The notes under the pieces: generated by a model
The model's database searches: none
Told to the model about the DNA's origin: nothing
Seen by the model: the letters and a program-made list of their open reading frames with translations, nothing else
Made by a program: the position numbers and the translations under genes
Shown: one piece after another, positions 1 to 64,000 of the stretch
Numbering within the stretch: the stretch's first letter is position 1
Layout of the letters: each line of letters starts with the position of its first letter
Assembly: GCF_014174395.1 (NCBI RefSeq)
Contig: NZ_JABEQD010000002.1
Location: forward strand, 248,001 to 312,000
DNA from: Gluconacetobacter aggeris
GTDB taxonomy: Bacteria; Pseudomonadota; Alphaproteobacteria; Acetobacterales; Acetobacteraceae
DNA length: 64,000 bases
Direction: 5' to 3'

Positions 1-2
1 GC

Positions 3-356
3 ATCGCGTGGAACGGCACGTCGGAAGCCACGGCGGCCCTGCATCACATCCTGCCCTGGGCGGCCGAGGCCGAGGCGGTGCGCATCCTCTATTCCGGCGA
101 CTATCAGCGCCGGGGCCCCGAAGCCCGCGATGCCGCCGACTACCTGACCATCCACGGCATCCACGCCGACCTGGTGGAATTCGGCGACCCGGACGAGACG
201 GTGGGCGCCAGCCTGCTGGCGGCCTGCCGCGATTTCGGCGCCGACATGCTGGCCATGGGTGCCTATTCCCACTCCCGCCTGCGTCAATTGATCCTGGGCG
301 GTGTCACACGCCACGTTCTGGAGAATGCCGAAATCCCGGTGCTGATGAGCCGCTGA
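3..356 (+). CDS. Universal stress protein, C-terminal part (5' end outside window)
   Basis: This is the last 117 codons of a gene that begins before the window; the frame is already open at base 3. The visible residues start IAWNGTSEATAALHH and end GGVTRHVLENAEIPVLMSR. That is the second-domain pattern of UspA-family proteins, where a G-2x-G-9x-G-S/T-like nucleotide-binding loop is followed by a conserved 'VTRHVLE...PVL' ending. Tandem Usp proteins of this kind are usually cytoplasmic stress or energy-status proteins. Whether this one has one domain or two cannot be seen. It stops about 150 bp before cysH on the same strand and is probably a separate unit. Confidence 0.8.
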   Translation: MAWNGTSEATAALHHILPWAAEAEAVRILYSGDYQRRGPEARDAADYLTIHGIHADLVEFGDPDETVGASLLAACRDFGADMLAMGAYSHSRLRQLILGGVTRHVLENAEIPVLMSR

Positions 357-370
357 TCCCCCTCGCCATG

Positions 371-406
371 GATGTCATGCCAAAAATAGATGTCATGCCA
401 AAAATA
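371..406. repeat. 18-bp perfect tandem duplication
   Basis: Two head-to-tail copies of GATGTCATGCCAAAAATA (371-388 and 389-406) lie just after the stress-protein gene and upstream of cysH. A second, unrelated in-frame tandem duplication of 21 bp (585-605, 606-626) lies inside cysH about 200 bp away. Both look like recent slipped-strand duplications. Confidence 0.9.
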
Positions 407-465
407 CCACGCCAATAAGGCGTATATTTCACTTGAATATCGATCGAGGAAAGACTAAATCCTCC

Positions 466-496
466 CTCAAAGCACGATACTATCTCGTGCATTGAG
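466..496. promoter_or_regulatory. Inverted repeat over the cysH ribosome-binding site (putative sulfur operator)
   Basis: The arms CTCAAAGCACGA (466-477) and TCGTGCATTGAG (485-496) match at 11 of 12 positions around a 7-bp spacer. The core GCACGA-N7-TCGTGC is repeated exactly, with the same spacer length, at 3999-4017 upstream of the cysI cluster. The right arm runs into the Shine-Dalgarno GAGGAT (494-499) of cysH, so a bound repressor, or the hairpin in mRNA, would hide the start. A weak -35-like TTGAAT sits at 433-438. No regulator gene is seen nearby. Confidence 0.65.
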
Positions 497-506
497 GATC
501 TGCACC

Positions 507-1211
507 GTGCATATCGAGCCGACGATCATCCATGCCATCCAAGCCGCCGGCGAAGACGCACCGGCGATCCTGCGCGCGGCCCTGACCGGCATCCCGCACG
601 GGCGGACCGGCATCCCGCACGGGCGGATCGGCCTCGTTTCCTCCTTCGGCACCGAATCCGCCGTGCTGCTGGCCATGGCGGCCGAAATCGACCCGTCGGT
701 CCCCGTACTGTTCCTGGAAACCGGCCAGCATTTCCCCGAGACGCTGGCCTATCGCGACCAGCTCATCGCCCGGCTGGGCCTGACCGGCGTGCGCGACATC
801 CGCCCCGACCCGGCGCAGATCGCAGCCCGCGACCCGCAGGGTCAGCTCTGGGCCTTCGACCCCGATGCCTGCTGCGCCCTGCGCAAGGTCGAGCCGCTGG
901 ACGAGGCGATCATCCCCTTCGATGCCTGGATCACCGGCCGCAAGCGCAGCCAGGCCGCCACCCGCGCCCACCTGCCGGTGCTCGAGCCCCAGGCCGACGG
1001 CCGCGTCAAGATCAACCCCCTGGCACGCTGGACGGCGGCGGAACTGGACGCGGAAATGACACGCCGCGACCTGCCCCGCCACCCGCTCAGCCACCTGGGC
1101 TATCGCTCGATCGGCTGCGCGCCCTGCACGCGCCCGGTCGGCGAGGGCGAGGACCCTCGCGCCGGCCGCTGGGCCGGCATGGCCAAGACCGAATGCGGCA
1201 TCCACGTCTGA
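507..1211 (+). CDS. cysH: Adenylyl-sulfate (APS) reductase CysH, [4Fe-4S] type
   Basis: This enzyme reduces adenylyl sulfate to sulfite with thioredoxin or glutathione during assimilatory sulfate reduction in the cytoplasm. The protein has the PAPS-reductase fold signature LVSSFGTESAVLL, a DACCALRKVEPL double cysteine and a later GCAPCTRP pair, which together supply the four cluster ligands of APS-type reductases. It ends in ECGIHV, the conserved catalytic-cysteine tail. I chose the GTG at 507 because GAGGAT lies eight bases upstream; a TTG at 492 would add five residues and overlap the operator. An oddity is a 21-bp in-frame tandem duplication (585-626) that repeats TGIPHGR just before the SSFGTES loop. 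It is first of the cysH-cysD-cysNC group. Confidence 0.93.
   Translation: MHIEPTIIHAIQAAGEDAPAILRAALTGIPHGRTGIPHGRIGLVSSFGTESAVLLAMAAEIDPSVPVLFLETGQHFPETLAYRDQLIARLGLTGVRDIRPDPAQIAARDPQGQLWAFDPDACCALRKVEPLDEAIIPFDAWITGRKRSQAATRAHLPVLEPQADGRVKINPLARWTAAELDAEMTRRDLPRHPLSHLGYRSIGCAPCTRPVGEGEDPRAGRWAGMAKTECGIHV
585..626. repeat. 21-bp in-frame tandem duplication within cysH
   Basis: The unit ACCGGCATCCCGCACGGGCGG occurs twice without mismatch (585-605, 606-626). It adds seven residues (TGIPHGR) immediately before the nucleotide-binding loop of the reductase and keeps the reading frame. Confidence 0.95.
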
Positions 1212-1268
1212 GCCCCGCCGCGACGACCCCGAACCCTTTTCCGCCGAACCTGTAAGGTAGCGCCCACC

Positions 1269-2063
1269 ATGGACGATCTCGACCAACTCGAAGCCCAGAG
1301 CATCTACATCCTGCGCGAGGCGTACCGGAAGCTGAAGCCGCTGGCCATGCTGTGGTCCCTGGGCAAGGATTCCAACGTCATGCTGTGGCTGGCCCGCAAG
1401 GCGTTCCTGGGGCGGGTGCCGTTCCCGGTGATGCATGTCGATACCGGCAAGAAATTCCCCGAGATGTACCGCTTCCGCGACGAATATACCCGCAAGTGGG
1501 AGCTTGAGCTGCTGCTGGGCGACTGCCCGCCGGTCGAGGAGATCGACCCGACCCTGCCCCCGGCCGCCCGCTCCGCCGCGCGCAAGACCGCCGGCCTGGC
1601 GGCGATGATCGAGAAATACAAGCTGGAAGGCGTCATCGCCGGCATCCGCCGCGACGAGCAGGCCACCCGCGCCAAGGAGCGCGTCTTCAGCCCGCGCGGG
1701 TCGAGCCATAAATGGGACGTCCGCAACCAGCCCCCCGAATTCTGGGACCAGTACGCCACCCCGCATGAAGAGGGCGTGCATATCCGCGTCCACCCGCTGC
1801 TGTCGTGGCGCGAAATCGACATCTGGCGCTATATCGAGCGCGAGGGCATCCCGCTGGTCGACCTGTATTTCTCCAGGAACGGCAAGCGCTACCGCTCGCT
1901 GGGCGACCAGGACATCACCAGCCCGATCGAGAGCGACGCCGCGACAGTGGCCGAAGTCATCGCCGAACTCCAGACCACCCGCACGTCCGAGCGCGCCGGC
2001 CGCGCCATGGACCATGAATCGGAAGATGCGTTCGAGCGGCTGCGCGTCGCCGGCTATCTGTGA
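1269..2063 (+). CDS. cysD: Sulfate adenylyltransferase subunit 2 CysD
   Basis: The catalytic subunit of ATP sulfurylase forms adenylyl sulfate from ATP and sulfate, driven by GTP hydrolysis in its CysN partner. The PP-loop-like [13 protein letters not shown] near residue 30, the [16 protein letters not shown] segment and the [17 protein letters not shown] region are all typical. At 264 residues it is somewhat shorter than the roughly 300 of E. coli CysD. The ATG at 1269 follows a GTAAGGTAG sequence. The next gene (cysNC) begins within 30 bp of the stop, and the two subunits form one complex. Confidence 0.96.
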
Positions 2064-2089
2064 ACCCCGCGGACGGATCGAGACACACA

Positions 2090-3967
2090 ATGAGCAACGA
2101 TATCCTCCGCCAGGACGCGGCCACTCCCATCGTCATCGTCGGCCATGTCGATCACGGCAAATCCACCCTGATCGGCCGCCTGCTGCATGACACCGACAAC
2201 CTGCCCGAAGGCCGGGTGGCGCAGATCATCGAATCCAGCCGCAAGCGCGGGCTGAAGGTGGAATGGAGCTTCCTGCTCGACAGCCTCCAGATCGAGCGCG
2301 ACCAGGGCGTCACCGTCGATTCCACCCGCATCCCGTTCCTGCTGGGCAACCGGCAGTTCGTGATCGTCGATGCGCCCGGCCACCGCCAGTTCCTGCGCAA
2401 CATGATCACCGGCGCCGCCGATGCCGAAGCCGCCGTGCTGGTGATCGACGCCGCCGAGGGCGCGCAGGAACAGACGCGCCGTCACGCGATGCTGCTGCGC
2501 CTGATCGGCATCCGCCATGTCATCGTGCTGATGAACAAGGTGGACCTGCTGGACTATGACGAGCAGAAGATCGCGGCCTCCGAGTTGGCGGTCGCCGCCC
2601 TGCTCAAGCAGCTCGACATCGAACCCAGCCTGTTCATCCCGGCCTCGGCGCGCGAGGGCGACAATATCGCCTCCCGCTCGCCGCAGATGGCATGGTACAA
2701 GGGCCCGACCCTGACCGAGGCCCTGGCCCTGGTCCCGTCCCCCGCCGGCCGCGCCGACCTGCCGCTGCGCCTGCCCGTGCAGGATGTCTATCGCTTCGAC
2801 AGCAAGCGCGTGGTCGCCGGCCGCATCGAGCGCGGCCGTGTTTCGGTCGGCGACACGCTGGTCATCGGCACCCACGGCACCACCGCCCGCGTCGCCTCGA
2901 TCGAAAGCTGGCACACCGCGCCGCAGATCTCCGCCGTCGCCGGCCAGTCGGTCGCCATCACGCTGGAACCGGACGTGATCCCCGATCGCGGCGACCTGCT
3001 GCACCGGCCGGAAGAAGCGCCGATCCGCACTGCGCGCATCCGCTCGCGCCTGTTCTGGCTGCGCCAGGAGCCGCTGCGCGTGGGCGAGAGCTTCCGCCTG
3101 CGCCTGGCCACCGCCGAGCATCAGGTCACAATCGCCTCGATCGATTCCGTGGTGCGGCTGGATGACCTGACGGAACACGCATCCGATCACGTCCCGCCCG
3201 AAGGTTTCGCCGAGATCACCCTGGCCGCCTCGGAAAGCATCCTGTTCGACGCCTTCACCCCCGGCACCACCGACGGGCGCGGCGTCCTGGTCGACCGTCA
3301 CCAGCGCATCGTCGGCGGCGCGCCGCTGATCGGCCCGGCCGACATCGCCAGCGGCACCAGGGCCATCCACCCCACCGACAGCACCGTCTCGCTGTGGGAC
3401 CGCGCACAGGCACGCGGCCATCGCGGCGGCGTATTCTGGATGACCGGCCTGCCCGGTGCCGGCAAGAGCACCATCGCCCGCGCGGCGGAATCCCGCCTGT
3501 TCGGGCAGAAGATCGACGTCTCCGTGCTGGACGGCGACACGCTGCGCGCCGGCCTGTGCGCCGATCTGGGCTTCTCCGAGGCCGACCGCACCGAGAATGT
3601 GCGCCGCGCCGCCGCCGTCGCCCGCATCCTGGCCGAAACCGGCCAGGTAGTCCTGGTGGCGCTGATCTCGCCGCGCGCCGCCGACCGCGAGCTGGCGCGC
3701 CAGGTGGTGGGCGAAGGCTTCCACGAGATCTTCGTCGATGCCGACCAGGCGACCTGCGAGGCCCGCGACCCCAAGGGCCTGTACCAGGCCGCCCGCGCCG
3801 GCCGCATCACCGGCTTCACCGGGATCGACGCCCCGTACGACACCCCCGCCAGCCCCGACCTGCACCTGCCCACCGGCACGGGCAGCGTGGGCGAGGTCGC
3901 GGATCGTCTGGCCGCCTATGTGGCCGACAGCGTCGTGCTGGTCGAGGGCACCCGCCGCCGCTCCTGA
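2090..3967 (+). CDS. cysNC: Bifunctional sulfate adenylyltransferase subunit 1 / APS kinase (CysN-CysC fusion)
   Basis: The N-terminal ~430 residues are the CysN GTPase ([14 protein letters not shown] and NKVD motifs) that activates CysD. The C-terminal ~190 residues are APS kinase, with the P-loop GLPGAGKST near residue 455, the DGDTLRAGL segment and the [10 protein letters not shown] substrate loop. The NodQ-type fusion is common in Proteobacteria. I prefer ATG 2090 (MSNDILRQ) to the upstream GTG at 2060. Because the neighbouring CysH has the APS-reductase cysteine pattern, the PAPS made by this kinase domain is probably not needed for reduction and may serve sulfotransfer; this is inference. 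A perfect palindrome follows at 3996. Confidence 0.95.
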
Positions 3968-3995
3968 CCGGAGGGCGGCCCCATACGAAGAGTGT

Positions 3996-4020
3996 AATGC
4001 ACGATTAATAATCGTGCATT
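3996..4020. promoter_or_regulatory. Perfect 25-bp palindrome upstream of the cysI cluster (putative sulfur operator)
   Basis: The arms AATGCACGATTA and TAATCGTGCATT are exact reverse complements around a single central base. The inner GCACGA-N7-TCGTGC (3999-4017) is the same core and spacing as the element at 472-490 before cysH. It lies about 95 bp before the DUF2849 start. Two small hairpins follow in the leader: CCCTG/CAGGG (4054-4068) and CGACA/TGTCG (4069-4081). It could also fold in RNA as a terminator of cysNC, but no T-run follows. Confidence 0.7.
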
Positions 4021-4115
4021 CCTCTTGTATTGGCCCCACGAAGCCCCTAATGACCCTGTAGAACAGGGCGACATCCTGTCGGCACCGGCCGGATCGGGTA
4101 AAAGAGGACTGACCA

Positions 4116-4454
4116 GTGAGCGATGTCAGGAACAACCGCCGCGAGGCGGGCGGTTCAAGCGTGATCACCGCCAACCGGCTGCTGGACGGGCGCATCGTCT
4201 GGCAGGTGGAAGAGGGCACATGGTCGACGCTGATCGACGACGCCCGGATCATCCCCAATGATGAGATCGAGGCCGCGATCGCCCACGCCGCCGGCCGCCA
4301 GCAGGCCGACGGGCTGGTCGGCGTCTATGGCGTGCAGGTGGATGCCGAGGCCGCAACGCCGACTCCCGTGACGGTGCGCGAGCGCATCCGCGCCTTCGGC
4401 CCCACCGTCCATCCCGATTTCACGCCCGCAGCCGAGTTCGAAGCCCATGCCTGA
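4116..4454 (+). CDS. DUF2849 family protein, partner of sulfite reductase
   Basis: This 112-residue soluble protein (MSDVRNNRREAGGSSVITANRLLDG) resembles DUF2849, a family found directly upstream of cysI-type reductases in alphaproteobacteria. The pattern NRLLDGRIVWQV...W...I is characteristic. No enzymatic motif, cysteine ligands or membrane segment can be seen. The GTG start at 4116 follows an AGAGGACT Shine-Dalgarno. The 3' end overlaps cysI by 8 bp, so the two are translationally coupled. Its role in sulfite reduction is unknown; assembly or regulation of the siroheme enzyme would fit the context but is only inference. Confidence 0.85.
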   Translation: MSDVRNNRREAGGSSVITANRLLDGRIVWQVEEGTWSTLIDDARIIPNDEIEAAIAHAAGRQQADGLVGVYGVQVDAEAATPTPVTVRERIRAFGPTVHPDFTPAAEFEAHA

Positions 4455-6141
4455 CACCATCCCAGCACCCGCGCTGCCTGTCGGGCATTACGGCTACGAC
4501 CAGGTGGACCGCGCCTTCCTGGCCGACCGGGTCGAGCAGTTCCGCGACCAGGTGGCCCGCCGCATCGCCGGCACCCTGTCCGAGGACGAGTTCAAGCCCC
4601 TGCGCCTGATGAACGGCCTGTATCTGCAGCTCCACGCCTACATGCTGCGCATCGCCATCCCCTATGGCGTACTGGATTCCCGCCAGATGCGCGAACTGGC
4701 CCATATCGCCCGCACCTATGACCGCGATTACGGCCATTTCACCACCCGCCAGAATCTCCAGTTCAACTGGATCAAGCTGGAAGACACGCCCGACATCCTG
4801 GCCCGCCTGGCCGATGTCGACATGCACGCCATCCAGACCAGCGGCAACTGCATCCGCAACGTGACCTGCGACCAGTTCGCGGGCGCGGCAAAGGACGAGC
4901 TGGTCGATCCCCGCGTCCATGCCGAAATCCTGCGCCAATGGTCGACGCTGCACCCGGAATTCACCTTCCTGCCGCGCAAGTTTAAGATCGCGATCAGCGG
5001 CAGCCCGAACGACCGCGTGGCCGCCCGCTTCCACGATATCGGCCTGGTCGCCAAGCCGGCGCCGGACGGCGGCACGCAGTTCGACGTCTTCGTGGGCGGC
5101 GGCATGGGCCGCACCCCCATCGTCGGCGTGCATCTGCGCGACGACCTGCCGGAAGAAGACCTGCTGGCCTATCTGGAGGCCATGGTCCGCGTCTATAACG
5201 AGTACGGCCGCCGCGATAACATCTACAAGGCGCGGATCAAGATCCTGGTCCAGGCGCTGGGCACCGAAGGCTATCGCCAGAAAGTTGATGCCGAATTCGC
5301 AGCGATGAACCGCGCCCGCTACCGCCTGCCGCCCGAAACCGTCGCCGCCATCCGCGCCCGCTTCGGCACGCCAGACCTGCACGCGCCCGATGACGCACCC
5401 GCCCAGCTCGACCGCGCCCGCCGCGCCGAGCCGGCATTCGACCGCTGGGTCCGCACCAACACCCACCCGCACCGCGCGCCCGGCTACATCTCGGCCGTCA
5501 TCTCGCTCAAGCCCGCCGGCGGCATCCCCGGCGACGCCACGTCGGCGCAGATGGACCTCATCGCCGACCTTGCGGACCGCTACGCATTCGGCGAAATCCG
5601 CGTCACCCACATGCAGAATCTCGTGCTGGGCCATGTCCGGCAGGACGAACTTCATGCCGTGTGGCAGGCCCTGCGCGGGGCCGACCTCGCCTCGGCCAAT
5701 ATCGGCCTGATCGGCGACATCATCGCCTGCCCGGGGCTCGATTACTGCTCGCTGGCCAATGCGCGCTCGATCCCGATCGCCCAGAAGCTCAGCGCCCGTT
5801 TCGCCAGCCCCGAACTGCAGGAGACGATCGGCCCGATCGAGATCAAGATCTCGGGCTGCATCAATGCCTGCGGCCACCACCATGCCGGCCATATCGGCAT
5901 CCTGGGCGTGGACAAGAAGGGCGAGGAATATTTCCAGCTCACGCTGGGCGGCTCGCCGGGCAGCGACGCCTCGGTCGGCCAGATCCTCGGCCCGGCCCTG
6001 CCCGAGGACGCGACAGTGGACGCCATCGCCCGCCTGGTCGACGCCTATCTGGTCCACCGCACCGGGGACGAGCGCTTCCTGGATACCTACCGGCGCCTGG
6101 GCGCCACCCTGTTCAAGGATGCCGTCTATGCCACTGCTTGA
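4447..6141 (+). CDS. cysI: Siroheme sulfite/nitrite reductase hemoprotein (CysI-like)
   Basis: This enzyme catalyses the six-electron reduction of sulfite to sulfide, using coupled siroheme and [4Fe-4S] centres. The cluster ligands are visible as CPGLDYCSLA (C-x5-C, around residue 428) and SGCINACGHHH (C-x3-C, around residue 471). The paired ferredoxin-like half-domains begin near residues 50 and 345. At 564 residues it has the usual length for the hemoprotein subunit. There is no cysJ flavoprotein nearby, so electrons must come from ferredoxin or an unlinked partner. The position between DUF2849 and DUF934, downstream of the sulfate-activation genes, favours sulfite over nitrite as substrate. 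The stop overlaps the next gene. Confidence 0.92.
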   Translation: MPDTIPAPALPVGHYGYDQVDRAFLADRVEQFRDQVARRIAGTLSEDEFKPLRLMNGLYLQLHAYMLRIAIPYGVLDSRQMRELAHIARTYDRDYGHFTTRQNLQFNWIKLEDTPDILARLADVDMHAIQTSGNCIRNVTCDQFAGAAKDELVDPRVHAEILRQWSTLHPEFTFLPRKFKIAISGSPNDRVAARFHDIGLVAKPAPDGGTQFDVFVGGGMGRTPIVGVHLRDDLPEEDLLAYLEAMVRVYNEYGRRDNIYKARIKILVQALGTEGYRQKVDAEFAAMNRARYRLPPETVAAIRARFGTPDLHAPDDAPAQLDRARRAEPAFDRWVRTNTHPHRAPGYISAVISLKPAGGIPGDATSAQMDLIADLADRYAFGEIRVTHMQNLVLGHVRQDELHAVWQALRGADLASANIGLIGDIIACPGLDYCSLANARSIPIAQKLSARFASPELQETIGPIEIKISGCINACGHHHAGHIGILGVDKKGEEYFQLTLGGSPGSDASVGQILGPALPEDATVDAIARLVDAYLVHRTGDERFLDTYRRLGATLFKDAVYATA

Positions 6142-6616
6142 AAACGGACGGCTCGTCGCCGACGCCTGGACCACCCTCGACGCCGAATCCCCCCTCCCCG
6201 CCACCGGCGCCGTCATCGTGCCGCTCTCCCGGCTGGAAGAGGGGCTGGCCCGCGCGCCCGGCGAAAAACTGGGCGTCGTGATCCCGCAGGACGCCGAAAT
6301 CGACACGCTGCGCACCGTCCTGCCCCGCCTGTCGCTGGTGGCGGTCACCTTCCCGATCTTCCGCGACGGCCGCGCCTTCAGCCAGGCCCGCGCCCTGCGC
6401 GAACACCTGCACTTCACCGGTGAAATCCGCGCCACCGGCAAGCCCCTGCCCGACCAGTACGAGTTCCTGCTCCGCTGCGGCGTCTCGACGGTCGACCTGC
6501 CCCCCGGCAGCGACCCGGAAGTCTGGGCCCACGCTCACACGCGCTTCCGCACCGCCTACCAGCCCTCGGTGCTGGGCGAGCGCGCCGAAGGCGCGACATT
6601 ACGCCGGGTGCTCTGA
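6128..6616 (+). CDS. DUF934 family protein (sulfite-reductase-associated)
   Basis: This 162-residue protein (MPLLENGRLVADAWTTLD) belongs to DUF934, a family that almost always accompanies cysI or cysH. It includes the segments VTFPIFRDGRAFSQAR, LREHLHFTGEIRATGKPL and DQYEFLLRCGVSTVDL. It starts 14 bp inside cysI, so it is coupled to it. The function is not established; a small redox or assembly factor for sulfite reduction is usually supposed from context. Repeat element F2 begins a few bases after its stop. Confidence 0.88.
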   Translation: MPLLENGRLVADAWTTLDAESPLPATGAVIVPLSRLEEGLARAPGEKLGVVIPQDAEIDTLRTVLPRLSLVAVTFPIFRDGRAFSQARALREHLHFTGEIRATGKPLPDQYEFLLRCGVSTVDLPPGSDPEVWAHAHTRFRTAYQPSVLGERAEGATLRRVL

Positions 6617-6622
6617 ACCAAA

Positions 6623-6716
6623 AAACGTCTATTCGTTCAGGAACATCGTGTGCCCCCGGCACAAGGCTCCTGAACGAATCAAAGTCTTTTTGCTTCTTTT
6701 TCTTCAGAAAAAGAAG
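6623..6716. repeat. Repeat family F2, copy 1 (palindromic, terminator-like)
   Basis: Perfect 12-bp arms ATTCGTTCAGGA (6631-6642) and TCCTGAACGAAT (6668-6679) enclose a smaller GTGCC/GGCAC hairpin. They are followed by AAAGTCTTTTTG and a hairpin with 11-bp arms CTTCTTTTTCT/AGAAAAAGAAG (6693-6716). The last 38 bases are identical to those of the copy at 17029-17147. The inner GACATCGTGTGCCC-like core is in opposite orientation in the two copies. It lies between DUF934 and the waaA fusion gene and is probably transcribed as a terminator region. Confidence 0.8.
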
Positions 6717-6776
6717 AAACCCTCCTTCCGCGCGCACCCCTTCCGCCCGACAGTCGCCCATGCTACCGCCGAACCC

Positions 6777-8753
6777 ATGACACGACGCGGCATGCTGAAA
6801 CGCCTGACGGCGACGGGCGCGGCCCGCGCGACGGCGATCGGCCTGCTGCGCTCCTATCTGCGGCTCGCCATCGGCACTACGCGCTGGACGTTCGACATCC
6901 ACCCCGACGCCTATCCGCTGCTGACCGGCCAAGGCGAACACTCCGTGCTGGTCGCCTTCTGGCATGAAGCGCTGGCCCTGACCCCGGCACTGCTCTGGTG
7001 GTCCACCGCCCGCAATCCCACGCTCCGGCCCCATGTCCTGATCAGCCGCAACCGCGACGGCCGGCTGATCGCCGACATCATCGCCCCCTGGGGCGCCGGC
7101 ACCATCGCCGGCTCGACCGACCGCAAGGGCAAGGACAAGGGCGGGGCGGCGGCGCTACGCCAGTTGCTGGCCCTGATCCGGGGCGGCGACCCGGTCGTCA
7201 TCACCCCCGACGGCCCGCGCGGCCCACGCCGGCAGGTCGAACAGGGGGTCATCGGCCTGGCCCGCCTGTCCGGCGCCCCCATCGTCCCCGTGGGCGGCTG
7301 GTGCGCCAGTTGGCGGCTGGGCGGCTGGGACCGCATGATGATCCCCCTGCCCTTCGGACGCGGCCGGATCGTCTGCGGCGCACCGATCGCCGTCACCCGC
7401 GCGGATCAGGACACAGCCCCCGCCCACCTCGCCACCGTGCTCGACGCCGCCATGCACGCCGCCACCCCCGCCCCCGCGCGCGCGACCCAAAATGTCTGGG
7501 CCGGACTGGCCACCCTGCTCGCCCCGGCCCTGACCCTGCTGCTGCATCGCCGCCTGGCACGCGGCAAGGAAGTGCGCGGGCGCCAGCGCGAGCGCATGGG
7601 CCTGACCGCCCGGCCCCGCCCAGCCGGCAGGCTGGTCTGGCTGCACGCCGCCAGCGTGGGCGAAACCCTGTCGATCCTGCCCGTGATCACGGAAATGCTG
7701 GCCCGCGCGCCCGGCCTGCATGTGCTGGTCACCACCGCCACCGTCACCGCCGCCAACCTGCTGGAGCAGCGACTGGCCGGCACGGCGGAGGGCGCGCGGG
7801 TCATCCATCAGTTCGTGCCGCTGGACGTCCCCCGCTGGATCGGCCGCTTCCTCCGCCACTGGCGCCCCGGCGCCGCCGCGCTGACCGAAAGCGAACTCTG
7901 GCCCAACCTGATCGAGGCCTGCCACCGCAAGGGCATCCCGCTGGCCCTGCTGAATGCCCGCCTGTCCGACCGCGCCCGCGCCGGATGGGGCCGCCTCCCC
8001 GGCCTGGCGGACCGCATGCTGGGCCGTTTCACATGGATCGCCGCCCGCTCGGACCTCGACGCCACCCGCCTCCGGGCACTGGGTGCCACGCGGATCGACA
8101 TACCGGGCGACCTGAAGAACGCCGCCCCACCCCTGCCGGCCGATCCGGACACGATCGCTCACCTGCGTACCCTGCTGGCCGACCGTCCGGTCTGGCTGGC
8201 CGCCGCAACCCATGAGGGCGAGGAAGAACAGGTGGCCGACGCCGCCCGACAGCTCCGCGCGCGCCATCCCGACCTGCTGACCATCATCGTACCCCGCCAC
8301 CCCGAACGCGGCCCGGCCATTGCCGAAACTCTGGGCAACGCCCCCCGCCGCGCGACGGGGCAGGAACCTGGCCCGAACGACGCATTCTGGATCTGCGACA
8401 CGCTGGGCGAACTCGGCCTGTTCTATCGCGTCGTGCCGATCACCTTCATCGGCAACAGCCTGCCCGGCCCCGGCCGGCGCGGCGGCCACAACCCGCTGGA
8501 ACCCGCCCGCTTCGGCACCGCCCTGGCCACCGGCCCCCTGACGGAAAATTTCCTCGACGCCTTCGCCCGGCTGGGAGACGCGGTGCGCGTGGTGCCCGAT
8601 GCCGGCGCACTGGCCGAATGGGTCCACGTCATGCTGGCCGACCCCGCCCGCCGCGCCGAGGCCGGACATCACGCCGAGGCCGCCACCCACGCCGATTCCA
8701 CCCTCCCCACCCATCTGGCCACGCGCCTGCTGGCCCTGATGGACGCACGCTGA
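6777..8753 (+). CDS. waaA: Fused DUF374 acyltransferase-like / Kdo transferase (WaaA) protein
   Basis: This is a single reading frame of 658 codons. Residues 1 to about 235 match DUF374 (LPLAT superfamily): FWHEALAL, SRNRDGRLIA and ITPDGPRGPRR are its hallmarks. From about residue 240 the protein is 3-deoxy-D-manno-octulosonate transferase of GT30, with VWLHAASVGET, TESELWPNL, a LLNARLSDRA segment and the GGHNPLEPA nucleotide-sugar motif. The GT30 half transfers Kdo from CMP-Kdo to lipid IVA at the inner membrane. The DUF374 half probably acylates an envelope lipid. In most bacteria these are separate neighbouring genes. The ATG at 6777 has no clear Shine-Dalgarno. The stop overlaps lpxK (TGATG). 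Confidence 0.92.
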   Translation: MTRRGMLKRLTATGAARATAIGLLRSYLRLAIGTTRWTFDIHPDAYPLLTGQGEHSVLVAFWHEALALTPALLWWSTARNPTLRPHVLISRNRDGRLIADIIAPWGAGTIAGSTDRKGKDKGGAAALRQLLALIRGGDPVVITPDGPRGPRRQVEQGVIGLARLSGAPIVPVGGWCASWRLGGWDRMMIPLPFGRGRIVCGAPIAVTRADQDTAPAHLATVLDAAMHAATPAPARATQNVWAGLATLLAPALTLLLHRRLARGKEVRGRQRERMGLTARPRPAGRLVWLHAASVGETLSILPVITEMLARAPGLHVLVTTATVTAANLLEQRLAGTAEGARVIHQFVPLDVPRWIGRFLRHWRPGAAALTESELWPNLIEACHRKGIPLALLNARLSDRARAGWGRLPGLADRMLGRFTWIAARSDLDATRLRALGATRIDIPGDLKNAAPPLPADPDTIAHLRTLLADRPVWLAAATHEGEEEQVADAARQLRARHPDLLTIIVPRHPERGPAIAETLGNAPRRATGQEPGPNDAFWICDTLGELGLFYRVVPITFIGNSLPGPGRRGGHNPLEPARFGTALATGPLTENFLDAFARLGDAVRVVPDAGALAEWVHVMLADPARRAEAGHHAEAATHADSTLPTHLATRLLALMDAR

Positions 8754-9736
8754 TGCGCGCCCCCCGTTTCTGGTCCGATAGCGATGGCGGCTGGCCGGCA
8801 AGACTATTGGCCCCCGCCGCCGCCCTCTACGCCCGCGCCACCGCCCGGCGGGTGCGCCAGCCGGGCTGGCATGCCCCAATCCCGGTCCTGTGCTGCGGCA
8901 ACCTGACCGCCGGCGGCGCGGGCAAGACGACACTGGCGCTCGATCTGGTGGCACGGCTGGTCGCACGCGGCCGACGCGTGCATGTGCTCACACGCGGCTA
9001 TGGCCGCCGCCGCGCCGGCCTGCTGCGGGTCGATTCCATCCGCCACACCGCCGCCGATGTCGGGGACGAGGCCCTGCTGCTGGCGTCCCTCGCTCCCACC
9101 CATGTCTCGGCCGATCGCGCCGCCGGCGCCCGGGCCGCCATCGCCGAGGGCGCGGATTGCCTGGTGATGGATGACGGGTTCCAGAATCCCGGTCTCCATC
9201 AGGACATGAAGCTGCTGGTCATCGACGGCGCCAGCGGCTTCGGCAACGGGCACGTCATCCCCGCCGGCCCGCTGCGCGAACCGGTCGCGGCCGGCACCGC
9301 CCGCGCCCACGCCGCCATCCTGATCGGCGACGACCGCACCGGCGCCCTCGCCCGCCTGCCGGGCCACCTGCCGGTCCTGCGCGCCGACCTGGCCATGCAG
9401 GACGCCACCCCGCTGCTGGCCGGCCAGCCGGCCATCGCCTTCGCCGGCATCGGGCGGCCGGAAAAATTCTTCGACGGACTGCGCGCCCAGGGTATCACGC
9501 CGGCAGCCTGCGTGCCCTTCGCCGACCACCACCCCTACACACCCCGCGACCTGAAACACCTGCTGGCACTGGCCGCGGCCCACGGCGCGATAGTGCTGAC
9601 CACCCCAAAGGATGCAGCCCGCCTGCCCCAGGCATTCCGGGCCCGGCTCCGCACCGTCGGCGTCGGCCTCTCATGGACCGACCCGGCCGCGCCGGAACGC
9701 CTGCTGGACCAATGGCTGGAAAGCGCCCCCCGATGA
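8753..9736 (+). CDS. lpxK: Tetraacyldisaccharide 4'-kinase LpxK
   Basis: LpxK phosphorylates the 4' position of the lipid A disaccharide at the inner membrane. It has the Walker-A-like GNLTAGGAGKTTLALDL near residue 47, LTRGYGRR and VMDDGFQNPGL, which is the DDGFQ motif diagnostic of the family. The length of 327 residues is normal. The ATG overlaps the waaA stop by one base, and its own stop overlaps the next start (ATGA). Synthesis of Kdo-lipid A is therefore encoded as one coupled unit. Confidence 0.95.
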   Translation: MRAPRFWSDSDGGWPARLLAPAAALYARATARRVRQPGWHAPIPVLCCGNLTAGGAGKTTLALDLVARLVARGRRVHVLTRGYGRRRAGLLRVDSIRHTAADVGDEALLLASLAPTHVSADRAAGARAAIAEGADCLVMDDGFQNPGLHQDMKLLVIDGASGFGNGHVIPAGPLREPVAAGTARAHAAILIGDDRTGALARLPGHLPVLRADLAMQDATPLLAGQPAIAFAGIGRPEKFFDGLRAQGITPAACVPFADHHPYTPRDLKHLLALAAAHGAIVLTTPKDAARLPQAFRARLRTVGVGLSWTDPAAPERLLDQWLESAPR

Positions 9737-10671
9737 CCCGGCCCCGCGACGAAACCCGCCCCATCACCCGCCTGATGCGGATCGAAGCCCTGGCCGCGCG
9801 CGCTGCCCTGGAGCTGCTGCGCCGGCTGGGTCCGGTGCGGGCCTCGAATGCCGGCGGCGCGCTCTGCCGCGCCATCGGCCCGCGCCTGCCGGTCTCGCGC
9901 GTGGCCGATGCCAACCTGCGCCTGGCCATGCCGGAACTCGACGCCCCGGCCCGCCGGGCGGTCATCCGCGCGGTCTGGGACAATCTCGGCCGCACGGTGG
10001 GCGAATTTCCGCATCTCGCCGCCCTGCCGGAAAATCCGGCCTCCGGCCCCGGCTGGGATGTCGTCGGTGCCGAGCATCTGGCCGAACAGGCGGCACGCGG
10101 CGGCCCGGTCATCTTCATGTCCGGCCATATCGGCAACTGGGAAATGCTCCCCCCGGGCGTGGCCCATCACGGGCTGCCCTTCGCCTCCTTCTACCGCGCC
10201 GCCGGCAATCCGCTGGTCGACGACATGATCCGCACCCTGCGTGAAGCGGCCATGAACAAGGCAACCGGGGGCGAGCCAGTGCCCATGTTCGCCAAGGGCG
10301 CACGCGGCGCACGCGGCGCGCTGGCTCATATCGCCCGGGGCGGCCGCCTGGGCATGCTGGTGGACCAGAAGATGAATGACGGGATCGAGGCCACGCTGTT
10401 CGGCCACCCGGCCATGACCGCCCCCGCCCTGGCCGCCATGGCCCTGCGCTATCGCTGCCCCGTCATCCCCGGCTATGTCGAACGGCTGGGCCCGGCCCGC
10501 CTGCGCATCCATGTCGAACCCAAGCTGGAGCTGCCCGACAGCGGCGACCGGCAGGCCGACATCCTGGCCCTGACGCAGGCAGTCAACGACCGGCTGGAAC
10601 ACTGGGTCCGCGCCCGCCCCGGCACCTGGCTGTGGCTGCACCGTCGCTGGCCGAAATCGCTCAGGCCCTAG
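9733..10671 (+). CDS. lpxL: Lipid A late acyltransferase, LpxL/HtrB type
   Basis: This 312-residue lysophospholipid-acyltransferase-family protein adds a secondary acyl chain to Kdo-lipid A. It carries the catalytic H-x4-E/D motif (GHIGNWEML, around residue 135) and the downstream DQKMNDGIEATLFG segment. A 9-bp tandem duplication at 10300-10317 produces GARGAR. The start overlaps lpxK by four bases. The last codons, CGCTCAGGCCCT, form a perfect palindrome with the bases just after the stop, where repeat F1 begins, so the stop codon is inside the element's left arm. Confidence 0.92.
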   Translation: MTRPRDETRPITRLMRIEALAARAALELLRRLGPVRASNAGGALCRAIGPRLPVSRVADANLRLAMPELDAPARRAVIRAVWDNLGRTVGEFPHLAALPENPASGPGWDVVGAEHLAEQAARGGPVIFMSGHIGNWEMLPPGVAHHGLPFASFYRAAGNPLVDDMIRTLREAAMNKATGGEPVPMFAKGARGARGALAHIARGGRLGMLVDQKMNDGIEATLFGHPAMTAPALAAMALRYRCPVIPGYVERLGPARLRIHVEPKLELPDSGDRQADILALTQAVNDRLEHWVRARPGTWLWLHRRWPKSLRP

Positions 10672-10834
10672 GGCCTGAGCGAAAATGCGCGCTGGCGGCG
10701 ATCCGACGCGCGTTTCCTGCGCTTCGGTGCTCACGGCCATCAAGGCCGCTCCGCTCCGATGCTCGGAAAGCACACGCCGGGCGCGACCCTGCGGGCCGCT
10801 CTCGCTCGCCAGCCCACATTTTCGCTCAGGCCCT
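10670..10834 (+). repeat. Repeat family F1, copy A (structured, follows lpxL stop)
   Basis: This 165-bp element has perfect 18-bp complementary ends: AGGGCCTGAGCGAAAATG at 10670-10687 and its reverse complement at 10817-10834. Inside are a GCTGGCG/CGCCAGC stem, an imperfect hairpin CCGACGCGC/GCGCTTCGG, a CGGCC-ATCAA-GGCCG hairpin, CCGA/TCGG and a near-perfect GCGACCC/GGGCCGC hairpin. Copies B and C share the interior but have different ends that still pair. It begins on the stop codon of lpxL and reads in the gene's direction. The open frames across it (MRAGGDPTRVSCASVL) are not convincing genes. Confidence 0.85.
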
Positions 10835-11159
10835 GACAGGCTGCTTCATCGCACACCCACGCACGGCCCCGTTCATGGTCAATCGGTGGCAAATTCGTCT
10901 CAGAATCGCATCAATCATAGGCAATTCACGCTGCCGATGTGACAAAGCAATGACACACATGACCAATCGCTGATTACGTTTCGATCATATGCATCATTTC
11001 GTGCCTAAAATTAGGTCTTTTTTGCAACAAATCATTGCTTTTTTGCCACATACCCGAATTTCTGCCTTTTTGGGCGGCGGGACGGATCAGATTCAATTTG
11101 GCAATGCCCGTCACCGCGCTCTAGCGTTTCCCTCGCCCCATACTCCGAGGACATGACAG
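10835..11159. other. AT-rich intergenic region, no gene seen
   Basis: About 325 bp much richer in A+T than its surroundings, with several T-runs (around 11020-11080) and a short palindrome CCTAA-AA-TTAGG near 11010. It presumably holds the promoter of the small gene at 11160, but I could not pick a convincing -35/-10 pair. No tRNA-like or coding pattern was recognised. Confidence 0.5.
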
Positions 11160-11519
11160 ATGCCCGCGACGATGATGACCCTGAAGGCGACCACTCCCTC
11201 CACCGACAATGTCGTTCCGCTGCGTGCGAATTTCCTGCCCCGCCACCGGGAATATCTGATGCGCTGGCTGGACGCCGGAACCTGCATGGGACTGTGTGAC
11301 GTCGACGTCTCCCCCCGCTCCGGCAACGGCCCGATCGAGCACGTGCTGGTCTGGGTACGTGAGAACGCAGATCCCGCCTATCTGTTGCGTCCCGAAGGCA
11401 TGAACTGGGTCCTGGTCGACAATCTGCGCGACCATCGGCTGGGCACCTTCAAGACGTTCGAAGCGGCGCTGTACGCAATCCGCCCCGTCCTGGCCTGCGG
11501 CGCGACCGCGGCGGCCTGA
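11160..11519 (+). CDS. Small conserved-looking protein of unknown function
   Basis: This 119-residue soluble protein (MPATMMTLKATTPSTDNVVP) shows no motif I recognise. A good Shine-Dalgarno (GAGGA, 11147-11151) precedes the ATG at 11160, and codon use is GC-rich like that of real neighbours. The middle, RHREYLMRWLDAGTCMGLCDVDV followed by HVLVWVRENADPAY, looks like a compact alpha/beta fold. The tail FKTFEAALYAIRPVL is amphipathic. It stands alone after a long AT-rich leader, which suggests that its expression is regulated. Confidence 0.7.
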   Translation: MPATMMTLKATTPSTDNVVPLRANFLPRHREYLMRWLDAGTCMGLCDVDVSPRSGNGPIEHVLVWVRENADPAYLLRPEGMNWVLVDNLRDHRLGTFKTFEAALYAIRPVLACGATAAA

Positions 11520-11558
11520 ACGCCGCCGCCCCTGCCGCCCTACGTTATCGCCAACCCG

Positions 11559-12974
11559 TCAGCTCTGTTCCCGCGCCAGGCGCCCAGCCGCGGGACTGAC
11601 AATCCGCCCACCGCCCATGGGCTGGATCTGGAAAATCGCCAGATCGCGTCGTGTCTGACCATCGGGCGTCAGCCCGAACACGCCATCCACTCCTGAAAAC
11701 CCGTCCGGCCGCGTCAGGGCCTCGACCGTATAGCCATTCGGCCGGTCCGCCGGCCGCGCCCGGTCCAGCGCCCCGACCAGCGCCGAGGCATCATAGGCCA
11801 GATCGCTCAGCGGCGTCGGCATGGTGTGATAACGCGCCATATAGAGCTGGACGAAACGCTGCCGCGCCGCCGGGTCGGGCGCCGCGTACCACGCGCCCTG
11901 CAACGGCCCCAGCTTGCCGGCAAACGACGCCCACAGCGCCGTCCCCAGAATCCGCACCGGCGGCAGGCCGCCATTCGCCGGCACCGACGAAGCGCTCGAG
12001 GCATCAGCCCTCGCGGCAGCACCTGCTGGCGGCGGCGGCACGCCGATCACCTGGAACGACTGCAACGCGTCGATCACCGCCGCCAGTTGCAGTCCGGTAT
12101 CGGCCAGCAGCAGCGCATCGAAGGGCGGCGGCCCCGGCCGCGACGGTGCGGGCACCGGCTGCGCCTGCTGCACCGCCCCACCCACCGGATCGACCGCCGC
12201 CGCCGCATCGGGCGGCAGCGCGGCCTGGGCGGCAGGCTGTGCCGCGCTCATGCGCGCATCGTAATTGGACAGGGTCTTCAACCCCTGCGTGATGCTGGCG
12301 GGGCTGTCGGTATGATAGACGATCTGGGGCACGGCCAGGCCCCGCGCCGCGCAATCCTGCACCAGCGCACGCCCCATCGCCCGGCCCAGCGCCGTCCCGG
12401 GCAGGAAGGCGGCAAAATGCTGCCGCCCCTCGGCCTGCGCCGCCGCCACCATCCGCGCGACCTGCTGCTCCGGCGCGATCCCCAGCGCCCACACGCCGGG
12501 CCGGCCGACCGACACGTCGCTGGTAAAGGCCAGCATCGGCACCGGGCCCGTCGTGGAAACAGAAGCCGCCTGCATGGTCTCGGCGGCGGTCAGCGGCCCC
12601 AGGATCACGCCATCGCCGGCCGCCAGGGCCGCCTGCGCCGCCGCCCCCGCACCACCGGGCGCACCTGTATCCCGAATATCCAGCGGCGGGGCCGTCGGGC
12701 TGCCCAGCGCCATCCGCGTCGCCGACAGCATCGCCTGGCCCAGCCGCGCATTGCCGCCACTCAGCGGCAGCAGCACGCCGACCGTGCGGCCCGGTACCAC
12801 CGCCGCCGGCGCCGCCGGGGTCACCGTCGCCGCCGGACCGCCCCCCTCGGGGCCGGCACAGGCGGCCAGTCCGGCCAATGATGCCGCCAGCAGCAGTCCG
12901 GCCTTGCCAGAGGGGCCATGACGGGCTGAATCTGCAGGCCGTTTCTGCATCCGGGTTGCGAATGACCGATTCAT
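11559..12974 (-). CDS. Periplasmic-binding-fold lipoprotein, LppC/LpoA-like (penicillin-binding protein activator)
   Basis: This 471-residue lipoprotein has a lipobox (LAGLAAC) after a short hydrophobic segment. A type I periplasmic-binding fold begins at TVGVLLPLSGGNARLGQAM. The fold, length and location next to rsmI match the YraM/LpoA family, outer-membrane lipoproteins that stimulate peptidoglycan synthase PBP1a in gammaproteobacteria; the alphaproteobacterial role is inferred. An Ala/Pro-rich loop interrupts the middle (around residues 255-300). If the first ATG is used, its start codon overlaps that of rsmI on the other strand (13 bp shared). An internal ATG at 12950 (MQKRPADS) would remove the conflict and still leave a signal peptide. 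Confidence 0.8.
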   Translation of the reverse strand: MNRSFATRMQKRPADSARHGPSGKAGLLLAASLAGLAACAGPEGGGPAATVTPAAPAAVVPGRTVGVLLPLSGGNARLGQAMLSATRMALGSPTAPPLDIRDTGAPGGAGAAAQAALAAGDGVILGPLTAAETMQAASVSTTGPVPMLAFTSDVSVGRPGVWALGIAPEQQVARMVAAAQAEGRQHFAAFLPGTALGRAMGRALVQDCAARGLAVPQIVYHTDSPASITQGLKTLSNYDARMSAAQPAAQAALPPDAAAAVDPVGGAVQQAQPVPAPSRPGPPPFDALLLADTGLQLAAVIDALQSFQVIGVPPPPAGAAARADASSASSVPANGGLPPVRILGTALWASFAGKLGPLQGAWYAAPDPAARQRFVQLYMARYHTMPTPLSDLAYDASALVGALDRARPADRPNGYTVEALTRPDGFSGVDGVFGLTPDGQTRRDLAIFQIQPMGGGRIVSPAAGRLAREQS

Positions 12975-14008
12975 CTTCCTCGTCCCTGCCTTTCCACGCA
13001 CCCCATGAAGCGGTGTCCTCCAAACCTGCGCCATCTTCCCATAGCGGAGCCGACCCCGCCCGTCATGCCCCCGGCCCGGACGACACCGTCCCACCGGCCG
13101 AAGACCCCACCGAAGACGAGGACGCTCTCGCCCCCGCCGGCCATCCCGGCGGGGGCGTCCTGACCCTCGTCTCCACGCCCATCGGCAATCTCGGCGATTT
13201 CAGCGACCGCGCGGCCGCAACCCTGGCGGAAGCCGACCTGATCCTGTGCGAGGACACCCGCACCAGCGCGCGCCTGCTGACCGCGCGCGGCATTACCACC
13301 CGCACCGAGCCCCTGCACGACCATAACGAACAGCACCGCATTCCCGCCCTGATCGCTCAACTGGAACGCGGCCGCCGCATCGCCATCATTTCCGACGCCG
13401 GCACGCCGCTGCTCTCCGACCCCGGCTTCCGCCTGGCACGGGCGGCCATCGCGGCCGACATCACGCTGACGGCGGTGCCCGGCCCCAACGCCGCCATCAC
13501 GGCGCTGACCCTGTCGGGCCTGCCGCCGCACCCGTTCATGTTCTCGGGCTTCCTGCCGCCCCGCTCGGCGGCGCGGCGCGAGGTCATGGGCAGGCTGCGC
13601 GCCGCCGAGCAGGCCGGCCTGTCCGCCACCCTGATCTGGCACGAGGCCCCGCACCGGCTGGCCGAAATGCTGGCCGACCTGGCCGACATCTTCGGCACCG
13701 ACCGCCCCGCCGCCGTGGCGCGCGAACTGACAAAACGGTTCGAGGAAGTACGGCGCGGCCCGGTGGGCACGCTCGCCGCCTGGTACGCCGACAATCGGGC
13801 GCGGGGCGAAATCACCGTCCTGCTGGGCCCGCCGGCCGAGGATGACGGCGGCGCCGGCGATCTGGACGACCGTCTGCGCGCGGCACTGGCCACCCTGTCG
13901 GTCAAGGATGCGGCTTCCCTGGTCGCGGGCGCGATCAACCTGCCCCGCCGCACGGTCTATGCCCGCGCGCTGGAACTGGCCCGGCAGGCCGACGACCCGC
14001 ACTGCTAG
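12962..14008 (+). CDS. rsmI: 16S rRNA (cytidine-1402-2'-O)-methyltransferase RsmI
   Basis: RsmI methylates the ribose of C1402 in the decoding centre of the 30S subunit. The tetrapyrrole-methylase fold is clear from LVSTPIGNLGDFSDRA, CEDTRTSARLL, ISDAGTPLLSDPG and VPGPNAAITAL. A proline/acid-rich extension of about 64 residues precedes the conserved core, which is unusual. With ATG 12962 the first 13 bases overlap the divergent lipoprotein gene; a GTG at 13013 would avoid this. The yraM-rsmI pairing is a common gene neighbourhood. Confidence 0.93.
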   Translation: MTDSSSSSLPFHAPHEAVSSKPAPSSHSGADPARHAPGPDDTVPPAEDPTEDEDALAPAGHPGGGVLTLVSTPIGNLGDFSDRAAATLAEADLILCEDTRTSARLLTARGITTRTEPLHDHNEQHRIPALIAQLERGRRIAIISDAGTPLLSDPGFRLARAAIAADITLTAVPGPNAAITALTLSGLPPHPFMFSGFLPPRSAARREVMGRLRAAEQAGLSATLIWHEAPHRLAEMLADLADIFGTDRPAAVARELTKRFEEVRRGPVGTLAAWYADNRARGEITVLLGPPAEDDGGAGDLDDRLRAALATLSVKDAASLVAGAINLPRRTVYARALELARQADDPHC

Positions 14009-14048
14009 CGCCTGCCCGCCGGCGGAAGGGCCACCCGGCACGCCCCGC

Positions 14049-14708
14049 CTATCGGTCACCGATATTCGTATCGAACAGCCCGTCCGGCATCGGGCCGCCC
14101 CCCAGGCGGACATTGAACAGATCGACCTGCGTCGCCTGCCCCTGCGCGTCCACCACGCTCCATGAGCGCAGCGACAATGGATTGTCATGGAACACCAGTG
14201 TCAGGCTCCCGTCTCCCGGCGAGGCCGTCCGCACCAGCGTGACCTGCACCAACCCGTTGGCATGCGCAAAGGCCGTAACGGTCACATCGCCCGACAGTTG
14301 CAGGCCGGGGCGCAGCAGCAACCCCAGGGGCGTCTTGTCCAGCGGCAGGGTCGTGGTCTGGCCCAACTGGCTGTCGTTGAAGACCACCTGCCCATGATTG
14401 GCCACCAGCAGCAGCGGGCTGGGCTTGTCATATTCAAAGCGCATCCGCCCCGGCCGGTCCAGCCACGCGGTGCCCGTGGCCCGCTTGCCGTCCGGCGCCA
14501 GTTGCTGGAACTGCGCCTCCAGCGTCGTGATCCCGTCCAGATAGGTCTGGATACGCTGCACCCAGCCCCGATCGGCAGGCGAAAGCGCCGCCGCCACGGT
14601 CTGGGCGTGCGACGCCGCGACAGGCAGGCAGCCCATGGCCACCAGCCCGCCCAGCAGGCAGGTCGCGATACGGGTCGATAAAGGGGGCAGGCGGTTCGGT
14701 CGCGTCAT
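14049..14708 (-). CDS. LolA-like outer-membrane lipoprotein carrier protein
   Basis: This 219-residue exported protein starts MTRPNRLPPLSTRIATCLLG, with a signal peptide that is probably cleaved after the ASHA near residue 37. The mature part has the LolA signature order: LDGITTLEAQFQQ, then GTAWLDRPGRMRFEYDKPSPLLLVANHG. It probably ferries lipoproteins across the periplasm, or is one of the LolA-like paralogues of unknown cargo. It converges on rsmI with a gap of 40 bp. An in-frame upstream GTG at 14732 would only lengthen the signal sequence. Confidence 0.85.
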   Translation of the reverse strand: MTRPNRLPPLSTRIATCLLGGLVAMGCLPVAASHAQTVAAALSPADRGWVQRIQTYLDGITTLEAQFQQLAPDGKRATGTAWLDRPGRMRFEYDKPSPLLLVANHGQVVFNDSQLGQTTTLPLDKTPLGLLLRPGLQLSGDVTVTAFAHANGLVQVTLVRTASPGDGSLTLVFHDNPLSLRSWSVVDAQGQATQVDLFNVRLGGGPMPDGLFDTNIGDR

Positions 14709-14841
14709 GGTATCCGGTCGGTGGCAGCACATTGGCCGCCCGAACGCCCCGTCAGGGCGCCGGTTCGGTCCGACTTCGTTGCCCGATCATTCCGGCAAGA
14801 TCAAGGCGCTGCCCCCGATGCACCCGCCCTGTCCACCCGCC

Positions 14842-15504
14842 CTATCGCAGACGCCCCGACGCCACCAGCGCCGCCAGCCCCTCCGGCACGGGCATGTCCG
14901 CCGGCAGTTCCGGCGCCGGGCACGGCGCATCCAGCACGGTGCGCATTGGAATCACGCCGGCCCAGACCGGATAATCGCCCTCCGCCCCATCGCCCGGCGG
15001 CGCGTCGCGTACCTTCACGCTGGCCTCCTCGATATCCATCCACAATATAGCGGTCGCCTTGCGTTCCTGATCGGTCATCGGCCGCAGCGTCTCCCACCGG
15101 CCGGGAAAGAAATCCTCGATCATGTCGCGCAGCGCGGCGGCAATCGCCTCCTCCCCCTCCAGCAGATTGGCGGTGCCGAATACCATGGCCGAGCGATAAT
15201 TGACCGAATGGCTGAAGGCCGAGCGCGCCATCACATACCCGTCCATCCGGCTGCATGTCAGGCACACGGGCATCCCCCGCGCCGCGCGCAGAAACCGGCT
15301 GGCCGCCGAGCCATGCCAATAGACCCGGTCTCCCACCCGCCAGTGCAGCGTCGGCGTCACATAGGGCGCGCCATCGACCACATAACCCACATGACACAAG
15401 GGCGAGGCATCCAGCACGGCATACACATCCGCCCGCGCGTGGCTGCCGCGCTCATGGGCACGCCGCACCCGGCTGCGCTGGGTCACGGGGTAGGACTCGG
15501 TCAT
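14842..15504 (-). CDS. Pyridoxamine 5'-phosphate oxidase-fold flavin-nucleotide-binding protein
   Basis: This 220-residue protein resembles the PNPOx-like 'flavin-nucleotide-binding' group, with RAHERGSHARADVYAVLD, a central YWHGSAASRFLRAARG FMN-contact segment and SAMVFGTANLLEGEE. It is not the classical PdxH. The substrate is unknown; a B6-vitamer or a flavin/F420-type reduction are the options. It is divergent from a MocR-type PLP-binding regulator 106 bp away. In many bacteria such a pair forms a self-contained vitamin B6 control unit, which supports a pyridoxal-linked role. ATG 15504 is chosen; a TTG-type extension to 15561 is possible. Confidence 0.83.
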   Translation of the reverse strand: MTESYPVTQRSRVRRAHERGSHARADVYAVLDASPLCHVGYVVDGAPYVTPTLHWRVGDRVYWHGSAASRFLRAARGMPVCLTCSRMDGYVMARSAFSHSVNYRSAMVFGTANLLEGEEAIAAALRDMIEDFFPGRWETLRPMTDQERKATAILWMDIEEASVKVRDAPPGDGAEGDYPVWAGVIPMRTVLDAPCPAPELPADMPVPEGLAALVASGRLR

Positions 15505-15587
15505 CACAGGCTCCTGTTGTCGCCCACCGACGCTGGACGGAAAACGGTCTGGCGTTAACATCCAGTTCTTCCATTTCCATCAGACCA

Positions 15588-15609
15588 GTTGAGCCCCCGT
15601 TGAGCCCAC
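15588..15609. promoter_or_regulatory. 11-bp direct repeats before the MocR gene (putative regulator site)
   Basis: GTTGAGCCCCC (15588-15598) is followed immediately by GTTGAGCCCAC (15599-15609), one helical turn apart and ending one base before the GTG start. GGTCTG (15546-15551) and CAGACC (15581-15586) form an inverted pair in the same divergent region. MocR/PdxR-type regulators are known to bind tandem direct repeats in intergenic regions like this one. No binding evidence is available. Confidence 0.45.
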
Positions 15610-15610
15610 C

Positions 15611-17026
15611 GTGACCGACGCACCCCGTCCTCCGCAGCCCGCCTGGCTGGTCCTCACCCCCGAATCCGGCCCGCTGGAAAGCCAGATCCACCGCGCAATC
15701 CGCGAGCGGGTCCTGGCCGGGCAGCTCGCCGCCGGCGACCGCCTGCCCTCCAGCCGCGCCCTGGCCCGCGCGCTCGGCGTGGCGCGTTCCACCATCGTGC
15801 TGGCCTATGACCGGCTGCGCGCCGAAGGCTTCCTCGACGCCCGCGCCGGCTCCGCCACCCGCGTCGCATCCCTGCCCGCCCCGCCGCTCCACGGGCACAC
15901 GGCCCCGCCGCCATCTCCCGTCCCCGGCACGCCGGATATCGTGCCCGACGCCCTGCGCCCCGGCCTGCCCGATCTCGCATCCTTCCCGCATGCCGCCTGG
16001 GCCCGGTGCCTCGGCGCCCGCGCCCGCGCCGGCCGGCTGATCGACCTGGGCTACGGGGGCCGCGCCGCCGGCGCCCCGGAACTGCGCGCCGCCATCCTCT
16101 CCCACGTCCGGGCCACACGCGGCGTCGTCGCCACACCCGATCAGGTCGTCATCGTCCCGTCGATCCGCGTCGCCGTCGAAGCCATCGCCCGCATCGCCCT
16201 CTCCGCCGCCGCCGACCCCGTCGCCTGGGTCGAGGAACCGGGCTACATCCCCATCCACGCCATCCTGAAAGCCGCCGGCGCCCGGCTGGTGCCCCTCCCC
16301 TGCGACAGCGAAGGCATGGACGTCACCCACGCGCCCGGCCCGCCCCCGCGCCTGATCTGCGTCACCCCCTCGCACCAGTACCCGACCGGCGCGGATATGA
16401 GCCTGCGCCGCCGCCTGGCCGTACTCGCCCACGCCCACGCCAGCGGCACCGTGGTGCTGGAAGACGATTACGACAGCGAATTCCAGTACGACACCCGCCC
16501 GGTCGCCGCCCTGCAAGGCATCGACCGCACCGGATCGGTCGCCTATCTGGGCACGTTCTCCAAGATCCTCGCCCCCGGCCTGCGCGTCGCCTACGCCGTG
16601 CTGCCGCCCCGGCTGGTCGCCCCCGTCACCGATTTCCTCTCCGGACGCGGCATCGCGGTGCCGATCCATCTCCAGCTCGCCCTCGCCGATTTCATCACCG
16701 ACGGCCACCTGCGCGCCCATATCCGCCGCATGAACACCCTCTACGCCGACCGCATGGCCGGCGCCCTCGCCGCCCTGCACCGCCATTGCGACACTGTGCT
16801 GATCCCCGGCCCCGGCACGGGCGGCCTGCAACTGGCCGCGCGCTTCACCGATCCCACGCGCGACGACCGCTCCATCGCCCGCCGCCTATGGTCGCAAGGG
16901 CTCGGGGTCCGCCCACTCTCGGACTATCATCTGGGCCCCACCCAACCCGGCCTGCTGCTGGGCATCGCCTCCGCCACGCCGGAGGCCATGGATCGCGCGG
17001 CACGGGTGATTCGCGCGTGTCTGTAG
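15611..17026 (+). CDS. MocR/PdxR-type regulator (GntR HTH fused to aminotransferase domain)
   Basis: This 471-residue protein has a winged helix-turn-helix at residues ~20-85 (LPSSRALARALGVARSTIVLAYDRL) and a class I aminotransferase-like domain at ~120-470. The PLP-binding lysine is in GTFSKILAPGLRVAY, and EDDYDSEFQYD is typical of the family. Such proteins sense PLP or an amino acid and regulate B6 or related genes. The divergent neighbour is a PNPOx-fold protein, the usual type of target. Start GTG 15611; the 11-bp direct repeats end just before it. The stop is followed within 3 bp by an F2 repeat hairpin. Confidence 0.9.
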   Translation: MTDAPRPPQPAWLVLTPESGPLESQIHRAIRERVLAGQLAAGDRLPSSRALARALGVARSTIVLAYDRLRAEGFLDARAGSATRVASLPAPPLHGHTAPPPSPVPGTPDIVPDALRPGLPDLASFPHAAWARCLGARARAGRLIDLGYGGRAAGAPELRAAILSHVRATRGVVATPDQVVIVPSIRVAVEAIARIALSAAADPVAWVEEPGYIPIHAILKAAGARLVPLPCDSEGMDVTHAPGPPPRLICVTPSHQYPTGADMSLRRRLAVLAHAHASGTVVLEDDYDSEFQYDTRPVAALQGIDRTGSVAYLGTFSKILAPGLRVAYAVLPPRLVAPVTDFLSGRGIAVPIHLQLALADFITDGHLRAHIRRMNTLYADRMAGALAALHRHCDTVLIPGPGTGGLQLAARFTDPTRDDRSIARRLWSQGLGVRPLSDYHLGPTQPGLLLGIASATPEAMDRAARVIRACL

Positions 17027-17028
17027 AT

Positions 17029-17147
17029 GTTCTTTTTTAAAAAAAAGAACCAAAAAACTTTTGATTCGTTCAGGAGTTTTTTGCTGGGGCACACGATGTC
17101 CCAAACGAATAAAAGTCTTTTTGCTTCTTTTTCTTCAGAAAAAGAAG
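17029..17147. repeat. Repeat family F2, copy 2 (bidirectional terminator-like)
   Basis: This copy fills the 126-bp gap between two convergent genes. The hairpin GTTCTTTTTT/AAAAAAGAAC (17029-17050) follows the MocR stop. The hairpin CTTCTTTTTCT/AGAAAAAGAAG (17124-17147) follows the mbfA stop when read on the other strand. Between them lie near-mirror segments ending in ATTCGTT and AACGAAT around a GGGCACACGATGTCCC core, which is inverted relative to copy 1. It is probably a two-way terminator as well as a dispersed repeat. Confidence 0.8.
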
Positions 17148-17152
17148 AACCC

Positions 17153-18112
17153 TTAACCCGCAGACCCGATCAAGATCCCGGCCGCAAACACCAACGCCCC
17201 ACCGAAGACAATCTGCACCACCGCCGAGCCGAACGGCGTATCCTGATACCGCCACCGCACCCAGGAAATCAGCAGCAACTCGACCACCACCACGGCCACG
17301 GCCACACTCATGGCCAGCGGAAACCGGTCGATCAGGAACGGCACGGTATGGCCGATCCCCCCGGCCGTGGTCATCAGCCCGCAGATCAACCCGCGCAGCA
17401 GCGGCGCCCCGCGCCCCGACAATTTGCCGTCATCCGACAGCGCCTCGGCAAATCCCATGGAAATCCCGGCCCCGACCGACGCCGCGATCCCGACCAGAAA
17501 AGCCTCCCATGGCCGGTGCGAGGCAAAAGCCGCCGCAAACACCGGCGCCAACGTGGAGACCGACCCATCCATCAGCCCCACCAGACCGGGCTGGATCACC
17601 TGCAATACGAAGCGCCGCCGCGCGTCCTCGTCCTCATCCTCGCGCTTGCTGGCCGGCAGGCGGTTCAGTTCGATCTCACCCGCCGTCTGCTCGTGCCGGT
17701 CCTCGGCCACCGCCAGATCGCCCAGAAGCTTGCGCGTGGCGGCATCGGTCGTGCGCAACGCCGCCTGCCGATAGAAACGCGCCGCATCCATCTCCATCTG
17801 CCGCGCATAGCCGCGCACGGCTTCGATCCCCAGCCCCTGCACCTGCCAGGCCGGCCGGCGGACCATGACCCCAGCGATATCCTGCCTGCGAATCAGCGGA
17901 ATATGCTGGCCGAACCGCCCCACATACAGGTCGATCAGGTCGCGCCGATGCTCGTTCTCCTCATGCACCATGTCCGTAAAAATCATGGCCGTATCAGGAT
18001 ATTTTTCACGAATGGCATAGGCGAAATCGGCATAGATCCGCGCGTCTTCCTCCTCGTTCGAAATCGCGAGGGCAAGGATTTCCTGATCGTTCAGCGTCGT
18101 GAATTTGCGCAT
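17153..18112 (-). CDS. mbfA: Membrane-bound ferritin-like iron exporter MbfA
   Basis: Residues 1 to about 165 are a ferritin/rubrerythrin-type four-helix domain with metal-ligand motifs NEEEDAR, HEENEHRRDL and EDRHEQT. Residues ~175-319 are a VIT1/CCC1-type membrane domain with about five hydrophobic segments starting at QPGLVGLMDGSVSTLAPVF. This two-part architecture is that of MbfA, an inner-membrane iron exporter of alphaproteobacteria usually controlled by Irr. I could not identify a clear Irr box (TTAGAA-type palindrome) in the 110 bp upstream. Length 319 residues; start ATG 18112. It stands alone between two repeats. Confidence 0.9.
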   Translation of the reverse strand: MRKFTTLNDQEILALAISNEEEDARIYADFAYAIREKYPDTAMIFTDMVHEENEHRRDLIDLYVGRFGQHIPLIRRQDIAGVMVRRPAWQVQGLGIEAVRGYARQMEMDAARFYRQAALRTTDAATRKLLGDLAVAEDRHEQTAGEIELNRLPASKREDEDEDARRRFVLQVIQPGLVGLMDGSVSTLAPVFAAAFASHRPWEAFLVGIAASVGAGISMGFAEALSDDGKLSGRGAPLLRGLICGLMTTAGGIGHTVPFLIDRFPLAMSVAVAVVVVELLLISWVRWRYQDTPFGSAVVQIVFGGALVFAAGILIGSAG

Positions 18113-18225
18113 GGCCACTATATGCCGGAACCCTCCGGTCCTGCACAAGATGTTTCGATATCGTGAGAATTAGTCGCGTTATCGACTACAAGGAAACAAA
18201 CACCGCCAGCACGTCTCTCCACGAA

Positions 18226-18387
18226 GAGCCTGGCCGAAAATGTGGGCTGGCGAGCGAGAGCGGCCCAAGGGGCCGCGCCCGGCGTGTGTTTCCGAGCATC
18301 GGAGCGGAGTGGCCTTGATGGCCATGAGCACCGAAGCGCAGGCAACACGCGCCGGATCGCCGCCAGCGCGCATTTTCGGTCGGGCTC
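18226..18387 (-). repeat. Repeat family F1, copy B (follows gshA stop, reverse strand)
   Basis: Read on the minus strand, this 162-bp element begins on the base after the gshA stop (TGA, 18390-18388). Its ends GAGCCCGACCGAAAATG (18371-18387) and CATTTTCGGCCAGGCTC (18226-18242) pair at 15 of 17 positions. The interior is nearly the same as copy A, but the small hairpin is TGGCC-ATCAA-GGCCA where copy A has CGGCC-ATCAA-GGCCG. The last internal hairpin is a perfect GCGGCCC/GGGCCGC. Confidence 0.85.
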
Positions 18388-19800
18388 TCAGACGGCGGCT
18401 TCGGCGAAGATCCTGCTCACATCGCCCTGCCAGACGCCATGATACCGCTCCAGCCAATACTCGGCCTGGGTCGGCGCGCCAGTCACGATCGCCTGCAACG
18501 GGGCCAGCAGATGGCTCTCATCCCGCCCGTTATTATCCGTCACCGCGCGCGCGCGCAGCCCGTCGGTCGCAATCGCGACCATGCGGGCAGCCAGATCGCG
18601 CGCCGTCCCACCGGCCCACGGCGCATCCAGCCCCCGGCGCGGCACGGCGGCACGCAGCGCCACATAGTCCGTCCAGCCCTGCTCGCGCACCAGCGCGTCG
18701 GCGGCCGTCAGCGCCGCATCGTCATACAGCAGCCCGACCCACAAGGCGGACTGCGCCAGCATCATCTCCGGCGACCCGGCATCCGCGCCGCGCATTTCCA
18801 GGAAGCGCTTCAGCCGCACGTCGGTAAAGGCGGTGGTCAGATGGTCCTCGAAATCGCCGACGGTCGGCACCAGCCCCTCCAGCCCGTCCTGCCGCTCGCC
18901 CTTCATCCAGGCCCGGAACGACCGCCCGGCCACATCCAGGATCTGCCCGTCACGCACGATGAAATACATCGGCACGTCCAGCAGCCATTCCACATAGGCC
19001 GCGAACCCGAAGGACGGATCGAAGAAGGCCAGCGGCATGCCCGAGCGCACATTGTCGGTATCGGTCCACACATGGGCACGGTTGGAGAGCAGCCCGTTCG
19101 GCTTCCCCTCATAGAAAGGCGAATTGGCGAACAGCGCGGTCGCCACCGGCTGCAACGCCAGAGACACGCGCAGCTTGCGCAGCATGTCGGTCTCGGAGGC
19201 GAAATCCAGATTGACCTGCACGGTGCAGGTCCGTGTCATCATATCCAGCCCCAGCGTGCCGACCTTGGGCATGTAGTTGCGCATGATCGCATAGCGGCTC
19301 TTGGGCATCCACGGCATGTCCGCGCGGCGCGCCAGCGGGTGAAAGCCCAGCGGCGCGAAACCGATGCCCAGCGAGCGCGAAATGGGGCGGATCGCCTCGA
19401 AATGCCGGGCCATCTCATGGCCCGTATCGTGCAGGCTGGCCAGCGGCGCGCCCGACAGTTCGAACTGCCCCGCCGGCTCCAGCGACACCGAGCCGCCGCG
19501 CTCGGAGCCGATGCCCTTCAGCCCGATCAGCTTGCCCTTGTCCTCGATCGCTTCCCACCTGCCGCCGCCATCCTGGCGGTTCAGGTCGGTCAGGATCTCG
19601 CCAATCCCGTCGGGTGCATAGGGCGGAGGCATCCAGGGCGCCCGCCCCGGCCCGGCGGCAGCCGGCAGGACAAAGCCGAATTTCTCATGCTCGGTGCCGA
19701 TGCGCCACCGTTCGCGTGGCTTGCCCCCATCCGCCAGCAACCCGGCCAGTTGGCCGATCGATTCAATAGGGGTGATATCTTGCTCGCCGGGGTTCGACAT
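18388..19800 (-). CDS. gshA: Glutamate-cysteine ligase GshA (plant/alphaproteobacterial type)
   Basis: This is the first, ATP-dependent step of glutathione synthesis, joining glutamate and cysteine. The 470-residue protein shows IGTEHEKFGF near the N-terminus, EPAGQFELSG and TVQVNLDFASE, characteristic of the GCS2/plant-type family. I chose ATG 19800 (MSNPGEQD); a TTG at 19821 would add seven residues and is nearer to a GAAGG sequence. It is 75 bp downstream of rsmE on the same strand. The gap holds two small hairpins, ACCGACCGGTCGGT at 19863-19876 and CGACGGA/TCCGTCG. F1 copy B starts right after the stop. Confidence 0.93.
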   Translation of the reverse strand: MSNPGEQDITPIESIGQLAGLLADGGKPRERWRIGTEHEKFGFVLPAAAGPGRAPWMPPPYAPDGIGEILTDLNRQDGGGRWEAIEDKGKLIGLKGIGSERGGSVSLEPAGQFELSGAPLASLHDTGHEMARHFEAIRPISRSLGIGFAPLGFHPLARRADMPWMPKSRYAIMRNYMPKVGTLGLDMMTRTCTVQVNLDFASETDMLRKLRVSLALQPVATALFANSPFYEGKPNGLLSNRAHVWTDTDNVRSGMPLAFFDPSFGFAAYVEWLLDVPMYFIVRDGQILDVAGRSFRAWMKGERQDGLEGLVPTVGDFEDHLTTAFTDVRLKRFLEMRGADAGSPEMMLAQSALWVGLLYDDAALTAADALVREQGWTDYVALRAAVPRRGLDAPWAGGTARDLAARMVAIATDGLRARAVTDNNGRDESHLLAPLQAIVTGAPTQAEYWLERYHGVWQGDVSRIFAEAAV

Positions 19801-19875
19801 CGTTTCTGAATAAGCCTTCAAAGACAGAACGGATCGACGGATGGGTCCGTCGCAGCCATGCGACCGACCGGTCGG

Positions 19876-20628
19876 TTAGCGCGAATCTGCACCAGACGCG
19901 CGCCGGAAGCCAGCCCCCATCAGGGACAGGCCGCATGCCGCCGCCGTGTCCGCCCGCAGGATCAGTTTTCCCAGCGTGATCATCCTGACAAACGGCCGCG
20001 CACGCAACATCCGCCGCTCGGCATCGGAAAAGCCGCCCTCGGGGCCGACCAGCAGCCCGTCCCCATCGGCCACGCGGTCGATCTCCCCTACCCCGTCATC
20101 CGGCCCGCTGCGCTCGGCCGCCACGAACAGGGTACGCCCGGCCGGCCACGCCGCCAGATGCTCGGGCAGGCGCGCCGGTTCGCCGATCGCCGGCACATCC
20201 AGCCGCTCGCATTGTTCCGCCGCCTCGACGGCAATCGCTTCCAGCCGTCCGACATTCACCCGGTGGGTATTGGTGCGCTCGGTCAGCACGGGCAGAAAGC
20301 GCGTCACCCCCAGCTCCGTGCCCATGCGCACCACCATGTCGGTGGCATCGCGCTTCAGCGGCGCGAACAGCAGCACCGGCCCACGGGCCGGCTCCGGCGC
20401 GCGGCGGCGATGCAGCAGCCGCACCTGCGCACGGTCGCGCCGCACCGCCACCAGGCTGGCCAGCCACTCCCCGTCCCGGGCATTGAACAGCGCGACTTCC
20501 GCCCCCGGCGCCATCCGCATCACGGTGCCGAGATAATGGGCCTGACCCGGCTCCAGATCGCGTACCGCATCCGCCTCCATCGGCGGCCGGCCGGCCGGAT
20601 CGGCGAACAGGCGGGGACAATCCTTCAT
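19876..20628 (-). CDS. rsmE: 16S rRNA (uracil-1498-N3)-methyltransferase RsmE
   Basis: This is a SPOUT-class methyltransferase of 250 residues that modifies U1498 of 16S rRNA. Diagnostic segments are RHRRRAPEP...LLFAPLKRDATDMVVRMGTELG, the ERTNTHRVN loop and the knotted C-terminal SAM site LLVGPEGGFSDAE followed by LGKLILRADTA. It lies upstream of gshA and divergent from ubiA, an arrangement common in alphaproteobacteria. Confidence 0.93.
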   Translation of the reverse strand: MKDCPRLFADPAGRPPMEADAVRDLEPGQAHYLGTVMRMAPGAEVALFNARDGEWLASLVAVRRDRAQVRLLHRRRAPEPARGPVLLFAPLKRDATDMVVRMGTELGVTRFLPVLTERTNTHRVNVGRLEAIAVEAAEQCERLDVPAIGEPARLPEHLAAWPAGRTLFVAAERSGPDDGVGEIDRVADGDGLLVGPEGGFSDAERRMLRARPFVRMITLGKLILRADTAAACGLSLMGAGFRRASGADSR

Positions 20629-20794
20629 GACGACATCACCTCCGACCTGCCGGCAACGCGCCCTCCCGCGTCCGGCCCTTGACCACGTCCCTCCCCCGCC
20701 CCATCACACGCGGGCACGAGAGGCTGTTTCAAAAGCCCTCTCAGCTGCACCCGATGCCTTTATTGTGCCCGTGTGTCCAGACGGAGACCCCAGC

Positions 20795-21709
20795 GTGACC
20801 CCGCTTCCCCATACCGACATCCGGACCACAGGCTGGATCAGCCACCTGCCGGCAGCCCTGCGCCCCTACGCGCTGCTGGCCCGGCTGGACCGCCCCATCG
20901 GCACCTGGCTGCTGTTCCTGCCCGGCCTGTGGGGCATCCTGCTGCCCGGCGGGGTCGCGGCCGTCGAGCGCCTGCGGCTGACGCTGCTGTTCGCCTTCGG
21001 CAGCGTGGTGATGCGGTCGGCCGGCTGCGTGGTCAACGATATGTGGGATCGCGACATCGACCGCATGGTGGCACGCACGGCCGGCCGGCCGCTGGCCTCG
21101 GGCGCGCTGCGCATGCGCCAGGCCGCCTGGTTCCTCGCCCTGCTGCTGGCGATCGGGCTGATCATCCTGCTCCAGCTCAATCCGCTGTGCCGCGTGCTGG
21201 GCGTGGGGTCGCTGCTGCTGGTGGGGCTGTATCCGCTGGCCAAGCGCTTCACCTGGTGGCCCCAACTGGTCATGGGCTTCACCTTCGGCTTCGGCGCCCC
21301 GATGGGCTACGCGGCGGCGGCCGGGCGCATCGACGCCGCCTGGGCGGCGCTCTATGCCGCCACCATCCTGTGGCAGCTCGGCTTCGACACGATCTACGGC
21401 TTCCAGGACATGGAGGACGATGCGCGCATCGGCGTCAAATCGACCTCGCGCCTGTGGGCGGGCCAGCCCCGGCTGTTCGTCGGCACGTGCTACGCGCTGG
21501 CGGTGCTGGCCCTGCTGCTGGCCGGCTGGCTGGCCGGCTGCACCATCGGCTTCTGGGTGGCGATGGTGCTGCCTTCCGTCGCGCTGGGCTGGCAGGTCGC
21601 CCATCTCGACAGCACCGATCCGCGCCGCTGCCTGATGCTGTTCCGCTTCAACCGCGAGACAGGGCTGGCGGTCGCCCTGGCCATCCTGGCCGGACTCACC
21701 AGCCGATGA
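20795..21709 (+). CDS. ubiA: 4-hydroxybenzoate polyprenyltransferase UbiA
   Basis: UbiA prenylates 4-hydroxybenzoate in ubiquinone synthesis at the inner membrane. Both aspartate-rich motifs are present: NDMWDRDID near residue 85 and YGFQDMEDDARIG near residue 205. They are embedded in about eight hydrophobic segments. I chose the GTG at 20795 because GGAG lies eight bases upstream (20783-20786); the open frame continues back to 20627 without a conserved pattern. The gene product matters here because PQQ and flavoprotein dehydrogenases of this organism feed ubiquinone. The stop overlaps the next start (ATGA). Confidence 0.93.
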   Translation: MTPLPHTDIRTTGWISHLPAALRPYALLARLDRPIGTWLLFLPGLWGILLPGGVAAVERLRLTLLFAFGSVVMRSAGCVVNDMWDRDIDRMVARTAGRPLASGALRMRQAAWFLALLLAIGLIILLQLNPLCRVLGVGSLLLVGLYPLAKRFTWWPQLVMGFTFGFGAPMGYAAAAGRIDAAWAALYAATILWQLGFDTIYGFQDMEDDARIGVKSTSRLWAGQPRLFVGTCYALAVLALLLAGWLAGCTIGFWVAMVLPSVALGWQVAHLDSTDPRRCLMLFRFNRETGLAVALAILAGLTSR

Positions 21710-22356
21710 GCACCCGCCCCGATCCCGAATCCTTCATCCTCGCCAACACCAGCCCCGCCCACGCCCCGCTGGTGCCCGAAATCACGCTGCACCTCGCCAC
21801 CCAGATCACCCCGATATGGCAGGCCAGCGAGGACTGGCTGACCCGACAGGGTATCGAACCACCTTTCTGGGCCTTCGCCTGGCCGGGCGGCCAGTTGCTG
21901 GCCCGCCATATCCTGGATAATCCCGCCCTGGTCGCCGGGCGCCGGGTGCTGGATTTCGCGGCCGGATGCGGCATCGCCGCCATCGCCTGCGCGCAGGCCG
22001 GCGCCAGCATGGTGGAGGCCGCCGAAATCGACCCGCTGGCCGTCGCCGCCATCACGCTCAACGCCCGCGCCAACGGCGTGGCGATCGCCGCCACCGGGCA
22101 GGACCTGGTCGGCACCACCCCGCGCTGGGACCTGATCCTGTGCGGCGATGTCTGCTACGAAAACCCGATGACCGAGCATATCCTGCCCTGGCTGCGCACC
22201 GCCGCGCGCACCGCCGAGGTCTGGATCGCCGATCCCGGCCGCGCCTACCTGCCCCGCGCCGGCCTGCACCCCATTATCACCCGCGACGTCCCGACCACCC
22301 GCGAACTCGAGGATCGGGAGACCAGACGCACCACCCTCTACCGCATCACCCCCTGA
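21706..22356 (+). CDS. Class I SAM-dependent methyltransferase (ETF-beta/protein-lysine methyltransferase-like)
   Basis: This 216-residue Rossmann-fold methyltransferase has motif I VLDFAAGCGIAAIA, an acidic loop AAEIDPLAV and LILCGDVCYENPM, an N/D-x-x-Y/F-like motif resembling the METTL20/ETF-beta methyltransferase group. The substrate is not certain; lysine methylation of electron-transfer flavoprotein is a reasonable guess from family resemblance. It is translationally coupled to ubiA. The tandem F1 array begins inside its stop codon. Confidence 0.8.
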   Translation: MSTRPDPESFILANTSPAHAPLVPEITLHLATQITPIWQASEDWLTRQGIEPPFWAFAWPGGQLLARHILDNPALVAGRRVLDFAAGCGIAAIACAQAGASMVEAAEIDPLAVAAITLNARANGVAIAATGQDLVGTTPRWDLILCGDVCYENPMTEHILPWLRTAARTAEVWIADPGRAYLPRAGLHPIITRDVPTTRELEDRETRRTTLYRITP

Positions 22357-22785
22357 GCCTGCCTGGAAATGCGCGCTGGTGGCGATCCGACGCGCGTTTC
22401 CTGCGCGTCGGTGCTCACGGCCATCAAGGCCGCTCCGCTCCGATGCTCGAAAACACACGCCGGGCGCGGCCCGTTCCGGTCCGCTCTCGCTCACCAGCCC
22501 ACATTTCCAGACAGGCTCCGATCAGAAAGGCGCGCCGATCGCGATCCGACGCGCGTTTCCTGCGCGTCGGTGCTCACGGCCATCAAGGCCGCTCCGCTCC
22601 GATGCTCGAAAACACACGCCGGGCGCGGCCCGTTCCGGTCCGCTCTCGCTCACCAGCCCACATTTCCAGACAGGCTCCGATCAGAAAGGCGCGCCGATCG
22701 CGATCCGACGCGCGTTTCCTGCGCGTCGGTGCTCACGGCCATCAAGGCCGCTCCGCTCCGACGCGCATTCCCCGCCTGAATGGCG
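22355..22785 (+). repeat. Repeat family F1, copy C: 159-bp tandem array, about 2.4 units
   Basis: The first unit (22355-22518) has ends GAGCCTGCCTGGAAATG and CATTTCCAGACAGGCTC (22502-22518), matching at 16 of 17 positions. The interior then repeats with a period of exactly 159 bp, from GCGATCCGACGCGCGTTTCC at 22382, 22541 and 22700. The third unit breaks off at about 22762. It is joined to CGCGCATTCCCCGCCTGAA, which read on the minus strand is an F1 start just after the stop of the convergent GGDEF/EAL gene. Stem 2 here is GCTGGTG/CACCAGC where copies A and B have GCTGGCG/CGCCAGC. The period is divisible by three, so spurious reading frames run through. Confidence 0.92.
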
Positions 22786-25700
22786 TCAGCCGCGCCCGGC
22801 ATTGACCACGCGCTCCACCAGCCAGTCCCGCAGATCCCGGGCCACTTCCTCCGACACGGGACCCGCCGCCAGGATGCGGTACCATCCCGCGGCATCGCCA
22901 TCATTCCGGCCGCGCTCTTCCAGCCATCGCGTCAGCGGCCCATCCTCGAAACGAAACCCGCCCTGCGGCGGGTTGCCGCGCGTGGCCGTCCACAGACAGG
23001 CCAGCGCGCCCAGATCGCTATGGATGCCACTTTCCTGCTCCCGCGCCTGACCCGAACAGGTGCGGTACCAGTCCAGGAAGTCATCGGGAGGCATCGGCCG
23101 GGCAATGCCGAATCCCTGCCCGTAGCGGCAGCCCAGATGACGCATGGTCTCGATCATGTCGGCATCTTCCAGCCCCTCCACGACCACCTGGCTGTGCATG
23201 TCGTTGCCCATTTCCTGCAACGAGCGAATAACGCTGAAAATCTGCAAGGGCACGTCGCGAATGTGATGTAACAGGCCCCGGTCGACCTTGATGCAGTCGA
23301 ACGCCGTCGCAGACAGCCGCATCAGGTTGCTATGCCCCGACCCGAGATCGTCGATGGCCACCAGCACACCCATCGAACGGAAATTCTGCAGGACCGCCCC
23401 CTGCCTGCCCGGATCGAGGTCCTGCGTTTCCAGGACTTCCAGCGTCAACCGGCCGGGGGCAATGTCGTGGCATTTCAGCATGTCGTCGACCACGCGCAGG
23501 ATATTGGCGTTCGACAGGCAGGATGGCGGCAGATTGATCGACATCCCGGTGGAAAGACCCTTCCCGTCCCACGATTGCAGCCATTCCAGGCTCTGCTCAA
23601 GCCCCATCTGGAACAGCCGGTCGAGTTCGTCATGCCCCAGCAGCGTCAGGAAGGTCGCGGGCGAAAGGATCGCGCCGTCGGCATCCTTCAGCCTGGCCAG
23701 CGCCTCGACCTTCAGCACCTGGCCCGTGTACAAATCGACGATGGGCTGCATGAACATGCGCAACCCCCCGGAGAACAGCCGCTCGCGCAGGCGGGACGAA
23801 CGCTCGTCGGACATGCCCTGCCCGTTCTGCCACAGCGTTTCCCATGTCCTCTGCAATCCGCCGGCAAATTCCCGCATGCTGGTGGATTCGAACTGGTTGG
23901 GACAGGCCCCAAACAGGGTCAGCACCAGCGCCGTGGTCCCGTCCCGACGCCGGATCGGCACGCTCAGGGACGAATGGATTCGCAAATCCGCCATCAGCGC
24001 ATGCCAGGGCGCCATGCCCCCATTCAGTTCGATGGAGGGGCAGGTCTGCCGTTTGCCCGTGCGCCAGGCCTGGGCACCGACAAAGCCGCCATGGGGCGAT
24101 CCGGCGGCAATCACGGGCCGCACCTCGCCGCGCAGCAGCGCCTCGTCCAGCGCCGCGGCGCACGGCCCCGCCACCGATTGCGCGACCAGCTCCCCTTGCT
24201 TGTTGGGACGGACCAGAAAAGCGGCCTGGATACCGGGCAATTTCCCCAGGCCGGCCAGCGCCTCGGCACTGACCAGGCCCCACGCGCCGCTGGACATGCC
24301 GTCGGATACGGAAGCGGCATAAGCCTTGTGTACGCCCTGCCCGATCAGGCGCCGCATCCTGCGATCGTCCCGATAGCGGGCCTCGATGATCTGCTGCACC
24401 CGATAGCGGTCGTCGCTGCCGATGCCGTGGGCCGCCATGTCCGCCAGCAGCAGGCGCAGATAGCCGCTCTGCTCCGCGACGAAGATGGCCTGCTCGACGC
24501 CGAACAGCGCATACATGACGCCCAACGTGCGCGCGGTCACAAGCACGTCCTCCCGGGTGGTCGCAGGGGCGGCCAGAAACTCCAGATGCCTCGCCTCGCG
24601 CTCATTCAGGCGGTCACGCTGTTCCGGCGTCAGATGGGCCAGCACGACCGCACCGCCGCTTTTCTGCCAGATCGCCGGGATCGCACCCTTGCGAACCCTC
24701 TCCCCGATCCGCGCGGTGGCCCCAACCGCGGGCGCCATGAACTCCGCGGCCGCCACCCCATAAGGAGAAATGGGGAACAGATCCGCGCCGTCATCGTCCA
24801 GATCCTGCGCTTCCTCGACGGCGGCTGCGAAATGCCAGTTGCCCCCGCGCTTACCGTTGCCCTGCTTGGCCTGGTACATCGCATTGTCGGCCTGACGCAG
24901 CAATGACTCCGGCTTGTCGCCATCCTGCGGAAAAAGCGCCACCCCCATGGCAAGGCCCACCCTGGCGGTGTTCCCGTCATCCAGGACGAACGGCTCCGCC
25001 ACGACCGAGGACAGGCTGTCCAGCGCCGCCTCGACCTGCTCGTTCGCCATGTCCGTATCGAGGTTTTCCAGAACGACCACGAACTCGTCGCCCCCCAGCC
25101 GGGCAACATAGCCATTCTCGCGCAGCGCCTCCCACAACCGCCGGCTCAGTTCGGTCAGCACCTTGTCGCCGGCGGCATGGCCGTATGTGTCGTTGACGGA
25201 TTTGAACCCGTCCAGATCCATCAGCCCGACCGCCATGGACGTGCCGCGCTCGCGGGCCCGTTCCTGCGCCTTGGGCAGATACTCATCCAGCGCCAGCCGG
25301 TTGGGCAGCGCGGTCAGCGCGTCGCGCCGGGCACGCCGTGCCTCCTCCTGCCGCAATTTTTCCATAGTGCTGCTGGCATCCAGCCGGTCCAGGTTCTGGC
25401 CCAGCAAGTCCGCCACCCGCCGGCACAGCGTAATACTCTTCTCGTCGAAACCGTCGGCCCGCTGCGTCGTGAAGGCCAGCACGGCCCAGATCTGCCCGCC
25501 CCGCATCACCGGCACCGACAGCACGCCACGCCACCCCCGCTCCATCAACTGCCAATAGCCGGGGATTCCGGCAAGGTCGGTCGCCGGATCGTTCGTAAAG
25601 ACCAGTTCCCCCTTCCGCCAGGCCCGCACGGTCATCGGCACGGCGGCGGCATTGGTGTCGACCCGCCAGTTCAACCCGGCGACCTGGTCCGCGCCCTTGC

Positions 25701-26856
25701 CCGCCTGGGCCCGCACACACATCCGGCCCGACGGATCGGGCTGCATCAGCCAGACGGCGCTGAACACTGTATTGTCGACCAGCGCCTCGCACACCGCACG
25801 ACATTTTTCCGCCTCGTCCTCGGCGGCGAGCATGGCGGACACGGCATTGATCAGCGCGCGATACAGGCGCTGCGCCTCCTCACGCTCGGTCACGTCCTCG
25901 ATGGTCCACACCGAATCCTTACCCGGCGAATCATCCAGCATCACGGCCGACAGATCAGCGATCACATCATGCCCGTCCGGCCGGGCCAGATGCACGCCGG
26001 ACAGCTTGGCCCGCCCGCCGGCGCGCAGTTGCGCCTGCGCCTGCGCCAGTTGCACACCATGGTCCCTGCCGGCCAGGAGCGTATCCGCCGGGACATTGTG
26101 CAGATCGCTCGGCGCGCAGCCCGCAAGGGTGGCCGCAAAGGCGTTCGCGCGCTGGATACGCATGTCGCGCACCAGCACGATCCCCACCTGCGACCGGTCG
26201 AGCAGCGCCACCTTCGACCGCCGGTCGTCATACATCCTCAACCCGCGCGAAACGCTGGCCGCCGCGTCCAGCAGGATGGTCCTGATCGCGGGGTCGAACG
26301 CGTCCTCCCGCCTGTCATACACGCCGAACACAGCCCAGATCCTGCCGGCGCGCCACAGCGGCATCACCGCGCAGGAGCGCACGCCCAGCGCATGCATGCC
26401 CGCCTGCCAGGGCAGCAGATCGTCCTCACGCGCGATATCGGCACAAAAGACCGGCTGCCCATCCTGCCAGACGCGCCCGGCAGGGCCGTGCCGCGCCGGC
26501 CTGTCCGGCGCGGCCGAAAAGGCGGGATCGTGCAGTTGCGCAACCGGCCCGCTGCACGCCAGCAACTGGAAATCCCCGGCCTCGTCCGGCCGGGCGACAA
26601 AGGCGGCGCGCAGGCGCGCGTTTCGGGTCGCGGCCTCGCACACCGCGTCCAGCAGCGCACTTTCGCCCAGGGCGGGATCGAGCGCCATGCCGACGCGCGC
26701 CAGAAACACGTTGAATCGATTCAGCCGGTGCAACCGCCGGAACCGCTTGCGCACAAGCTGGCGCTGCCCGCCTTCGCGCCCCCCGCCGTCCATCGCGGCC
26801 TCCGCCAGCGAGGTGAGGCGTCGGGAGGCAGGCAACAGAGAGCGCGGCAAACGCAT
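22786..26856 (-). CDS. Multi-sensor GGDEF/EAL cyclic-di-GMP protein (GAF-PAS-GAF-GGDEF-globin-like-GAF-EAL)
   Basis: This 1356-residue soluble protein has a GAF-like domain (~45-205), a PAS-like domain (~215-330) and a second GAF (~335-490). A GGDEF domain follows with an intact RLGGDEFVVVLE (near 585), but without an RxxD inhibitory site five residues upstream. A helical region (~700-860, HLEFLAAPATTREDVLVTARTLGV) resembles globin-coupled sensors. A third GAF (~865-1030) precedes an EAL domain with KVEALARL, DDLGSGHSNL, IKVDRGL, VVEGLE and GQGFGIARPM, so the phosphodiesterase looks intact. It could make and break c-di-GMP, the signal that activates cellulose synthase in this group. No transmembrane segment is seen. 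The globin call is the least certain. Confidence 0.88.
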   Translation of the reverse strand: MRLPRSLLPASRRLTSLAEAAMDGGGREGGQRQLVRKRFRRLHRLNRFNVFLARVGMALDPALGESALLDAVCEAATRNARLRAAFVARPDEAGDFQLLACSGPVAQLHDPAFSAAPDRPARHGPAGRVWQDGQPVFCADIAREDDLLPWQAGMHALGVRSCAVMPLWRAGRIWAVFGVYDRREDAFDPAIRTILLDAAASVSRGLRMYDDRRSKVALLDRSQVGIVLVRDMRIQRANAFAATLAGCAPSDLHNVPADTLLAGRDHGVQLAQAQAQLRAGGRAKLSGVHLARPDGHDVIADLSAVMLDDSPGKDSVWTIEDVTEREEAQRLYRALINAVSAMLAAEDEAEKCRAVCEALVDNTVFSAVWLMQPDPSGRMCVRAQAGKGADQVAGLNWRVDTNAAAVPMTVRAWRKGELVFTNDPATDLAGIPGYWQLMERGWRGVLSVPVMRGGQIWAVLAFTTQRADGFDEKSITLCRRVADLLGQNLDRLDASSTMEKLRQEEARRARRDALTALPNRLALDEYLPKAQERARERGTSMAVGLMDLDGFKSVNDTYGHAAGDKVLTELSRRLWEALRENGYVARLGGDEFVVVLENLDTDMANEQVEAALDSLSSVVAEPFVLDDGNTARVGLAMGVALFPQDGDKPESLLRQADNAMYQAKQGNGKRGGNWHFAAAVEEAQDLDDDGADLFPISPYGVAAAEFMAPAVGATARIGERVRKGAIPAIWQKSGGAVVLAHLTPEQRDRLNEREARHLEFLAAPATTREDVLVTARTLGVMYALFGVEQAIFVAEQSGYLRLLLADMAAHGIGSDDRYRVQQIIEARYRDDRRMRRLIGQGVHKAYAASVSDGMSSGAWGLVSAEALAGLGKLPGIQAAFLVRPNKQGELVAQSVAGPCAAALDEALLRGEVRPVIAAGSPHGGFVGAQAWRTGKRQTCPSIELNGGMAPWHALMADLRIHSSLSVPIRRRDGTTALVLTLFGACPNQFESTSMREFAGGLQRTWETLWQNGQGMSDERSSRLRERLFSGGLRMFMQPIVDLYTGQVLKVEALARLKDADGAILSPATFLTLLGHDELDRLFQMGLEQSLEWLQSWDGKGLSTGMSINLPPSCLSNANILRVVDDMLKCHDIAPGRLTLEVLETQDLDPGRQGAVLQNFRSMGVLVAIDDLGSGHSNLMRLSATAFDCIKVDRGLLHHIRDVPLQIFSVIRSLQEMGNDMHSQVVVEGLEDADMIETMRHLGCRYGQGFGIARPMPPDDFLDWYRTCSGQAREQESGIHSDLGALACLWTATRGNPPQGGFRFEDGPLTRWLEERGRNDGDAAGWYRILAAGPVSEEVARDLRDWLVERVVNAGRG

Positions 26857-27098
26857 CAGATACCCCCAGCCACCGGATTAGAGAGAAACGTCTACTATAG
26901 CATTGGCTAAAAAATAAGCCCTGCACTAGGGTTATATTTGTAATTTTATCGAGTAAAAGAATTATTTCTCATAAATATAAATTATTCTCAATTTTCCATA
27001 AAAATAATAAGAACATAATTTATTTTTAAAATAAACTCCCCCATTCCGTCAGGAATAAATTAAATAGAATTCATTTTATCCAGAAAATCCAAAAATCA
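26857..27098. promoter_or_regulatory. Very AT-rich divergence-free upstream region of the GGDEF/EAL gene
   Basis: About 240 bp between the GGDEF/EAL gene start and the 3' end of the MFS gene is strikingly A+T-rich compared with the roughly two-thirds GC of its neighbours. It contains many TATAAT-like hexamers (for example around 26892 and 26975), so a single promoter cannot be named. It is a candidate for binding by a nucleoid protein. Confidence 0.45.
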
Positions 27099-28472
27099 TT
27101 ACTGATGCCGCGTACGCAGCAGCCTGCTGGAACTGATCAGCGCCGCCGCATAGGCACAGGCGGCCGCCAGTTCCAGGCAGCGCAGGGTCGGGTCATGGCG
27201 GACGAAGCCGAAGGTCAGGGCGACGAACATCGCCCCCATCGTCTGGCCCCACAGCCGCGCGACCGAGACCATGCCGCTGGCGCTGCCCGAGCGCCCGTGC
27301 GGCGCCGCTACCATCATCGCGCGATTGTTCGGCGGCTGGAAAATGCCGAACCCCATCCCCGCGATGGCGATGCGCCAGGCAATGTCCAGGTTTCCCGCAT
27401 CGGGCGGCAGCAGGCACAGCAGCACGAATCCCGTCCCCGTCACGCACAGCCCGACCGAGGACAGGATACCCGCCGGCACCCGGTCCGCCAGCCGCCCCAC
27501 CAGCGGCGAGATCGCGACGATGCCCACCGGCCACGGCGTGATCAGCAGCCCGGTCGCCACCGCCGAGCGATGCAGCACCGTCTCCAGCGTGAAGGGCATG
27601 GAGATGATGAAGAAATTCGACGCCACGAACGCCATGAACCCGACGCTGAACGCGATCAGGAAATCCGGCACCGCCAGCAGGTCGATCGGCAGCATCGGGT
27701 CCGACCGCCCGGTCTGCCGCCGCGCGAGCTGAAAGAACGCCGCTCCGCCGATCAGCAGCAGCCACACCGCCACCACCGGCCCGCTGCGATGCACCAGACT
27801 GTCCAGCCCGACCACCAGGCAGCCGATGGCCACCACGTTCAGGGCCGCGCTGGCCAGGTCGAAGGAGGACGCGCTACGCGGCGTCGCCGGCAGATAGACC
27901 AGCGCCGCCACCATCGCCGCCCCGCCCAGCGGCAGGTTGATCAGGAAGATCCACGGCCAGTCCGCCACCGACAGCACGGCCGCGGCGATGGTCGGCCCCA
28001 GCGCCACGCCCGTCGCCACCACCACGCCGTTCAGCGCGATGCCCTTGCCGATTTCACCATGCGGGTAGATGAAGCGGACCAGCGCGATGTTCACGCTCAT
28101 GATGCAGGCGCCGCCAATGCCCTGCAGCGCGCGGGCCAGCGCCAGTTCCAGCAGGGTATGCGACATCGCGCACAGCACCGAGGCCACGACGAAGGTCGCC
28201 AGCCCGATCCGGCACAGGCGGGCAAATCCCAGTCGCGACCCCAGCGAGGCCAGCGGCAGCAGCGTCGCCAGACAGGCCATCTGATAGGCGTTGATCACCC
28301 AGATCGACGAGGACGGGCTGGCATGGATGTCCTGCGCGATGGTCGGCAGCGCGACATTGGCGATGGCATAATCCAGCACCGACAGCAGGACCGACAGCGC
28401 CACGGCAAACATCGCCAGCGCCCTGGGCAGCCCGTAAAGCCCGTCGCCCTCGCGCAGGACCGTCCCGGTCAC
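27099..28472 (-). CDS. MFS drug/metabolite exporter, DHA2 (EmrB/QacA) type
   Basis: This 457-residue transporter has about 14 hydrophobic segments. It has the DHA2 motif C-like SVNIALVRFIYPHGEIGKGIALNGVVVATGVALGPTIA and the LDYAIANVALPTIAQDI start, which includes the D-x-x-I-x-N-V-A-L-P motif of the family. It probably exports a toxic or end-product compound by proton antiport; the substrate is unknown. GTG start at 28472. It is last in a three-gene minus-strand group with a hydrolase and a sugar symporter. Confidence 0.88.
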   Translation of the reverse strand: MTGTVLREGDGLYGLPRALAMFAVALSVLLSVLDYAIANVALPTIAQDIHASPSSSIWVINAYQMACLATLLPLASLGSRLGFARLCRIGLATFVVASVLCAMSHTLLELALARALQGIGGACIMSVNIALVRFIYPHGEIGKGIALNGVVVATGVALGPTIAAAVLSVADWPWIFLINLPLGGAAMVAALVYLPATPRSASSFDLASAALNVVAIGCLVVGLDSLVHRSGPVVAVWLLLIGGAAFFQLARRQTGRSDPMLPIDLLAVPDFLIAFSVGFMAFVASNFFIISMPFTLETVLHRSAVATGLLITPWPVGIVAISPLVGRLADRVPAGILSSVGLCVTGTGFVLLCLLPPDAGNLDIAWRIAIAGMGFGIFQPPNNRAMMVAAPHGRSGSASGMVSVARLWGQTMGAMFVALTFGFVRHDPTLRCLELAAACAYAAALISSSRLLRTRHQ

Positions 28473-28478
28473 GGCCGG

Positions 28479-29225
28479 TCAGCCCGCGCGCAGGGCACGG
28501 GCAAACAGCGCCTGGACCCACCCCATGGCCTGCAGGAACAGCGCCGGGTCGAACCGATGCCCCTCATCGCGGAGGAAGGCATGCTGGCCGTTGACCTCAT
28601 ACCATTCATGGCGCACCCCGGCCCCCTCCAGCGCCTCGCGGATCGTCTGGCGCCCGGCAAAGGGCACATGCGGGTCCTGCCGCCCCCAGACCATCATCGC
28701 CTCGCCGGAAATCTCGTCCAGCCGGCGCAGCGTATCGTCCGCCCGCCCCGCGCCCAGCGACGCGGAATGGATGTCGGTGGCATAGAAGCACGCCGCCGCC
28801 TGCACGGCAGGGTTCATCGCCGCCCGCAACGCCAGATGCCCGCCCAGGCACACGCCCAGGGTGCCGATCCGCCCGGTGCAGGCCGGATGCGCCGCCAGCC
28901 ACGCCACGGCCGCGCGCGCATCCTCGTCATAGGCCGCCAGGGGCTTGGCATATTTCAGTTCGTTGCCCCGGTCGGTGCCCGGCGCGTCATAGGCCAGCAC
29001 GCAGCCGGCGGGCTCGTATTCGTGATAGACTTCCGGCACCGCCACCACATGGCCCATCCCCGCGACCATCGCGGCCAGCCGGCGGATCGGCGCCGTCACC
29101 TGATAGATCTCCGAGAACAGCACCACACCGGGAAAGCGCCCTTCCGCCGCCGGGCGCAGCACATGCAGCCGCATCGGGCCGGTGGCCGTCGCGATATCCC
29201 GGGTTTCGTCGCCGCGCAGTATCAT
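28479..29225 (-). CDS. Dienelactone hydrolase family protein
   Basis: This 248-residue alpha/beta hydrolase has the cysteine nucleophile in GVCLGGH, the aspartate in GRQDPHVPF and the histidine in NGQHAFLRDEG, which is the Cys-Asp-His triad of carboxymethylenebutenolidase-like enzymes. No aromatic degradation genes are nearby, so hydrolysis of a lactone from sugar oxidation is as plausible as dienelactone. The gene lies 9 bp after the sugar symporter and 6 bp before the MFS gene, so the three form an operon. Confidence 0.87.
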   Translation of the reverse strand: MILRGDETRDIATATGPMRLHVLRPAAEGRFPGVVLFSEIYQVTAPIRRLAAMVAGMGHVVAVPEVYHEYEPAGCVLAYDAPGTDRGNELKYAKPLAAYDEDARAAVAWLAAHPACTGRIGTLGVCLGGHLALRAAMNPAVQAAACFYATDIHSASLGAGRADDTLRRLDEISGEAMMVWGRQDPHVPFAGRQTIREALEGAGVRHEWYEVNGQHAFLRDEGHRFDPALFLQAMGWVQALFARALRAG

Positions 29226-29234
29226 CGTCCCGCC

Positions 29235-30662
29235 CTACCGTCCCAGTTCCCGCAGCTTCCGGCCCGCCATCAGCCGCGCCTCGATCTCCTCCAGCGACAC
29301 GCCCCTGGTCTCGGGCACGTAGGCAAGGGTGATCACGATGAACAATCCGTTCATGATGGCAAACAGCCAGAAGGTCCAGCTCTGGCCCAGCGCGGCCATG
29401 ACGGTCAGGAACACGTTGCTGACCAGCCAGTTCGCCGCCCAGTTGGTGAAGGTCGAGCACGCAATGCCGAAATCGCGGCCCCGCAGCGGCTGGATTTCCG
29501 AACACAGCGTCCACACCATCGGCCCCGCGCCGATGGCGAAGCCGGCGACGAACAGCAGCAATGCCGCGACCATGCCGCCCAGGATCGGCGTCGAATCGCC
29601 GCCGACCGCCGCCAGCCCGCCCGCCATCACCATCGCACCCGTCATGATCGCGCAGCTCAGGATCAGCAGCGGCCGCCGCCCCCAGCGGTCGATGAAGGCG
29701 ATGGCAAAACCGGTGGCGGCCATGTTGACCAGCCCGATCAGCGCCGTGGCCCAGGTCGCGGCCGACACGCCGAAATGGGCGGCCTGGAAGATCTTCGGCG
29801 CGTAATACATCAGCACGTTGATGCCGGTGACCTGCTGCATCACCTGCAACGCCACCCCCAGCAGCACCGACCGGCGGAAATTCGGACTGCTGCGGAAGAA
29901 GGCCAGCCCGCTGCCCCCCTCGCGCTTCAGCTCCTGCGCAATGTCGCGGATCTCGGCATCGGCGTCGGCCGGACTGACGCGCAGCAGGCGCATCACCTGG
30001 CTGGCCCGGCCCCGCTCGCCGCGCATCATCAGCCAGCGCGGACTGTCGGGCAGGAACAGGCATGCGGCGCAGAACAGCGCCGCCGGCCCCGCCATCAGCC
30101 CGAGCATCCAGCGCCAGTGCCCGCCATAGGAGAGCAGGCTGTCGGTGACATAGGCCAGGAAGATGCCGAGCGTGACCATCAGCTGGTAGAACGACACCAT
30201 CGCCCCACGCACCGATTCCTGCGACACTTCGGAGATGTAGAGCGGGGCCGCGAACGCCGCGATCCCGACCGCCAGGCCCAGCAGGATCCGCCCGACGATC
30301 AGCACGGCCACCGACGGCGCCAGCGCGCACAGCCCCGCCCCGGCGACGAACAGCAGCGACGCCGCCAGCAGCGCCCGCCGCCGCCCCAGCCGGAACGAGA
30401 TGCGCCCGGCCACCAGCGAGCCCAGGGCCGCAGCGGCCATCATCGACGAGACGATCCATTCCTGCGTCCGGGCGGCGGCATGGAATTCATCGCCGATAAA
30501 GCCCAGCGCCCCGGCGATGACGCCGGTATCCAGCCCGAACATCAGCCCGGCCATCGCGGCCAGAATGCCGACCACGACCGCCCGCGCGGCCGCCTGCGAC
30601 CCGCCATGGGGTCCGGCGGGTCCGGTCGCCTCCTGGCTCGTCTTGGTCTGGTCCGCTGTCAT
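29235..30662 (-). CDS. Sugar:proton symporter, GalP/XylE (MFS sugar porter) family
   Basis: This 475-residue, 12-segment transporter carries the sugar-porter signatures GLMFGLDTGVIAGAL, GRILLGLAVGIAAFAAPLYISE, PDSPRWLM, QQVTGINVLMYYAPKIF and PETRGVSLEEIE. Family members take up hexoses or pentoses; the exact sugar is not readable from sequence. I chose ATG 30662 (MTADQTKT), with GGGGA upstream, over an in-frame GTG at 30692. It heads an operon with the hydrolase and exporter and is divergent from the gluconate permease. Confidence 0.9.
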   Translation of the reverse strand: MTADQTKTSQEATGPAGPHGGSQAAARAVVVGILAAMAGLMFGLDTGVIAGALGFIGDEFHAAARTQEWIVSSMMAAAALGSLVAGRISFRLGRRRALLAASLLFVAGAGLCALAPSVAVLIVGRILLGLAVGIAAFAAPLYISEVSQESVRGAMVSFYQLMVTLGIFLAYVTDSLLSYGGHWRWMLGLMAGPAALFCAACLFLPDSPRWLMMRGERGRASQVMRLLRVSPADADAEIRDIAQELKREGGSGLAFFRSSPNFRRSVLLGVALQVMQQVTGINVLMYYAPKIFQAAHFGVSAATWATALIGLVNMAATGFAIAFIDRWGRRPLLILSCAIMTGAMVMAGGLAAVGGDSTPILGGMVAALLLFVAGFAIGAGPMVWTLCSEIQPLRGRDFGIACSTFTNWAANWLVSNVFLTVMAALGQSWTFWLFAIMNGLFIVITLAYVPETRGVSLEEIEARLMAGRKLRELGR

Positions 30663-30969
30663 GTCATGGATTCCCCATTCCGGATTCAGCACCCTGCGGC
30701 GGGGCGCCCGGGCAGCTTGTCTCCCGCCCCTGTCCTATCCTGCCGCGTTCCATGCAAGTCCGTTCCCGACACCGCGAATCGCGGAAACGGTTCGTTATGG
30801 GACCAAATCCCCCTTTCTGGCCAGAGACCTTGGCGATCGGGCGCGCGAAGAAAAAAACGACCCGATAGCGAACCAACCCGCCTCTCCCGGATATGAGGCC
30901 CCGAGCCATTGACATTCGCGCGCCCATTCCGCGCTGATACACGCTCCCATTCACTGCAGACGCGGTTCA
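30663..30969. promoter_or_regulatory. Divergent promoter region between sugar symporter and gluconate permease
   Basis: About 300 bp without a credible gene. It contains a perfect palindrome CCGCGA-A-TCGCGG (30772-30784), directly followed by a LacI/GalR-operator-like AAACGGTT, and GGGA/TCCC arms near 30800. These are plausible operator sites for co-control of the two transport genes. No regulator gene is adjacent and no promoter hexamers stand out. Confidence 0.4.
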
Positions 30970-32313
30970 ATGTCCCCAATCCTGGCGATTTCCCTGGCAA
31001 CCGCGGCGATTGGCGCCGTCGTGCTCCTCATCGGGCGCTACAAGCTCAATCCCTTCATTGTCCTGGTCTGCGTCTCCCTTCTGCTGGCCATCTGCGCCGG
31101 CATGCCGCCCGAAAAGGCCGTCGCCTCGTTCGAGGAAGGCGCGGGCCATGTGCTGGGCCATATCGCGACCGTGATCGCGCTGGGCACGATGCTGGGCAAG
31201 ATGCTGGCCGAATCGGGCGGCGCGGACCAGATCGCCCTCACGATCACCCGCATCGCGGGGAAGAAACGCATCAGTTGGGCCATGATGGTCATCGGCCTGC
31301 TGATCGGCCTGCCGGTATTCTTCGAGGTCGGGTTCGTGCTGCTGATCCCGCTGGCCTTCACGCTCGCGCGGCGCACCTCCACGCCCCTGCTGCTGCTGGC
31401 GCTGCCGATGGGGGCGGCGCTCTCCGTCACCCATGCGATGATCCCCCCGCATCCGGCCACCCTGCTGGCCCTGTCGGCGTACCATGCCGATACGGGCCGC
31501 ACGATCTTCTGGGGCGTGATCATCGGCACCCCCATCGCCGCCCTCGCCGGCCCGGTCTATGCCCGCTTCATCACGCCGCATATCCACACGGAAGGAGAGG
31601 CCGCGCTGGCCGAACAGTTCGCCGGCAAGGACACGCCGACCGACATGCCGCCCTTCCTCACCACGGTGCTGACCATCCTCGCACCCGTGCTGCTGATGCT
31701 GGTGGGCTCGGCCGCCGACCTGCTCACCCGCCCCGGCGGCCTGCCGAACACGATCCTGCATTTCATGGGCAATACCGACATCGCCCTGCTGCTGGCGACC
31801 GTGCTGTCCTTCTACGTCCTCGGCCTGGCACGCGGCTTCTCGCGTGAGACGATCCTGCGCTTCACCACCGAATGCCTGGGCCCGACGGCCCTGATCATGC
31901 TGCTGGTCGGCGCCGGCGGCGGCTTCGGGCGCGAACTGATCGACAGCGGCGTGTCCAGGACCATCACCGATGTCGCGGTGGGGGCGCATGTGCCGCTGCT
32001 GGTGCTGGCCTGGCTGCTGGCGGTGGTGGTCCGCGTCGCCGCCGGCTCGGCCACCGTGGCCATGAGCACCGCCTCGGGCATCGTGGGCCCGATCCTGCTG
32101 CACAGCCACGGCACGTCGCCCGAACTGATGGTGCTGGCCACCGGCGCCGGCTCGGTGGCGCTGGGCCCGATGAACGATGCGGGCTTCTGGCAGATCAAGG
32201 AATATCTGGGCCTCACCGTCGGCCAGGCGATCAAGACCTGGTCGGTCATCGAAACCCTGATCGCCGTCCTGGGCCTGGCCTTCTGCCTGCTGGCTTCAGT
32301 CTTTATCCACTAG
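30970..32313 (+). CDS. GntP-family gluconate:H+ symporter
   Basis: This 447-residue, ~12-segment permease has GntP signatures: GRYKLNPFIVL near the N-terminus, GIGAVIALGTMLG-like IATVIALGTMLGKMLAESGGAD, GLPVFFEVGFVLLIPLAF, and AAGSATVAMSTASGIV plus GPMNDAGFW in the C-terminal half. It imports gluconate or a related aldonate, the product of the glucose dehydrogenase encoded at 52392. The stop lies inside the end of the convergent der gene (11 bp overlap). Confidence 0.93.
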   Translation: MSPILAISLATAAIGAVVLLIGRYKLNPFIVLVCVSLLLAICAGMPPEKAVASFEEGAGHVLGHIATVIALGTMLGKMLAESGGADQIALTITRIAGKKRISWAMMVIGLLIGLPVFFEVGFVLLIPLAFTLARRTSTPLLLLALPMGAALSVTHAMIPPHPATLLALSAYHADTGRTIFWGVIIGTPIAALAGPVYARFITPHIHTEGEAALAEQFAGKDTPTDMPPFLTTVLTILAPVLLMLVGSAADLLTRPGGLPNTILHFMGNTDIALLLATVLSFYVLGLARGFSRETILRFTTECLGPTALIMLLVGAGGGFGRELIDSGVSRTITDVAVGAHVPLLVLAWLLAVVVRVAAGSATVAMSTASGIVGPILLHSHGTSPELMVLATGAGSVALGPMNDAGFWQIKEYLGLTVGQAIKTWSVIETLIAVLGLAFCLLASVFIH

Positions 32314-33796
32314 CAGACCGCAGGCGGCCCGACGACGAGGCCCCCTCCGCATACGGGTTGCGCGTGCCGCGCAGCAGCAGCCGGATCGGCGTACCCGGCA
32401 GGTCGAATTCCTCGCGCAGGCCATTGACCAGATAACGCTGGTAATCCTCGGGCAGCAGCTCGGCGCGGGTGCCGAACAGGATAAAGGTCGGCGGCCGCGC
32501 CTTGGCCTGGGTCATGTAGCGCAGCTTCAGCCGCCGCCCGTTGACCAGCGGCGGGCTGTGCCGCTCCAGCATCATCTCGAACCAGCGGTTCAGCGCCCCG
32601 GTCGGAATGCGCCTGTTCCACACCTCATGCGCACGCCGCACCACCGGCAGCAGCTTGTGCACGTTCGCCCCGGTCAGCGCCGAGAACGACACGACCGGTA
32701 TCCCGCGCATCTGCGCCAGCGAGGTCTCGATCCGGTCCGCAATCGCCTGCCTGGTGGCAATCCGGTCCTCGACCGCATCCCACTTGTTCAGCGCCAGCAC
32801 GCAGCACCGCCCCTCGCGCTCGATCAGGCGCGCGATCTGCAGATCCTGCTCATGCACGCCCAGCGTGGCATCCAGCGCCAGCACCACCACTTCGGCCATC
32901 TTCAGCGCCTCGATGGTGGCCGAGGTCGACATCTTCTCCAGCCCGTCCTCGACCCGCGCCCGGCGGCGCAGGCCGGCCGTGTCCACAAGCTGGATCGGCC
33001 CCTGCTCGTCATGCAGCAGCACGGTGACGGAATCGCGGGTCAGGCCCGGCTCCGGGCCGGTAATCATCCGCTCCTCGCCCAGCAGGCGGTTCAGCAGGGT
33101 CGATTTGCCGGCATTGGGCCGGCCGACGATCGCCAGGCGCAGCGGCCCGGGCGGCCGCTCGTCCAGCTCTTCCCCGTCCTCGCCATATTCGACGGGCTCC
33201 ACCGGCTCCGGCGGCGCCTCGGGCGGCATGCGGTCCGCAATCTCGCCCATCAGCTCCGACAGGCCCTCGCCATGCTCGGCCGAAATCGCCAGCGGCGTCC
33301 CCAGGCCCAGCGCGAACGCCTCCATCGCGGCCGCCGCGCCCTGGCGGCCCTCGGCCTTGTTGGCCACCAGCAGCACCGGCCGCCCCTGGCGGCGGATCCA
33401 GGCGGCGAAATGCTCGTCGGCCGGGGTAATACCCGCCCGCGCGTCGATGCAGAACACGACCAGATCCGCCTGCGCCACCGCCGATTCCGACGACGCCCGC
33501 ATCCGCCCGTACAGCGTATCGGGCGCGGCCTCCTCCAGCCCGGCGGTGTCGATCAGCCGCACCCGCCGCCCGCGCACGACGGCCTCGGCTTCCTTGCGGT
33601 CGCGGGTCACGCCCGGCGTGTCGGCCACAAGCGCCTGCCGCCGCCCCACAAGGCGGTTGAACAGCGTCGACTTGCCGACATTCGGACGCCCGGCGATCAC
33701 GACGATCGGCAGGTCATCCCCGGTCGGAACGGAAGGAAGCTTGGCCAAGGTAGAGATTATCCCTCGAGCACGATGCGCTCGCCCATGCGGGCTCAC
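32303..33796 (-). CDS. der: Ribosome-assembly GTPase Der (EngA)
   Basis: This protein has two consecutive G domains: GRPNVGKST/DTPGVT/DTAGLEE/NKAEG in the first and GRPNAGKST/DTAGLRRRARV/NKWD in the second. They are followed by the KH-like domain (GALNRWFEMMLERHSPP). Der is needed for 50S maturation. The frame opens with GTG 33796; a TTG at 33748 (MAKLPSVPTGDD) would put the G1 motif at the usual distance from the start and is a strong alternative. It is last in the TPR-bamB-der cluster and separated from bamB by a hairpin. Confidence 0.94.
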   Translation of the reverse strand: MSPHGRAHRARGIISTLAKLPSVPTGDDLPIVVIAGRPNVGKSTLFNRLVGRRQALVADTPGVTRDRKEAEAVVRGRRVRLIDTAGLEEAAPDTLYGRMRASSESAVAQADLVVFCIDARAGITPADEHFAAWIRRQGRPVLLVANKAEGRQGAAAAMEAFALGLGTPLAISAEHGEGLSELMGEIADRMPPEAPPEPVEPVEYGEDGEELDERPPGPLRLAIVGRPNAGKSTLLNRLLGEERMITGPEPGLTRDSVTVLLHDEQGPIQLVDTAGLRRRARVEDGLEKMSTSATIEALKMAEVVVLALDATLGVHEQDLQIARLIEREGRCCVLALNKWDAVEDRIATRQAIADRIETSLAQMRGIPVVSFSALTGANVHKLLPVVRRAHEVWNRRIPTGALNRWFEMMLERHSPPLVNGRRLKLRYMTQAKARPPTFILFGTRAELLPEDYQRYLVNGLREEFDLPGTPIRLLLRGTRNPYAEGASSSGRLRSASG

Positions 33797-33822
33797 CCTG
33801 CTCTCTTATATCGTTTTGAAGA

Positions 33823-33862
33823 CTGATTCACGCTTCGGGTCGCAGCGGCCCGAAGCGATCAG
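33823..33862 (-). terminator. Hairpin between bamB and der
   Basis: The arms CGCTTCGGG (33831-33839) and CCCGAAGCG (33849-33857) are perfect, with an outer CTGAT/ATCAG pair (33823, 33862). On the minus strand it starts three bases after the bamB stop. No U-tract follows, so it may attenuate or stabilise rather than terminate. Confidence 0.45.
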
Positions 33863-33865
33863 GCC

Positions 33866-35236
33866 CTAGCTGTAGGCGTTCAGCCTGCCGTCGTCGGTCA
33901 CGATCAGCAGCCGGCCATCCACCACGATCGGCGGCACCGTGACAACCCCCGGCAGCTTGCCGACCGTCAGCAGCGCCCCGGTCGCGGGGTCGATCGTGAC
34001 ATAGCCGGTCTCGGGCATGGTGCTGACGCAGACCAGCTTGCTCCCGGCCATGATCGGCCCGGTCCAGGTCACGCCGTTCTTCTGCGCGTCGACCCGGCGA
34101 TAGCGCCGCAACTGGGTGATCCAGCGCACATGGCCATTCACGCGGTCGAGGCAGGCAAGCTGCTGGTCCAGCGACAGCACATACAACCAGTTATCGATCA
34201 CCAGCAGCGTATCCTGCCCGGCAACGGTCCGCTCCCACAGCCGGCGCCCCGACCGCAGGTCGATCGCCACCAGGACCGAGCCCGCACTGATGGCATAGAC
34301 CGTCTGGTCCACGACCACCGGCATCCCGCGCACGCAGGAGAAATCGACCGTCGAATCCTGGCCGTTGGTGCTGCCCAGCGTGTCGCTCCACACCACCTCG
34401 CCACTGGCCGCCCGCAGCGCGACCAGATCGCCCGAGCCGAACCCGGCCACCACCACATCCCCCGCCACGGCGGGCGCGGGCTGGCCGAAGATCACGGTCA
34501 CGGCCTCGGTGGCGGTATAGGTCCACAGGACGCGCCCCGTCGCCGCATCCAGCGCCAGCAGCCGCTCGTCGATGGTGCCGAAGAACATCCGTCCATCCAC
34601 CACCGTCGGTGCCGAACGGCCCGGCGTCTGGGTGTCGACCCGCCATTTCACGGTTCCGGTCGCGGCTTCCACCGCCAGGGCCTGCCCCACGCCGTCGACG
34701 ATATACAGCGTGTCGCCGGCGATGCTGAACCCGCCGCCGAGATTGCTGGAGCGCATCTTCTTCGGCTTGGGCGTGAAGTGCCACAGCTCGCGCATGCGCG
34801 GCCATTCATAGGCCCGGATCACCCCCTGCGCGTCACTGACGAAGATCCGGCCATTCGCCACGATCGGCGTCGCCTGCAACACCCCGCGCCCGCTATTGCC
34901 CAGCGCGGCGAAGGACAGCAGCTCGGGCTCCGACACGCCGGCACCGATCCCGTGCGACCATTCGCGCCGCATCTGGCCGCCCCAGGCCATGTTGACCCCG
35001 CCATGGGTCGGCACGCGCCCCGGCTGCAGCCACTCGCCGATCGCGGTCTCGGCAGGAAGGGCGATCGGCGCCTTGTCGTCAGGATCGACCATCAGGCCGG
35101 CGCCCGTCGCCAGCACGTCGACACGCTTGCCCGCCAGCAACGGCTTTTCGTCATCATCGAACAGGCTGCATCCGGCCAGGACCGGCACCATCGCGCCACC
35201 CAGGAGCGCATGCCGGCGGGTCAGAACTTTGTTCAT
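33866..35236 (-). CDS. bamB: Outer-membrane assembly lipoprotein BamB (PQQ-like beta-propeller)
   Basis: This 456-residue lipoprotein has a lipobox (VLAGC) at residue ~22 after a basic, partly Tat-like start (TRRHALLGG). An eight-bladed propeller with repeated G-x-(V/L)-x-W and 'DaatGr' patterns follows, for example LDAATGRVLW. BamB helps the BAM complex insert beta-barrel proteins. It is placed before der, as in many Proteobacteria. The blades are of the PQQ-enzyme type, but no PQQ-dehydrogenase catalytic residues are present and the start encodes export, so it is not a dehydrogenase. Confidence 0.92.
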   Translation of the reverse strand: MNKVLTRRHALLGGAMVPVLAGCSLFDDDEKPLLAGKRVDVLATGAGLMVDPDDKAPIALPAETAIGEWLQPGRVPTHGGVNMAWGGQMRREWSHGIGAGVSEPELLSFAALGNSGRGVLQATPIVANGRIFVSDAQGVIRAYEWPRMRELWHFTPKPKKMRSSNLGGGFSIAGDTLYIVDGVGQALAVEAATGTVKWRVDTQTPGRSAPTVVDGRMFFGTIDERLLALDAATGRVLWTYTATEAVTVIFGQPAPAVAGDVVVAGFGSGDLVALRAASGEVVWSDTLGSTNGQDSTVDFSCVRGMPVVVDQTVYAISAGSVLVAIDLRSGRRLWERTVAGQDTLLVIDNWLYVLSLDQQLACLDRVNGHVRWITQLRRYRRVDAQKNGVTWTGPIMAGSKLVCVSTMPETGYVTIDPATGALLTVGKLPGVVTVPPIVVDGRLLIVTDDGRLNAYS

Positions 35237-35323
35237 GGAAATCCTGCGCTACGAAAGGAAAAACGGGGCCATTTCGGTTTCTGTACGCCCGACGGCACGA
35301 AAACACGGTCCGCCCGGCACGGC

Positions 35324-36013
35324 CTAGGACGGCGTGGCATTCAGGGTCTGGAGCATGCCGCCGGCCCGGCTGCGCAGCGCCTCCGGCACGTCGATCTGCG
35401 TCGTCAGATGCCCGAGCCGCCGGCGCGCATCGGCCACATGTCCCTGGCGCAGGTCCAGCATCGCCTCGCATTCCTCCGCCAGCCCGTGCCACGGCTTGCC
35501 CGCGCCATCCAGCGTGGCCAGGCGCGAACGCAGCACCGCCGGATCGCCATTGTCGATCTGGTGCTGCACCCACAGCAGGCTGGCCAGCCCGCGCAGCAGC
35601 GCATCCGCACCCTGGTCGTCCGCCACCTGGCTCCACAGCGCCAGCGCACCCTTGCTATCGCCGCTCGAGGCCAGCAGCGCCGCGCGTTCCAGCCGCGACA
35701 GCGTCCGCAATCCGGAGGGCACGCCGTCCAGCGTCGCCAGACGCGCCAGCGCGTCCTTCTGCTGGGGGGTCAGCGCACTGGTCTCGCCGGGGGCGATATG
35801 GCTGGTGTCGGCCGCGCGCAACGCCGTGAAATAGGTCGTGCCCCAGGCCTGCGCGGCCTGTCGCCCACGCCAGGCATGATATTGCCAGCCCCCCACGCCG
35901 GCCGCGGCCACCACCGCCACCACCACTGCCGCGCCGACATAGCGCCGGGCCATCAGCCGCAGACGCTCCATGCGCATGTCGTCGTCGACTTCCCTGAAGA
36001 TGTCGTCAGCCAC
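35324..36013 (-). CDS. Membrane-anchored TPR protein, YfgM-like
   Basis: This 229-residue protein starts MADDIFREVDDDMRMERL, then has one transmembrane helix (~residues 24-48) and a periplasmic helical TPR-like domain. This is the alphaproteobacterial 'MADIFREVDE' family related to YfgM, a partner of the Sec translocon and periplasmic chaperones. GTG start. It is 87 bp upstream of bamB. The preserved TPR-bamB-der order links envelope protein assembly with ribosome assembly. Confidence 0.87.
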   Translation of the reverse strand: MADDIFREVDDDMRMERLRLMARRYVGAAVVVAVVAAAGVGGWQYHAWRGRQAAQAWGTTYFTALRAADTSHIAPGETSALTPQQKDALARLATLDGVPSGLRTLSRLERAALLASSGDSKGALALWSQVADDQGADALLRGLASLLWVQHQIDNGDPAVLRSRLATLDGAGKPWHGLAEECEAMLDLRQGHVADARRRLGHLTTQIDVPEALRSRAGGMLQTLNATPS

Positions 36014-36128
36014 GTCTCAACCGCTCTCCGCATCCAGCCCCGACGGGCCCGGGCCCGTCATTCCAAGGGCGGACCATAGCCGTCCCCGCGCACGCGGGCA
36101 ACAAACCCGCATGCGCCGTCCCGGAGCG

Positions 36129-36144
36129 GCCGGGGCGCCCCGGC
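36129..36144 (-). terminator. GC-rich perfect palindrome after the small secreted-protein gene
   Basis: GCCGGGGCGCCCCGGC forms a perfect 16-bp self-complementary stem a few bases after the stop at 36151 on the minus strand. Two more strong hairpins lie in the same gap: GACGGGCCC/GGGCCCGTC (36042-36059) and GCGGG/CCCGC with outer GCGCA/TGCGC (36089-36117). No T-runs are present. Confidence 0.4.
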
Positions 36145-36150
36145 GCGCGC

Positions 36151-36531
36151 TCAATGGCGCGAGAAGCGCGCCGCCCCGGCCTTGAGGTCGGCGGTCAGCC
36201 GCGTGAAATGGCCGGCAATCCGCTGCTGCACGGCCACACTGGCCTGATGGACCTGATCGATGCGGGCCTTGGCCTGGGCACTGATCGTATTCTCATCGCG
36301 CGCGGCGGCGCCGGCGACGCAGGCATTATAGGCCCGCGCGGCCTTTTCATACGCCGTCGCGGCATCGACGCTGGCATTGTAGCGCGCGACGCTGCTGGAA
36401 TCGACCGTGGGCGCGGCCGGTTCCTTGCCACAGGCGGGCGCGGACCACGTCACTTCCGCCGCGCGGGCGACCGTTACCCCCCCGGTCAGGGACAGGGCGG
36501 CGGCACAGGCCAGAAACCGGCCCGAGATCAT
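36151..36531 (-). CDS. Small secreted protein of unknown function
   Basis: This 126-residue protein has a clear signal peptide (MISGRFLACAAALSLTGGVTVARAAE), cleaved at ARA-AE. The mature part is largely helical and alanine-rich, with an ACGKEPAAP start and one further cysteine in AYNACVAGAA that could form a disulfide. I recognise no family. ATG 36531 is preferred over the TTG at 36540. It is followed by a GC-rich palindrome and lies alone between dihydroorotase and the TPR protein. Confidence 0.7.
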   Translation of the reverse strand: MISGRFLACAAALSLTGGVTVARAAEVTWSAPACGKEPAAPTVDSSSVARYNASVDAATAYEKAARAYNACVAGAAARDENTISAQAKARIDQVHQASVAVQQRIAGHFTRLTADLKAGAARFSRH

Positions 36532-36623
36532 GGCACCCAAGAGACATCCTTCCTTACAACGGTCCCGCCGTCACGATGACGGAAATCGGGGACGATGCCG
36601 CCTATACCGATAAAATGTCGAAA

Positions 36624-37943
36624 TCAGGGCGCAAAGCAAGCCAGCCGGCCGGCCGGTTCGCCCAGGATCGTGTCCTCGCGCATCACCGCCCGCCCGCGCA
36701 CGATGGTCGCCATCGGCCAGCCCGTCACCGCCATACCGTCGAACGGCGTCCAGCCGGCCGGGGTGGCGATCCAGTCATTGGTGATCCGCCGCTTCGCCGC
36801 CATGTCGACCAGCGTGAAATCGGCGTCGTAGCCCATGGCGATCCGCCCCTTGGCCTGCAGGCCGTAGACCCGCGCGGGCCCGGCGGCCATCAGGTCCACC
36901 ATCCGGCCCAGCGACAGGCGCCCGGCATTCACATGGTCCAGCATCACCGGTACCAGCGTCTGCACGCCCGTCAGCCCGGCGGGGGTCGAAGGCCAGGGCT
37001 TGGCCTTGGCCGCCAGCGAATGCGGCGCATGGTCCGAACCGATCGTGTCCACCATGCCGCTGCGCACCGCCGCCCACGAGGCCTCGTAATGCCGCCGGTC
37101 ACGGATCGGCGGGTTCATCACCGCCAGCGCCCCCAGCGTCTCGTAGCAGTCCGGCGCCACCTGGGTCAGATGGTTCACCAGTACCTCGACGGTGGCGACA
37201 TCCCGATGCGCCGCCAGCCAGTCCAGTTCCTCGGCGGTCGAGGTATGCAGGATATGCACCGGCCGCCGCGCCCGCCGTGCCAGCCCCACGATCCGCCGCG
37301 TGCCCAGGAACGCGCATTCCTCGTCGCGCCAGAACGGGTGCCTGTCGTAGGACATCCCCTCGGTCAGCAGCTTCCTGCGGTCCTGCAGCCGATATTCGTC
37401 CTCGGAATGGAAGGCCACCCGCCGGTGCCCATGCTCCAGCACCTGGCGGATGCCCTCATCATCCTCGATCATCAGGTCGCCGGTCGAAGACCCGGCAAAG
37501 ACCTTGATCGCGCACACACCGTCAAACTGCTCATATTCGCCCAGCCGCGGCGTATTGCCCCGCGTGGCGCCGACATACATCGCAAAATCGACCCAGCTCT
37601 CGCGTGAGGCATATTCCTGCTTCCAGCGCAGCATGTCGCCATCGACGATCGAGGGCGCGGTGTTGGGCATGTCGAACACGGTCGTCACCCCACCCAGCGC
37701 CGCCGCCCGCGTACCGGTCGGAATGCTCTCCACGGCGGCATCGCCCGGATCGCGCAGATGCACATGCGGGTCGATCAGCCCCGGCAGCACATGCAGGCCG
37801 GCGGCATCGATCACCTCGTCCGCCTCGTCCGCCACGCCCACCGACAGGCTGGCAATCCGCCCCGCCCGCACGCCGATATCGGCCCGCGCCTCGCCCCACG
37901 GCAGAACGCAAATCCCGTTCCGGATGATCAGGTCGTAATGCAT
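36624..37943 (-). CDS. pyrC: Dihydroorotase (amidohydrolase family)
   Basis: The third step of pyrimidine synthesis converts carbamoyl aspartate to dihydroorotate. Metal ligands are visible in DPHVHLRDPG, the lysine of IKVFAGSST, HSEDE, HTST and SDHAPHS, in correct order over 439 residues. Allantoinase and hydantoinase have similar layouts, but GLIDPHVHLRDPG and EECAFLGTRR favour the dihydroorotase group. ATG 37943 (MHYDLIIRNG) is the natural start; the frame runs a further 66 bp upstream without conservation. Confidence 0.88.
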   Translation of the reverse strand: MHYDLIIRNGICVLPWGEARADIGVRAGRIASLSVGVADEADEVIDAAGLHVLPGLIDPHVHLRDPGDAAVESIPTGTRAAALGGVTTVFDMPNTAPSIVDGDMLRWKQEYASRESWVDFAMYVGATRGNTPRLGEYEQFDGVCAIKVFAGSSTGDLMIEDDEGIRQVLEHGHRRVAFHSEDEYRLQDRRKLLTEGMSYDRHPFWRDEECAFLGTRRIVGLARRARRPVHILHTSTAEELDWLAAHRDVATVEVLVNHLTQVAPDCYETLGALAVMNPPIRDRRHYEASWAAVRSGMVDTIGSDHAPHSLAAKAKPWPSTPAGLTGVQTLVPVMLDHVNAGRLSLGRMVDLMAAGPARVYGLQAKGRIAMGYDADFTLVDMAAKRRITNDWIATPAGWTPFDGMAVTGWPMATIVRGRAVMREDTILGEPAGRLACFAP

Positions 37944-38029
37944 CGGTCCCTCGCAGCCTGTCGTTCTCCGCGACGTACTCCTTTCAGCCCACACGCGGCA
38001 AGACCGCACGACGGTCCCCGGCTCCGCGC

Positions 38030-39412
38030 CTACCGGCTCTCCCCCGGAAGCATCTTCCCCGGATTGAGAATCCCGTTCGGGTCCAGCGTGCGCTTGAGCA
38101 CGCGCATCACATCCAGCGCCACCGGATCATGCTCGTCGGTCAGGAATTCGCGCTTGCCCAGCCCGACCCCGTGCTCGCCGCTGCACGACCCGCCCAGCGC
38201 CAGCGCGCGCCGGACGATCTTCCGGTCCAGCGCCCAGGCCCGCTCCAGCCCGTCGGGCGTGGGCGGCACGAGGATGATCGTATGGAAATTGCCGTCCCCC
38301 ACATGCCCGACGATGGGCGCCGTCAGGCCGGATTCCGCAATATCCGCCTTCACCCCCACGATCAGCTCCCCCAAGGCCGAGATCGGCACGATCGCATCCG
38401 TCGTCATGGCGCTGTAGCCCGGCCGGTAGGCCAGGCACGCCCAATAGGCATGATGCCGCGCCCGCCAGAGCGCCGCACGCTGGTTCGGATCGGTCTGCCA
38501 GTCGAACCCCAGCCCGCCGCGATCCTCCACGATGGCCTCCACCACCCCGATCTGTTCGCGCACCGATTCCGGCCCGCCCACGAATTCCAGGAACAGCGTG
38601 GGCAGCGCACGCAATCCGCTCAGCAGGGAATATCGGATGCTGGCATCCATCTGCACGTCGTCGAGCAGTTCCAGCCGCCCGATCGGCACCCCGAACTGCA
38701 GGATGTCGATGGCCGTCGCCACCGCCTCCGACAGCGTCTCGAACTGCACGACGGCCGCCGCGATGCTTTCGGGAATAGGGTGCAGCCGCAACTGGACTTC
38801 CGTAATCACCCCCAGCGTGCCTTCCGACCCGATCAGCAGATGCGTCAGGTCATACCCGGTCGAGGATTTGCGCACCCGCCCGCCGGTGCGCATCACCCGC
38901 CCGTCGGCCAGCACGGCCGTCAGCCCCAGCACATTCTCGCGGATCGTGCCGTAGCGCACCGCCGCCGTGCCCGAGGCCCGCGTGGCGCACATGCCGCCGA
39001 TCGTGGCCTCCCCTCCCGGATCGACGGGGAAGAACAGCCCGGTATCGCGCAGCGTGTGGTTCAGAAGCTGCCGGGTGATGCCGGCCTGCACCCGGCAATC
39101 CATGTCCTTCGGATTGACCGACAGCACATCCGTCATCCGCGACAGATCGAGGCTGATCCCACCCTCCGGCGGATTGACATGCCCTTCCAGCGACGTGCCG
39201 GCGCCGAAGGCGGCCAGCGGCACCCGATGCGCATTGCACAGCGCCACGCTCTGCGCCACGTCGTCCGTGCTCCGCGCGAACACCACCGCACCGGGCATGC
39301 TGGGCGCGTGATGGCCTTCGCCATGGCTGTGCTGCTCGCGCACCGCATCGGCGGTCGAAACCTGCCCATCCCCCAGCCGCGCGCGCAGGGCCGCAATCAG
39401 GTCGATATTCAT
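38030..39412 (-). CDS. FAD-linked D-2-hydroxyacid dehydrogenase (D-lactate/glycolate oxidase GlcD/Dld type)
   Basis: This 460-residue flavoprotein has an FAD_binding_4 domain (AAFGAGTSLEGHVNPPEGG, PVDPGGEATIGGMCATRASG, RYGTIRENVLGL, SEGTLGVITE) and the C-terminal VAO domain with HVGDGNFH and GSCSGEHGVG. It oxidises D-lactate, glycolate or a similar acid and passes electrons to a quinone or cytochrome. No glcE/glcF partners are adjacent, so a single-subunit D-lactate dehydrogenase is the best guess. Oxidation of lactate is typical of acetic acid bacteria. Confidence 0.87.
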   Translation of the reverse strand: MNIDLIAALRARLGDGQVSTADAVREQHSHGEGHHAPSMPGAVVFARSTDDVAQSVALCNAHRVPLAAFGAGTSLEGHVNPPEGGISLDLSRMTDVLSVNPKDMDCRVQAGITRQLLNHTLRDTGLFFPVDPGGEATIGGMCATRASGTAAVRYGTIRENVLGLTAVLADGRVMRTGGRVRKSSTGYDLTHLLIGSEGTLGVITEVQLRLHPIPESIAAAVVQFETLSEAVATAIDILQFGVPIGRLELLDDVQMDASIRYSLLSGLRALPTLFLEFVGGPESVREQIGVVEAIVEDRGGLGFDWQTDPNQRAALWRARHHAYWACLAYRPGYSAMTTDAIVPISALGELIVGVKADIAESGLTAPIVGHVGDGNFHTIILVPPTPDGLERAWALDRKIVRRALALGGSCSGEHGVGLGKREFLTDEHDPVALDVMRVLKRTLDPNGILNPGKMLPGESR

Positions 39413-39783
39413 GCGTTCCGCTTCCCTTCGCATCCATCCGTCAGGTCGGGGCCCTGGCCGATCGCCCGAATATAACGGCGTATTCAACACTTATCTGTCA
39501 CTACCCCTGACGCAATCGCCCTCGGAGGGACAATTCAAAAAACCGTACGCCCGCCTTCAGCCCGGCAGACGAGCCCCTGGTTTCAGATTCGGACGGTGCA
39601 TCGCGTATAATTGTCTTCCCTGCTGCAGGGACGACACATGCCCGCCGCCATACCGGGTACCTTGAGCGGTCATTCTTCGTCGCGTCGACATATTCTCTCC
39701 GATGACACGTCGCGCGTCCGGACTCTCTGGCTGAAAGCACATCACGAATGGGCCGCATGCGTTACCCGTTGAAAGCCTCACCG
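39413..39783 (+). promoter_or_regulatory. Intergenic region with a promoter-like TATAAT
   Basis: About 370 bp upstream of the phosphodiesterase-like gene. A perfect TATAAT at 39606-39611 has a TTCAGA (39582-39587) 18 bp upstream, which would give a leader of over 100 bases. No convincing gene lies in it, although the next frame opens at 39748 with two in-frame ATGs. Confidence 0.45.
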
Positions 39784-40809
39784 ATGAAGGCGGGGATATC
39801 CTTTTTCCTTCCGCTCTCGCTCCTGTTTCTTTCGTGCCCCTCCCCTTTACCGGCAGCCACGGCACGCTCCGGATTCGTCATGACGGTACTGGGTGCGCGT
39901 GGGGGCATGCTGGACGGCAACCTCAGTGCCTACATGGTCCGGCCGGCAGGCGACGACCGCGCGGTCCTGTGCGACGCCGGAACCGCGACAGCCGGGCTCG
40001 TGGCGGCCGATCGGGCCGGGGCGCTGGATGACATTGCGCTCCCCCCCGGCACCGGCCTGACCCGCCCCGGCTATGTGCTGACGCACACCATCCGCGCCTA
40101 TCTGATCAGCCACGCGCATCTTGACCATGTCGCGGGCCTGGTCGTCGCCTCACCCGATGACAGCGCCAAGCCGATCTACGCGCTGCCGGCCACTCTGCAT
40201 GATATGTCGGAGCATCTGTTCAACTGGCGGATCTGGCCGAATTTCGGCGACGCGGGGCAGGCCCCCACGCTGGGGAAATACCATTATCGCGCCCTGGTGC
40301 CGGGCCGGACGGAGCCGCTGCCCGGCACCGCGATGACCGTCACAGCCTGGCCGCTGAGCCATGGCGGCATCGAGTCGACCGCCTTCCTGATTGCGGCGAA
40401 CGGGGCCTCGGTCCTGTATCTGGGGGATACCGGGCCCGATACCGTCGAGGGTGGGCACCGCCTGGACGATCTGTGGCGTGCGGTCGGGCCGCTGGTCAGG
40501 GCGCACCGATTGAAGGCCATCGTCATCGAAGCCTCGTACGACGACACCCGGCCGGACCGGTTGCTGTTCGGTCACATGACCCCGGCCTGGGTGGCGGACA
40601 CGCTGCAGGACCTGGCGCGCCGGGCTGGCGGTCCAAGCCCCCTGCGCGGGCTGACAGTCCTGATCAGCCACGTCAAAGCCAGCCTGGCCGAGGGCCCCGC
40701 GCCGCAGGAGGCCATCCGGCGGGACCTGGTCCGGGACGCAGCGCGCGACGGACTGCAGGACGTCCGCTTCGTCATCGCCGAACAAGGACTGCGCCTGAAC
40801 CTGGACTGA
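39784..40809 (+). CDS. Class II cyclic-nucleotide phosphodiesterase-like metallo-hydrolase, exported
   Basis: This 341-residue beta-lactamase-fold protein has the class II phosphodiesterase motif SHAHLDHVAGL, plus LSHGGIESTAF, LYLGDTGPD and VLISHVKASL. A signal peptide (MKAGISFFLPLSLLFLS) points to the periplasm, as for CpdP of Vibrio. It would hydrolyse 3',5'-cyclic nucleotides. The start is uncertain: ATG 39784 is next to the signal sequence, but ATG 39748 or 39757 would add 9-12 residues. F1-like GCCTGGAAACACGCGC follows the stop, possibly a decayed repeat. Confidence 0.85.
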   Translation: MKAGISFFLPLSLLFLSCPSPLPAATARSGFVMTVLGARGGMLDGNLSAYMVRPAGDDRAVLCDAGTATAGLVAADRAGALDDIALPPGTGLTRPGYVLTHTIRAYLISHAHLDHVAGLVVASPDDSAKPIYALPATLHDMSEHLFNWRIWPNFGDAGQAPTLGKYHYRALVPGRTEPLPGTAMTVTAWPLSHGGIESTAFLIAANGASVLYLGDTGPDTVEGGHRLDDLWRAVGPLVRAHRLKAIVIEASYDDTRPDRLLFGHMTPAWVADTLQDLARRAGGPSPLRGLTVLISHVKASLAEGPAPQEAIRRDLVRDAARDGLQDVRFVIAEQGLRLNLD

Positions 40810-40873
40810 GAACCCGCCTGGAAACACGCGCCCGATCGTCACAGCCCGAAACGCGGCTGATGTTCAGCGGCCC

Positions 40874-41968
40874 CTACAACAGCGACAGCAACCGCGCCTC
40901 CAGCCGGGCAGACTGTGCGGGCGCGCTGAGCGACTCCCGCACGACCTTCAGCGCCGCATCGGCCATCCCGTTCCGCGCGCCGGGGGCCAGCATCGCCTGC
41001 ATGGCATCCGCCAGTGCCACCGGGTCGGCGGCCGGCACCACCATCCCCGCCCCCGAGCGCCCCAGCACCCCGTCCAGCCCCGACTGGTCGGAGCCGATCA
41101 CCGGCACCCCGCGCGCCAGCGCCTCCACCGCCACGCTGGGCAACCCTTCCCGGTCGCCGCCGGCCGACACCACGCTGGGCACCAGCAGCGCGATCGCCCG
41201 GTCCATCCGCGCCGCCAGTTCCGCCGCCGCCAGCCACCCGGTGAAGCGCAGATTGTCCAGCCCCGCCGCATAGTCCCGCATGGCGGGCAGCAGCGGCCCG
41301 TCCCCCGCCAGCACCACCGGCGGCGCCAGTCCCCGCCCCGCCAGCACCCGCAGCGCATCGATCAGGGTCGCCACCCCCTTCTTCTCCACAAACCGCCCGG
41401 CGAATACGAACTGCTCCGCCGGCCCGGCGGCAGGGACCGCCGGCTCCACCCCGATCGGGATCACCTCCAGCAGGCCGGGCGCCACCCCCCGCTCCAGCAG
41501 CTTGTCCCGCACCCCTTCCGAGACACAGACGAACAGCGACGCATAATCCTGCAACGCCCGCCACCGCCGGCGAAAGATGGCAGGCGGCACCCCCCAGCGA
41601 TAATGCCGGTCCTTGAAGGCATCGCCGCCATGAAACGTCACCACCAGCGGTACGCCCAGCGCGCGCGCCATCGGCAGCGCCAGCGCCCCGCCCCGCCCGA
41701 ACTGCGCATGCACCAGCACCGGCGCCAGGTCCGCGACATCGCGCACCGCCCCCCAGCCGAACTGCCTGAACGCCGCCTGACGCAAGGGCCGCAACAGCCC
41801 ATTGCCGCCCAGAAACCGCAGATCGCCTGGCAAATCAGGCGCCGGCCCATCGCGCCGGCACCCCACCCAGCAGGGACGCAGGGTCTGGAACCCGATATAT
41901 TGCCGCCGCATGAATGCCTGTTCCGAAGCCGGCAGCAGCCGGTCGCGATAGACCAGCACGGTCTTCAC
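40874..41968 (-). CDS. Glycosyltransferase family 4 (GT-B)
   Basis: This 364-residue GT-B enzyme shows VVTFHGGDAF in the N-terminal domain, FAGRFVEKKGVATLIDAL and the nucleotide-sugar-binding SVVSAGGDREGLPSVAVEALARG (E-x7-E). It transfers a sugar to a surface polysaccharide or lipopolysaccharide core. It overlaps the next gene upstream (family 9) by four bases, so the pair probably acts on the same glycan. The donor and acceptor cannot be told. Confidence 0.88.
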   Translation of the reverse strand: MKTVLVYRDRLLPASEQAFMRRQYIGFQTLRPCWVGCRRDGPAPDLPGDLRFLGGNGLLRPLRQAAFRQFGWGAVRDVADLAPVLVHAQFGRGGALALPMARALGVPLVVTFHGGDAFKDRHYRWGVPPAIFRRRWRALQDYASLFVCVSEGVRDKLLERGVAPGLLEVIPIGVEPAVPAAGPAEQFVFAGRFVEKKGVATLIDALRVLAGRGLAPPVVLAGDGPLLPAMRDYAAGLDNLRFTGWLAAAELAARMDRAIALLVPSVVSAGGDREGLPSVAVEALARGVPVIGSDQSGLDGVLGRSGAGMVVPAADPVALADAMQAMLAPGARNGMADAALKVVRESLSAPAQSARLEARLLSLL

Positions 41969-42897
41969 GCGGCCCCCTCCCGCCCGCCGCGCACAGCCGC
42001 CCCCCGCTCCAGCAGGGCGAGCGCCGCCTCCACCACCGGCGCCACCTCCAGCCCCGCGATCGGGGCGCTGCCTTCCGGCCCCGGCGCCGCGATGCCAAGC
42101 GCACAGCGCCCCACCGGCCCGTATTCCGACATCCGGCTGGGCCCGAACAGCCCCAGAGTCGGCGTGCCGACCGCCGCCGACAGATGCATCAGCCCCGAAT
42201 CATTGCCGACGAATCCCCCGCACCGCGCCAGCAGCGCCGCCACCTGCGGCAGGGCAAAGCCGCCACCCGCATCGACGGCATCGGGCAGCGCTTCCAGCAC
42301 CGGCGCGGCCATCAGGCGCTCCCCCTCGCCGGGTCCGTACAGGATGACGGGGCGCATCCCCGGCCATTGTTCCTTCAAGGCGCGGGCCAGCGCGACGAAA
42401 CGCTCGGCCGGCCAGACCTTGCCCGCCCAGTTCGCCGTGGGCGCCAGCGCCAGCCAGAACGGCCCGTCCGGCAGCATCGCCGCCGCCCGCGCGCGGTCGG
42501 CCGCGCTCGTCCACATCACCGGCAGCGGCGGCGGCGACAGGCCCAGCACCTGGCCCAGATGCGCGATACGCGCCCCCGGCCGCCGCCCGCCCCGCATGAT
42601 CGCCCGCCGCCGCGCGGCCAGAAACAGCGTGACCGCCGAGCCCCGCAGGTCCACGCACAGATCCCACCGTATCCCGACGCAGGCGCGCCACAGCGCCAGC
42701 CAGTGCAGATCGTATTTCCGCTTCGTCACCACGATGGTGCGCTCGCGCCGGGGCATCGCTTCGAACAGCCCTGCCGCCACCGGCCCGCAGGCAATGGTAA
42801 AGCGCGCCTGCGGATAGCGGACGAGCAGGACATCCAGCAACCCGGTGGACAGCACCGCGTCGCCCAGGCGGGTAGAGGTAATGAACAGGATACGCAT
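41965..42897 (-). CDS. Glycosyltransferase family 9 (heptosyltransferase-like)
   Basis: This 310-residue enzyme begins MRILFITSTRLGDAVLSTGLL, the family-9 pattern, with ALAPTANWAGKVWPAERF and FVGNDSGLMHLSAAVGTPTLGLFG in the ADP-heptose-binding C-terminal half. It probably adds a heptose or similar residue to the LPS inner core. ATG 42897 was chosen since the longer frame (to 43044) runs into the divergent ygfZ promoter. First of a two-gene operon. Confidence 0.9.
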   Translation of the reverse strand: MRILFITSTRLGDAVLSTGLLDVLLVRYPQARFTIACGPVAAGLFEAMPRRERTIVVTKRKYDLHWLALWRACVGIRWDLCVDLRGSAVTLFLAARRRAIMRGGRRPGARIAHLGQVLGLSPPPLPVMWTSAADRARAAAMLPDGPFWLALAPTANWAGKVWPAERFVALARALKEQWPGMRPVILYGPGEGERLMAAPVLEALPDAVDAGGGFALPQVAALLARCGGFVGNDSGLMHLSAAVGTPTLGLFGPSRMSEYGPVGRCALGIAAPGPEGSAPIAGLEVAPVVEAALALLERGAAVRGGREGAA

Positions 42898-43028
42898 GCG
42901 GCCCGAGCCTAGCCCATCGCACGCCCCGGCGAAATCGCCGCCTCTCCCGCAACCGCATGACAGACCCCACATCAGGCTGATCGAACGCGATATATCCTTC
43001 GACGGTCTCAGCTTGTAGGATCGGCACC

Positions 43029-43871
43029 ATGGTTGACCCGACACATCTCGCCCACCTTCCGGACCGCGCCGTGCTGGCCCTTTCCGGCCTCGACCGGCAC
43101 AGTTTCCTCCAGGGGCTGGTCTCCAACGACGTCACCGAAATCGTCCCCGGCCACGCGGTCTGGGCCGCGCTGCTGACGGCACAGGGCCGCTGGGTGGCCG
43201 ATTTCTTCCTGTTCGCCGATCCGGACGGCGCGCGCCTGCTGCTGGATTGCGAGGCCGCCCAGGCCGACATGCTGCGCCAGCGCCTGCTGCGCTACCGTCT
43301 GCGCTCCGACGTCTCGATCGACCAGACCGGCTTTGCCGTCCACGCAGCATGGGGCGCGGTACCGCCGATGATCGATTCCGCCATCGGCGCGCCCGACCCG
43401 CGCCTGGCCGGGGCCGGCTGGCGGCTGCTGCTGCCGCGCCCGGCGGAAGGCGCCGCCGACCACGCCGCCTACGATGCCCACCGCCTGTCCCTGGGCCTGC
43501 CCGACGGCTCGCGCGACTGCGAAGACGGCAAGACCCTGCTGCTGGAAGCCAATTTCGAAGCCCTGAACGGCATTTCCTGGACCAAGGGCTGCTATATGGG
43601 CCAGGAACTCACCGCCCGCACCCGCTATCGCGGCCTGGTCAAGCGCAAGCTGCTGCCGGTCTCCGGCGCGGCCCTGCCGCCCCCCGGCACGCCCCTGCTC
43701 CAGGCGGGAAAGGAGGCCGGGCACATGGCCTCCTCCCGCGACGGTCACGGGCTGGCAATGGTCCGCCTCGCCCATCGCAGCGGCGAACTGACGACCGAAG
43801 CCGGCCATTCGGTGCAGGTCCACATCCCCGAATGGCTGACCCTGCCGGAAGCCGACGCGCCGAAGGACTGA
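43029..43871 (+). CDS. ygfZ: Folate-binding Fe-S cluster assembly/repair factor YgfZ
   Basis: This 280-residue GcvT-fold protein has the signature [17 protein letters not shown], with the invariant cysteine of YgfZ/Iba57. It aids maturation of [4Fe-4S] enzymes such as sulfite reductase and the aldehyde dehydrogenase Fe-S subunit encoded elsewhere in the window. Start ATG 43029 is preceded by GTAGGATCGG. It is followed by hisI with a gap of 55 bp. Confidence 0.92.
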
Positions 43872-43926
43872 GCCTGTCGCGCGGCACCTGCTGGACAGGC
43901 GCCGCGCCATGGAGTGTTGTGCCGCC

Positions 43927-44355
43927 ATGACCGACGCCATCCCCTACACCGCCCCCGACGAAGCCGCCCGCACCCGCATGCTCGACCATGTGCGCTTCGA
44001 CGGCGCGGGCCTGATCGCCGCCATCGCCCAGCAGCACGACACCGGCGAAATCCTGATGCTGGCGTGGATGAACCGCGAGGCACTGGACGAGACGCTCCGC
44101 ACCGGCCGCGTCTGCTACTATTCGCGCAGCCGTGGCGGCCTGTGGCGCAAGGGCGAGACCTCGGGCCAGGTGCAGCACCTGGTCGATGCCCGCCTGGATT
44201 GCGACCGCGACGCGGTGCTGCTGCTGGTCGAGCAGACCGGGGTGGCCTGCCACACCGGCCGGCGAAGCTGCTTCTTCAACGCCATGCGCCCCGAAGGGCT
44301 GGTCGAAACCAGCACGCCGCTGATCGCGGCCGACACGCTGTACGGGCGCGGCTGA
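43927..44355 (+). CDS. hisI: Phosphoribosyl-AMP cyclohydrolase HisI
   Basis: This enzyme catalyses the third step of histidine synthesis, opening the adenine ring of PR-AMP. The 142-residue protein has VLMLAWMN-like [30 protein letters not shown] and the zinc/Mg ligands DCDRDA and ...[10 protein letters not shown]. The HisE domain is absent, as is usual in alphaproteobacteria. ATG 43927 matches the family's start; an upstream ATG at 43909 adds six residues. Confidence 0.95.
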
Positions 44356-44390
44356 CCGCCTCCGCCCGCCCTCTCACGCAGGTTTACCCG

Positions 44391-44567
44391 ATGACCAAGC
44401 CCGACCCTTCGCCCGCCGGAAAACTCGCCTTTCTCGCCATCCTGCTCGCCGCCACCATCGGGCTCGGCGTCTACACGATCCACTCGGCCTTCACGGCCCT
44501 GAACAGCACGGTCCAGGGCGGCGCCGCCACCCCGCCACCCGCACCGGCCGATTCGGCAAAACAGTAA
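44391..44567 (+). CDS. Small single-pass membrane protein, unknown function
   Basis: This 58-residue protein (MTKPDPSPAGKLAFLAILLA) has one hydrophobic helix (~residues 11-33) and a short Pro/Ala-rich tail ending PADSAKQ. It begins 35 bp after hisI on the same strand, with AGGTTT upstream as a weak ribosome site. I do not recognise the family, and it could be specific to acetic acid bacteria. Confidence 0.55.
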   Translation: MTKPDPSPAGKLAFLAILLAATIGLGVYTIHSAFTALNSTVQGGAATPPPAPADSAKQ

Positions 44568-44741
44568 CGCCCGCGCCTCATCTTGACGCGCCCGCCCGGC
44601 CGTCCGGTTCCGGACAGTCCGTCCGCAACCGGACAGGCAAAGCCGACCTCCCATAAAAACCGTTATCATACAATAAGATAACACAAGACCCGCATGGTTT
44701 AGACTTGTCTGCGCAGAAAAGCAGAACAGGGACAGCAGATC

Positions 44742-45056
44742 ATGGACCGACCGATTTCGTCGCCCGCCCCCGCCGCGCGCCGTCATCGCCCACGCCCAAC
44801 GCCCACCCCATGCATGAGCATGTTCAACCGCATCGGCATGTTCAGGGCCGAACGGGGATGGACGCGCAAGGCCCTCGCCGCACGGGTGGAGGTCAATCCC
44901 CAGACGATCGGCTTTCTGGAACGGGGCGACTACACGCCCAGCCTTGAGCTGGCGATGAAGATCGCCCGGGTCTTCGACGTCCCGATCGAAATCATCTTCT
45001 CTCTCGAACCGTTCGAAAACATCGCCACCATGCTGCATGCCAGGCAGAGGCGATGA
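44742..45056 (+). CDS. XRE-family helix-turn-helix regulator
   Basis: This 104-residue protein has a clear HTH: RAERGWTRKALAARVEVNPQTIGFLERGDYTPSLELAMKIARVF, like the YgzD/YozG group of small regulators. The N-terminal 24 residues are basic and proline-rich, and an internal ATG at 44814 (MSMFNRIG) would give the usual compact form. The ATG at 44742 has AGGGA nine bases upstream. The 175-bp leader holds direct CCGGACAG repeats and a GTCCGGTT/AACCGGAC inverted repeat near 44600-44640, possible self-operators. The target is unknown. Confidence 0.82.
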   Translation: MDRPISSPAPAARRHRPRPTPTPCMSMFNRIGMFRAERGWTRKALAARVEVNPQTIGFLERGDYTPSLELAMKIARVFDVPIEIIFSLEPFENIATMLHARQRR

Positions 45057-45071
45057 CGGAAGAGCCGTCTT

Positions 45072-46244
45072 CTATGCGGCGGAATGCCCGTCCAGCACCG
45101 CCATCAGCTCCGCCGCCGCCGCATCGTCCGGATCGCCCTCCGGCGCGGCCAGCTTCTCCATGACGGCGCGAAAGCCCGCCCGTTGCAGCGCGGCACTGTG
45201 CCCATCGGTCAGCAGCCGATGCACCGTCTCCGCCAGCAGGCCCGGCCGGCAGCGTTCCTGCAACAGTTCGGGCACCAGCCGATGCCCGGCCAGCAGATTG
45301 ACCATCGCGACATAAGGGACGCGAATCAGCCGCCGCGCCAGCGCCGCCGTGATCGGGTTGACCCGATAGGTCACCGCCATCGGCACCCCGGCCAGCGCCA
45401 GTTCCAGCGTCGAGGTCCCCGATTTGGTCAACGCCGCCCCCGCCGCGGCAAAGGCATCGTGTTTTTCCGCCAGATCGGTCACCACGATCGGCCGCACCGG
45501 CCAGTCGGCCACCCCACGCCGCACCACATCCGCCACCACGGGCGAGACCGGCACCACCGGCACGATACCGGGACAGGTCGCCATCAATATGCGCAGGGTC
45601 CGCCCCAGCACCGGCAACAGGCGCGGCGCCTCCGACCGGCGGCTGCCCGGCATCAGGATCAGCACGGGCGTGGTCGGCGCAATGCCATGCCGCGCCCGAA
45701 ACGCCGCCCCATCCCCCCGATCGACCCCCGATTGCAGCACCGGATGCCCGACGAACCGCGCATCAAGTCCATGCCGACCGAAAAAATCGGGCTCGAACGG
45801 CAGCAGGCACAGCAGCCGGTCCCACAGGCCCGGAAACTCCCGCACCCGATGCTCCCGCCACGCCCACACCTGCGGCGCAACATAATGCACACGCGGAATG
45901 CCCAGCTCCGCGACACGGCGCAGCAGCCGCAGCGCAAAACCGGGACTGTCGATGGTCACCACCAGATCGGGCCGCGTCGCCGCGATATCCGCCACCGCCT
46001 GGTCCAGCCGCCGCGACAGATGCCGCAGCCGGGGCAGCACTTCCACCAGCCCCATCACCGCCAGGTCGCGCAGCGGAAACAGGCTGCACAGCCCCGCCTC
46101 CTCCATCCGCGTGCCGCCGACCCCGGCAAAACGCAGCGTCGGGTCCTGCCGGCGCAGCGCCGCCATCAGCCGCGCCCCCAGCACATCGCCGCTGGCCTCG
46201 CCGGCCAGAATCCAGACCGTCCGGCCGGGCGCGGCCTCCGCCAT
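45072..46244 (-). CDS. lpxB: Lipid-A-disaccharide synthase LpxB
   Basis: LpxB condenses UDP-diacylglucosamine with lipid X to form the lipid A disaccharide on the inner face of the membrane. The 390-residue GT19 protein shows LAGEASGDVLGARLM, FAGVGGTRMEEAGL, YVAPQVWAWREHR, LPFEPDFF and the SGTSTLELALAGVPM donor site. It sits 5 bp after pheT on the same strand rather than with lpxA/lpxD/fabZ, which is unusual, while the later lipid A genes are at 6777-10671. Confidence 0.94.
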   Translation of the reverse strand: MAEAAPGRTVWILAGEASGDVLGARLMAALRRQDPTLRFAGVGGTRMEEAGLCSLFPLRDLAVMGLVEVLPRLRHLSRRLDQAVADIAATRPDLVVTIDSPGFALRLLRRVAELGIPRVHYVAPQVWAWREHRVREFPGLWDRLLCLLPFEPDFFGRHGLDARFVGHPVLQSGVDRGDGAAFRARHGIAPTTPVLILMPGSRRSEAPRLLPVLGRTLRILMATCPGIVPVVPVSPVVADVVRRGVADWPVRPIVVTDLAEKHDAFAAAGAALTKSGTSTLELALAGVPMAVTYRVNPITAALARRLIRVPYVAMVNLLAGHRLVPELLQERCRPGLLAETVHRLLTDGHSAALQRAGFRAVMEKLAAPEGDPDDAAAAELMAVLDGHSAA

Positions 46245-46249
46245 ACGGG

Positions 46250-48718
46250 TCAGCCTTCCCCGCGCAGCGTCGCTCCGCAGGCCTTCTGCACCGCCGCCAC
46301 GACCGCGCCGCACACGGTTTCGATCTCGGCATCGGTCAGGCTGGCCTTGACCGGCTGCAACGTCACCTCGACACCCAGCGACTTGCTGCCCTCCGGCACC
46401 TTGTCGCCCTCATAGACATCGAACAGCCGCACGCCGGAAATCAGCGTCCGCTCGGCCCCCCGCACCGCGCGCAGCACGGTCTCCGCCGCCACATCCCGCC
46501 CGACGACGAACGCGAAATCGCGATGCACCGGCTGGAACGCCGAAAGCTCGGGCGCCGCCCGCCGCCGCCGCTTGGGGTCGGGAATCGCATCGAGGAACAG
46601 TTCGAACCCCACCACCGGCCGATCCAGCCCACGCCCGGCCAGCAGCGCCGGATGCAACTGGCCGAACACGCCCAGCACGATCTTCGGCCCCTGCCGCAGC
46701 ACGCCCGAACGGCCGGGATGATAATGGCCCGGCGCATCCGCCGTGATGCTGATCCCCTCGACGGGCGCCCCCAGCGCCGCCAGCACCGCCAGCGCGTCCG
46801 CCTTGGCATCCCACAGATCGACCGGCTCGGCCGCCCGGCCGGGGAAGCGCGGCGCATGGCCACTGCGCAGCACCGCCGCAATCTGGCTCTGCCCGGCTTC
46901 CGAGAAACCCGGCCCGACCTCGAACAGGCCCAGATCCGGATAGCCCCGCGCGCTGTTGCGCTCGACGGCCCCCAGCAGGTTCACCAGCGGCGTCGGCCGC
47001 ATCTGGTCCAGATCGGCGGCAATCGGGTTCAGCAGGCGCAGGCTCTCCGGCACCGCGCCGAAGCGCGCACACGCTTCCTGCGCCGCGAAGGAATACGCCA
47101 CCGTCTCCATCAGCCCGCGCGCCGCCAGCACGCGCCGCGCCGTGGCGGTCCGCGTCTGGCGCGGCGTCAGGGCAGGCAACGGCACGGCCGAAAGCGCGGG
47201 CAATGAGACCGGCGGGATCGAATCCAGCCCACGCAAGCGCAGGATCTCCTCGATCAGATCGCATTCGGAATCGACCGCCACAGCCCCCTCGGCAGCGGCA
47301 AAGGCCCGCTCGGCCGAAAGATCGGGCGCCTGATCCAGCACCATCTTCATGGCGATGTCGTTGCGCCAGGACGGCACATCCACCACCACGCGCGCCTCGT
47401 CGCGCTCGCGCACCTCAAAGCCCAGCGCCTCCAGCGAGGCCACGGCCTCGTCCGCCGGCACATCCAGCCCGCCCAGCCCGGCGATCCGCGCGAAGCGCAG
47501 ATGCGCCTCCCGCTGCCACGCCGGCGCCTCGCCGGCCGACACGACCTCGCTGGCCTCGCCGCCGCACAGGTCGATGATCATCCGCGTCGCCGCTTCCAGC
47601 GCCGCCACCGGCAACGCCTGGTCCACGCCACGCTCGAACCGGTGCCGCGCATCGGAATGCAGCCCCAGCCGCCGGCCACTCAGCGCAATCCGCACCGGGT
47701 CGAACAGCGCGCATTCCACGAACACGCTCGTGGTCTCGTCCGTCGCCCCGGTCGCCTCGCCGCCCATGATCCCGGCCAGCGACTGCACCCCGGCCGCATC
47801 GGCAATCACGCAATCCTCGGGCGACACCACCACATCGCGCCCATCCAGCGCGCGGAAGCTCTCGCCCGCCCCCCGGCAGATCGTCAGCCGCCCGCCGGTC
47901 ACCCGGTCGGCATCGAACACATGCAGCGGCCGGCCCAGATCGAAGGCAAAGAAATTGGTGATATCCACCAGCGCCGAGATCGGCCGCAGCCCGATCGCCC
48001 GCAGCCGCTTCTGCAGCCAGTCCGGGCTCGGCCCGTTGCGTACGCCGCGCACGGTCCGCCCCAGCACCCACGGGCAGGCTTCGGGGAAGTCGTTGGCCCA
48101 GCTCACGGGCGAGTCGAAGGTCCCCTCGACGGTCTCGGCCAGCCAGGGGCGCAGATGCCCCAGCCCCGCCGCCGCCAGGTCGCGGGCAATGCCGCGCACC
48201 GCCAGCGCATCGCCCCGGTTCGGCGTCACCGCAATCTCGATCACCGGATCGTTCAACCCGGCGAAATCGGCATAGGACCGGCCTGTCACCGTGCCCTCGG
48301 GCAGTTCGGCGATACCGTCATGGTCCTCGCCCAGCCCCAGCTCACGCAGCGAGCACAGCATGCCGCCACTGGCCTCGCCACGGATCGACCCGGCCTTGAT
48401 GGTGATGTCCAGGCCGGGCACCCAGGTGCCCGGCGGCGCGAAGATCACGGACAGGCCGGTGCGCGCATTCGGCGCGCCGCAGACCACCTGCACTTCCTCG
48501 AAGCCCGGCCCGGCATCGACGCGGCACACGCGCAGCCGGTCGGCATTGGGATGCTGCACGGCCTCGACGATGCGGGCGGTGCGGAAGGCGGCCAGCCGGG
48601 CGCCGGGGTCTTCGACGCCTTCGACCTCCAGCCCGATCGTGTTCAGCTTGGCGCAGATCTCATCGACCGAGGCCGTCGTGTCCAGATGGTCGCGCAGCCA
48701 GGACAGGGTGAACTTCAT
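46250..48718 (-). CDS. pheT: Phenylalanine-tRNA ligase beta subunit
   Basis: This 822-residue protein has the expected order: N-terminal tRNA-binding/EMAP-like domain (residues ~40-150, CGAPNARTGL), B3/B4 editing domain (~210-370), B5 domain (~400-480), the catalytic-like domain and the C-terminal ferredoxin-like anticodon-binding domain (QPVHRDFAFVVGRD onward). It forms an alpha2-beta2 enzyme with PheS, three bases upstream. Full length, no interruption. Confidence 0.97.
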   Translation of the reverse strand: MKFTLSWLRDHLDTTASVDEICAKLNTIGLEVEGVEDPGARLAAFRTARIVEAVQHPNADRLRVCRVDAGPGFEEVQVVCGAPNARTGLSVIFAPPGTWVPGLDITIKAGSIRGEASGGMLCSLRELGLGEDHDGIAELPEGTVTGRSYADFAGLNDPVIEIAVTPNRGDALAVRGIARDLAAAGLGHLRPWLAETVEGTFDSPVSWANDFPEACPWVLGRTVRGVRNGPSPDWLQKRLRAIGLRPISALVDITNFFAFDLGRPLHVFDADRVTGGRLTICRGAGESFRALDGRDVVVSPEDCVIADAAGVQSLAGIMGGEATGATDETTSVFVECALFDPVRIALSGRRLGLHSDARHRFERGVDQALPVAALEAATRMIIDLCGGEASEVVSAGEAPAWQREAHLRFARIAGLGGLDVPADEAVASLEALGFEVRERDEARVVVDVPSWRNDIAMKMVLDQAPDLSAERAFAAAEGAVAVDSECDLIEEILRLRGLDSIPPVSLPALSAVPLPALTPRQTRTATARRVLAARGLMETVAYSFAAQEACARFGAVPESLRLLNPIAADLDQMRPTPLVNLLGAVERNSARGYPDLGLFEVGPGFSEAGQSQIAAVLRSGHAPRFPGRAAEPVDLWDAKADALAVLAALGAPVEGISITADAPGHYHPGRSGVLRQGPKIVLGVFGQLHPALLAGRGLDRPVVGFELFLDAIPDPKRRRRAAPELSAFQPVHRDFAFVVGRDVAAETVLRAVRGAERTLISGVRLFDVYEGDKVPEGSKSLGVEVTLQPVKASLTDAEIETVCGAVVAAVQKACGATLRGEG

Positions 48719-48721
48719 CGA

Positions 48722-49792
48722 TCACAGACCTTCATGCAGCAGGGCCGGCGACAGCGGGCTGGTGCCGTAATGGCGCAGCCAGCGCACGTCGCTCTCATAG
48801 AACGAACGCAGGTCCGGAATTCCGTGGCGCAGCATGGTCAGGCGCTCGATCCCCATCCCGAAGGCGAAGCCCTGCCATTCGCGCGGGTCCAGCCCGCAAT
48901 TGGCCAGCACGCGCGGATGCACCATGCCCGAGCCCAGGACCTCCAGCCAGTCGCCGCCGCCGCCGATCTCGCCGGTCTTGCGCGACCAGCCGATATCGAC
49001 CTCCATCGACGGCTCGGTGAACGGGAAATACGAGGCCCGGAACCGCACCGGCAGGCTCGGCTGGCCGAAATAGGCGCGCAGGAAATCGGTCAGGCAGCCC
49101 TTCAGGTGCGCCAGCGTGATCCCCCGGTCGATCACCAGCCCCTCGCACTGATGGAACATCGGCGAATGGGTGGCGTCATGGTCGGCGCGGTATGTCCGCC
49201 CCGGCGCGATGATGCGGATCGGCGGCGCCTCGCCCAGCATGGTGCGGATCTGCACGCCCGACGTCTGGGTGCGCAGCACGCGCTCGCGCTGGCTGCCCTG
49301 CTCGGCCGGCAGGTAGAACGTATCCTGGTCGGTGCGCGCCGGATGATGGTCGGGCGTGTTGAGCGCCGAGAAATTATGCCAGTCGGTCTCGATATCCGGC
49401 CCCTCGGCCACCTTGAAGCCCATCGCGCCGAAAATGGCGGCCATCTCTTCCATCGTCCGGCTGATCGGATGGATCATGCCCTGCGATTCGGGCCGTACGG
49501 GCAGCGTCACGTCCACCCGTTCCGAGGCCAGGCGCGCATTCAGGATCGCCGCCTCGATCTCCGCCCCGCGCGCCTCGATGGCGCGCGACAGATCGTCGCG
49601 CAGCCGGTTCAGGGCCCCGCCGCGCAGCTTGCGCTCCTCGGGCGACATCCGCCCCAGTTCCTTCAGCAGGCCGGTCAGCCGGCCCGACTTGCCCAGCGTG
49701 CCCACACGCACGGCATCCCATTCCCGCCGGTCGCCGGCCCCAGCCAGCGCGGCCAGCGTCTCCTGCCGCAGGATTTCGAGATCGTCGCTCAT
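48722..49792 (-). CDS. pheS: Phenylalanine-tRNA ligase alpha subunit
   Basis: This is the 356-residue catalytic subunit with class II motifs: HPISRTMEEM (motif 1), FRASYFPFTEPSMEVDI (motif 2) and GFAFGMGIERLTML (motif 3). The N-terminal coiled coil (~residues 1-85) binds tRNA. It is downstream of rpmI-rplT and separated from them by a strong hairpin, so it is probably expressed by partial read-through as well as its own promoter. Confidence 0.97.
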   Translation of the reverse strand: MSDDLEILRQETLAALAGAGDRREWDAVRVGTLGKSGRLTGLLKELGRMSPEERKLRGGALNRLRDDLSRAIEARGAEIEAAILNARLASERVDVTLPVRPESQGMIHPISRTMEEMAAIFGAMGFKVAEGPDIETDWHNFSALNTPDHHPARTDQDTFYLPAEQGSQRERVLRTQTSGVQIRTMLGEAPPIRIIAPGRTYRADHDATHSPMFHQCEGLVIDRGITLAHLKGCLTDFLRAYFGQPSLPVRFRASYFPFTEPSMEVDIGWSRKTGEIGGGGDWLEVLGSGMVHPRVLANCGLDPREWQGFAFGMGIERLTMLRHGIPDLRSFYESDVRWLRHYGTSPLSPALLHEGL

Positions 49793-49891
49793 GGCACCTC
49801 GCTGGAAACAGACACGCGATAGAGGAGGGTGATGGACCCGAGACCTGCGCGGATACAGGCTCCGACGACGGGAATAAACCCCCCAAATGCA

Positions 49892-49923
49892 GAACGGGCC
49901 GCCCCTTGCGGGGCGACCCGTTC
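49892..49923 (-). terminator. Strong GC-rich hairpin between rplT and pheS
   Basis: On the minus strand GAACGGG-x-CGCCCC, loop GCAA, then GGGGCG-x-CCCGTTC forms a 14-bp stem with one mismatch. It is followed by TCTGCATTTGG, a weak U-stretch. It lies 25 bases after the rplT stop and 100 bases before pheS, the position of an intrinsic terminator or attenuator. I saw no phenylalanine-rich leader peptide in the gap. Confidence 0.7.
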
Positions 49924-49948
49924 CAGACCACTCACCGTAAAGGCGCGA

Positions 49949-50308
49949 TCAGGCAGCCAGAGCGGCCTGCGCCTTCTTCACGATCTCGGCAAAGGACGCG
50001 GCATCGTCGAACGCGATGGCGGCCAGCACCTTGCGGTCGATCTCGATCCCGGCCTTGTCCAGGCCGTTGATGAACTTGCTGTAGGTCAGCCCATGCTCGC
50101 GCACCGCGGCATTGATACGCTGGATCCACAGGGCGCGGAATTCGCGCTTCTTGTTCCGGCGGTCGCGATACGCATATTGCAGCGACTTCTCGAGGCGCTC
50201 GAGAGCGATGCGGTAGTTGGTCGAAGACCGGCCGCGGAAGCCCTTGGACTGCGCCAGGACCTTCTTGTGACGGGCGTGCGTCGTGACGCCCCGCTTAACA
50301 CGTGCCAT
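49949..50308 (-). CDS. rplT: 50S ribosomal protein L20
   Basis: This basic 119-residue protein has the L20 signature [18 protein letters not shown] followed by [35 protein letters not shown] and a C-terminal [21 protein letters not shown]20 is also the usual autoregulator of its operon. Its gene follows rpmI by 14 bp. infC, which precedes rpmI in many bacteria, is not here. Confidence 0.98.
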
Positions 50309-50322
50309 GTTTCAGGTGCTCC

Positions 50323-50526
50323 TTATGCCAGCCCGTAGGGCGCCCACTGCTTCACAGTCTTCCCGTCCATCTCGGTCAGGGTCTGCGAGCCGCGGTTGGT
50401 GCGCTTCATCTTCTGCGAGCGGTTGATCAGGCCGTGGCGCTTGTTGCCCGGCCCAGCCAGCACCTTGCCGGTCGCGGTGATCTTGAACCGCTTCTTGACC
50501 GACGACTTGGTCTTCATCTTGGGCAT
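50323..50526 (-). CDS. rpmI: 50S ribosomal protein L35
   Basis: This is a 67-residue protein, [17 protein letters not shown], ending WAPYGLA. ATG 50526 is selected because AAGGAG lies six bases upstream; the frame also offers an ATG six bases earlier (MKMPKM). It is first gene of the rpmI-rplT-pheST-lpxB run. It is divergent from the polyol dehydrogenase gene. Confidence 0.97.
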
Positions 50527-50761
50527 TTTCATCTCCTTCAATTCTGCGGACTGCGACCGCGCAAGGCGATCAGGCAGCAATCACGGCCGGGCATGCCCAT
50601 TTCAGGCCCGGACGCGCGAACAGGCCGCTGGCTATAGACAAACCCGCCCCCGCAATCAAGCCTTGCCTTCCCTCTTTCGACCCGCAATGACGGGATTCCC
50701 CTCGAAGCCGCGGCCGACACGCATCCAGCCTGCCGCCCCGCCATCAACCAGGGATCATTCC

Positions 50762-52252
50762 ATGCCCATCCTTCCCCCCTTCGGCCCGGTGCCCCCTTCC
50801 GTGCTGATCCCGTCCTACGACCGGGCGGCGGTCCGCCCCGGCATCGCGCATCTCAGCGTGGGCAATTTCCACCGCGCGCACCAGGCGGTCTATCTCGACC
50901 GCGTGCTGGCGCGGCCGGGCAACGCACACTGGGGCATCCTGGGCATCGGCGTGATGGACGACGCGCACGAACGCGCCAAGGCCGAGGCGCTGCTGGCGCA
51001 GAACGGCCTCTACACCCTGACCGAATGCCCGGCCGACGCACCCGACAGTGTGCGCTTCGTGGGCTCGATCGTGGACTACCTGCACGCGCCCGACGACCGG
51101 GCGGCCGCCATCCGCCGCCTGGCCGACCCGGCGATCCGCATCGTCAGCCTCACCGTCACCGAAGGCGGCTATTATGTCGACGCCGCCGGCCATTTCCAGC
51201 TCGACCACCCTACCATCGCCGAGGACCTGGCCCGCCAGGTACCGCACACCGTCTTCGGCCTGGTGACCGAGGCCCTGCGCCTGCGCCGCGATGCCGGCAC
51301 CGGCCCGTTCACCGTCCTGTCCTGCGACAACCTCCCGCATAACGGCCGCGTCGCCCGCACCGCCTTCCTGGCCTGGGCCCGCGCCCGCGACGCCGAACTG
51401 GCCGACTGGATCGAAGCCCAAATCACCTTCCCCAACACCATGGTCGACCGCATCACGCCGGCGGTGGGCCCGCTGGACGTCACGCGGCTCGATGCCGGCA
51501 GCGGGGTCGAGGACCGCGTGCCCGTCTTCTGCGAGGATTTCATCCAGTGGGTGATCGAGGATCATTTCTGCGCCGGCCGTCCGCCACTGGAAGAAGTCGG
51601 CGTGCTGTTCACCGGCGACGTCACACCCTACGAGCAGGTCAAGCTGCGCATGCTCAACGCTTCGCATTCCATGCTGGGCCTGCCGGGCATGCTGATGGGC
51701 TACCGCATCGTCAGCGACATCATGCACAATCCCGACGTCGTGGCGCTGCTGGACCATTCCCTCGCCCAGGACGCCGAGCCGCTGCTCCAGGCCCCGCCGG
51801 GCATGGAACTGCACGAATACGCGGCACAGCTCCTGCGCCGCTTCAGCAACGTGGCCATCAGCGACCAGCTTCCCCGCATCGCCTCCGACAGCGCATCGAA
51901 ACTGCCGGTCTTCGTCCGTCCCACGGCCGAGGGCACGCTGGCACGCGGCGCGGATGCGTCGCGCATCGCCTTCCTGCTGTCCTGCTTCGCCGAATATCTG
52001 CGCGGCCACGACGATAACGGCGCCACGTACGAGATCCACGAACCCCATCTGGGCCCCGACGACCTGGCCCTGGCGGCGGACGCGGACCCGGCAAAGGCGC
52101 TCGACATGTCGGTCTTCGCCGGCTGGGGCCTGCGCGACCATCCGGCCTTCGTGGAATTGTTCGCCCGGACCCGTACCGCGCTGCGCACCGGGGGCACCCG
52201 CGCCTGCCTCCGCCAGCTCATCAGCCCCCCGGACTCCGCCCCTTCCTCCTGA
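50762..52252 (+). CDS. Polyol (mannitol-type) 2-dehydrogenase, long-chain family
   Basis: This 496-residue NAD-dependent dehydrogenase belongs to the mannitol dehydrogenase/fructuronate reductase family: HLSVGNFHRAHQAVYLD at the Rossmann start, FPNTMVDRITP and the catalytic KLRMLNASHSMLG (K-x4-N-x2-H). It interconverts mannitol or arabitol with the ketose in the cytoplasm. AGGGA sits nine bases before ATG 50762. Its place next to gcd and the aldehyde dehydrogenase suits sugar-alcohol use in acetic acid bacteria, but the exact polyol is not fixed by sequence. Confidence 0.92.
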   Translation: MPILPPFGPVPPSVLIPSYDRAAVRPGIAHLSVGNFHRAHQAVYLDRVLARPGNAHWGILGIGVMDDAHERAKAEALLAQNGLYTLTECPADAPDSVRFVGSIVDYLHAPDDRAAAIRRLADPAIRIVSLTVTEGGYYVDAAGHFQLDHPTIAEDLARQVPHTVFGLVTEALRLRRDAGTGPFTVLSCDNLPHNGRVARTAFLAWARARDAELADWIEAQITFPNTMVDRITPAVGPLDVTRLDAGSGVEDRVPVFCEDFIQWVIEDHFCAGRPPLEEVGVLFTGDVTPYEQVKLRMLNASHSMLGLPGMLMGYRIVSDIMHNPDVVALLDHSLAQDAEPLLQAPPGMELHEYAAQLLRRFSNVAISDQLPRIASDSASKLPVFVRPTAEGTLARGADASRIAFLLSCFAEYLRGHDDNGATYEIHEPHLGPDDLALAADADPAKALDMSVFAGWGLRDHPAFVELFARTRTALRTGGTRACLRQLISPPDSAPSS

Positions 52253-52391
52253 TCACACAATGACACGAAAACTTGATATCGTTTCACATAGGGTCGAAAC
52301 GTTGTTACGGACCGCATGGCCGCCGCGATCGCGACGCTTCGACAACGCGCCGCGCAATCGCAATCCGTTTTCAACAATTATCGGATAGCTC

Positions 52392-54779
52392 ATGAAAAAT
52401 CGAAACGGGACGCCTCCCGTACTGACCATTACCGCCGGGATATTCATCCTGATCGGCCTCTATCTGCTGGCCGGGGGCGCCTGGCTCGCCACGCTCGGCG
52501 GGTCGCCTTATTACGTCATCGCCGGCCTGGCGATGCTGGTCACGGCAGGGCTGCTGTTCCGTGGACGGCGCGAGGCCCTGTGGGTCTACGCGCTGCTGCT
52601 GATCGGCACGATGGTCTGGGCGGTGAAGGAAGTCGGCTTCGATTTCTGGGCTCTCGCGCCGCGCGGCGACGTGCTGGTGCCGCTGGGCATCTGGCTGCTG
52701 CTGCCGCCGGTCACGCGCCACCTCACCCCTGCCGGCGTGGCGACCGTCCTGCCGCTGCGCGCCTCCGTGGTGGCCGCGATCGCCGTCGTCGCCGCCGCCC
52801 TGGTCCAGGACCCGCAGGACAAGGCAGGCGCCCTGCCCCAGCTCGCCAGCAACGCGCCCACGCCGGGCGACGCCACCGCGATGCCCGATGAAGACTGGCG
52901 GGCCTATGGCCGCACCCAGTTCGGCGACCGTTTCAGCCCGCTGAAGCAGATTACCCCGGCCAATGTGCATGACCTGAAAGTCGCCTGGACCTTCCGCACC
53001 GGCGACATGAAGCGGCCGGACGATCCGGGCGAGATCACCGACGAGGTCACGCCGATCAAGATCCGCGACACGGTCTATCTGTGCTCGCCGCACCAGATCC
53101 TGTTCGCGCTGGACGCCGCGACCGGCAAGCTGAAGTGGAAGTTCGATCCCAAGATCACCTACAACGCCACCTTCCAGCACATGACCTGCCGTGGCGTCTC
53201 CTATCATGAGACCCAGCCGGGCGCCGAGACGATCGACGGCGCGCAAGCCCCGAACGACTGCGCGCGCCGCATCTTCCTGCCGACCAATGACGGCCATCTC
53301 TACGCGCTGGACGCCGAGACCGGCGAACGCTGCTCCCATTTCGGCGATAACGGCGTGATCGACCTCCAGGAGCACATGACGGTGAAGACGCCGGGCTTCT
53401 ACGAGGCCACGTCGCCGCCGGTCGTGACCGACAAGGCCGTCATCGTCTCGGGCGCGGTGATGGACAATTACTCGACGCATGAACCCTCGGGCGTCACCCG
53501 CGGCTTCGACGTCTATACCGGCCAGTTGATCTGGGCCTTCGACCCCGGCAACCCCGACCCGAACGAAATGCCGTCCGAAACGCATCATTTCGTCCCCAAC
53601 TCGCCCAATTCCTGGATCGTGTCGTCCTACGACCCGAAACTGAACCTGATCTACATCCCCATGGGCGTGCAGACCCCCGACATCTGGGGCGGCAACCGCA
53701 ACGCGGACTCCGAGCGCTATGCCAGCGCGATCGTGGCGCTGAACGCCGATACCGGCAAGCTGGCCTGGTCCTACCAGACCGTCCATCACGATCTGTGGGA
53801 CATGGACATCCCCGCCCAGCCCAGCCTGGTCGATATCCGCACCGCGTCGGGTGACATCGTGCCGGCGCTGTACGCCCCGGCCAAGACCGGCAACATCTTC
53901 GTGCTGGACCGCCGCACCGGCACGCTGATCGTCCCCGCGCCGGAGACCAAGGTGCCGCAGGGCCCGGCCCCGGGCGACCATCTCTCCCCCACCCAGCCCT
54001 TCTCGGAGCTGACCTTCCGTCCCAAGAACAACCTGACGGATGCCGACATGTGGGGCGGCACCATGTTCGACCAGCTCATGTGCCGCATCATGTTCCACCA
54101 GTTGCGCTATGAGGGGCCGTTCACCCCGCCGTCGCTGCAGGGCACGCTGGTGTTCCCGGGCAATCTGGGCATGTTCGAATGGGGCGGCCTGGCGGTCGAT
54201 CCGCAGCGGCAGGTCGCCATCGCCAACCCGATCGCCATCCCCTTCGTCTCGCGCCTGATCCCGCGCGGCCCCAACAACCCGGCCTCGCCGGACAATTCCA
54301 AGCCCTCGGGTTCGGAAACCGGGGTCCAGCCGCAGTTCGGCGTGCCCTATGGCGTGACGCTCAACCCGTTCCTCTCTCCGCTGGGCCTGCCCTGCAAGCA
54401 GCCGGGCTGGGGCTATCTGGCCGGCATCGACCTGGCGACGAACAAGATCGTGTGGATGCACCGCAACGGCACGATCCGCGACAGCGCCCCGGTCCCCCTG
54501 CCCTTCAAGGTGGGCATCCCCAGCCTGGGCGGTCCGCTGACCACGGCGGGCGGCGTCGCCTTCCTGACCTCGACGGCCGATTATTATATCCGCGCCTACG
54601 ACGTCACCACCGGCCGCCAGCTCTGGCAGGACCGCCTGCCCGCAGGCGGCCAGTCGACCCCGATGAGCTATGCGGTGGGCGGGCGTCAGTTCATCGTCAC
54701 GGCCGATGGCGGCCACGGCTCGTTCGGCACCAAACTGGGCGACTACGTGGTGGCCTACGCCCTGCCGGAGGCCCACTGA
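52392..54779 (+). CDS. gcd: Membrane-bound PQQ-dependent glucose dehydrogenase
   Basis: This quinoprotein oxidises D-glucose to gluconolactone in the periplasm and passes electrons to ubiquinone. The 795-residue length matches the family. Five hydrophobic helices occupy residues ~10-145, followed by a periplasmic eight-bladed propeller starting DWRAYGRTQFGDRFSPL and containing THHFVPNSPNSW and YQTVHHDLWDMDIPAQP. The conserved GGHGSFGTKLGDY is at the C-terminus. No subunit is needed. The ATG 52392 lacks a good Shine-Dalgarno. CGTTTC/GAAACG arms near 52280 may be an operator. Confidence 0.97.
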   Translation: MKNRNGTPPVLTITAGIFILIGLYLLAGGAWLATLGGSPYYVIAGLAMLVTAGLLFRGRREALWVYALLLIGTMVWAVKEVGFDFWALAPRGDVLVPLGIWLLLPPVTRHLTPAGVATVLPLRASVVAAIAVVAAALVQDPQDKAGALPQLASNAPTPGDATAMPDEDWRAYGRTQFGDRFSPLKQITPANVHDLKVAWTFRTGDMKRPDDPGEITDEVTPIKIRDTVYLCSPHQILFALDAATGKLKWKFDPKITYNATFQHMTCRGVSYHETQPGAETIDGAQAPNDCARRIFLPTNDGHLYALDAETGERCSHFGDNGVIDLQEHMTVKTPGFYEATSPPVVTDKAVIVSGAVMDNYSTHEPSGVTRGFDVYTGQLIWAFDPGNPDPNEMPSETHHFVPNSPNSWIVSSYDPKLNLIYIPMGVQTPDIWGGNRNADSERYASAIVALNADTGKLAWSYQTVHHDLWDMDIPAQPSLVDIRTASGDIVPALYAPAKTGNIFVLDRRTGTLIVPAPETKVPQGPAPGDHLSPTQPFSELTFRPKNNLTDADMWGGTMFDQLMCRIMFHQLRYEGPFTPPSLQGTLVFPGNLGMFEWGGLAVDPQRQVAIANPIAIPFVSRLIPRGPNNPASPDNSKPSGSETGVQPQFGVPYGVTLNPFLSPLGLPCKQPGWGYLAGIDLATNKIVWMHRNGTIRDSAPVPLPFKVGIPSLGGPLTTAGGVAFLTSTADYYIRAYDVTTGRQLWQDRLPAGGQSTPMSYAVGGRQFIVTADGGHGSFGTKLGDYVVAYALPEAH

Positions 54780-55038
54780 CCGTCAACCCTCTGTCCGCGA
54801 TAAAATTATCAATAATTTGTGATTGTTAAAATTCACGGTTTATTGATTAATATTTTGTCACGATGCTACCGAACAGGTTGCAGGCTGCCGGGCGGCTCCA
54901 TAAGAGGGGCCGCCCGGCACAAGACGGACAGGGATGGAAACCCGCTTTTCATGCCCGGAGGTCCGCACACACGGCGACCTGCCACCGCGCATGACAGAGG
55001 GGTGATACCATGCGGCTTCCATCCACCAGAGATCCTTC

Positions 55039-56385
55039 ATGATCGGCCGCACCGCCATCCTGCGCCTCGCCGCCGGCGCGGTCGGCCTCGGCGCCGTCGC
55101 CGGCGCGGGCTTCCTGGCCTATGCGCTGCATCCCGCCATCGCCCCGATCGCGCCACCAGCCGCCACCAGCTTCCCCGCCGAGAGCGTCGAGCGCGGGCGC
55201 GTCCTCGCCGCCGGCGGCTATTGCGCGGAATGCCACACAAGGCGCGACGGGCAGCCGGGCATCCCCCTGGCCGGCGACTACGCCATGGCCACGCCGTTCG
55301 GCACCATCTATTCCAGCAACATCACCCCCGACGCCCAGACCGGCATCGGGCGCTGGTCGCTGGCCGCCTTTACCCGCGCCATGCGCTACGGCGTGTCGCG
55401 TGACGGCGCCAACCTGTTCCCCGCCTTCCCGTTCGATCATTTCACGCACATGACCGACGGCGACATCGCCGACGTCTATGCGTATCTGATGGCGCAGAAG
55501 CCCGTGCATTCGGTCAAGCGCGAGAACACGCTCCCCTTCCCGTTCGACCTGCGCATCCTCCAGGCCGGCTGGAAGCTGATGTTCCTCCATCCGGGCGCCT
55601 ACCGGAACGACCCGGCGCATGACGCGCAGTGGAATCGCGGCGCCTACCTCGCCGAGGGGCTGAGCCATTGCAGCGCCTGCCACACCCCGCGCAACGCGAT
55701 GGGTGCGGAAAAGGCGAGCGCCCCCTATGACGGCGCCCCGGTCGATAACTGGATCGCCCCGCCGCTCAACGCCGCCAACCCCACCCCCGTCACCTGGACG
55801 GAAGACGAATTCTTCCAGTATCTGCGCTACGGCGTCGCCCCGCTGCATGGCAGCGCCGCCGGCCCGATGTCCCCCGTGGTGCATGGCGGGCTGAGCGAGA
55901 TGCCGGAAGCCGACGTGCATGCCATCGCCCATTACCTGGCCAATATCGACCATGCCGATGCCCGCCAGCCCGGCGACGCCCGGCACCTGACGGCGGCGAT
56001 GGCCACCTCCACCCGCGACCTGACGACGCCGCAGACCTCCGACCCCGACGCACGACTCTACCAGGGCGCCTGCTCTGCCTGTCACGCCAATACCGGCGCC
56101 AGGCCGGTGCTGGGCCGCCCCGAACTGGCCCTGAACAACGCGCTGTGGCTGTCCGAGCCGACCAACCTCTATCAGGTCATCCTGCGCGGCATCGGCACCG
56201 AGGAAGGACAGGCGGGCATCACCATGCCCAGCTTCTACCATGCGCTGACCGATGCCGATCTGGCGCGCCTCGCCGCCTATCTGCGCCGTACCCGCACCAC
56301 CCTGCCGCCCTGGACCGACCTGGAGAAGAAAGCCGCCGCCGTCCGCGCGACGCTTCCCGCCCCTCCGGTCGCCGCGTCCCATTGA
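55039..56385 (+). CDS. Cytochrome c subunit of membrane-bound aldehyde dehydrogenase (three haems)
   Basis: This 448-residue exported cytochrome has three CxxCH haem sites: CAECH (~residue 62), CSACH (~215) and CSACH (~346), each with a later methionine ligand. An N-terminal helix (residues ~8-30) anchors it. Such triple-haem subunits take electrons from the molybdenum/Fe-S subunits and reduce ubiquinone. It is first of a three-gene operon. The 259-bp upstream region is AT-rich around 54800-54860 and probably holds the promoter. Confidence 0.93.
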   Translation: MIGRTAILRLAAGAVGLGAVAGAGFLAYALHPAIAPIAPPAATSFPAESVERGRVLAAGGYCAECHTRRDGQPGIPLAGDYAMATPFGTIYSSNITPDAQTGIGRWSLAAFTRAMRYGVSRDGANLFPAFPFDHFTHMTDGDIADVYAYLMAQKPVHSVKRENTLPFPFDLRILQAGWKLMFLHPGAYRNDPAHDAQWNRGAYLAEGLSHCSACHTPRNAMGAEKASAPYDGAPVDNWIAPPLNAANPTPVTWTEDEFFQYLRYGVAPLHGSAAGPMSPVVHGGLSEMPEADVHAIAHYLANIDHADARQPGDARHLTAAMATSTRDLTTPQTSDPDARLYQGACSACHANTGARPVLGRPELALNNALWLSEPTNLYQVILRGIGTEEGQAGITMPSFYHALTDADLARLAAYLRRTRTTLPPWTDLEKKAAAVRATLPAPPVAASH

Positions 56386-56413
56386 GAACCCCATTGAGAA
56401 ACGGAGTCCCGAC

Positions 56414-56887
56414 ATGACGAGTTTTCGGCTCAATGGCCATGACGTATCGGTCGACGTTCCCGACGACACCCCGCTCCTGTGGGTGATCCGTGACGAAATC
56501 GGCCTCACCGGCACCAAGTTCGGCTGCGGCATCGGCATGTGCGGCGCCTGCACCGTGCATGTGGGCGGCCGCGCCACCCGCTCCTGCATCACCCCGGTCT
56601 CGGCGGTCCAGGGCGCGGAGATCACGACCATCGAGGGTCTGGACCCGGCGGGCGCCCACCCGGTGCAGGAAGCCTGGAAGGATCTCCAGGTCCCGCAATG
56701 CGGCTACTGCCAGTCCGGCCAGATCATGCAGGCCGCCAGCCTGCTGCACGACTACCCGCAGCCGACCGACGAGGACATCGATGCGGTGATGGGCGGCTCG
56801 CTGTGCCGCTGCATGACCTATATCCGCATTCGCGACGCCATCAAGAAGGCCGCTGCGGCCACGCGGGGAGAACCGTCCAATGGGTAA
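56414..56887 (+). CDS. [2Fe-2S] subunit of molybdopterin aldehyde dehydrogenase
   Basis: This 157-residue small subunit has a plant-type cluster (FGCGIGMCGACTVHV) and a second all-helical cluster domain (CGYCQSGQIM...GGSLCRCMTY), as in the xanthine oxidase family. It relays electrons from the molybdenum centre to the cytochrome subunit. It follows the cytochrome gene by 28 bp and overlaps the large subunit by 8 bp. Confidence 0.95.
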   Translation: MTSFRLNGHDVSVDVPDDTPLLWVIRDEIGLTGTKFGCGIGMCGACTVHVGGRATRSCITPVSAVQGAEITTIEGLDPAGAHPVQEAWKDLQVPQCGYCQSGQIMQAASLLHDYPQPTDEDIDAVMGGSLCRCMTYIRIRDAIKKAAAATRGEPSNG

Positions 56888-59207
56888 GCTCGGTCGGATG
56901 GACCTCGGCCAGCGGGCCGGCAACGAGGCCGCGAACGGCCTCTCGCGGCGCGGCTTCCTGATGGCGGCCGTGGGCGCGGGCGTCATGTTCGGCTTCCCCG
57001 CCGCCCGCGCCGCCCAGCAATTCATGGCGCCCGGCCTGCCCGGCGACGGCGCGTTCGAACCCACGATCTGGTGCGCCATCGCGCCCGACGGCACCATCAC
57101 CGTCAACATCATCCGCGCCGAGATGGGCCAGCATGTCGGCACCGCCCTGGCCCGCATCATCGCCGACGAGATGAACGCGGACTGGGACCGCGTGAAGATC
57201 AATTACGTGGACAGCGACCCGAAATGGGGCCTGATGGTCACCGGCGGAAGCTGGTCGGTGTGGATGACGTGGGATGTCTTCCGCCAGGCCGGCGCCGCCG
57301 CGCGCCTCGCCCTGACCGATGCCGGCGCCACCCTGCTCGGCGTCCCCGCCGCCCAGTGCACCACCCGCGACGGCATGGTGATCGCCGGCGCGAAAAGCAT
57401 CAGCTACGGCGACATCGTGGCCCGCGCCCACCCCACGCGCAGCTTCACGCCCGACGAGTTGGCCAAGCTGCCGCTGAAACCGGCCACCGAACGCCACCTG
57501 ATCGGCAACAAGGCCCTGAAGGCGCTGGATATCCCGGCCAAGACCAACGGCACCGCACTCTACGGCATCGACGCCAAGGTCGACGGCATGGTCTATGCCC
57601 GCCCCAAGATGCCGCCCACCCGCTACGGCTCGCGCGTACGTTCGGTCGATGACAGCGCCGCCCGCACCATCAAGGGCTATCAGCGCTACCTGGTGATCGA
57701 GGACCCGTCGGAAGTCGTACAGGGCTGGGTGGTCGCCATCGCCGACACCTACAGCGCCGCGATCCGCGCCGCCGACCTGCTGAAGGTGGATTGGACCCCC
57801 GGCGAGACGATCAACGTCTCCGAAAAGGACATTATCGACCACGGCCGCGCCCAGATCGACCGCAAGGATGGCGGCGTGATGGTGTTCGACGACAAGGGCG
57901 TGGATTCCACCTTCGCCGCCGCCGCCTCCACCTTCTCGCAGGATTACACCTGCGCCTCGGTGATGCACTACCAGCTCGAACCCACCAACGCGCTGGCATT
58001 CGAGAAGGACGGCATCTTCGAAATCCACGCCGGCAACCAGTGGCAGTCGCTGATCCTGCCGACACTGGCCAAGGCGCTCGACCGGCCGGAGAAGAGCATC
58101 GTCCTGCGCAGCTACCTGCTGGGCGGCGGCTTCGGCCGCCGGCTGAACGGCGACTACATGATCCCGGCGGCCCTGGCGTCGAAGACGCTGGGCAAGCCCG
58201 TCAAGCTGATCCTGACGCGCTCGGACGACATGCAGTTCGATTCCTTCCGCTCGCCCTCGATCCAGCGCATCCGCGTCGCCTTCGACGGCCAGAAGGCCAT
58301 CACCGCCATGGAATACCACGCCTCCGCCGGCTGGCCGACGCAGGTCATGGCGGCGGCCTTCATGTCCAAGGGCGTGGACGGCAAACCGTACGACCCGTTC
58401 GCCATCGCCGGCGGCGACCATTGGTACGAGGTCGGGCCGCTGCGCGTCCGCGCCCTCTCCAACGACCTCGCCAACCGCACCTTCCGTCCCGGCTGGCTGC
58501 GCTCGGTCAGCCCCGGCTGGGTGAGCTGGGGCCTGGAATCCTCATGGGATGAAATCGCCCATATCCAGGGCAAGGACCCGGTCCAGTTCCGGCTGGAGCA
58601 CCTCACCGGCGCCGGCCGCAACAAGGGCGAAGCGCCGGATTCCACCGGCGGCGCGCTGCGCCAGGCCGCCGTCGTCCGCCGCGTGGCGGAAAAGGCCGGC
58701 TGGGGCCGCACCATGCCCAAGGACACCGCGCTGGGCATCGCCACCACCTTCGGCCAGGAACGCGGCATGCCGACCTGGATCGCCTGCGCCGCCCAGGTCC
58801 ATGTCGACCGCGCCACCGGCATCGTGCGCTGCCAGAAACTGAGCATCGTGGTCGATGCCGGCACCATCGTCGATCCCGACGGCGCCCGCGCCCAGACCGA
58901 GGGCGCGGCCCTGTGGGGCCTGAGCATGGCATTGTTCGAGGGTTCGGAGATCGTCGGCGGCCTGCCCCGCGACCGCAACCTCAACACCTACACCCCGCTG
59001 CGCATCGCCGACGTGCCGGAGATGGAGATCGAATTCCTTCCCAGCACCGAAAAGCCGACCGGCCTGGGCGAGCCCGGCACCACGGTCATCGCCCCCGCCA
59101 TAGGCAATGCGATCTTCAACGCCGTGGGCGTGCGCATGCGCCACCTGCCGATCCGCCCGGCGGACGTGCTGCGCGCATTGACGGAAAAGGGTGGCGCCGC
59201 CACCTGA
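56880..59207 (+). CDS. Molybdopterin large subunit of membrane-bound aldehyde dehydrogenase (xanthine oxidase family)
   Basis: This is a 775-residue catalytic subunit. A twin-arginine signal (SRRGFLMAAVGAGV) sends the folded, cofactor-loaded protein to the periplasm. LGGGFGRRLNGDY binds the cofactor region, and GLGEPGTTVIAPAIGNAIF carries the catalytic glutamate. With the Fe-S and three-haem subunits it would oxidise aldehydes such as acetaldehyde to acids. Isoquinoline 1-oxidoreductases share this architecture, so the substrate is inferred from the organism type and partner cytochrome. Confidence 0.92.
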   Translation: MGKLGRMDLGQRAGNEAANGLSRRGFLMAAVGAGVMFGFPAARAAQQFMAPGLPGDGAFEPTIWCAIAPDGTITVNIIRAEMGQHVGTALARIIADEMNADWDRVKINYVDSDPKWGLMVTGGSWSVWMTWDVFRQAGAAARLALTDAGATLLGVPAAQCTTRDGMVIAGAKSISYGDIVARAHPTRSFTPDELAKLPLKPATERHLIGNKALKALDIPAKTNGTALYGIDAKVDGMVYARPKMPPTRYGSRVRSVDDSAARTIKGYQRYLVIEDPSEVVQGWVVAIADTYSAAIRAADLLKVDWTPGETINVSEKDIIDHGRAQIDRKDGGVMVFDDKGVDSTFAAAASTFSQDYTCASVMHYQLEPTNALAFEKDGIFEIHAGNQWQSLILPTLAKALDRPEKSIVLRSYLLGGGFGRRLNGDYMIPAALASKTLGKPVKLILTRSDDMQFDSFRSPSIQRIRVAFDGQKAITAMEYHASAGWPTQVMAAAFMSKGVDGKPYDPFAIAGGDHWYEVGPLRVRALSNDLANRTFRPGWLRSVSPGWVSWGLESSWDEIAHIQGKDPVQFRLEHLTGAGRNKGEAPDSTGGALRQAAVVRRVAEKAGWGRTMPKDTALGIATTFGQERGMPTWIACAAQVHVDRATGIVRCQKLSIVVDAGTIVDPDGARAQTEGAALWGLSMALFEGSEIVGGLPRDRNLNTYTPLRIADVPEMEIEFLPSTEKPTGLGEPGTTVIAPAIGNAIFNAVGVRMRHLPIRPADVLRALTEKGGAAT

Positions 59208-59212
59208 AATGA

Positions 59213-59304
59213 CCCCGGTTTGAACAAGCCTGTTTGAACCGGGGCAGAGACCGGGGCCTGGCGGCAAACGCGCGCGCACAACATTCCGACGCGCGTTTGC
59301 CGCC
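59213..59304 (+). terminator. Two strong hairpins after the aldehyde dehydrogenase operon
   Basis: Hairpin one has CCCCGGTT/AACCGGGG with an inner AACA/TGTT stem (59213-59244). Hairpin two has perfect 15-bp arms GGCGGCAAACGCGCG and CGCGCGTTTGCCGCC (59260-59274 and 59290-59304). No T-run is present. CCGACGCGCGTTT in the second resembles the interior of repeat F1, so it may be a degraded relative. Confidence 0.55.
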
Positions 59305-59329
59305 CGCGCTCATCGCGCCCCATTTCCGG

Positions 59330-60370
59330 TCACGCTTTAAGATCGGCCGAGGCTTTCGCCCGCTTCAGCATCATTCCATTGGCCAGCTTGAACAATTTAT
59401 ACGGAAGGATCTGCCGCGACACCTCGGTCCGCACGAGCGGCGTCAACCCGAAACCGGCAAGAAACTTCGCGCTGTTGACCGATCCGTAGCTATCGAAATC
59501 GAATGTCAGGCCCATCCGGTCGGCCAGTTCGATGGACTTCCAGAGCAGCAGCGCATTCACCCCACCGATCCCGCAGGACATATCGCGCGCCGACTGCCAG
59601 AAATACGCGTTGGACGCCCCCCAGACGATGATGGCGGCCGCGATTTTTTTCCCGTCCCGGTTCCGGGCCGTCAGGATGACGGCCTGATTTCGTATCTTGG
59701 CCGCATTGAAAATGCGTTCCATCGTCTCGAAATCGTTCCTGTTTTCCTTTTCCGACCTGTTCAGCAGCGACAGCCTCACAAAATCGGAAAAATCATATCC
59801 ATAATCGACCGAGACAAGCTGCTGTGCCGACCGTATGACATTTCTGGTCTTCTGATCGCAGTTTTTCCATATCGACTGGATATCCGACGGATAGAAAACA
59901 CGAAACGTAAACTGCTCCTCGCAAGTAAAATCCTGGAGCGAAAAGCCAAAGGCGGATTCGTCACCGGGCGGAAGACGAATCCTGATGCTGTCGTGCCTGG
60001 GCAACCGACCGACAAGTTCCTCGATCAGGTTTCGGACATTCTGCGCATGTTTGAAGGGCTTCGACGGCGGAAGATAAAAGGTCGGCCCCAATGTCCGCGT
60101 ATAAATCGGCATGCCGATACAGGTAAAACCCATCCTTTTCGACAGGAACACCGGCATACTCAGCCGCAGGATCCCAGCATGCCGGATCTCGATAATTTCG
60201 AAATTTCCATTGGTGGCGGCATCCATCCACCATTCTTCATTAAAAGGATCGGGATGCTTCGCATTCCTGGGGCCGAGACATATCGAAAACAAGGCATCAG
60301 ACTCAGAATTTTCCCTGCTTCCGTCCAATACGACACGAGAAAAATCCACTGTCATTTCATTATCATTCAT
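59330..60370 (-). CDS. FemAB/GNAT-like acyltransferase, lower GC, probably acquired
   Basis: This 346-residue protein has the double-GNAT layout of FemAB/BioF2-like (Acetyltransf_6) enzymes: substrate-contact MPVFLSKRMGFTCIGMPIYTRT in the N-half, KNCDQKTRNVIRSAQ and the CoA-site-like YFWQSARDMSCGIGGVNALL in the C-half. The acyl donor and acceptor are unknown; relatives modify polysaccharide or peptidoglycan precursors. Base composition is clearly lower in GC than the rest of the window, with many AAA and ATT codons, which suggests horizontal transfer. ATG 60370 (MNDNEMTV) is chosen over an upstream ATG at 60388. Confidence 0.8.
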   Translation of the reverse strand: MNDNEMTVDFSRVVLDGSRENSESDALFSICLGPRNAKHPDPFNEEWWMDAATNGNFEIIEIRHAGILRLSMPVFLSKRMGFTCIGMPIYTRTLGPTFYLPPSKPFKHAQNVRNLIEELVGRLPRHDSIRIRLPPGDESAFGFSLQDFTCEEQFTFRVFYPSDIQSIWKNCDQKTRNVIRSAQQLVSVDYGYDFSDFVRLSLLNRSEKENRNDFETMERIFNAAKIRNQAVILTARNRDGKKIAAAIIVWGASNAYFWQSARDMSCGIGGVNALLLWKSIELADRMGLTFDFDSYGSVNSAKFLAGFGLTPLVRTEVSRQILPYKLFKLANGMMLKRAKASADLKA

Positions 60371-60515
60371 TGAAGGTTTTATTATCAATGCTTCAAATAC
60401 ATAAAAAGAAACAAATCAATAAAGATTGACACTTTCCATTCACTCCCCCCTGCCACGAATATCCGTGTGGCGCTCCCTGGCGCCCGCCCCCCTTGCGTCC
60501 CGACGGACCTGAAGC

Positions 60516-60564
60516 CTGTGTGGAAATGCGCGCCGGATCGCCACCAGCGCGCATTTCCACACAG
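60516..60564 (-). repeat. Repeat family F1, copy D (minimal hairpin form)
   Basis: Perfect 18-bp arms CTGTGTGGAAATGCGCGC (60516-60533) and GCGCGCATTTCCACACAG (60547-60564) enclose a 13-base loop. Read on the minus strand, the first 31 bases match the left end of copy C (GGAAATGCGCGCTGGTGGCG...) and then join directly to a right end, so the ~115-bp interior is deleted. The outer six arm bases differ from every other copy yet still pair perfectly. Confidence 0.8.
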
Positions 60565-60704
60565 CCCCTTGGGAAAAGAACGAAGACGACCCCCGTTGGT
60601 TGCCGGTCCATCATGCCCGCCGGCACGAATTATGGTACGGTCGGATCGCATCATCACGCGATGATGATCGCCGGGCATCATCTTCCCCGTCATGCCACGG
60701 CACG

Positions 60705-60746
60705 CCGGCGAACGCCGCCCGCGGGAACCGGGGTGGCGTTCGCCGG
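60705..60746 (-). terminator. Hairpin downstream of the TonB receptor gene
   Basis: Perfect 12-bp arms CCGGCGAACGCC (60705-60716) and GGCGTTCGCCGG (60735-60746) enclose an 18-base loop. It lies 45 bp after the receptor stop on the minus strand. No T-run follows, so termination may be Rho-assisted. Confidence 0.6.
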
Positions 60747-60790
60747 GCAGCCGCGCCGGGTCGTCCCGGCGCGTATGGCCAACCCGTCGC

Positions 60791-63334
60791 CTACAGCGTC
60801 AGGTTCGCGCGCAGATAGTAATACCCGCCATTCATGTCGAGCTGCGACGTGCTCATGTAATATTGCGGCACGCCCAGATAGCGGTTCCCATCCGGCACCC
60901 GGCTGGGCCGGGCATCGAACAGATTGTTCGCCCCCAGCGTGAACGACCAGTTGCGGTCGACGCGATAGGTGATGTCCAGGTTCGTGATGAATTTCGGCGT
61001 GTTGCGGAACGGCAGGAACACCGTACTGGACAAGGAGCCCGTATTGGCCGCGCCGGTATAATAGGTCAGTTGCGACGTGGTCTGGCCATAGCGGATTTCA
61101 TGCACGCCCACCGTCCAGGCCCCGCGGGTAAAGCGCCCGCCGAAAATCATCTTGCTGCGCGGATAGGCCGTGGTGATGTAGGCAATGCTCTGCGCGGACA
61201 GCAACGGCTGCCCGGTCGCGGAATCCGCCTGATGGCTCAGGCGGGTCCGGTTCAGGTTGATGGCCACATCCCAGTCGATCCGCCCGACATCGCCCAGGCG
61301 GGTCGGATAGGTCGCGGTCAGGTCCAGCCCCTGCGTGCGCGTGCTGGCCACGTTGGCGAACCAGTTGGTCGAGAGCGAGGCCGCCGTCCACTGGCCCGAT
61401 CCCTCAGGAAGCGTAAAGCCGTTCAGCCCCAGGGCGGAGCGCGCCGCGTCGCCGATGATGTTGCCGCCCGGCAGGATCTGGTCGCGCAGATTGATCTGAT
61501 AGACGTCGACCGTCACATGCAAATTCTTCACCGGCTCGATGATCACGCCGCCGGTCACGTTGGTCGAGCGCTCCGGCTTCAGCCGCGACGCACCATTGGC
61601 CAGCGCACCGGGCGAATTCGCCGCGATCAGCCCCCGCGCCGCCGTGGGCGAAAGCGTCAGCGAACTGTAATGCTCCTGCGCCAGCGTCGGCGCATGGAAC
61701 CCGTTCGAAATCGTGGCGCGGAACGCCAGCCACCTGAAGGCGTCATAGCGGGTGGACACCTTGCCGGTCTCGGTATCGCCCACATCGGTATAATGCTCGA
61801 ACCGCCCGGCCAGATCGAGCTGCCAGTTCTTCATCAGATGCGTGGCGACATCCACATAGCCGCCGACGACATCGCGGTTGAAATTGCCGGCATTGCCCGC
61901 ATTGGTCCCGGCCAGCGCATCCGATCCGCTGCCATAGGTCGAATCGGGCGACCCGGTGCCGACCGAATAGCTCTCGTAGCGATAGGTCGCCCCACCCGCC
62001 ACGTTGATGCTGTGCGGCCAGCCGGAGACATGAAACGCCCGGCTCAGATCGAAACTGTTGCTCCACTGCGAATTGTTGAACCCCTGCGCCGCGATGACCG
62101 TCGGCGTGCGGCCAGTATCGCGGGCCACCGCGAAATTCGCCGAATCCTTCAGCCCGATCGCGTCATAATCCCGCCCGTAGACCGAGGACAGGTCCCAGTT
62201 CCACCCCAGCAGGACACCCTTGACGCCGGCCGTGACCTCCCAGTCATCCTCGTCGATCGTCTCCAGCGGCGAATAGCCGTTCGGATAGATGGCGGCATAT
62301 TCCGGATGCGTCGCAAGCGAACCGGGCAGGCGATAATTCTGGAACGCCTCGGCATGCCGGTGGGCATAGGTCGCCAGCGCATAAGCCTGGATATCGTCCG
62401 TCAGGTCATATCCGGCCTTGACCGCCACGCTCTCGCGCGTCTGCTCGGGCTGGCCTTGAAGCTTGTTGATCTTGGTGCCCGTCCGCAGATCCGGCGCGCT
62501 GCGGAACGTGTGGTCCTGATGCACGAAATCGCCGCTGACATGCACGAACCCGCGCGCGCCCAGCTTCGCGCCGCCGTCCAGATACACGCCCTGCTGGAAT
62601 CCGTCCTTCGCGGCCGTGATGCCGGTAATCGATTCCGCGTTGAAACCGTGATCCTGCTTCTTGAGGATGATGTTCACCACCCCTGCCACGGCGTCCGATC
62701 CATATTGCGCCGACGCCCCGTCACGCAGGATCTCCACATGGTCGATCGCCGCCATGGGAATCATGTCCACATCGACCGGCGTGGTGCCCTGCTGGGGGCC
62801 GCCATCGGCATACAGGTTGGCCGTGGTATGGCGCCGCTTGCCATCCACCAGCACCAGCGTCTCGTTGGGGCTCAGGCCGCGCAGGCTGAAGGCCGATGTC
62901 AGCGCGCCGGTATCGAAGCCCCCGGTCGGCAGCGTCAGCGACGGCAGCAACTGGCCCAGCGCCTGGCGCAGCGTCGGCTGGCCGGTCTGCGCCAGTTGCT
63001 TCGCCGAGACGATATCGATCGGCGCCACACTGTCCCGCGCCTTCTTCCCGATCTCGCGCGTACCGGTCACGATAATGGCCTCGCCGGCATCGGCCGGCCG
63101 CGCAGGCTGCGCCGTCCCCTTCACCGCCTGGACACGGGCACGGCTGGCCTTGCTCGCGTCCTGCGGCGCCGTGGCCTGCGCCGCCTCATCCGCCGCCATC
63201 ACCCGCGCAATCGGCAGCGCCGTCAGGACCGAGGCCGCCAGCAGGACATGCCGGGGACGCAGACGGCACCCCGCCACGAATATCCTTCTGCCGACAGGCA
63301 CGAAATCCGGGGCGAGCAAGCGGGAGGACGGCAC
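60791..63334 (-). CDS. TonB-dependent outer-membrane receptor
   Basis: This 847-residue receptor has a signal peptide after a basic start (RPRHVLLAASVLTALPIARVMAA), an Ala-rich spacer, a TonB-box-like EAIIVTGTR and a plug domain (PTLRQALGQLLPSL...RDGASAQYGSDAVAGVVNI). A 22-strand barrel ends YYYLRANLTL. The ligand is unknown; ferric siderophores, vitamin B12 and carbohydrates are all possible for this subgroup. The GTG at 63334 is supported by AAGGAG eight bases upstream and a TATAAT before it. No TonB/ExbBD or sigma regulator is adjacent. Confidence 0.94.
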   Translation of the reverse strand: MPSSRLLAPDFVPVGRRIFVAGCRLRPRHVLLAASVLTALPIARVMAADEAAQATAPQDASKASRARVQAVKGTAQPARPADAGEAIIVTGTREIGKKARDSVAPIDIVSAKQLAQTGQPTLRQALGQLLPSLTLPTGGFDTGALTSAFSLRGLSPNETLVLVDGKRRHTTANLYADGGPQQGTTPVDVDMIPMAAIDHVEILRDGASAQYGSDAVAGVVNIILKKQDHGFNAESITGITAAKDGFQQGVYLDGGAKLGARGFVHVSGDFVHQDHTFRSAPDLRTGTKINKLQGQPEQTRESVAVKAGYDLTDDIQAYALATYAHRHAEAFQNYRLPGSLATHPEYAAIYPNGYSPLETIDEDDWEVTAGVKGVLLGWNWDLSSVYGRDYDAIGLKDSANFAVARDTGRTPTVIAAQGFNNSQWSNSFDLSRAFHVSGWPHSINVAGGATYRYESYSVGTGSPDSTYGSGSDALAGTNAGNAGNFNRDVVGGYVDVATHLMKNWQLDLAGRFEHYTDVGDTETGKVSTRYDAFRWLAFRATISNGFHAPTLAQEHYSSLTLSPTAARGLIAANSPGALANGASRLKPERSTNVTGGVIIEPVKNLHVTVDVYQINLRDQILPGGNIIGDAARSALGLNGFTLPEGSGQWTAASLSTNWFANVASTRTQGLDLTATYPTRLGDVGRIDWDVAINLNRTRLSHQADSATGQPLLSAQSIAYITTAYPRSKMIFGGRFTRGAWTVGVHEIRYGQTTSQLTYYTGAANTGSLSSTVFLPFRNTPKFITNLDITYRVDRNWSFTLGANNLFDARPSRVPDGNRYLGVPQYYMSTSQLDMNGGYYYLRANLTL

Positions 63335-63349
63335 GATAGCGGCTCCTTT

Positions 63350-63385
63350 ATTATACTGTAAAATGACGTTGTTTTATAAAACAAC
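63350..63385 (-). promoter_or_regulatory. TonB receptor promoter with overlapping 18-bp palindrome
   Basis: A perfect -10 TATAAT (63350-63355, minus strand) is followed by AAGGAG and the GTG start. A perfect palindrome GTTGTTTTA/TAAAACAAC (63368-63385) sits where the -35 would be, so a repressor there would block the promoter. No canonical -35 is seen, consistent with either an activator or a weak promoter. Confidence 0.55.
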
Positions 63386-63525
63386 AACGACAACAGCCGC
63401 CTGCGTATCACCATCAATACGGAATGTGAATTTCTCCCATGCGATTGGTCCGTTTCTCACCCAAAATGTGACAATTCAAACACACTCCGTTGCAAAAACA
63501 AAACATACGCGCAGGCCGCACGGCC

Positions 63526-63999
63526 TCATTTCTTCGCGACCGGCTCCACCCGATCGAAGACCAGCATCCCGATCACATGCCGCCCATCGTCCGAGGCGAC
63601 GGTCATGACCAGCCGCGCCCGGTCCGCGGACAGCGCCCAGCGCGTCACGACGACACGCGCCGTATCGCCGGTCCTGACCCCGTGCGTGACCACCAGCATC
63701 GGCCCCTCCCGCCGTGCCGCGACGGTGCGCAGCGTGCTGGTCCCCAGCACAGTCCGCTCCGGAAGCGTCACAACGCGGCCATCGGTCGGCAGTTCGAGCG
63801 TCAGATGCTGCACCCGCCCCCGCGCCATCGCGACGATGACATCCGTGATACGCTCCCCCCGGTCGATGATCGTATCCGTCCGCGCCTCCGGCTCCTGAAG
63901 ATCGCGATAATCGCTTTCCCCCTCATCCAGGCGCCATGTTCCCGAAAACCCGGCCGGCTCCCGCCCAAAGGCCGGCAGGCCGAGGCAAGCGGCGAACAG
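63526..63999 (-). CDS. Secreted protein of unknown function (5' end outside window)
   Basis: The frame is open from the right edge. The visible part begins LFAACLGLPAFGREPAGF, the end of a signal peptide, then GTWRLDEGESDYRD. The mature part contains TIIDRGERITDVIVAMARGRVQHLTLELPTDGRVVTLPE and ends FDRVEPVAKK. The beta-rich pattern suggests a small periplasmic domain, but I do not recognise a family. An internal ATG at 63828 is unlikely to be the start given the exported sequence before it. It precedes the TonB receptor on the same strand with 190 bp between. Confidence 0.75.
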   Translation of the reverse strand: MFAACLGLPAFGREPAGFSGTWRLDEGESDYRDLQEPEARTDTIIDRGERITDVIVAMARGRVQHLTLELPTDGRVVTLPERTVLGTSTLRTVAARREGPMLVVTHGVRTGDTARVVVTRWALSADRARLVMTVASDDGRHVIGMLVFDRVEPVAKK

Positions 64000-64000
64000 A

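Follow-up and report, generated by a model that had tools for sequence, protein, structure and literature searches.

Background

REPs measure 20-40 bp and carry a GTAG or CGTC tag. In the passages of PMC3733652 that describe them, the ends of GTAG REPs often give flanking ORFs a stop codon, and those of Pseudomonas entomophila and Sphingomonas wittichii are found near the ends of genes. According to work cited in the relevant part of PMC12306157, ribosomes of Escherichia coli stall, and translation falls, where a REP lies no more than 15 nt from a stop codon. A hairpin of Thalassospira was presented as a miRNA ('microRNA') from small-RNA libraries; its sequences TTCGGTGCTCACGTACTTTTAG (5p) and TGCGCTCCGATGCGCGTGAACC (3p) match, in sense orientation, the core hairpin of the element described here, and the passage on it mentions neither stop codons nor mobility (PMC6413936). 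Beyond this core hairpin, no description of the element was found in the open-access literature searched. The element is a mobile hairpin repeatedly placed exactly at the end of translation, in the sense of the gene. The copies share a core, are present or absent between genomes and may be stacked, and they have a stem on the stop codon and arms that drift while keeping their pairing.

Copies in the window

The window, the whole stretch of 64,000 nucleotides that was analysed, contains copies A, B and C of the element (Table 1), and each copy is one giant hairpin with a very stable predicted fold. A reading of the sequence alone had claimed that the three begin at the stop codons of lpxL, gshA and a methyltransferase gene, in gene sense, and the stem-start positions bear this out. 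The stem starts at the second base of the stop codon in copies A (after a gene of the lipid A acyltransferase family) and B, and at the third base in copy C; the orientation is that of the upstream gene in 3/3. The partial start that the same reading placed at the stop of the convergent GGDEF/EAL gene is real but weak: here the third unit of the copy B array is cut off, and a AATGCGCG stretch lies 16 nt past that stop, at the right end of the array. The short form listed last in Table 1 is a counter-example to the stop-codon rule within the window. Searching window positions 9000-24000 against Rfam 15 with E up to 1 gave five chance-level matches, none over copies A, B or C, and no match at gathering level was obtained in seven loci.

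Table 1. Genes and element copies in the window
Feature	Position	Strand	Details
Lipid A biosynthesis acyltransferase (lpxL-like), upstream of copy A	9733..10671	+	stop TAG 10669-10671; gene call, PF03279 1.3e-41
Copy A, long form	10670..10834	+	arms AGGGCCTGAGCGA / TCGCTCAGGCCCT; folded
Glutamate-cysteine ligase (gshA), upstream of copy C	18388..19800	-	stop TGA 18390-18388; TIGR01436 4.6e-156, exceeds its cut-off
Copy C, long form	18225..18388	-	arms AGAGCCCGACCGA / TCGGCCAGGCTCT
Small methyltransferase, upstream of copy B	21706..22356	+	stop TGA 22354-22356; PF05175 1.4e-7, PF06325 3e-8
Copy B, first unit	22355..22518	+	arms GAGCCTGCCTGG / CCAGACAGGCTC
Copy B 159-nt tandem array, second and truncated third unit	22519..22770	+	
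Convergent GGDEF/EAL gene	22786..26793	-	stop TGA 22788-22786; PF00990, PF00563
Short form, perfect stem	60516..60564	-	nearest sense stop 226 nt upstream

Genome-wide census

The census covered the whole genome of one acetic acid bacterium, a Gluconacetobacter, with gene ends taken from a codon-usage caller and not from an annotation. With up to three mismatches, the left-end pattern matched 84 sites and the core pattern 50, compared with 0 for the reversed-pattern control of either. Genome-wide there are 92 merged sites and 99 anchors. A full stem was found in 67 of the 99 anchors, and the remaining 32 are truncated or degenerate; the 67 full copies were thus selected by stem pairing. The element occurs as a long form of about 165 nt and a short form of about 59 nt, plus intermediates.

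In 53 of the 67 full copies the left end is no more than 20 nt (-16 to +17 nt) from where a same-strand gene stops, and the other 14 have no sense stop nearby. It falls at -3 to +1 in 39 of the 57 testable copies, against 4.18 expected under uniform placement in the same spacers. Regarding gene order, 37 copies are tandem sense, five tandem antisense, 21 convergent and two divergent, and two are cut by a fragment end. The distance from the stop to the AAATG anchor is constant, being 12 nt in 34 of the 74 anchors that have a sense stop nearby. Stop types at the 53 copies number 42, 6 and 5, compared with 257, 46 and 45 in the genome, which is near background and shows no shift to TGA. The earlier claim that the element starts on the stop, in the sense of the upstream gene, is therefore confirmed genome-wide. 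The tabulation of distance and orientation that had been proposed as its check places most full copies near sense stops, neither far from them nor at random. Random insertion, as had also been argued, would not yield such placement, which recurs in sister species and in other genera.

Sister genomes and distribution

Sister genomes show gains, losses and internal deletions of copies, as well as new copies at the stop ahead of older ones. Copy A is present only in G000 and G003 among the 14 genomes read at its gene. At locus D the copy is found in G000 and is absent from G003, G007, G001 and G006, and the hairpin that G010 has there is possibly a short form that has degenerated; locus E is empty in five of the nine genomes read. 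In G003 and G007, locus H has a new copy at the stop and an older one downstream. The arms of copy C are replaced in G003, where the tandem array of copy B has one unit fewer. Among the matches listed, the reading covered 108 locus-genome pairs out of a possible 169. An automatic rule scored 66 of these 108 as empty, but it overlooks some copies seen by eye, at E (G010, G005), F and J (both G001), H (G006) and the chimera Q (G007). Across sister genomes a given gene may be free of the element, have a single copy or a replaced one, or carry two in a stack, and these natural pairs therefore allow targeting and any effect on expression to be tested. That the copy supplies the stop is rejected as a general rule because copy-free genomes keep a stop in the same place at six loci (D, E, F, K, M and N). 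For stops that fall inside the arm, the idea may still apply.

In sister species the same genes again have copies at the stop, and in four other Acetobacteraceae genera 19 of 27 loci read fit this placement. Related cores lie just past stops in other Acetobacteraceae and in some rhizobial and sphingomonad plasmids. Among 13 annotated plasmid places, eight fit, three do not, and two lie 61 and 92 nt off. In the plasmid search, the window copy as query found one record and a Sphingobium core 28 records; a copy from another genus of the family found no match there, and the search of the phage collection gave none. For gshA in named relatives, 594 stretches matched and 80 were kept; none of the 11 of these 80 whose 3' ends were examined has a copy. 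It is unlikely that these palindromes belong to a mobile class found widely among Alphaproteobacteria that recognises the stop of translation rather than a DNA motif, with insertion at functional stops of every type, newest-first stacking, paired private arms and structural constraint on the antisense strand.

Stem and arms

The outer arms, of about 12 bp, differ in sequence among copies, and among species at one gene, with complementarity kept. There are 58 distinct left arms in the 67 copies (majority consensus AGAGCCTGnCCGn), and the consensus ends are AGAGCC...GGCTCT, both for the 43 long copies and in the columns of all 67. In the consensus of the 43 long copies, 31 of 51 pairs show double changes. 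Watson-Crick pairs occupy 778 of 871 arm cells, compared with a mean of 57% and a maximum of 62% in 5000 shuffles, and among close genomes, 47 of the 74 arm pairs that differ at the same gene are altered on both sides with pairing intact; both figures are raised because the 67 copies and the compared rows were selected by pairing. The comparison between genomes has 46 rows, all past a pairing threshold that favours paired arms; D-G005, E-G003, K-G006 and N-G006 were dropped because no copy is there, by the automatic rule and by eye. In these arms, which compensate separately in each copy, selection (or template copying) has left a clean natural record on a stem, at loci with hardly any change in the flanks.

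Comparison with known elements and proposed function

The copies resemble REPs and BIMEs, as characterised in the corresponding part of PMC3733652, in being GC-rich palindromes present many times outside genes, mainly between tandem or convergent genes and near gene 3' ends (53/67). Unlike REPs, the element reaches 165 nt, its consensus ends have no GTAG or CGTC tag, and its arms compensate privately in each copy. No RAYT accompanies it: the Y1 transposase profile (PF01797) had no match in its own genome or in 24 genomes of the family, with controls positive in 5/14. Reverse transcriptase (PF00078), the only other enzyme profile searched, had no match in its own genome, with controls positive in 3/14, and the element has in this respect no sign of a group II intron or retroelement. 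It is short, mobile and without coding capacity seen, with terminal inverted repeats, like MITEs; the terminal repeats of MITEs, however, are common to copies, whereas here the left arms are mostly distinct. IS200/IS605 elements insert in a single orientation, 3' of a fixed short motif. A target choice of this kind would explain the sense rule, but no such transposase was found in the family genomes searched. In common with the stalling REPs of E. coli, the hairpin lies directly past the stop on the sense mRNA. About 11% of the REPs found in E. coli are within 15 nt, as given in that part of PMC12306157, compared with the large majority within 20 nt and in constant register here.

Our preferred explanation, which we hold tentatively and at slightly less than an even chance, is a non-autonomous, mobile, REP-like stop-codon palindrome that hinders terminating ribosomes and whose motif preference is sharpened by selection. 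Such palindromes would spread in Gluconacetobacter by entering DNA at gene stop codons, in gene sense. In the transcript, each copy would then open the 3' untranslated region with a single long hairpin, the base of which would touch the terminating ribosome. The most likely function, by analogy with what is reported for E. coli REPs, would be to hinder ribosomes finishing the gene and so buffer its output, and a copy may also shield the 3' end of the mRNA. A role at translation termination is plausible because REPs near stops are reported to stall ribosomes in E. coli, by the work cited in the same part of PMC12306157; effects on decay, termination or ribosome release would be possible. Placement would reflect a mild preference for C plus a stop triplet, a motif whose asymmetry would fix the orientation; selection against copies that fall within genes, promoters or operon spacers would then sharpen the pattern. 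Against this explanation stand the 14 full copies off sense stops, the 32 anchors without a full stem, the lack of Y1 transposase or reverse transcriptase where these were searched, and the three misfitting plasmid places together with the two that lie 61 and 92 nt off.

Target motif

C precedes the stop in 44 of 53 copy-bearing genes, compared with 192 of 348 genes (p 8.5e-6). TGA is found at the right end of 15 + 4 of the 67 copies, against about one per offset. A target-site duplication would put TGA there, but a right-end TGA also occurs beside a left TAG or TAA, and empty sites place the junction only to about 4 nt. The C bias and the right-end TGA would suit a plain functionless MITE inserting 3' of a CTGA-like motif in fixed orientation; C-TGA stops would be the most frequent harmless sites with this motif, and selection alone would leave the survivors there, all in gene sense. 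Consistent with such a MITE, CTGA is present in copy-free spacers at 26 of 44 convergent and 47 of 93 tandem stops, and divergent spacers hold just 2 of the 67 copies despite 80 other CTGA sites in 52 spacers. In convergent spacers, however, 19 copies are on stops and 2 elsewhere, whereas the CTGA sites available divide 26 to 18 (p 0.011); the stop types show no shift to TGA, and arm compensation at single loci is unexpected in a dead element. A functionless MITE is less likely than not. A strict CTGA target is weakened because TAG and TAA stops are used at about the background rate. This use is likewise not predicted by a CTGA target within our preferred explanation, of a palindrome acting on terminating ribosomes. 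The C favoured ahead of the stop may, together with selection, account for some of the placement.

Relation to terminators

Four T in a row occur within 15 nt of the right arm in just 2 of the 67 copies, and without a U tract behind the stem the element is not an intrinsic terminator. The stop of locus D is followed first by the copy and then by a canonical terminator hairpin, which copy-free sister genomes have too. A domesticated 3' end signal, that is a terminator or 3'-end stabiliser kept beside stops by selection with mobility minor, would agree with the very stable predicted fold, the compensating arms and the preference for gene ends. It is quite unlikely in view of the missing U tract, the locus D terminator that follows the copy and serves copy-free orthologs, and the many orthologs that do without a copy by the copy-missing automatic rule. 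The arrangement at locus D and the missing U tract leave unsupported the target preference for terminators offered by the sequence-only reading, whose interpretation otherwise stands in its non-random placement and, plausibly, in a role at translation termination. The comparison of orthologous loci with and without the element, suggested there as a check, upholds the recurrent placement and finds the locus D terminator in copy-free genomes as well.

Folding of the two strands

In all 43 long copies the antisense strand gives the better fold (mean -118.0 against -99.0; consensus -100.4 against -68.0), as it does in 19 of 20 copies from other genera; a role in sense mRNA, as in the stop-codon palindrome that we prefer, does not predict this. 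The difference comes partly from composition, because shuffles of copy A also favour the antisense strand (average -78.4 sense, -87.2 antisense). Insertion guided by translation termination, for example through an RNA or single-stranded DNA step, and with any functional stop as a target, would suit the near-background use of all three stop codons, the constant register and the better antisense folding, which points to a structured intermediate, but it is very unlikely given that the genome of the element has no reverse transcriptase match, that the excess of C ahead of stops speaks for a motif at the DNA level and that composition accounts for part of the strand difference. The 43 long copies have 203 G-U cells against 29 A-C cells.

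Stop-codon placement of the element

Family models confirmed the identity of the upstream gene at all three window sites, those of copies A (lpxL-like acyltransferase gene), B (methyltransferase) and C (gshA). The DNA search scored 40 of 207 candidates and returned at least 47 matches, and pattern searches were therefore used. In the 4.32-Mb G. aggeris genome the core pattern found 50 sites and the left-end pattern 84, with 0 for both in reversed-pattern controls. Merging these gave 92 sites, and 99 AAATG anchors were measured in the surrounding stretches. A full stem was found at 67 of them: 43 long forms (inner part 135-140 nt), the others being short forms (inner part 33-41 nt), intermediates and one with an inner part of 166 nt.

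The sequence-only reading had claimed that the elements begin at the stop codon, in the sense of the upstream gene, and the genome-wide counts agree. Among the full-stem copies, 53 of 67 lie at -16 to +17 nt from a same-strand gene end, and the surrounding gene order is tandem sense in 37, tandem antisense in 5, convergent in 21, divergent in 2 and cut in 2. The left end falls at -3 to +1 in 39 of 57 testable copies, against 4.18 expected for uniform placement in the same spacers. Taking every anchor close to a sense stop, weak ones too (74 in all), the distance from stop to AAATG is exactly 12 nt in 34 and 4 nt in nine; in these nine the stop is a TGA that lies within the arm. We inspected the 14 exceptions singly: one possibly closes a gene of 66 codons, four are at 8-18 nt and one at 38 nt from the stop of an opposite-strand gene, and the remaining ones have no stop nearby.

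Folding and compensation in the arms

Whichever strand is folded, copy A forms a single end-to-end hairpin, at -106.9 kcal/mol (z -6.2) for the sense strand and -131.5 (z -9.2) for the antisense strand, and the consensus fold of the 43 long copies has 51 pairs, with double changes at 31. Relative to the gene, the antisense strand folds better in all 43 long copies (mean -118.0 versus -99.0) and in 19 of 20 copies from other genera; when only the pairs that the two folds share are counted, G-U would occur in 47 cells for the antisense strand and in 23 for the sense strand. Composition accounts for part of this difference, the shuffle means of copy A being -87.2 antisense and -78.4 sense. There are three candidate readings of the better antisense fold: it may stem from an intermediate of single-stranded DNA, from an antisense transcript or from history.

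The 67 copies carry 58 distinct left outer arms. Watson-Crick pairs fill 778 of 871 outer-arm cells in these copies, which had been selected by pairing, against a mean of 57% and a maximum of 62% in shuffles (n=5000). Comparisons at the same gene, excluding four rows without a copy, covered 312 arm pairs in genomes with coding flanks at least 94% identical (26 comparisons); 74 of these depart from G. aggeris, 47 of the 74 being altered on both sides with pairing kept. In more distant genomes (16 comparisons) 47 of 192 differ, 29 of them double-sided with pairing kept.

Gain, loss and replacement between genomes

Comparing orthologous loci with and without the element, as the earlier reading had asked, revealed both states. 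Copy A is present in G. aggeris and its close sister G003 (approximately 95-96% identical and collinear in this region) and absent from the 12 other genomes examined at that gene; in the genus-mate G007 the DNA downstream of the host gene is altogether different. Locus D has a copy in G. aggeris and is empty in G003, G007, G001 and G006; in these four the stop is followed by a canonical terminator, which in G. aggeris is still there, after the copy. Locus E has a short copy in G. aggeris and G007, a long one in G010 and G005, and none in G003, G001, G006, G004 and G008. At locus H, G003 and G007 have another copy at the stop, with the start of the G. aggeris-type copy downstream of it, and locus Q in G007 holds a short chimeric copy that combines two arm types. 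The arms of the gshA copy differ among G. aggeris, G003, G007 and G001. An automatic rule applied to 108 locus-genome pairs called 42 present, with known misses seen by eye (E in G010 and G005, F and J in G001, H in G006, the Q chimera in G007), and 38 of the 42 start at -3 to 0 from the stop's end.

Features located in this analysis
Feature	Location	Description
Length variant	C2:132733	Long in G. aggeris, short in G003, arms identical
AT-rich repeat	Window 6654-6721, 17033-17152	TCTTTTTGCTTCTTTTTCTTCAGAAAAAGAAG and inverted partner, also after gene ends
Hairpin related to the element's left end	Window 59254-59303	47 nt after stop at 59207, behind a canonical terminator-like hairpin
352-aa reading frame	Window 59330-60388	
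Same architecture	L303 1461-1610	Sphingobium herbicidovorans plasmid pMSHV, conjugative, another order

Distribution outside Gluconacetobacter

Copy A matched in 20 of 40 genomes searched, its own included: 14/14 in the genus, four others in the family and two in the class. We read 27 of the 30 loci retrieved from the four other family genomes; a sense gene end lies within -45 to +24 nt of the core-match start in 19, and two more are additional units of one tandem array. The arms vary from copy to copy and can extend over the stop codon (L279, L298). In three loci of other Acetobacteraceae genera (L279, L295, L298) the right arm complements the host gene's stop codon and neighbouring bases, as if copied from, or adapted to, that gene's own end.

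Among plasmids, 28 records contain the core. Of fifteen places inspected, 13 are annotated; a sense CDS ends 41-48 nt before the core in eight of the 13 (two being the same gene in related plasmids) and at 61 and 92 nt in two, and three do not fit. In Sphingobium, paired arms of 20 nt begin at the final base of the dmpG stop codon; those on pMSHV, which start on the dmpG stop, read AAGGACCGGCCGCTATTCAG / CTGAATATCGGCCGGTCCTT. A Thalassospira table in PMC6413936 includes the core hairpin among bacterial microRNAs derived from small-RNA libraries, a hint that it is transcribed.

Placement and possible function

If the element prefers CTGA as a target and selection acts as well, the sense orientation and some of the placement would be accounted for. 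The base before the stop is C at 44 of 53 stop-adjacent copies versus 192 of 348 genes (p 8.5e-6). At the right end, a second TGA is seen in 15 + 4 of 67 copies versus about 1 per offset. However, copies in convergent spacers remain over-represented on stops (19 to 2, where the sites available split 26 to 18; p 0.011), and TAG and TAA are not avoided: the 53 copies have 42 TGA, 6 TAG and 5 TAA, close to the 257, 46 and 45 of all 348 called genes.

Published work (PMC3733652, PMC12306157) already places REPs close to gene ends and stop codons, and the second paper cites REPs that stall ribosomes when they lie within 15 nt of the stop. Two REP hallmarks are missing from the Gluconacetobacter elements, the tag and the Y1 transposase (none found in 24 family genomes). 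They also depart from REPs in length, in keeping a fixed register and orientation, and in having compensating arms private to each copy. No reverse transcriptase was found in the G. aggeris genome, no Rfam family matches the element, and the copies lack a U tract, with a run of four T after the stem in 2 of 67. By analogy and position, stalling would be the likeliest function.

Neighbouring features

In G003 and G007, relatives of the AT-rich repeat lie after the locus D terminator. The 352-aa frame is by eye AT-richer than its neighbours and was only partly found by the codon-usage gene caller, so it may be acquired.
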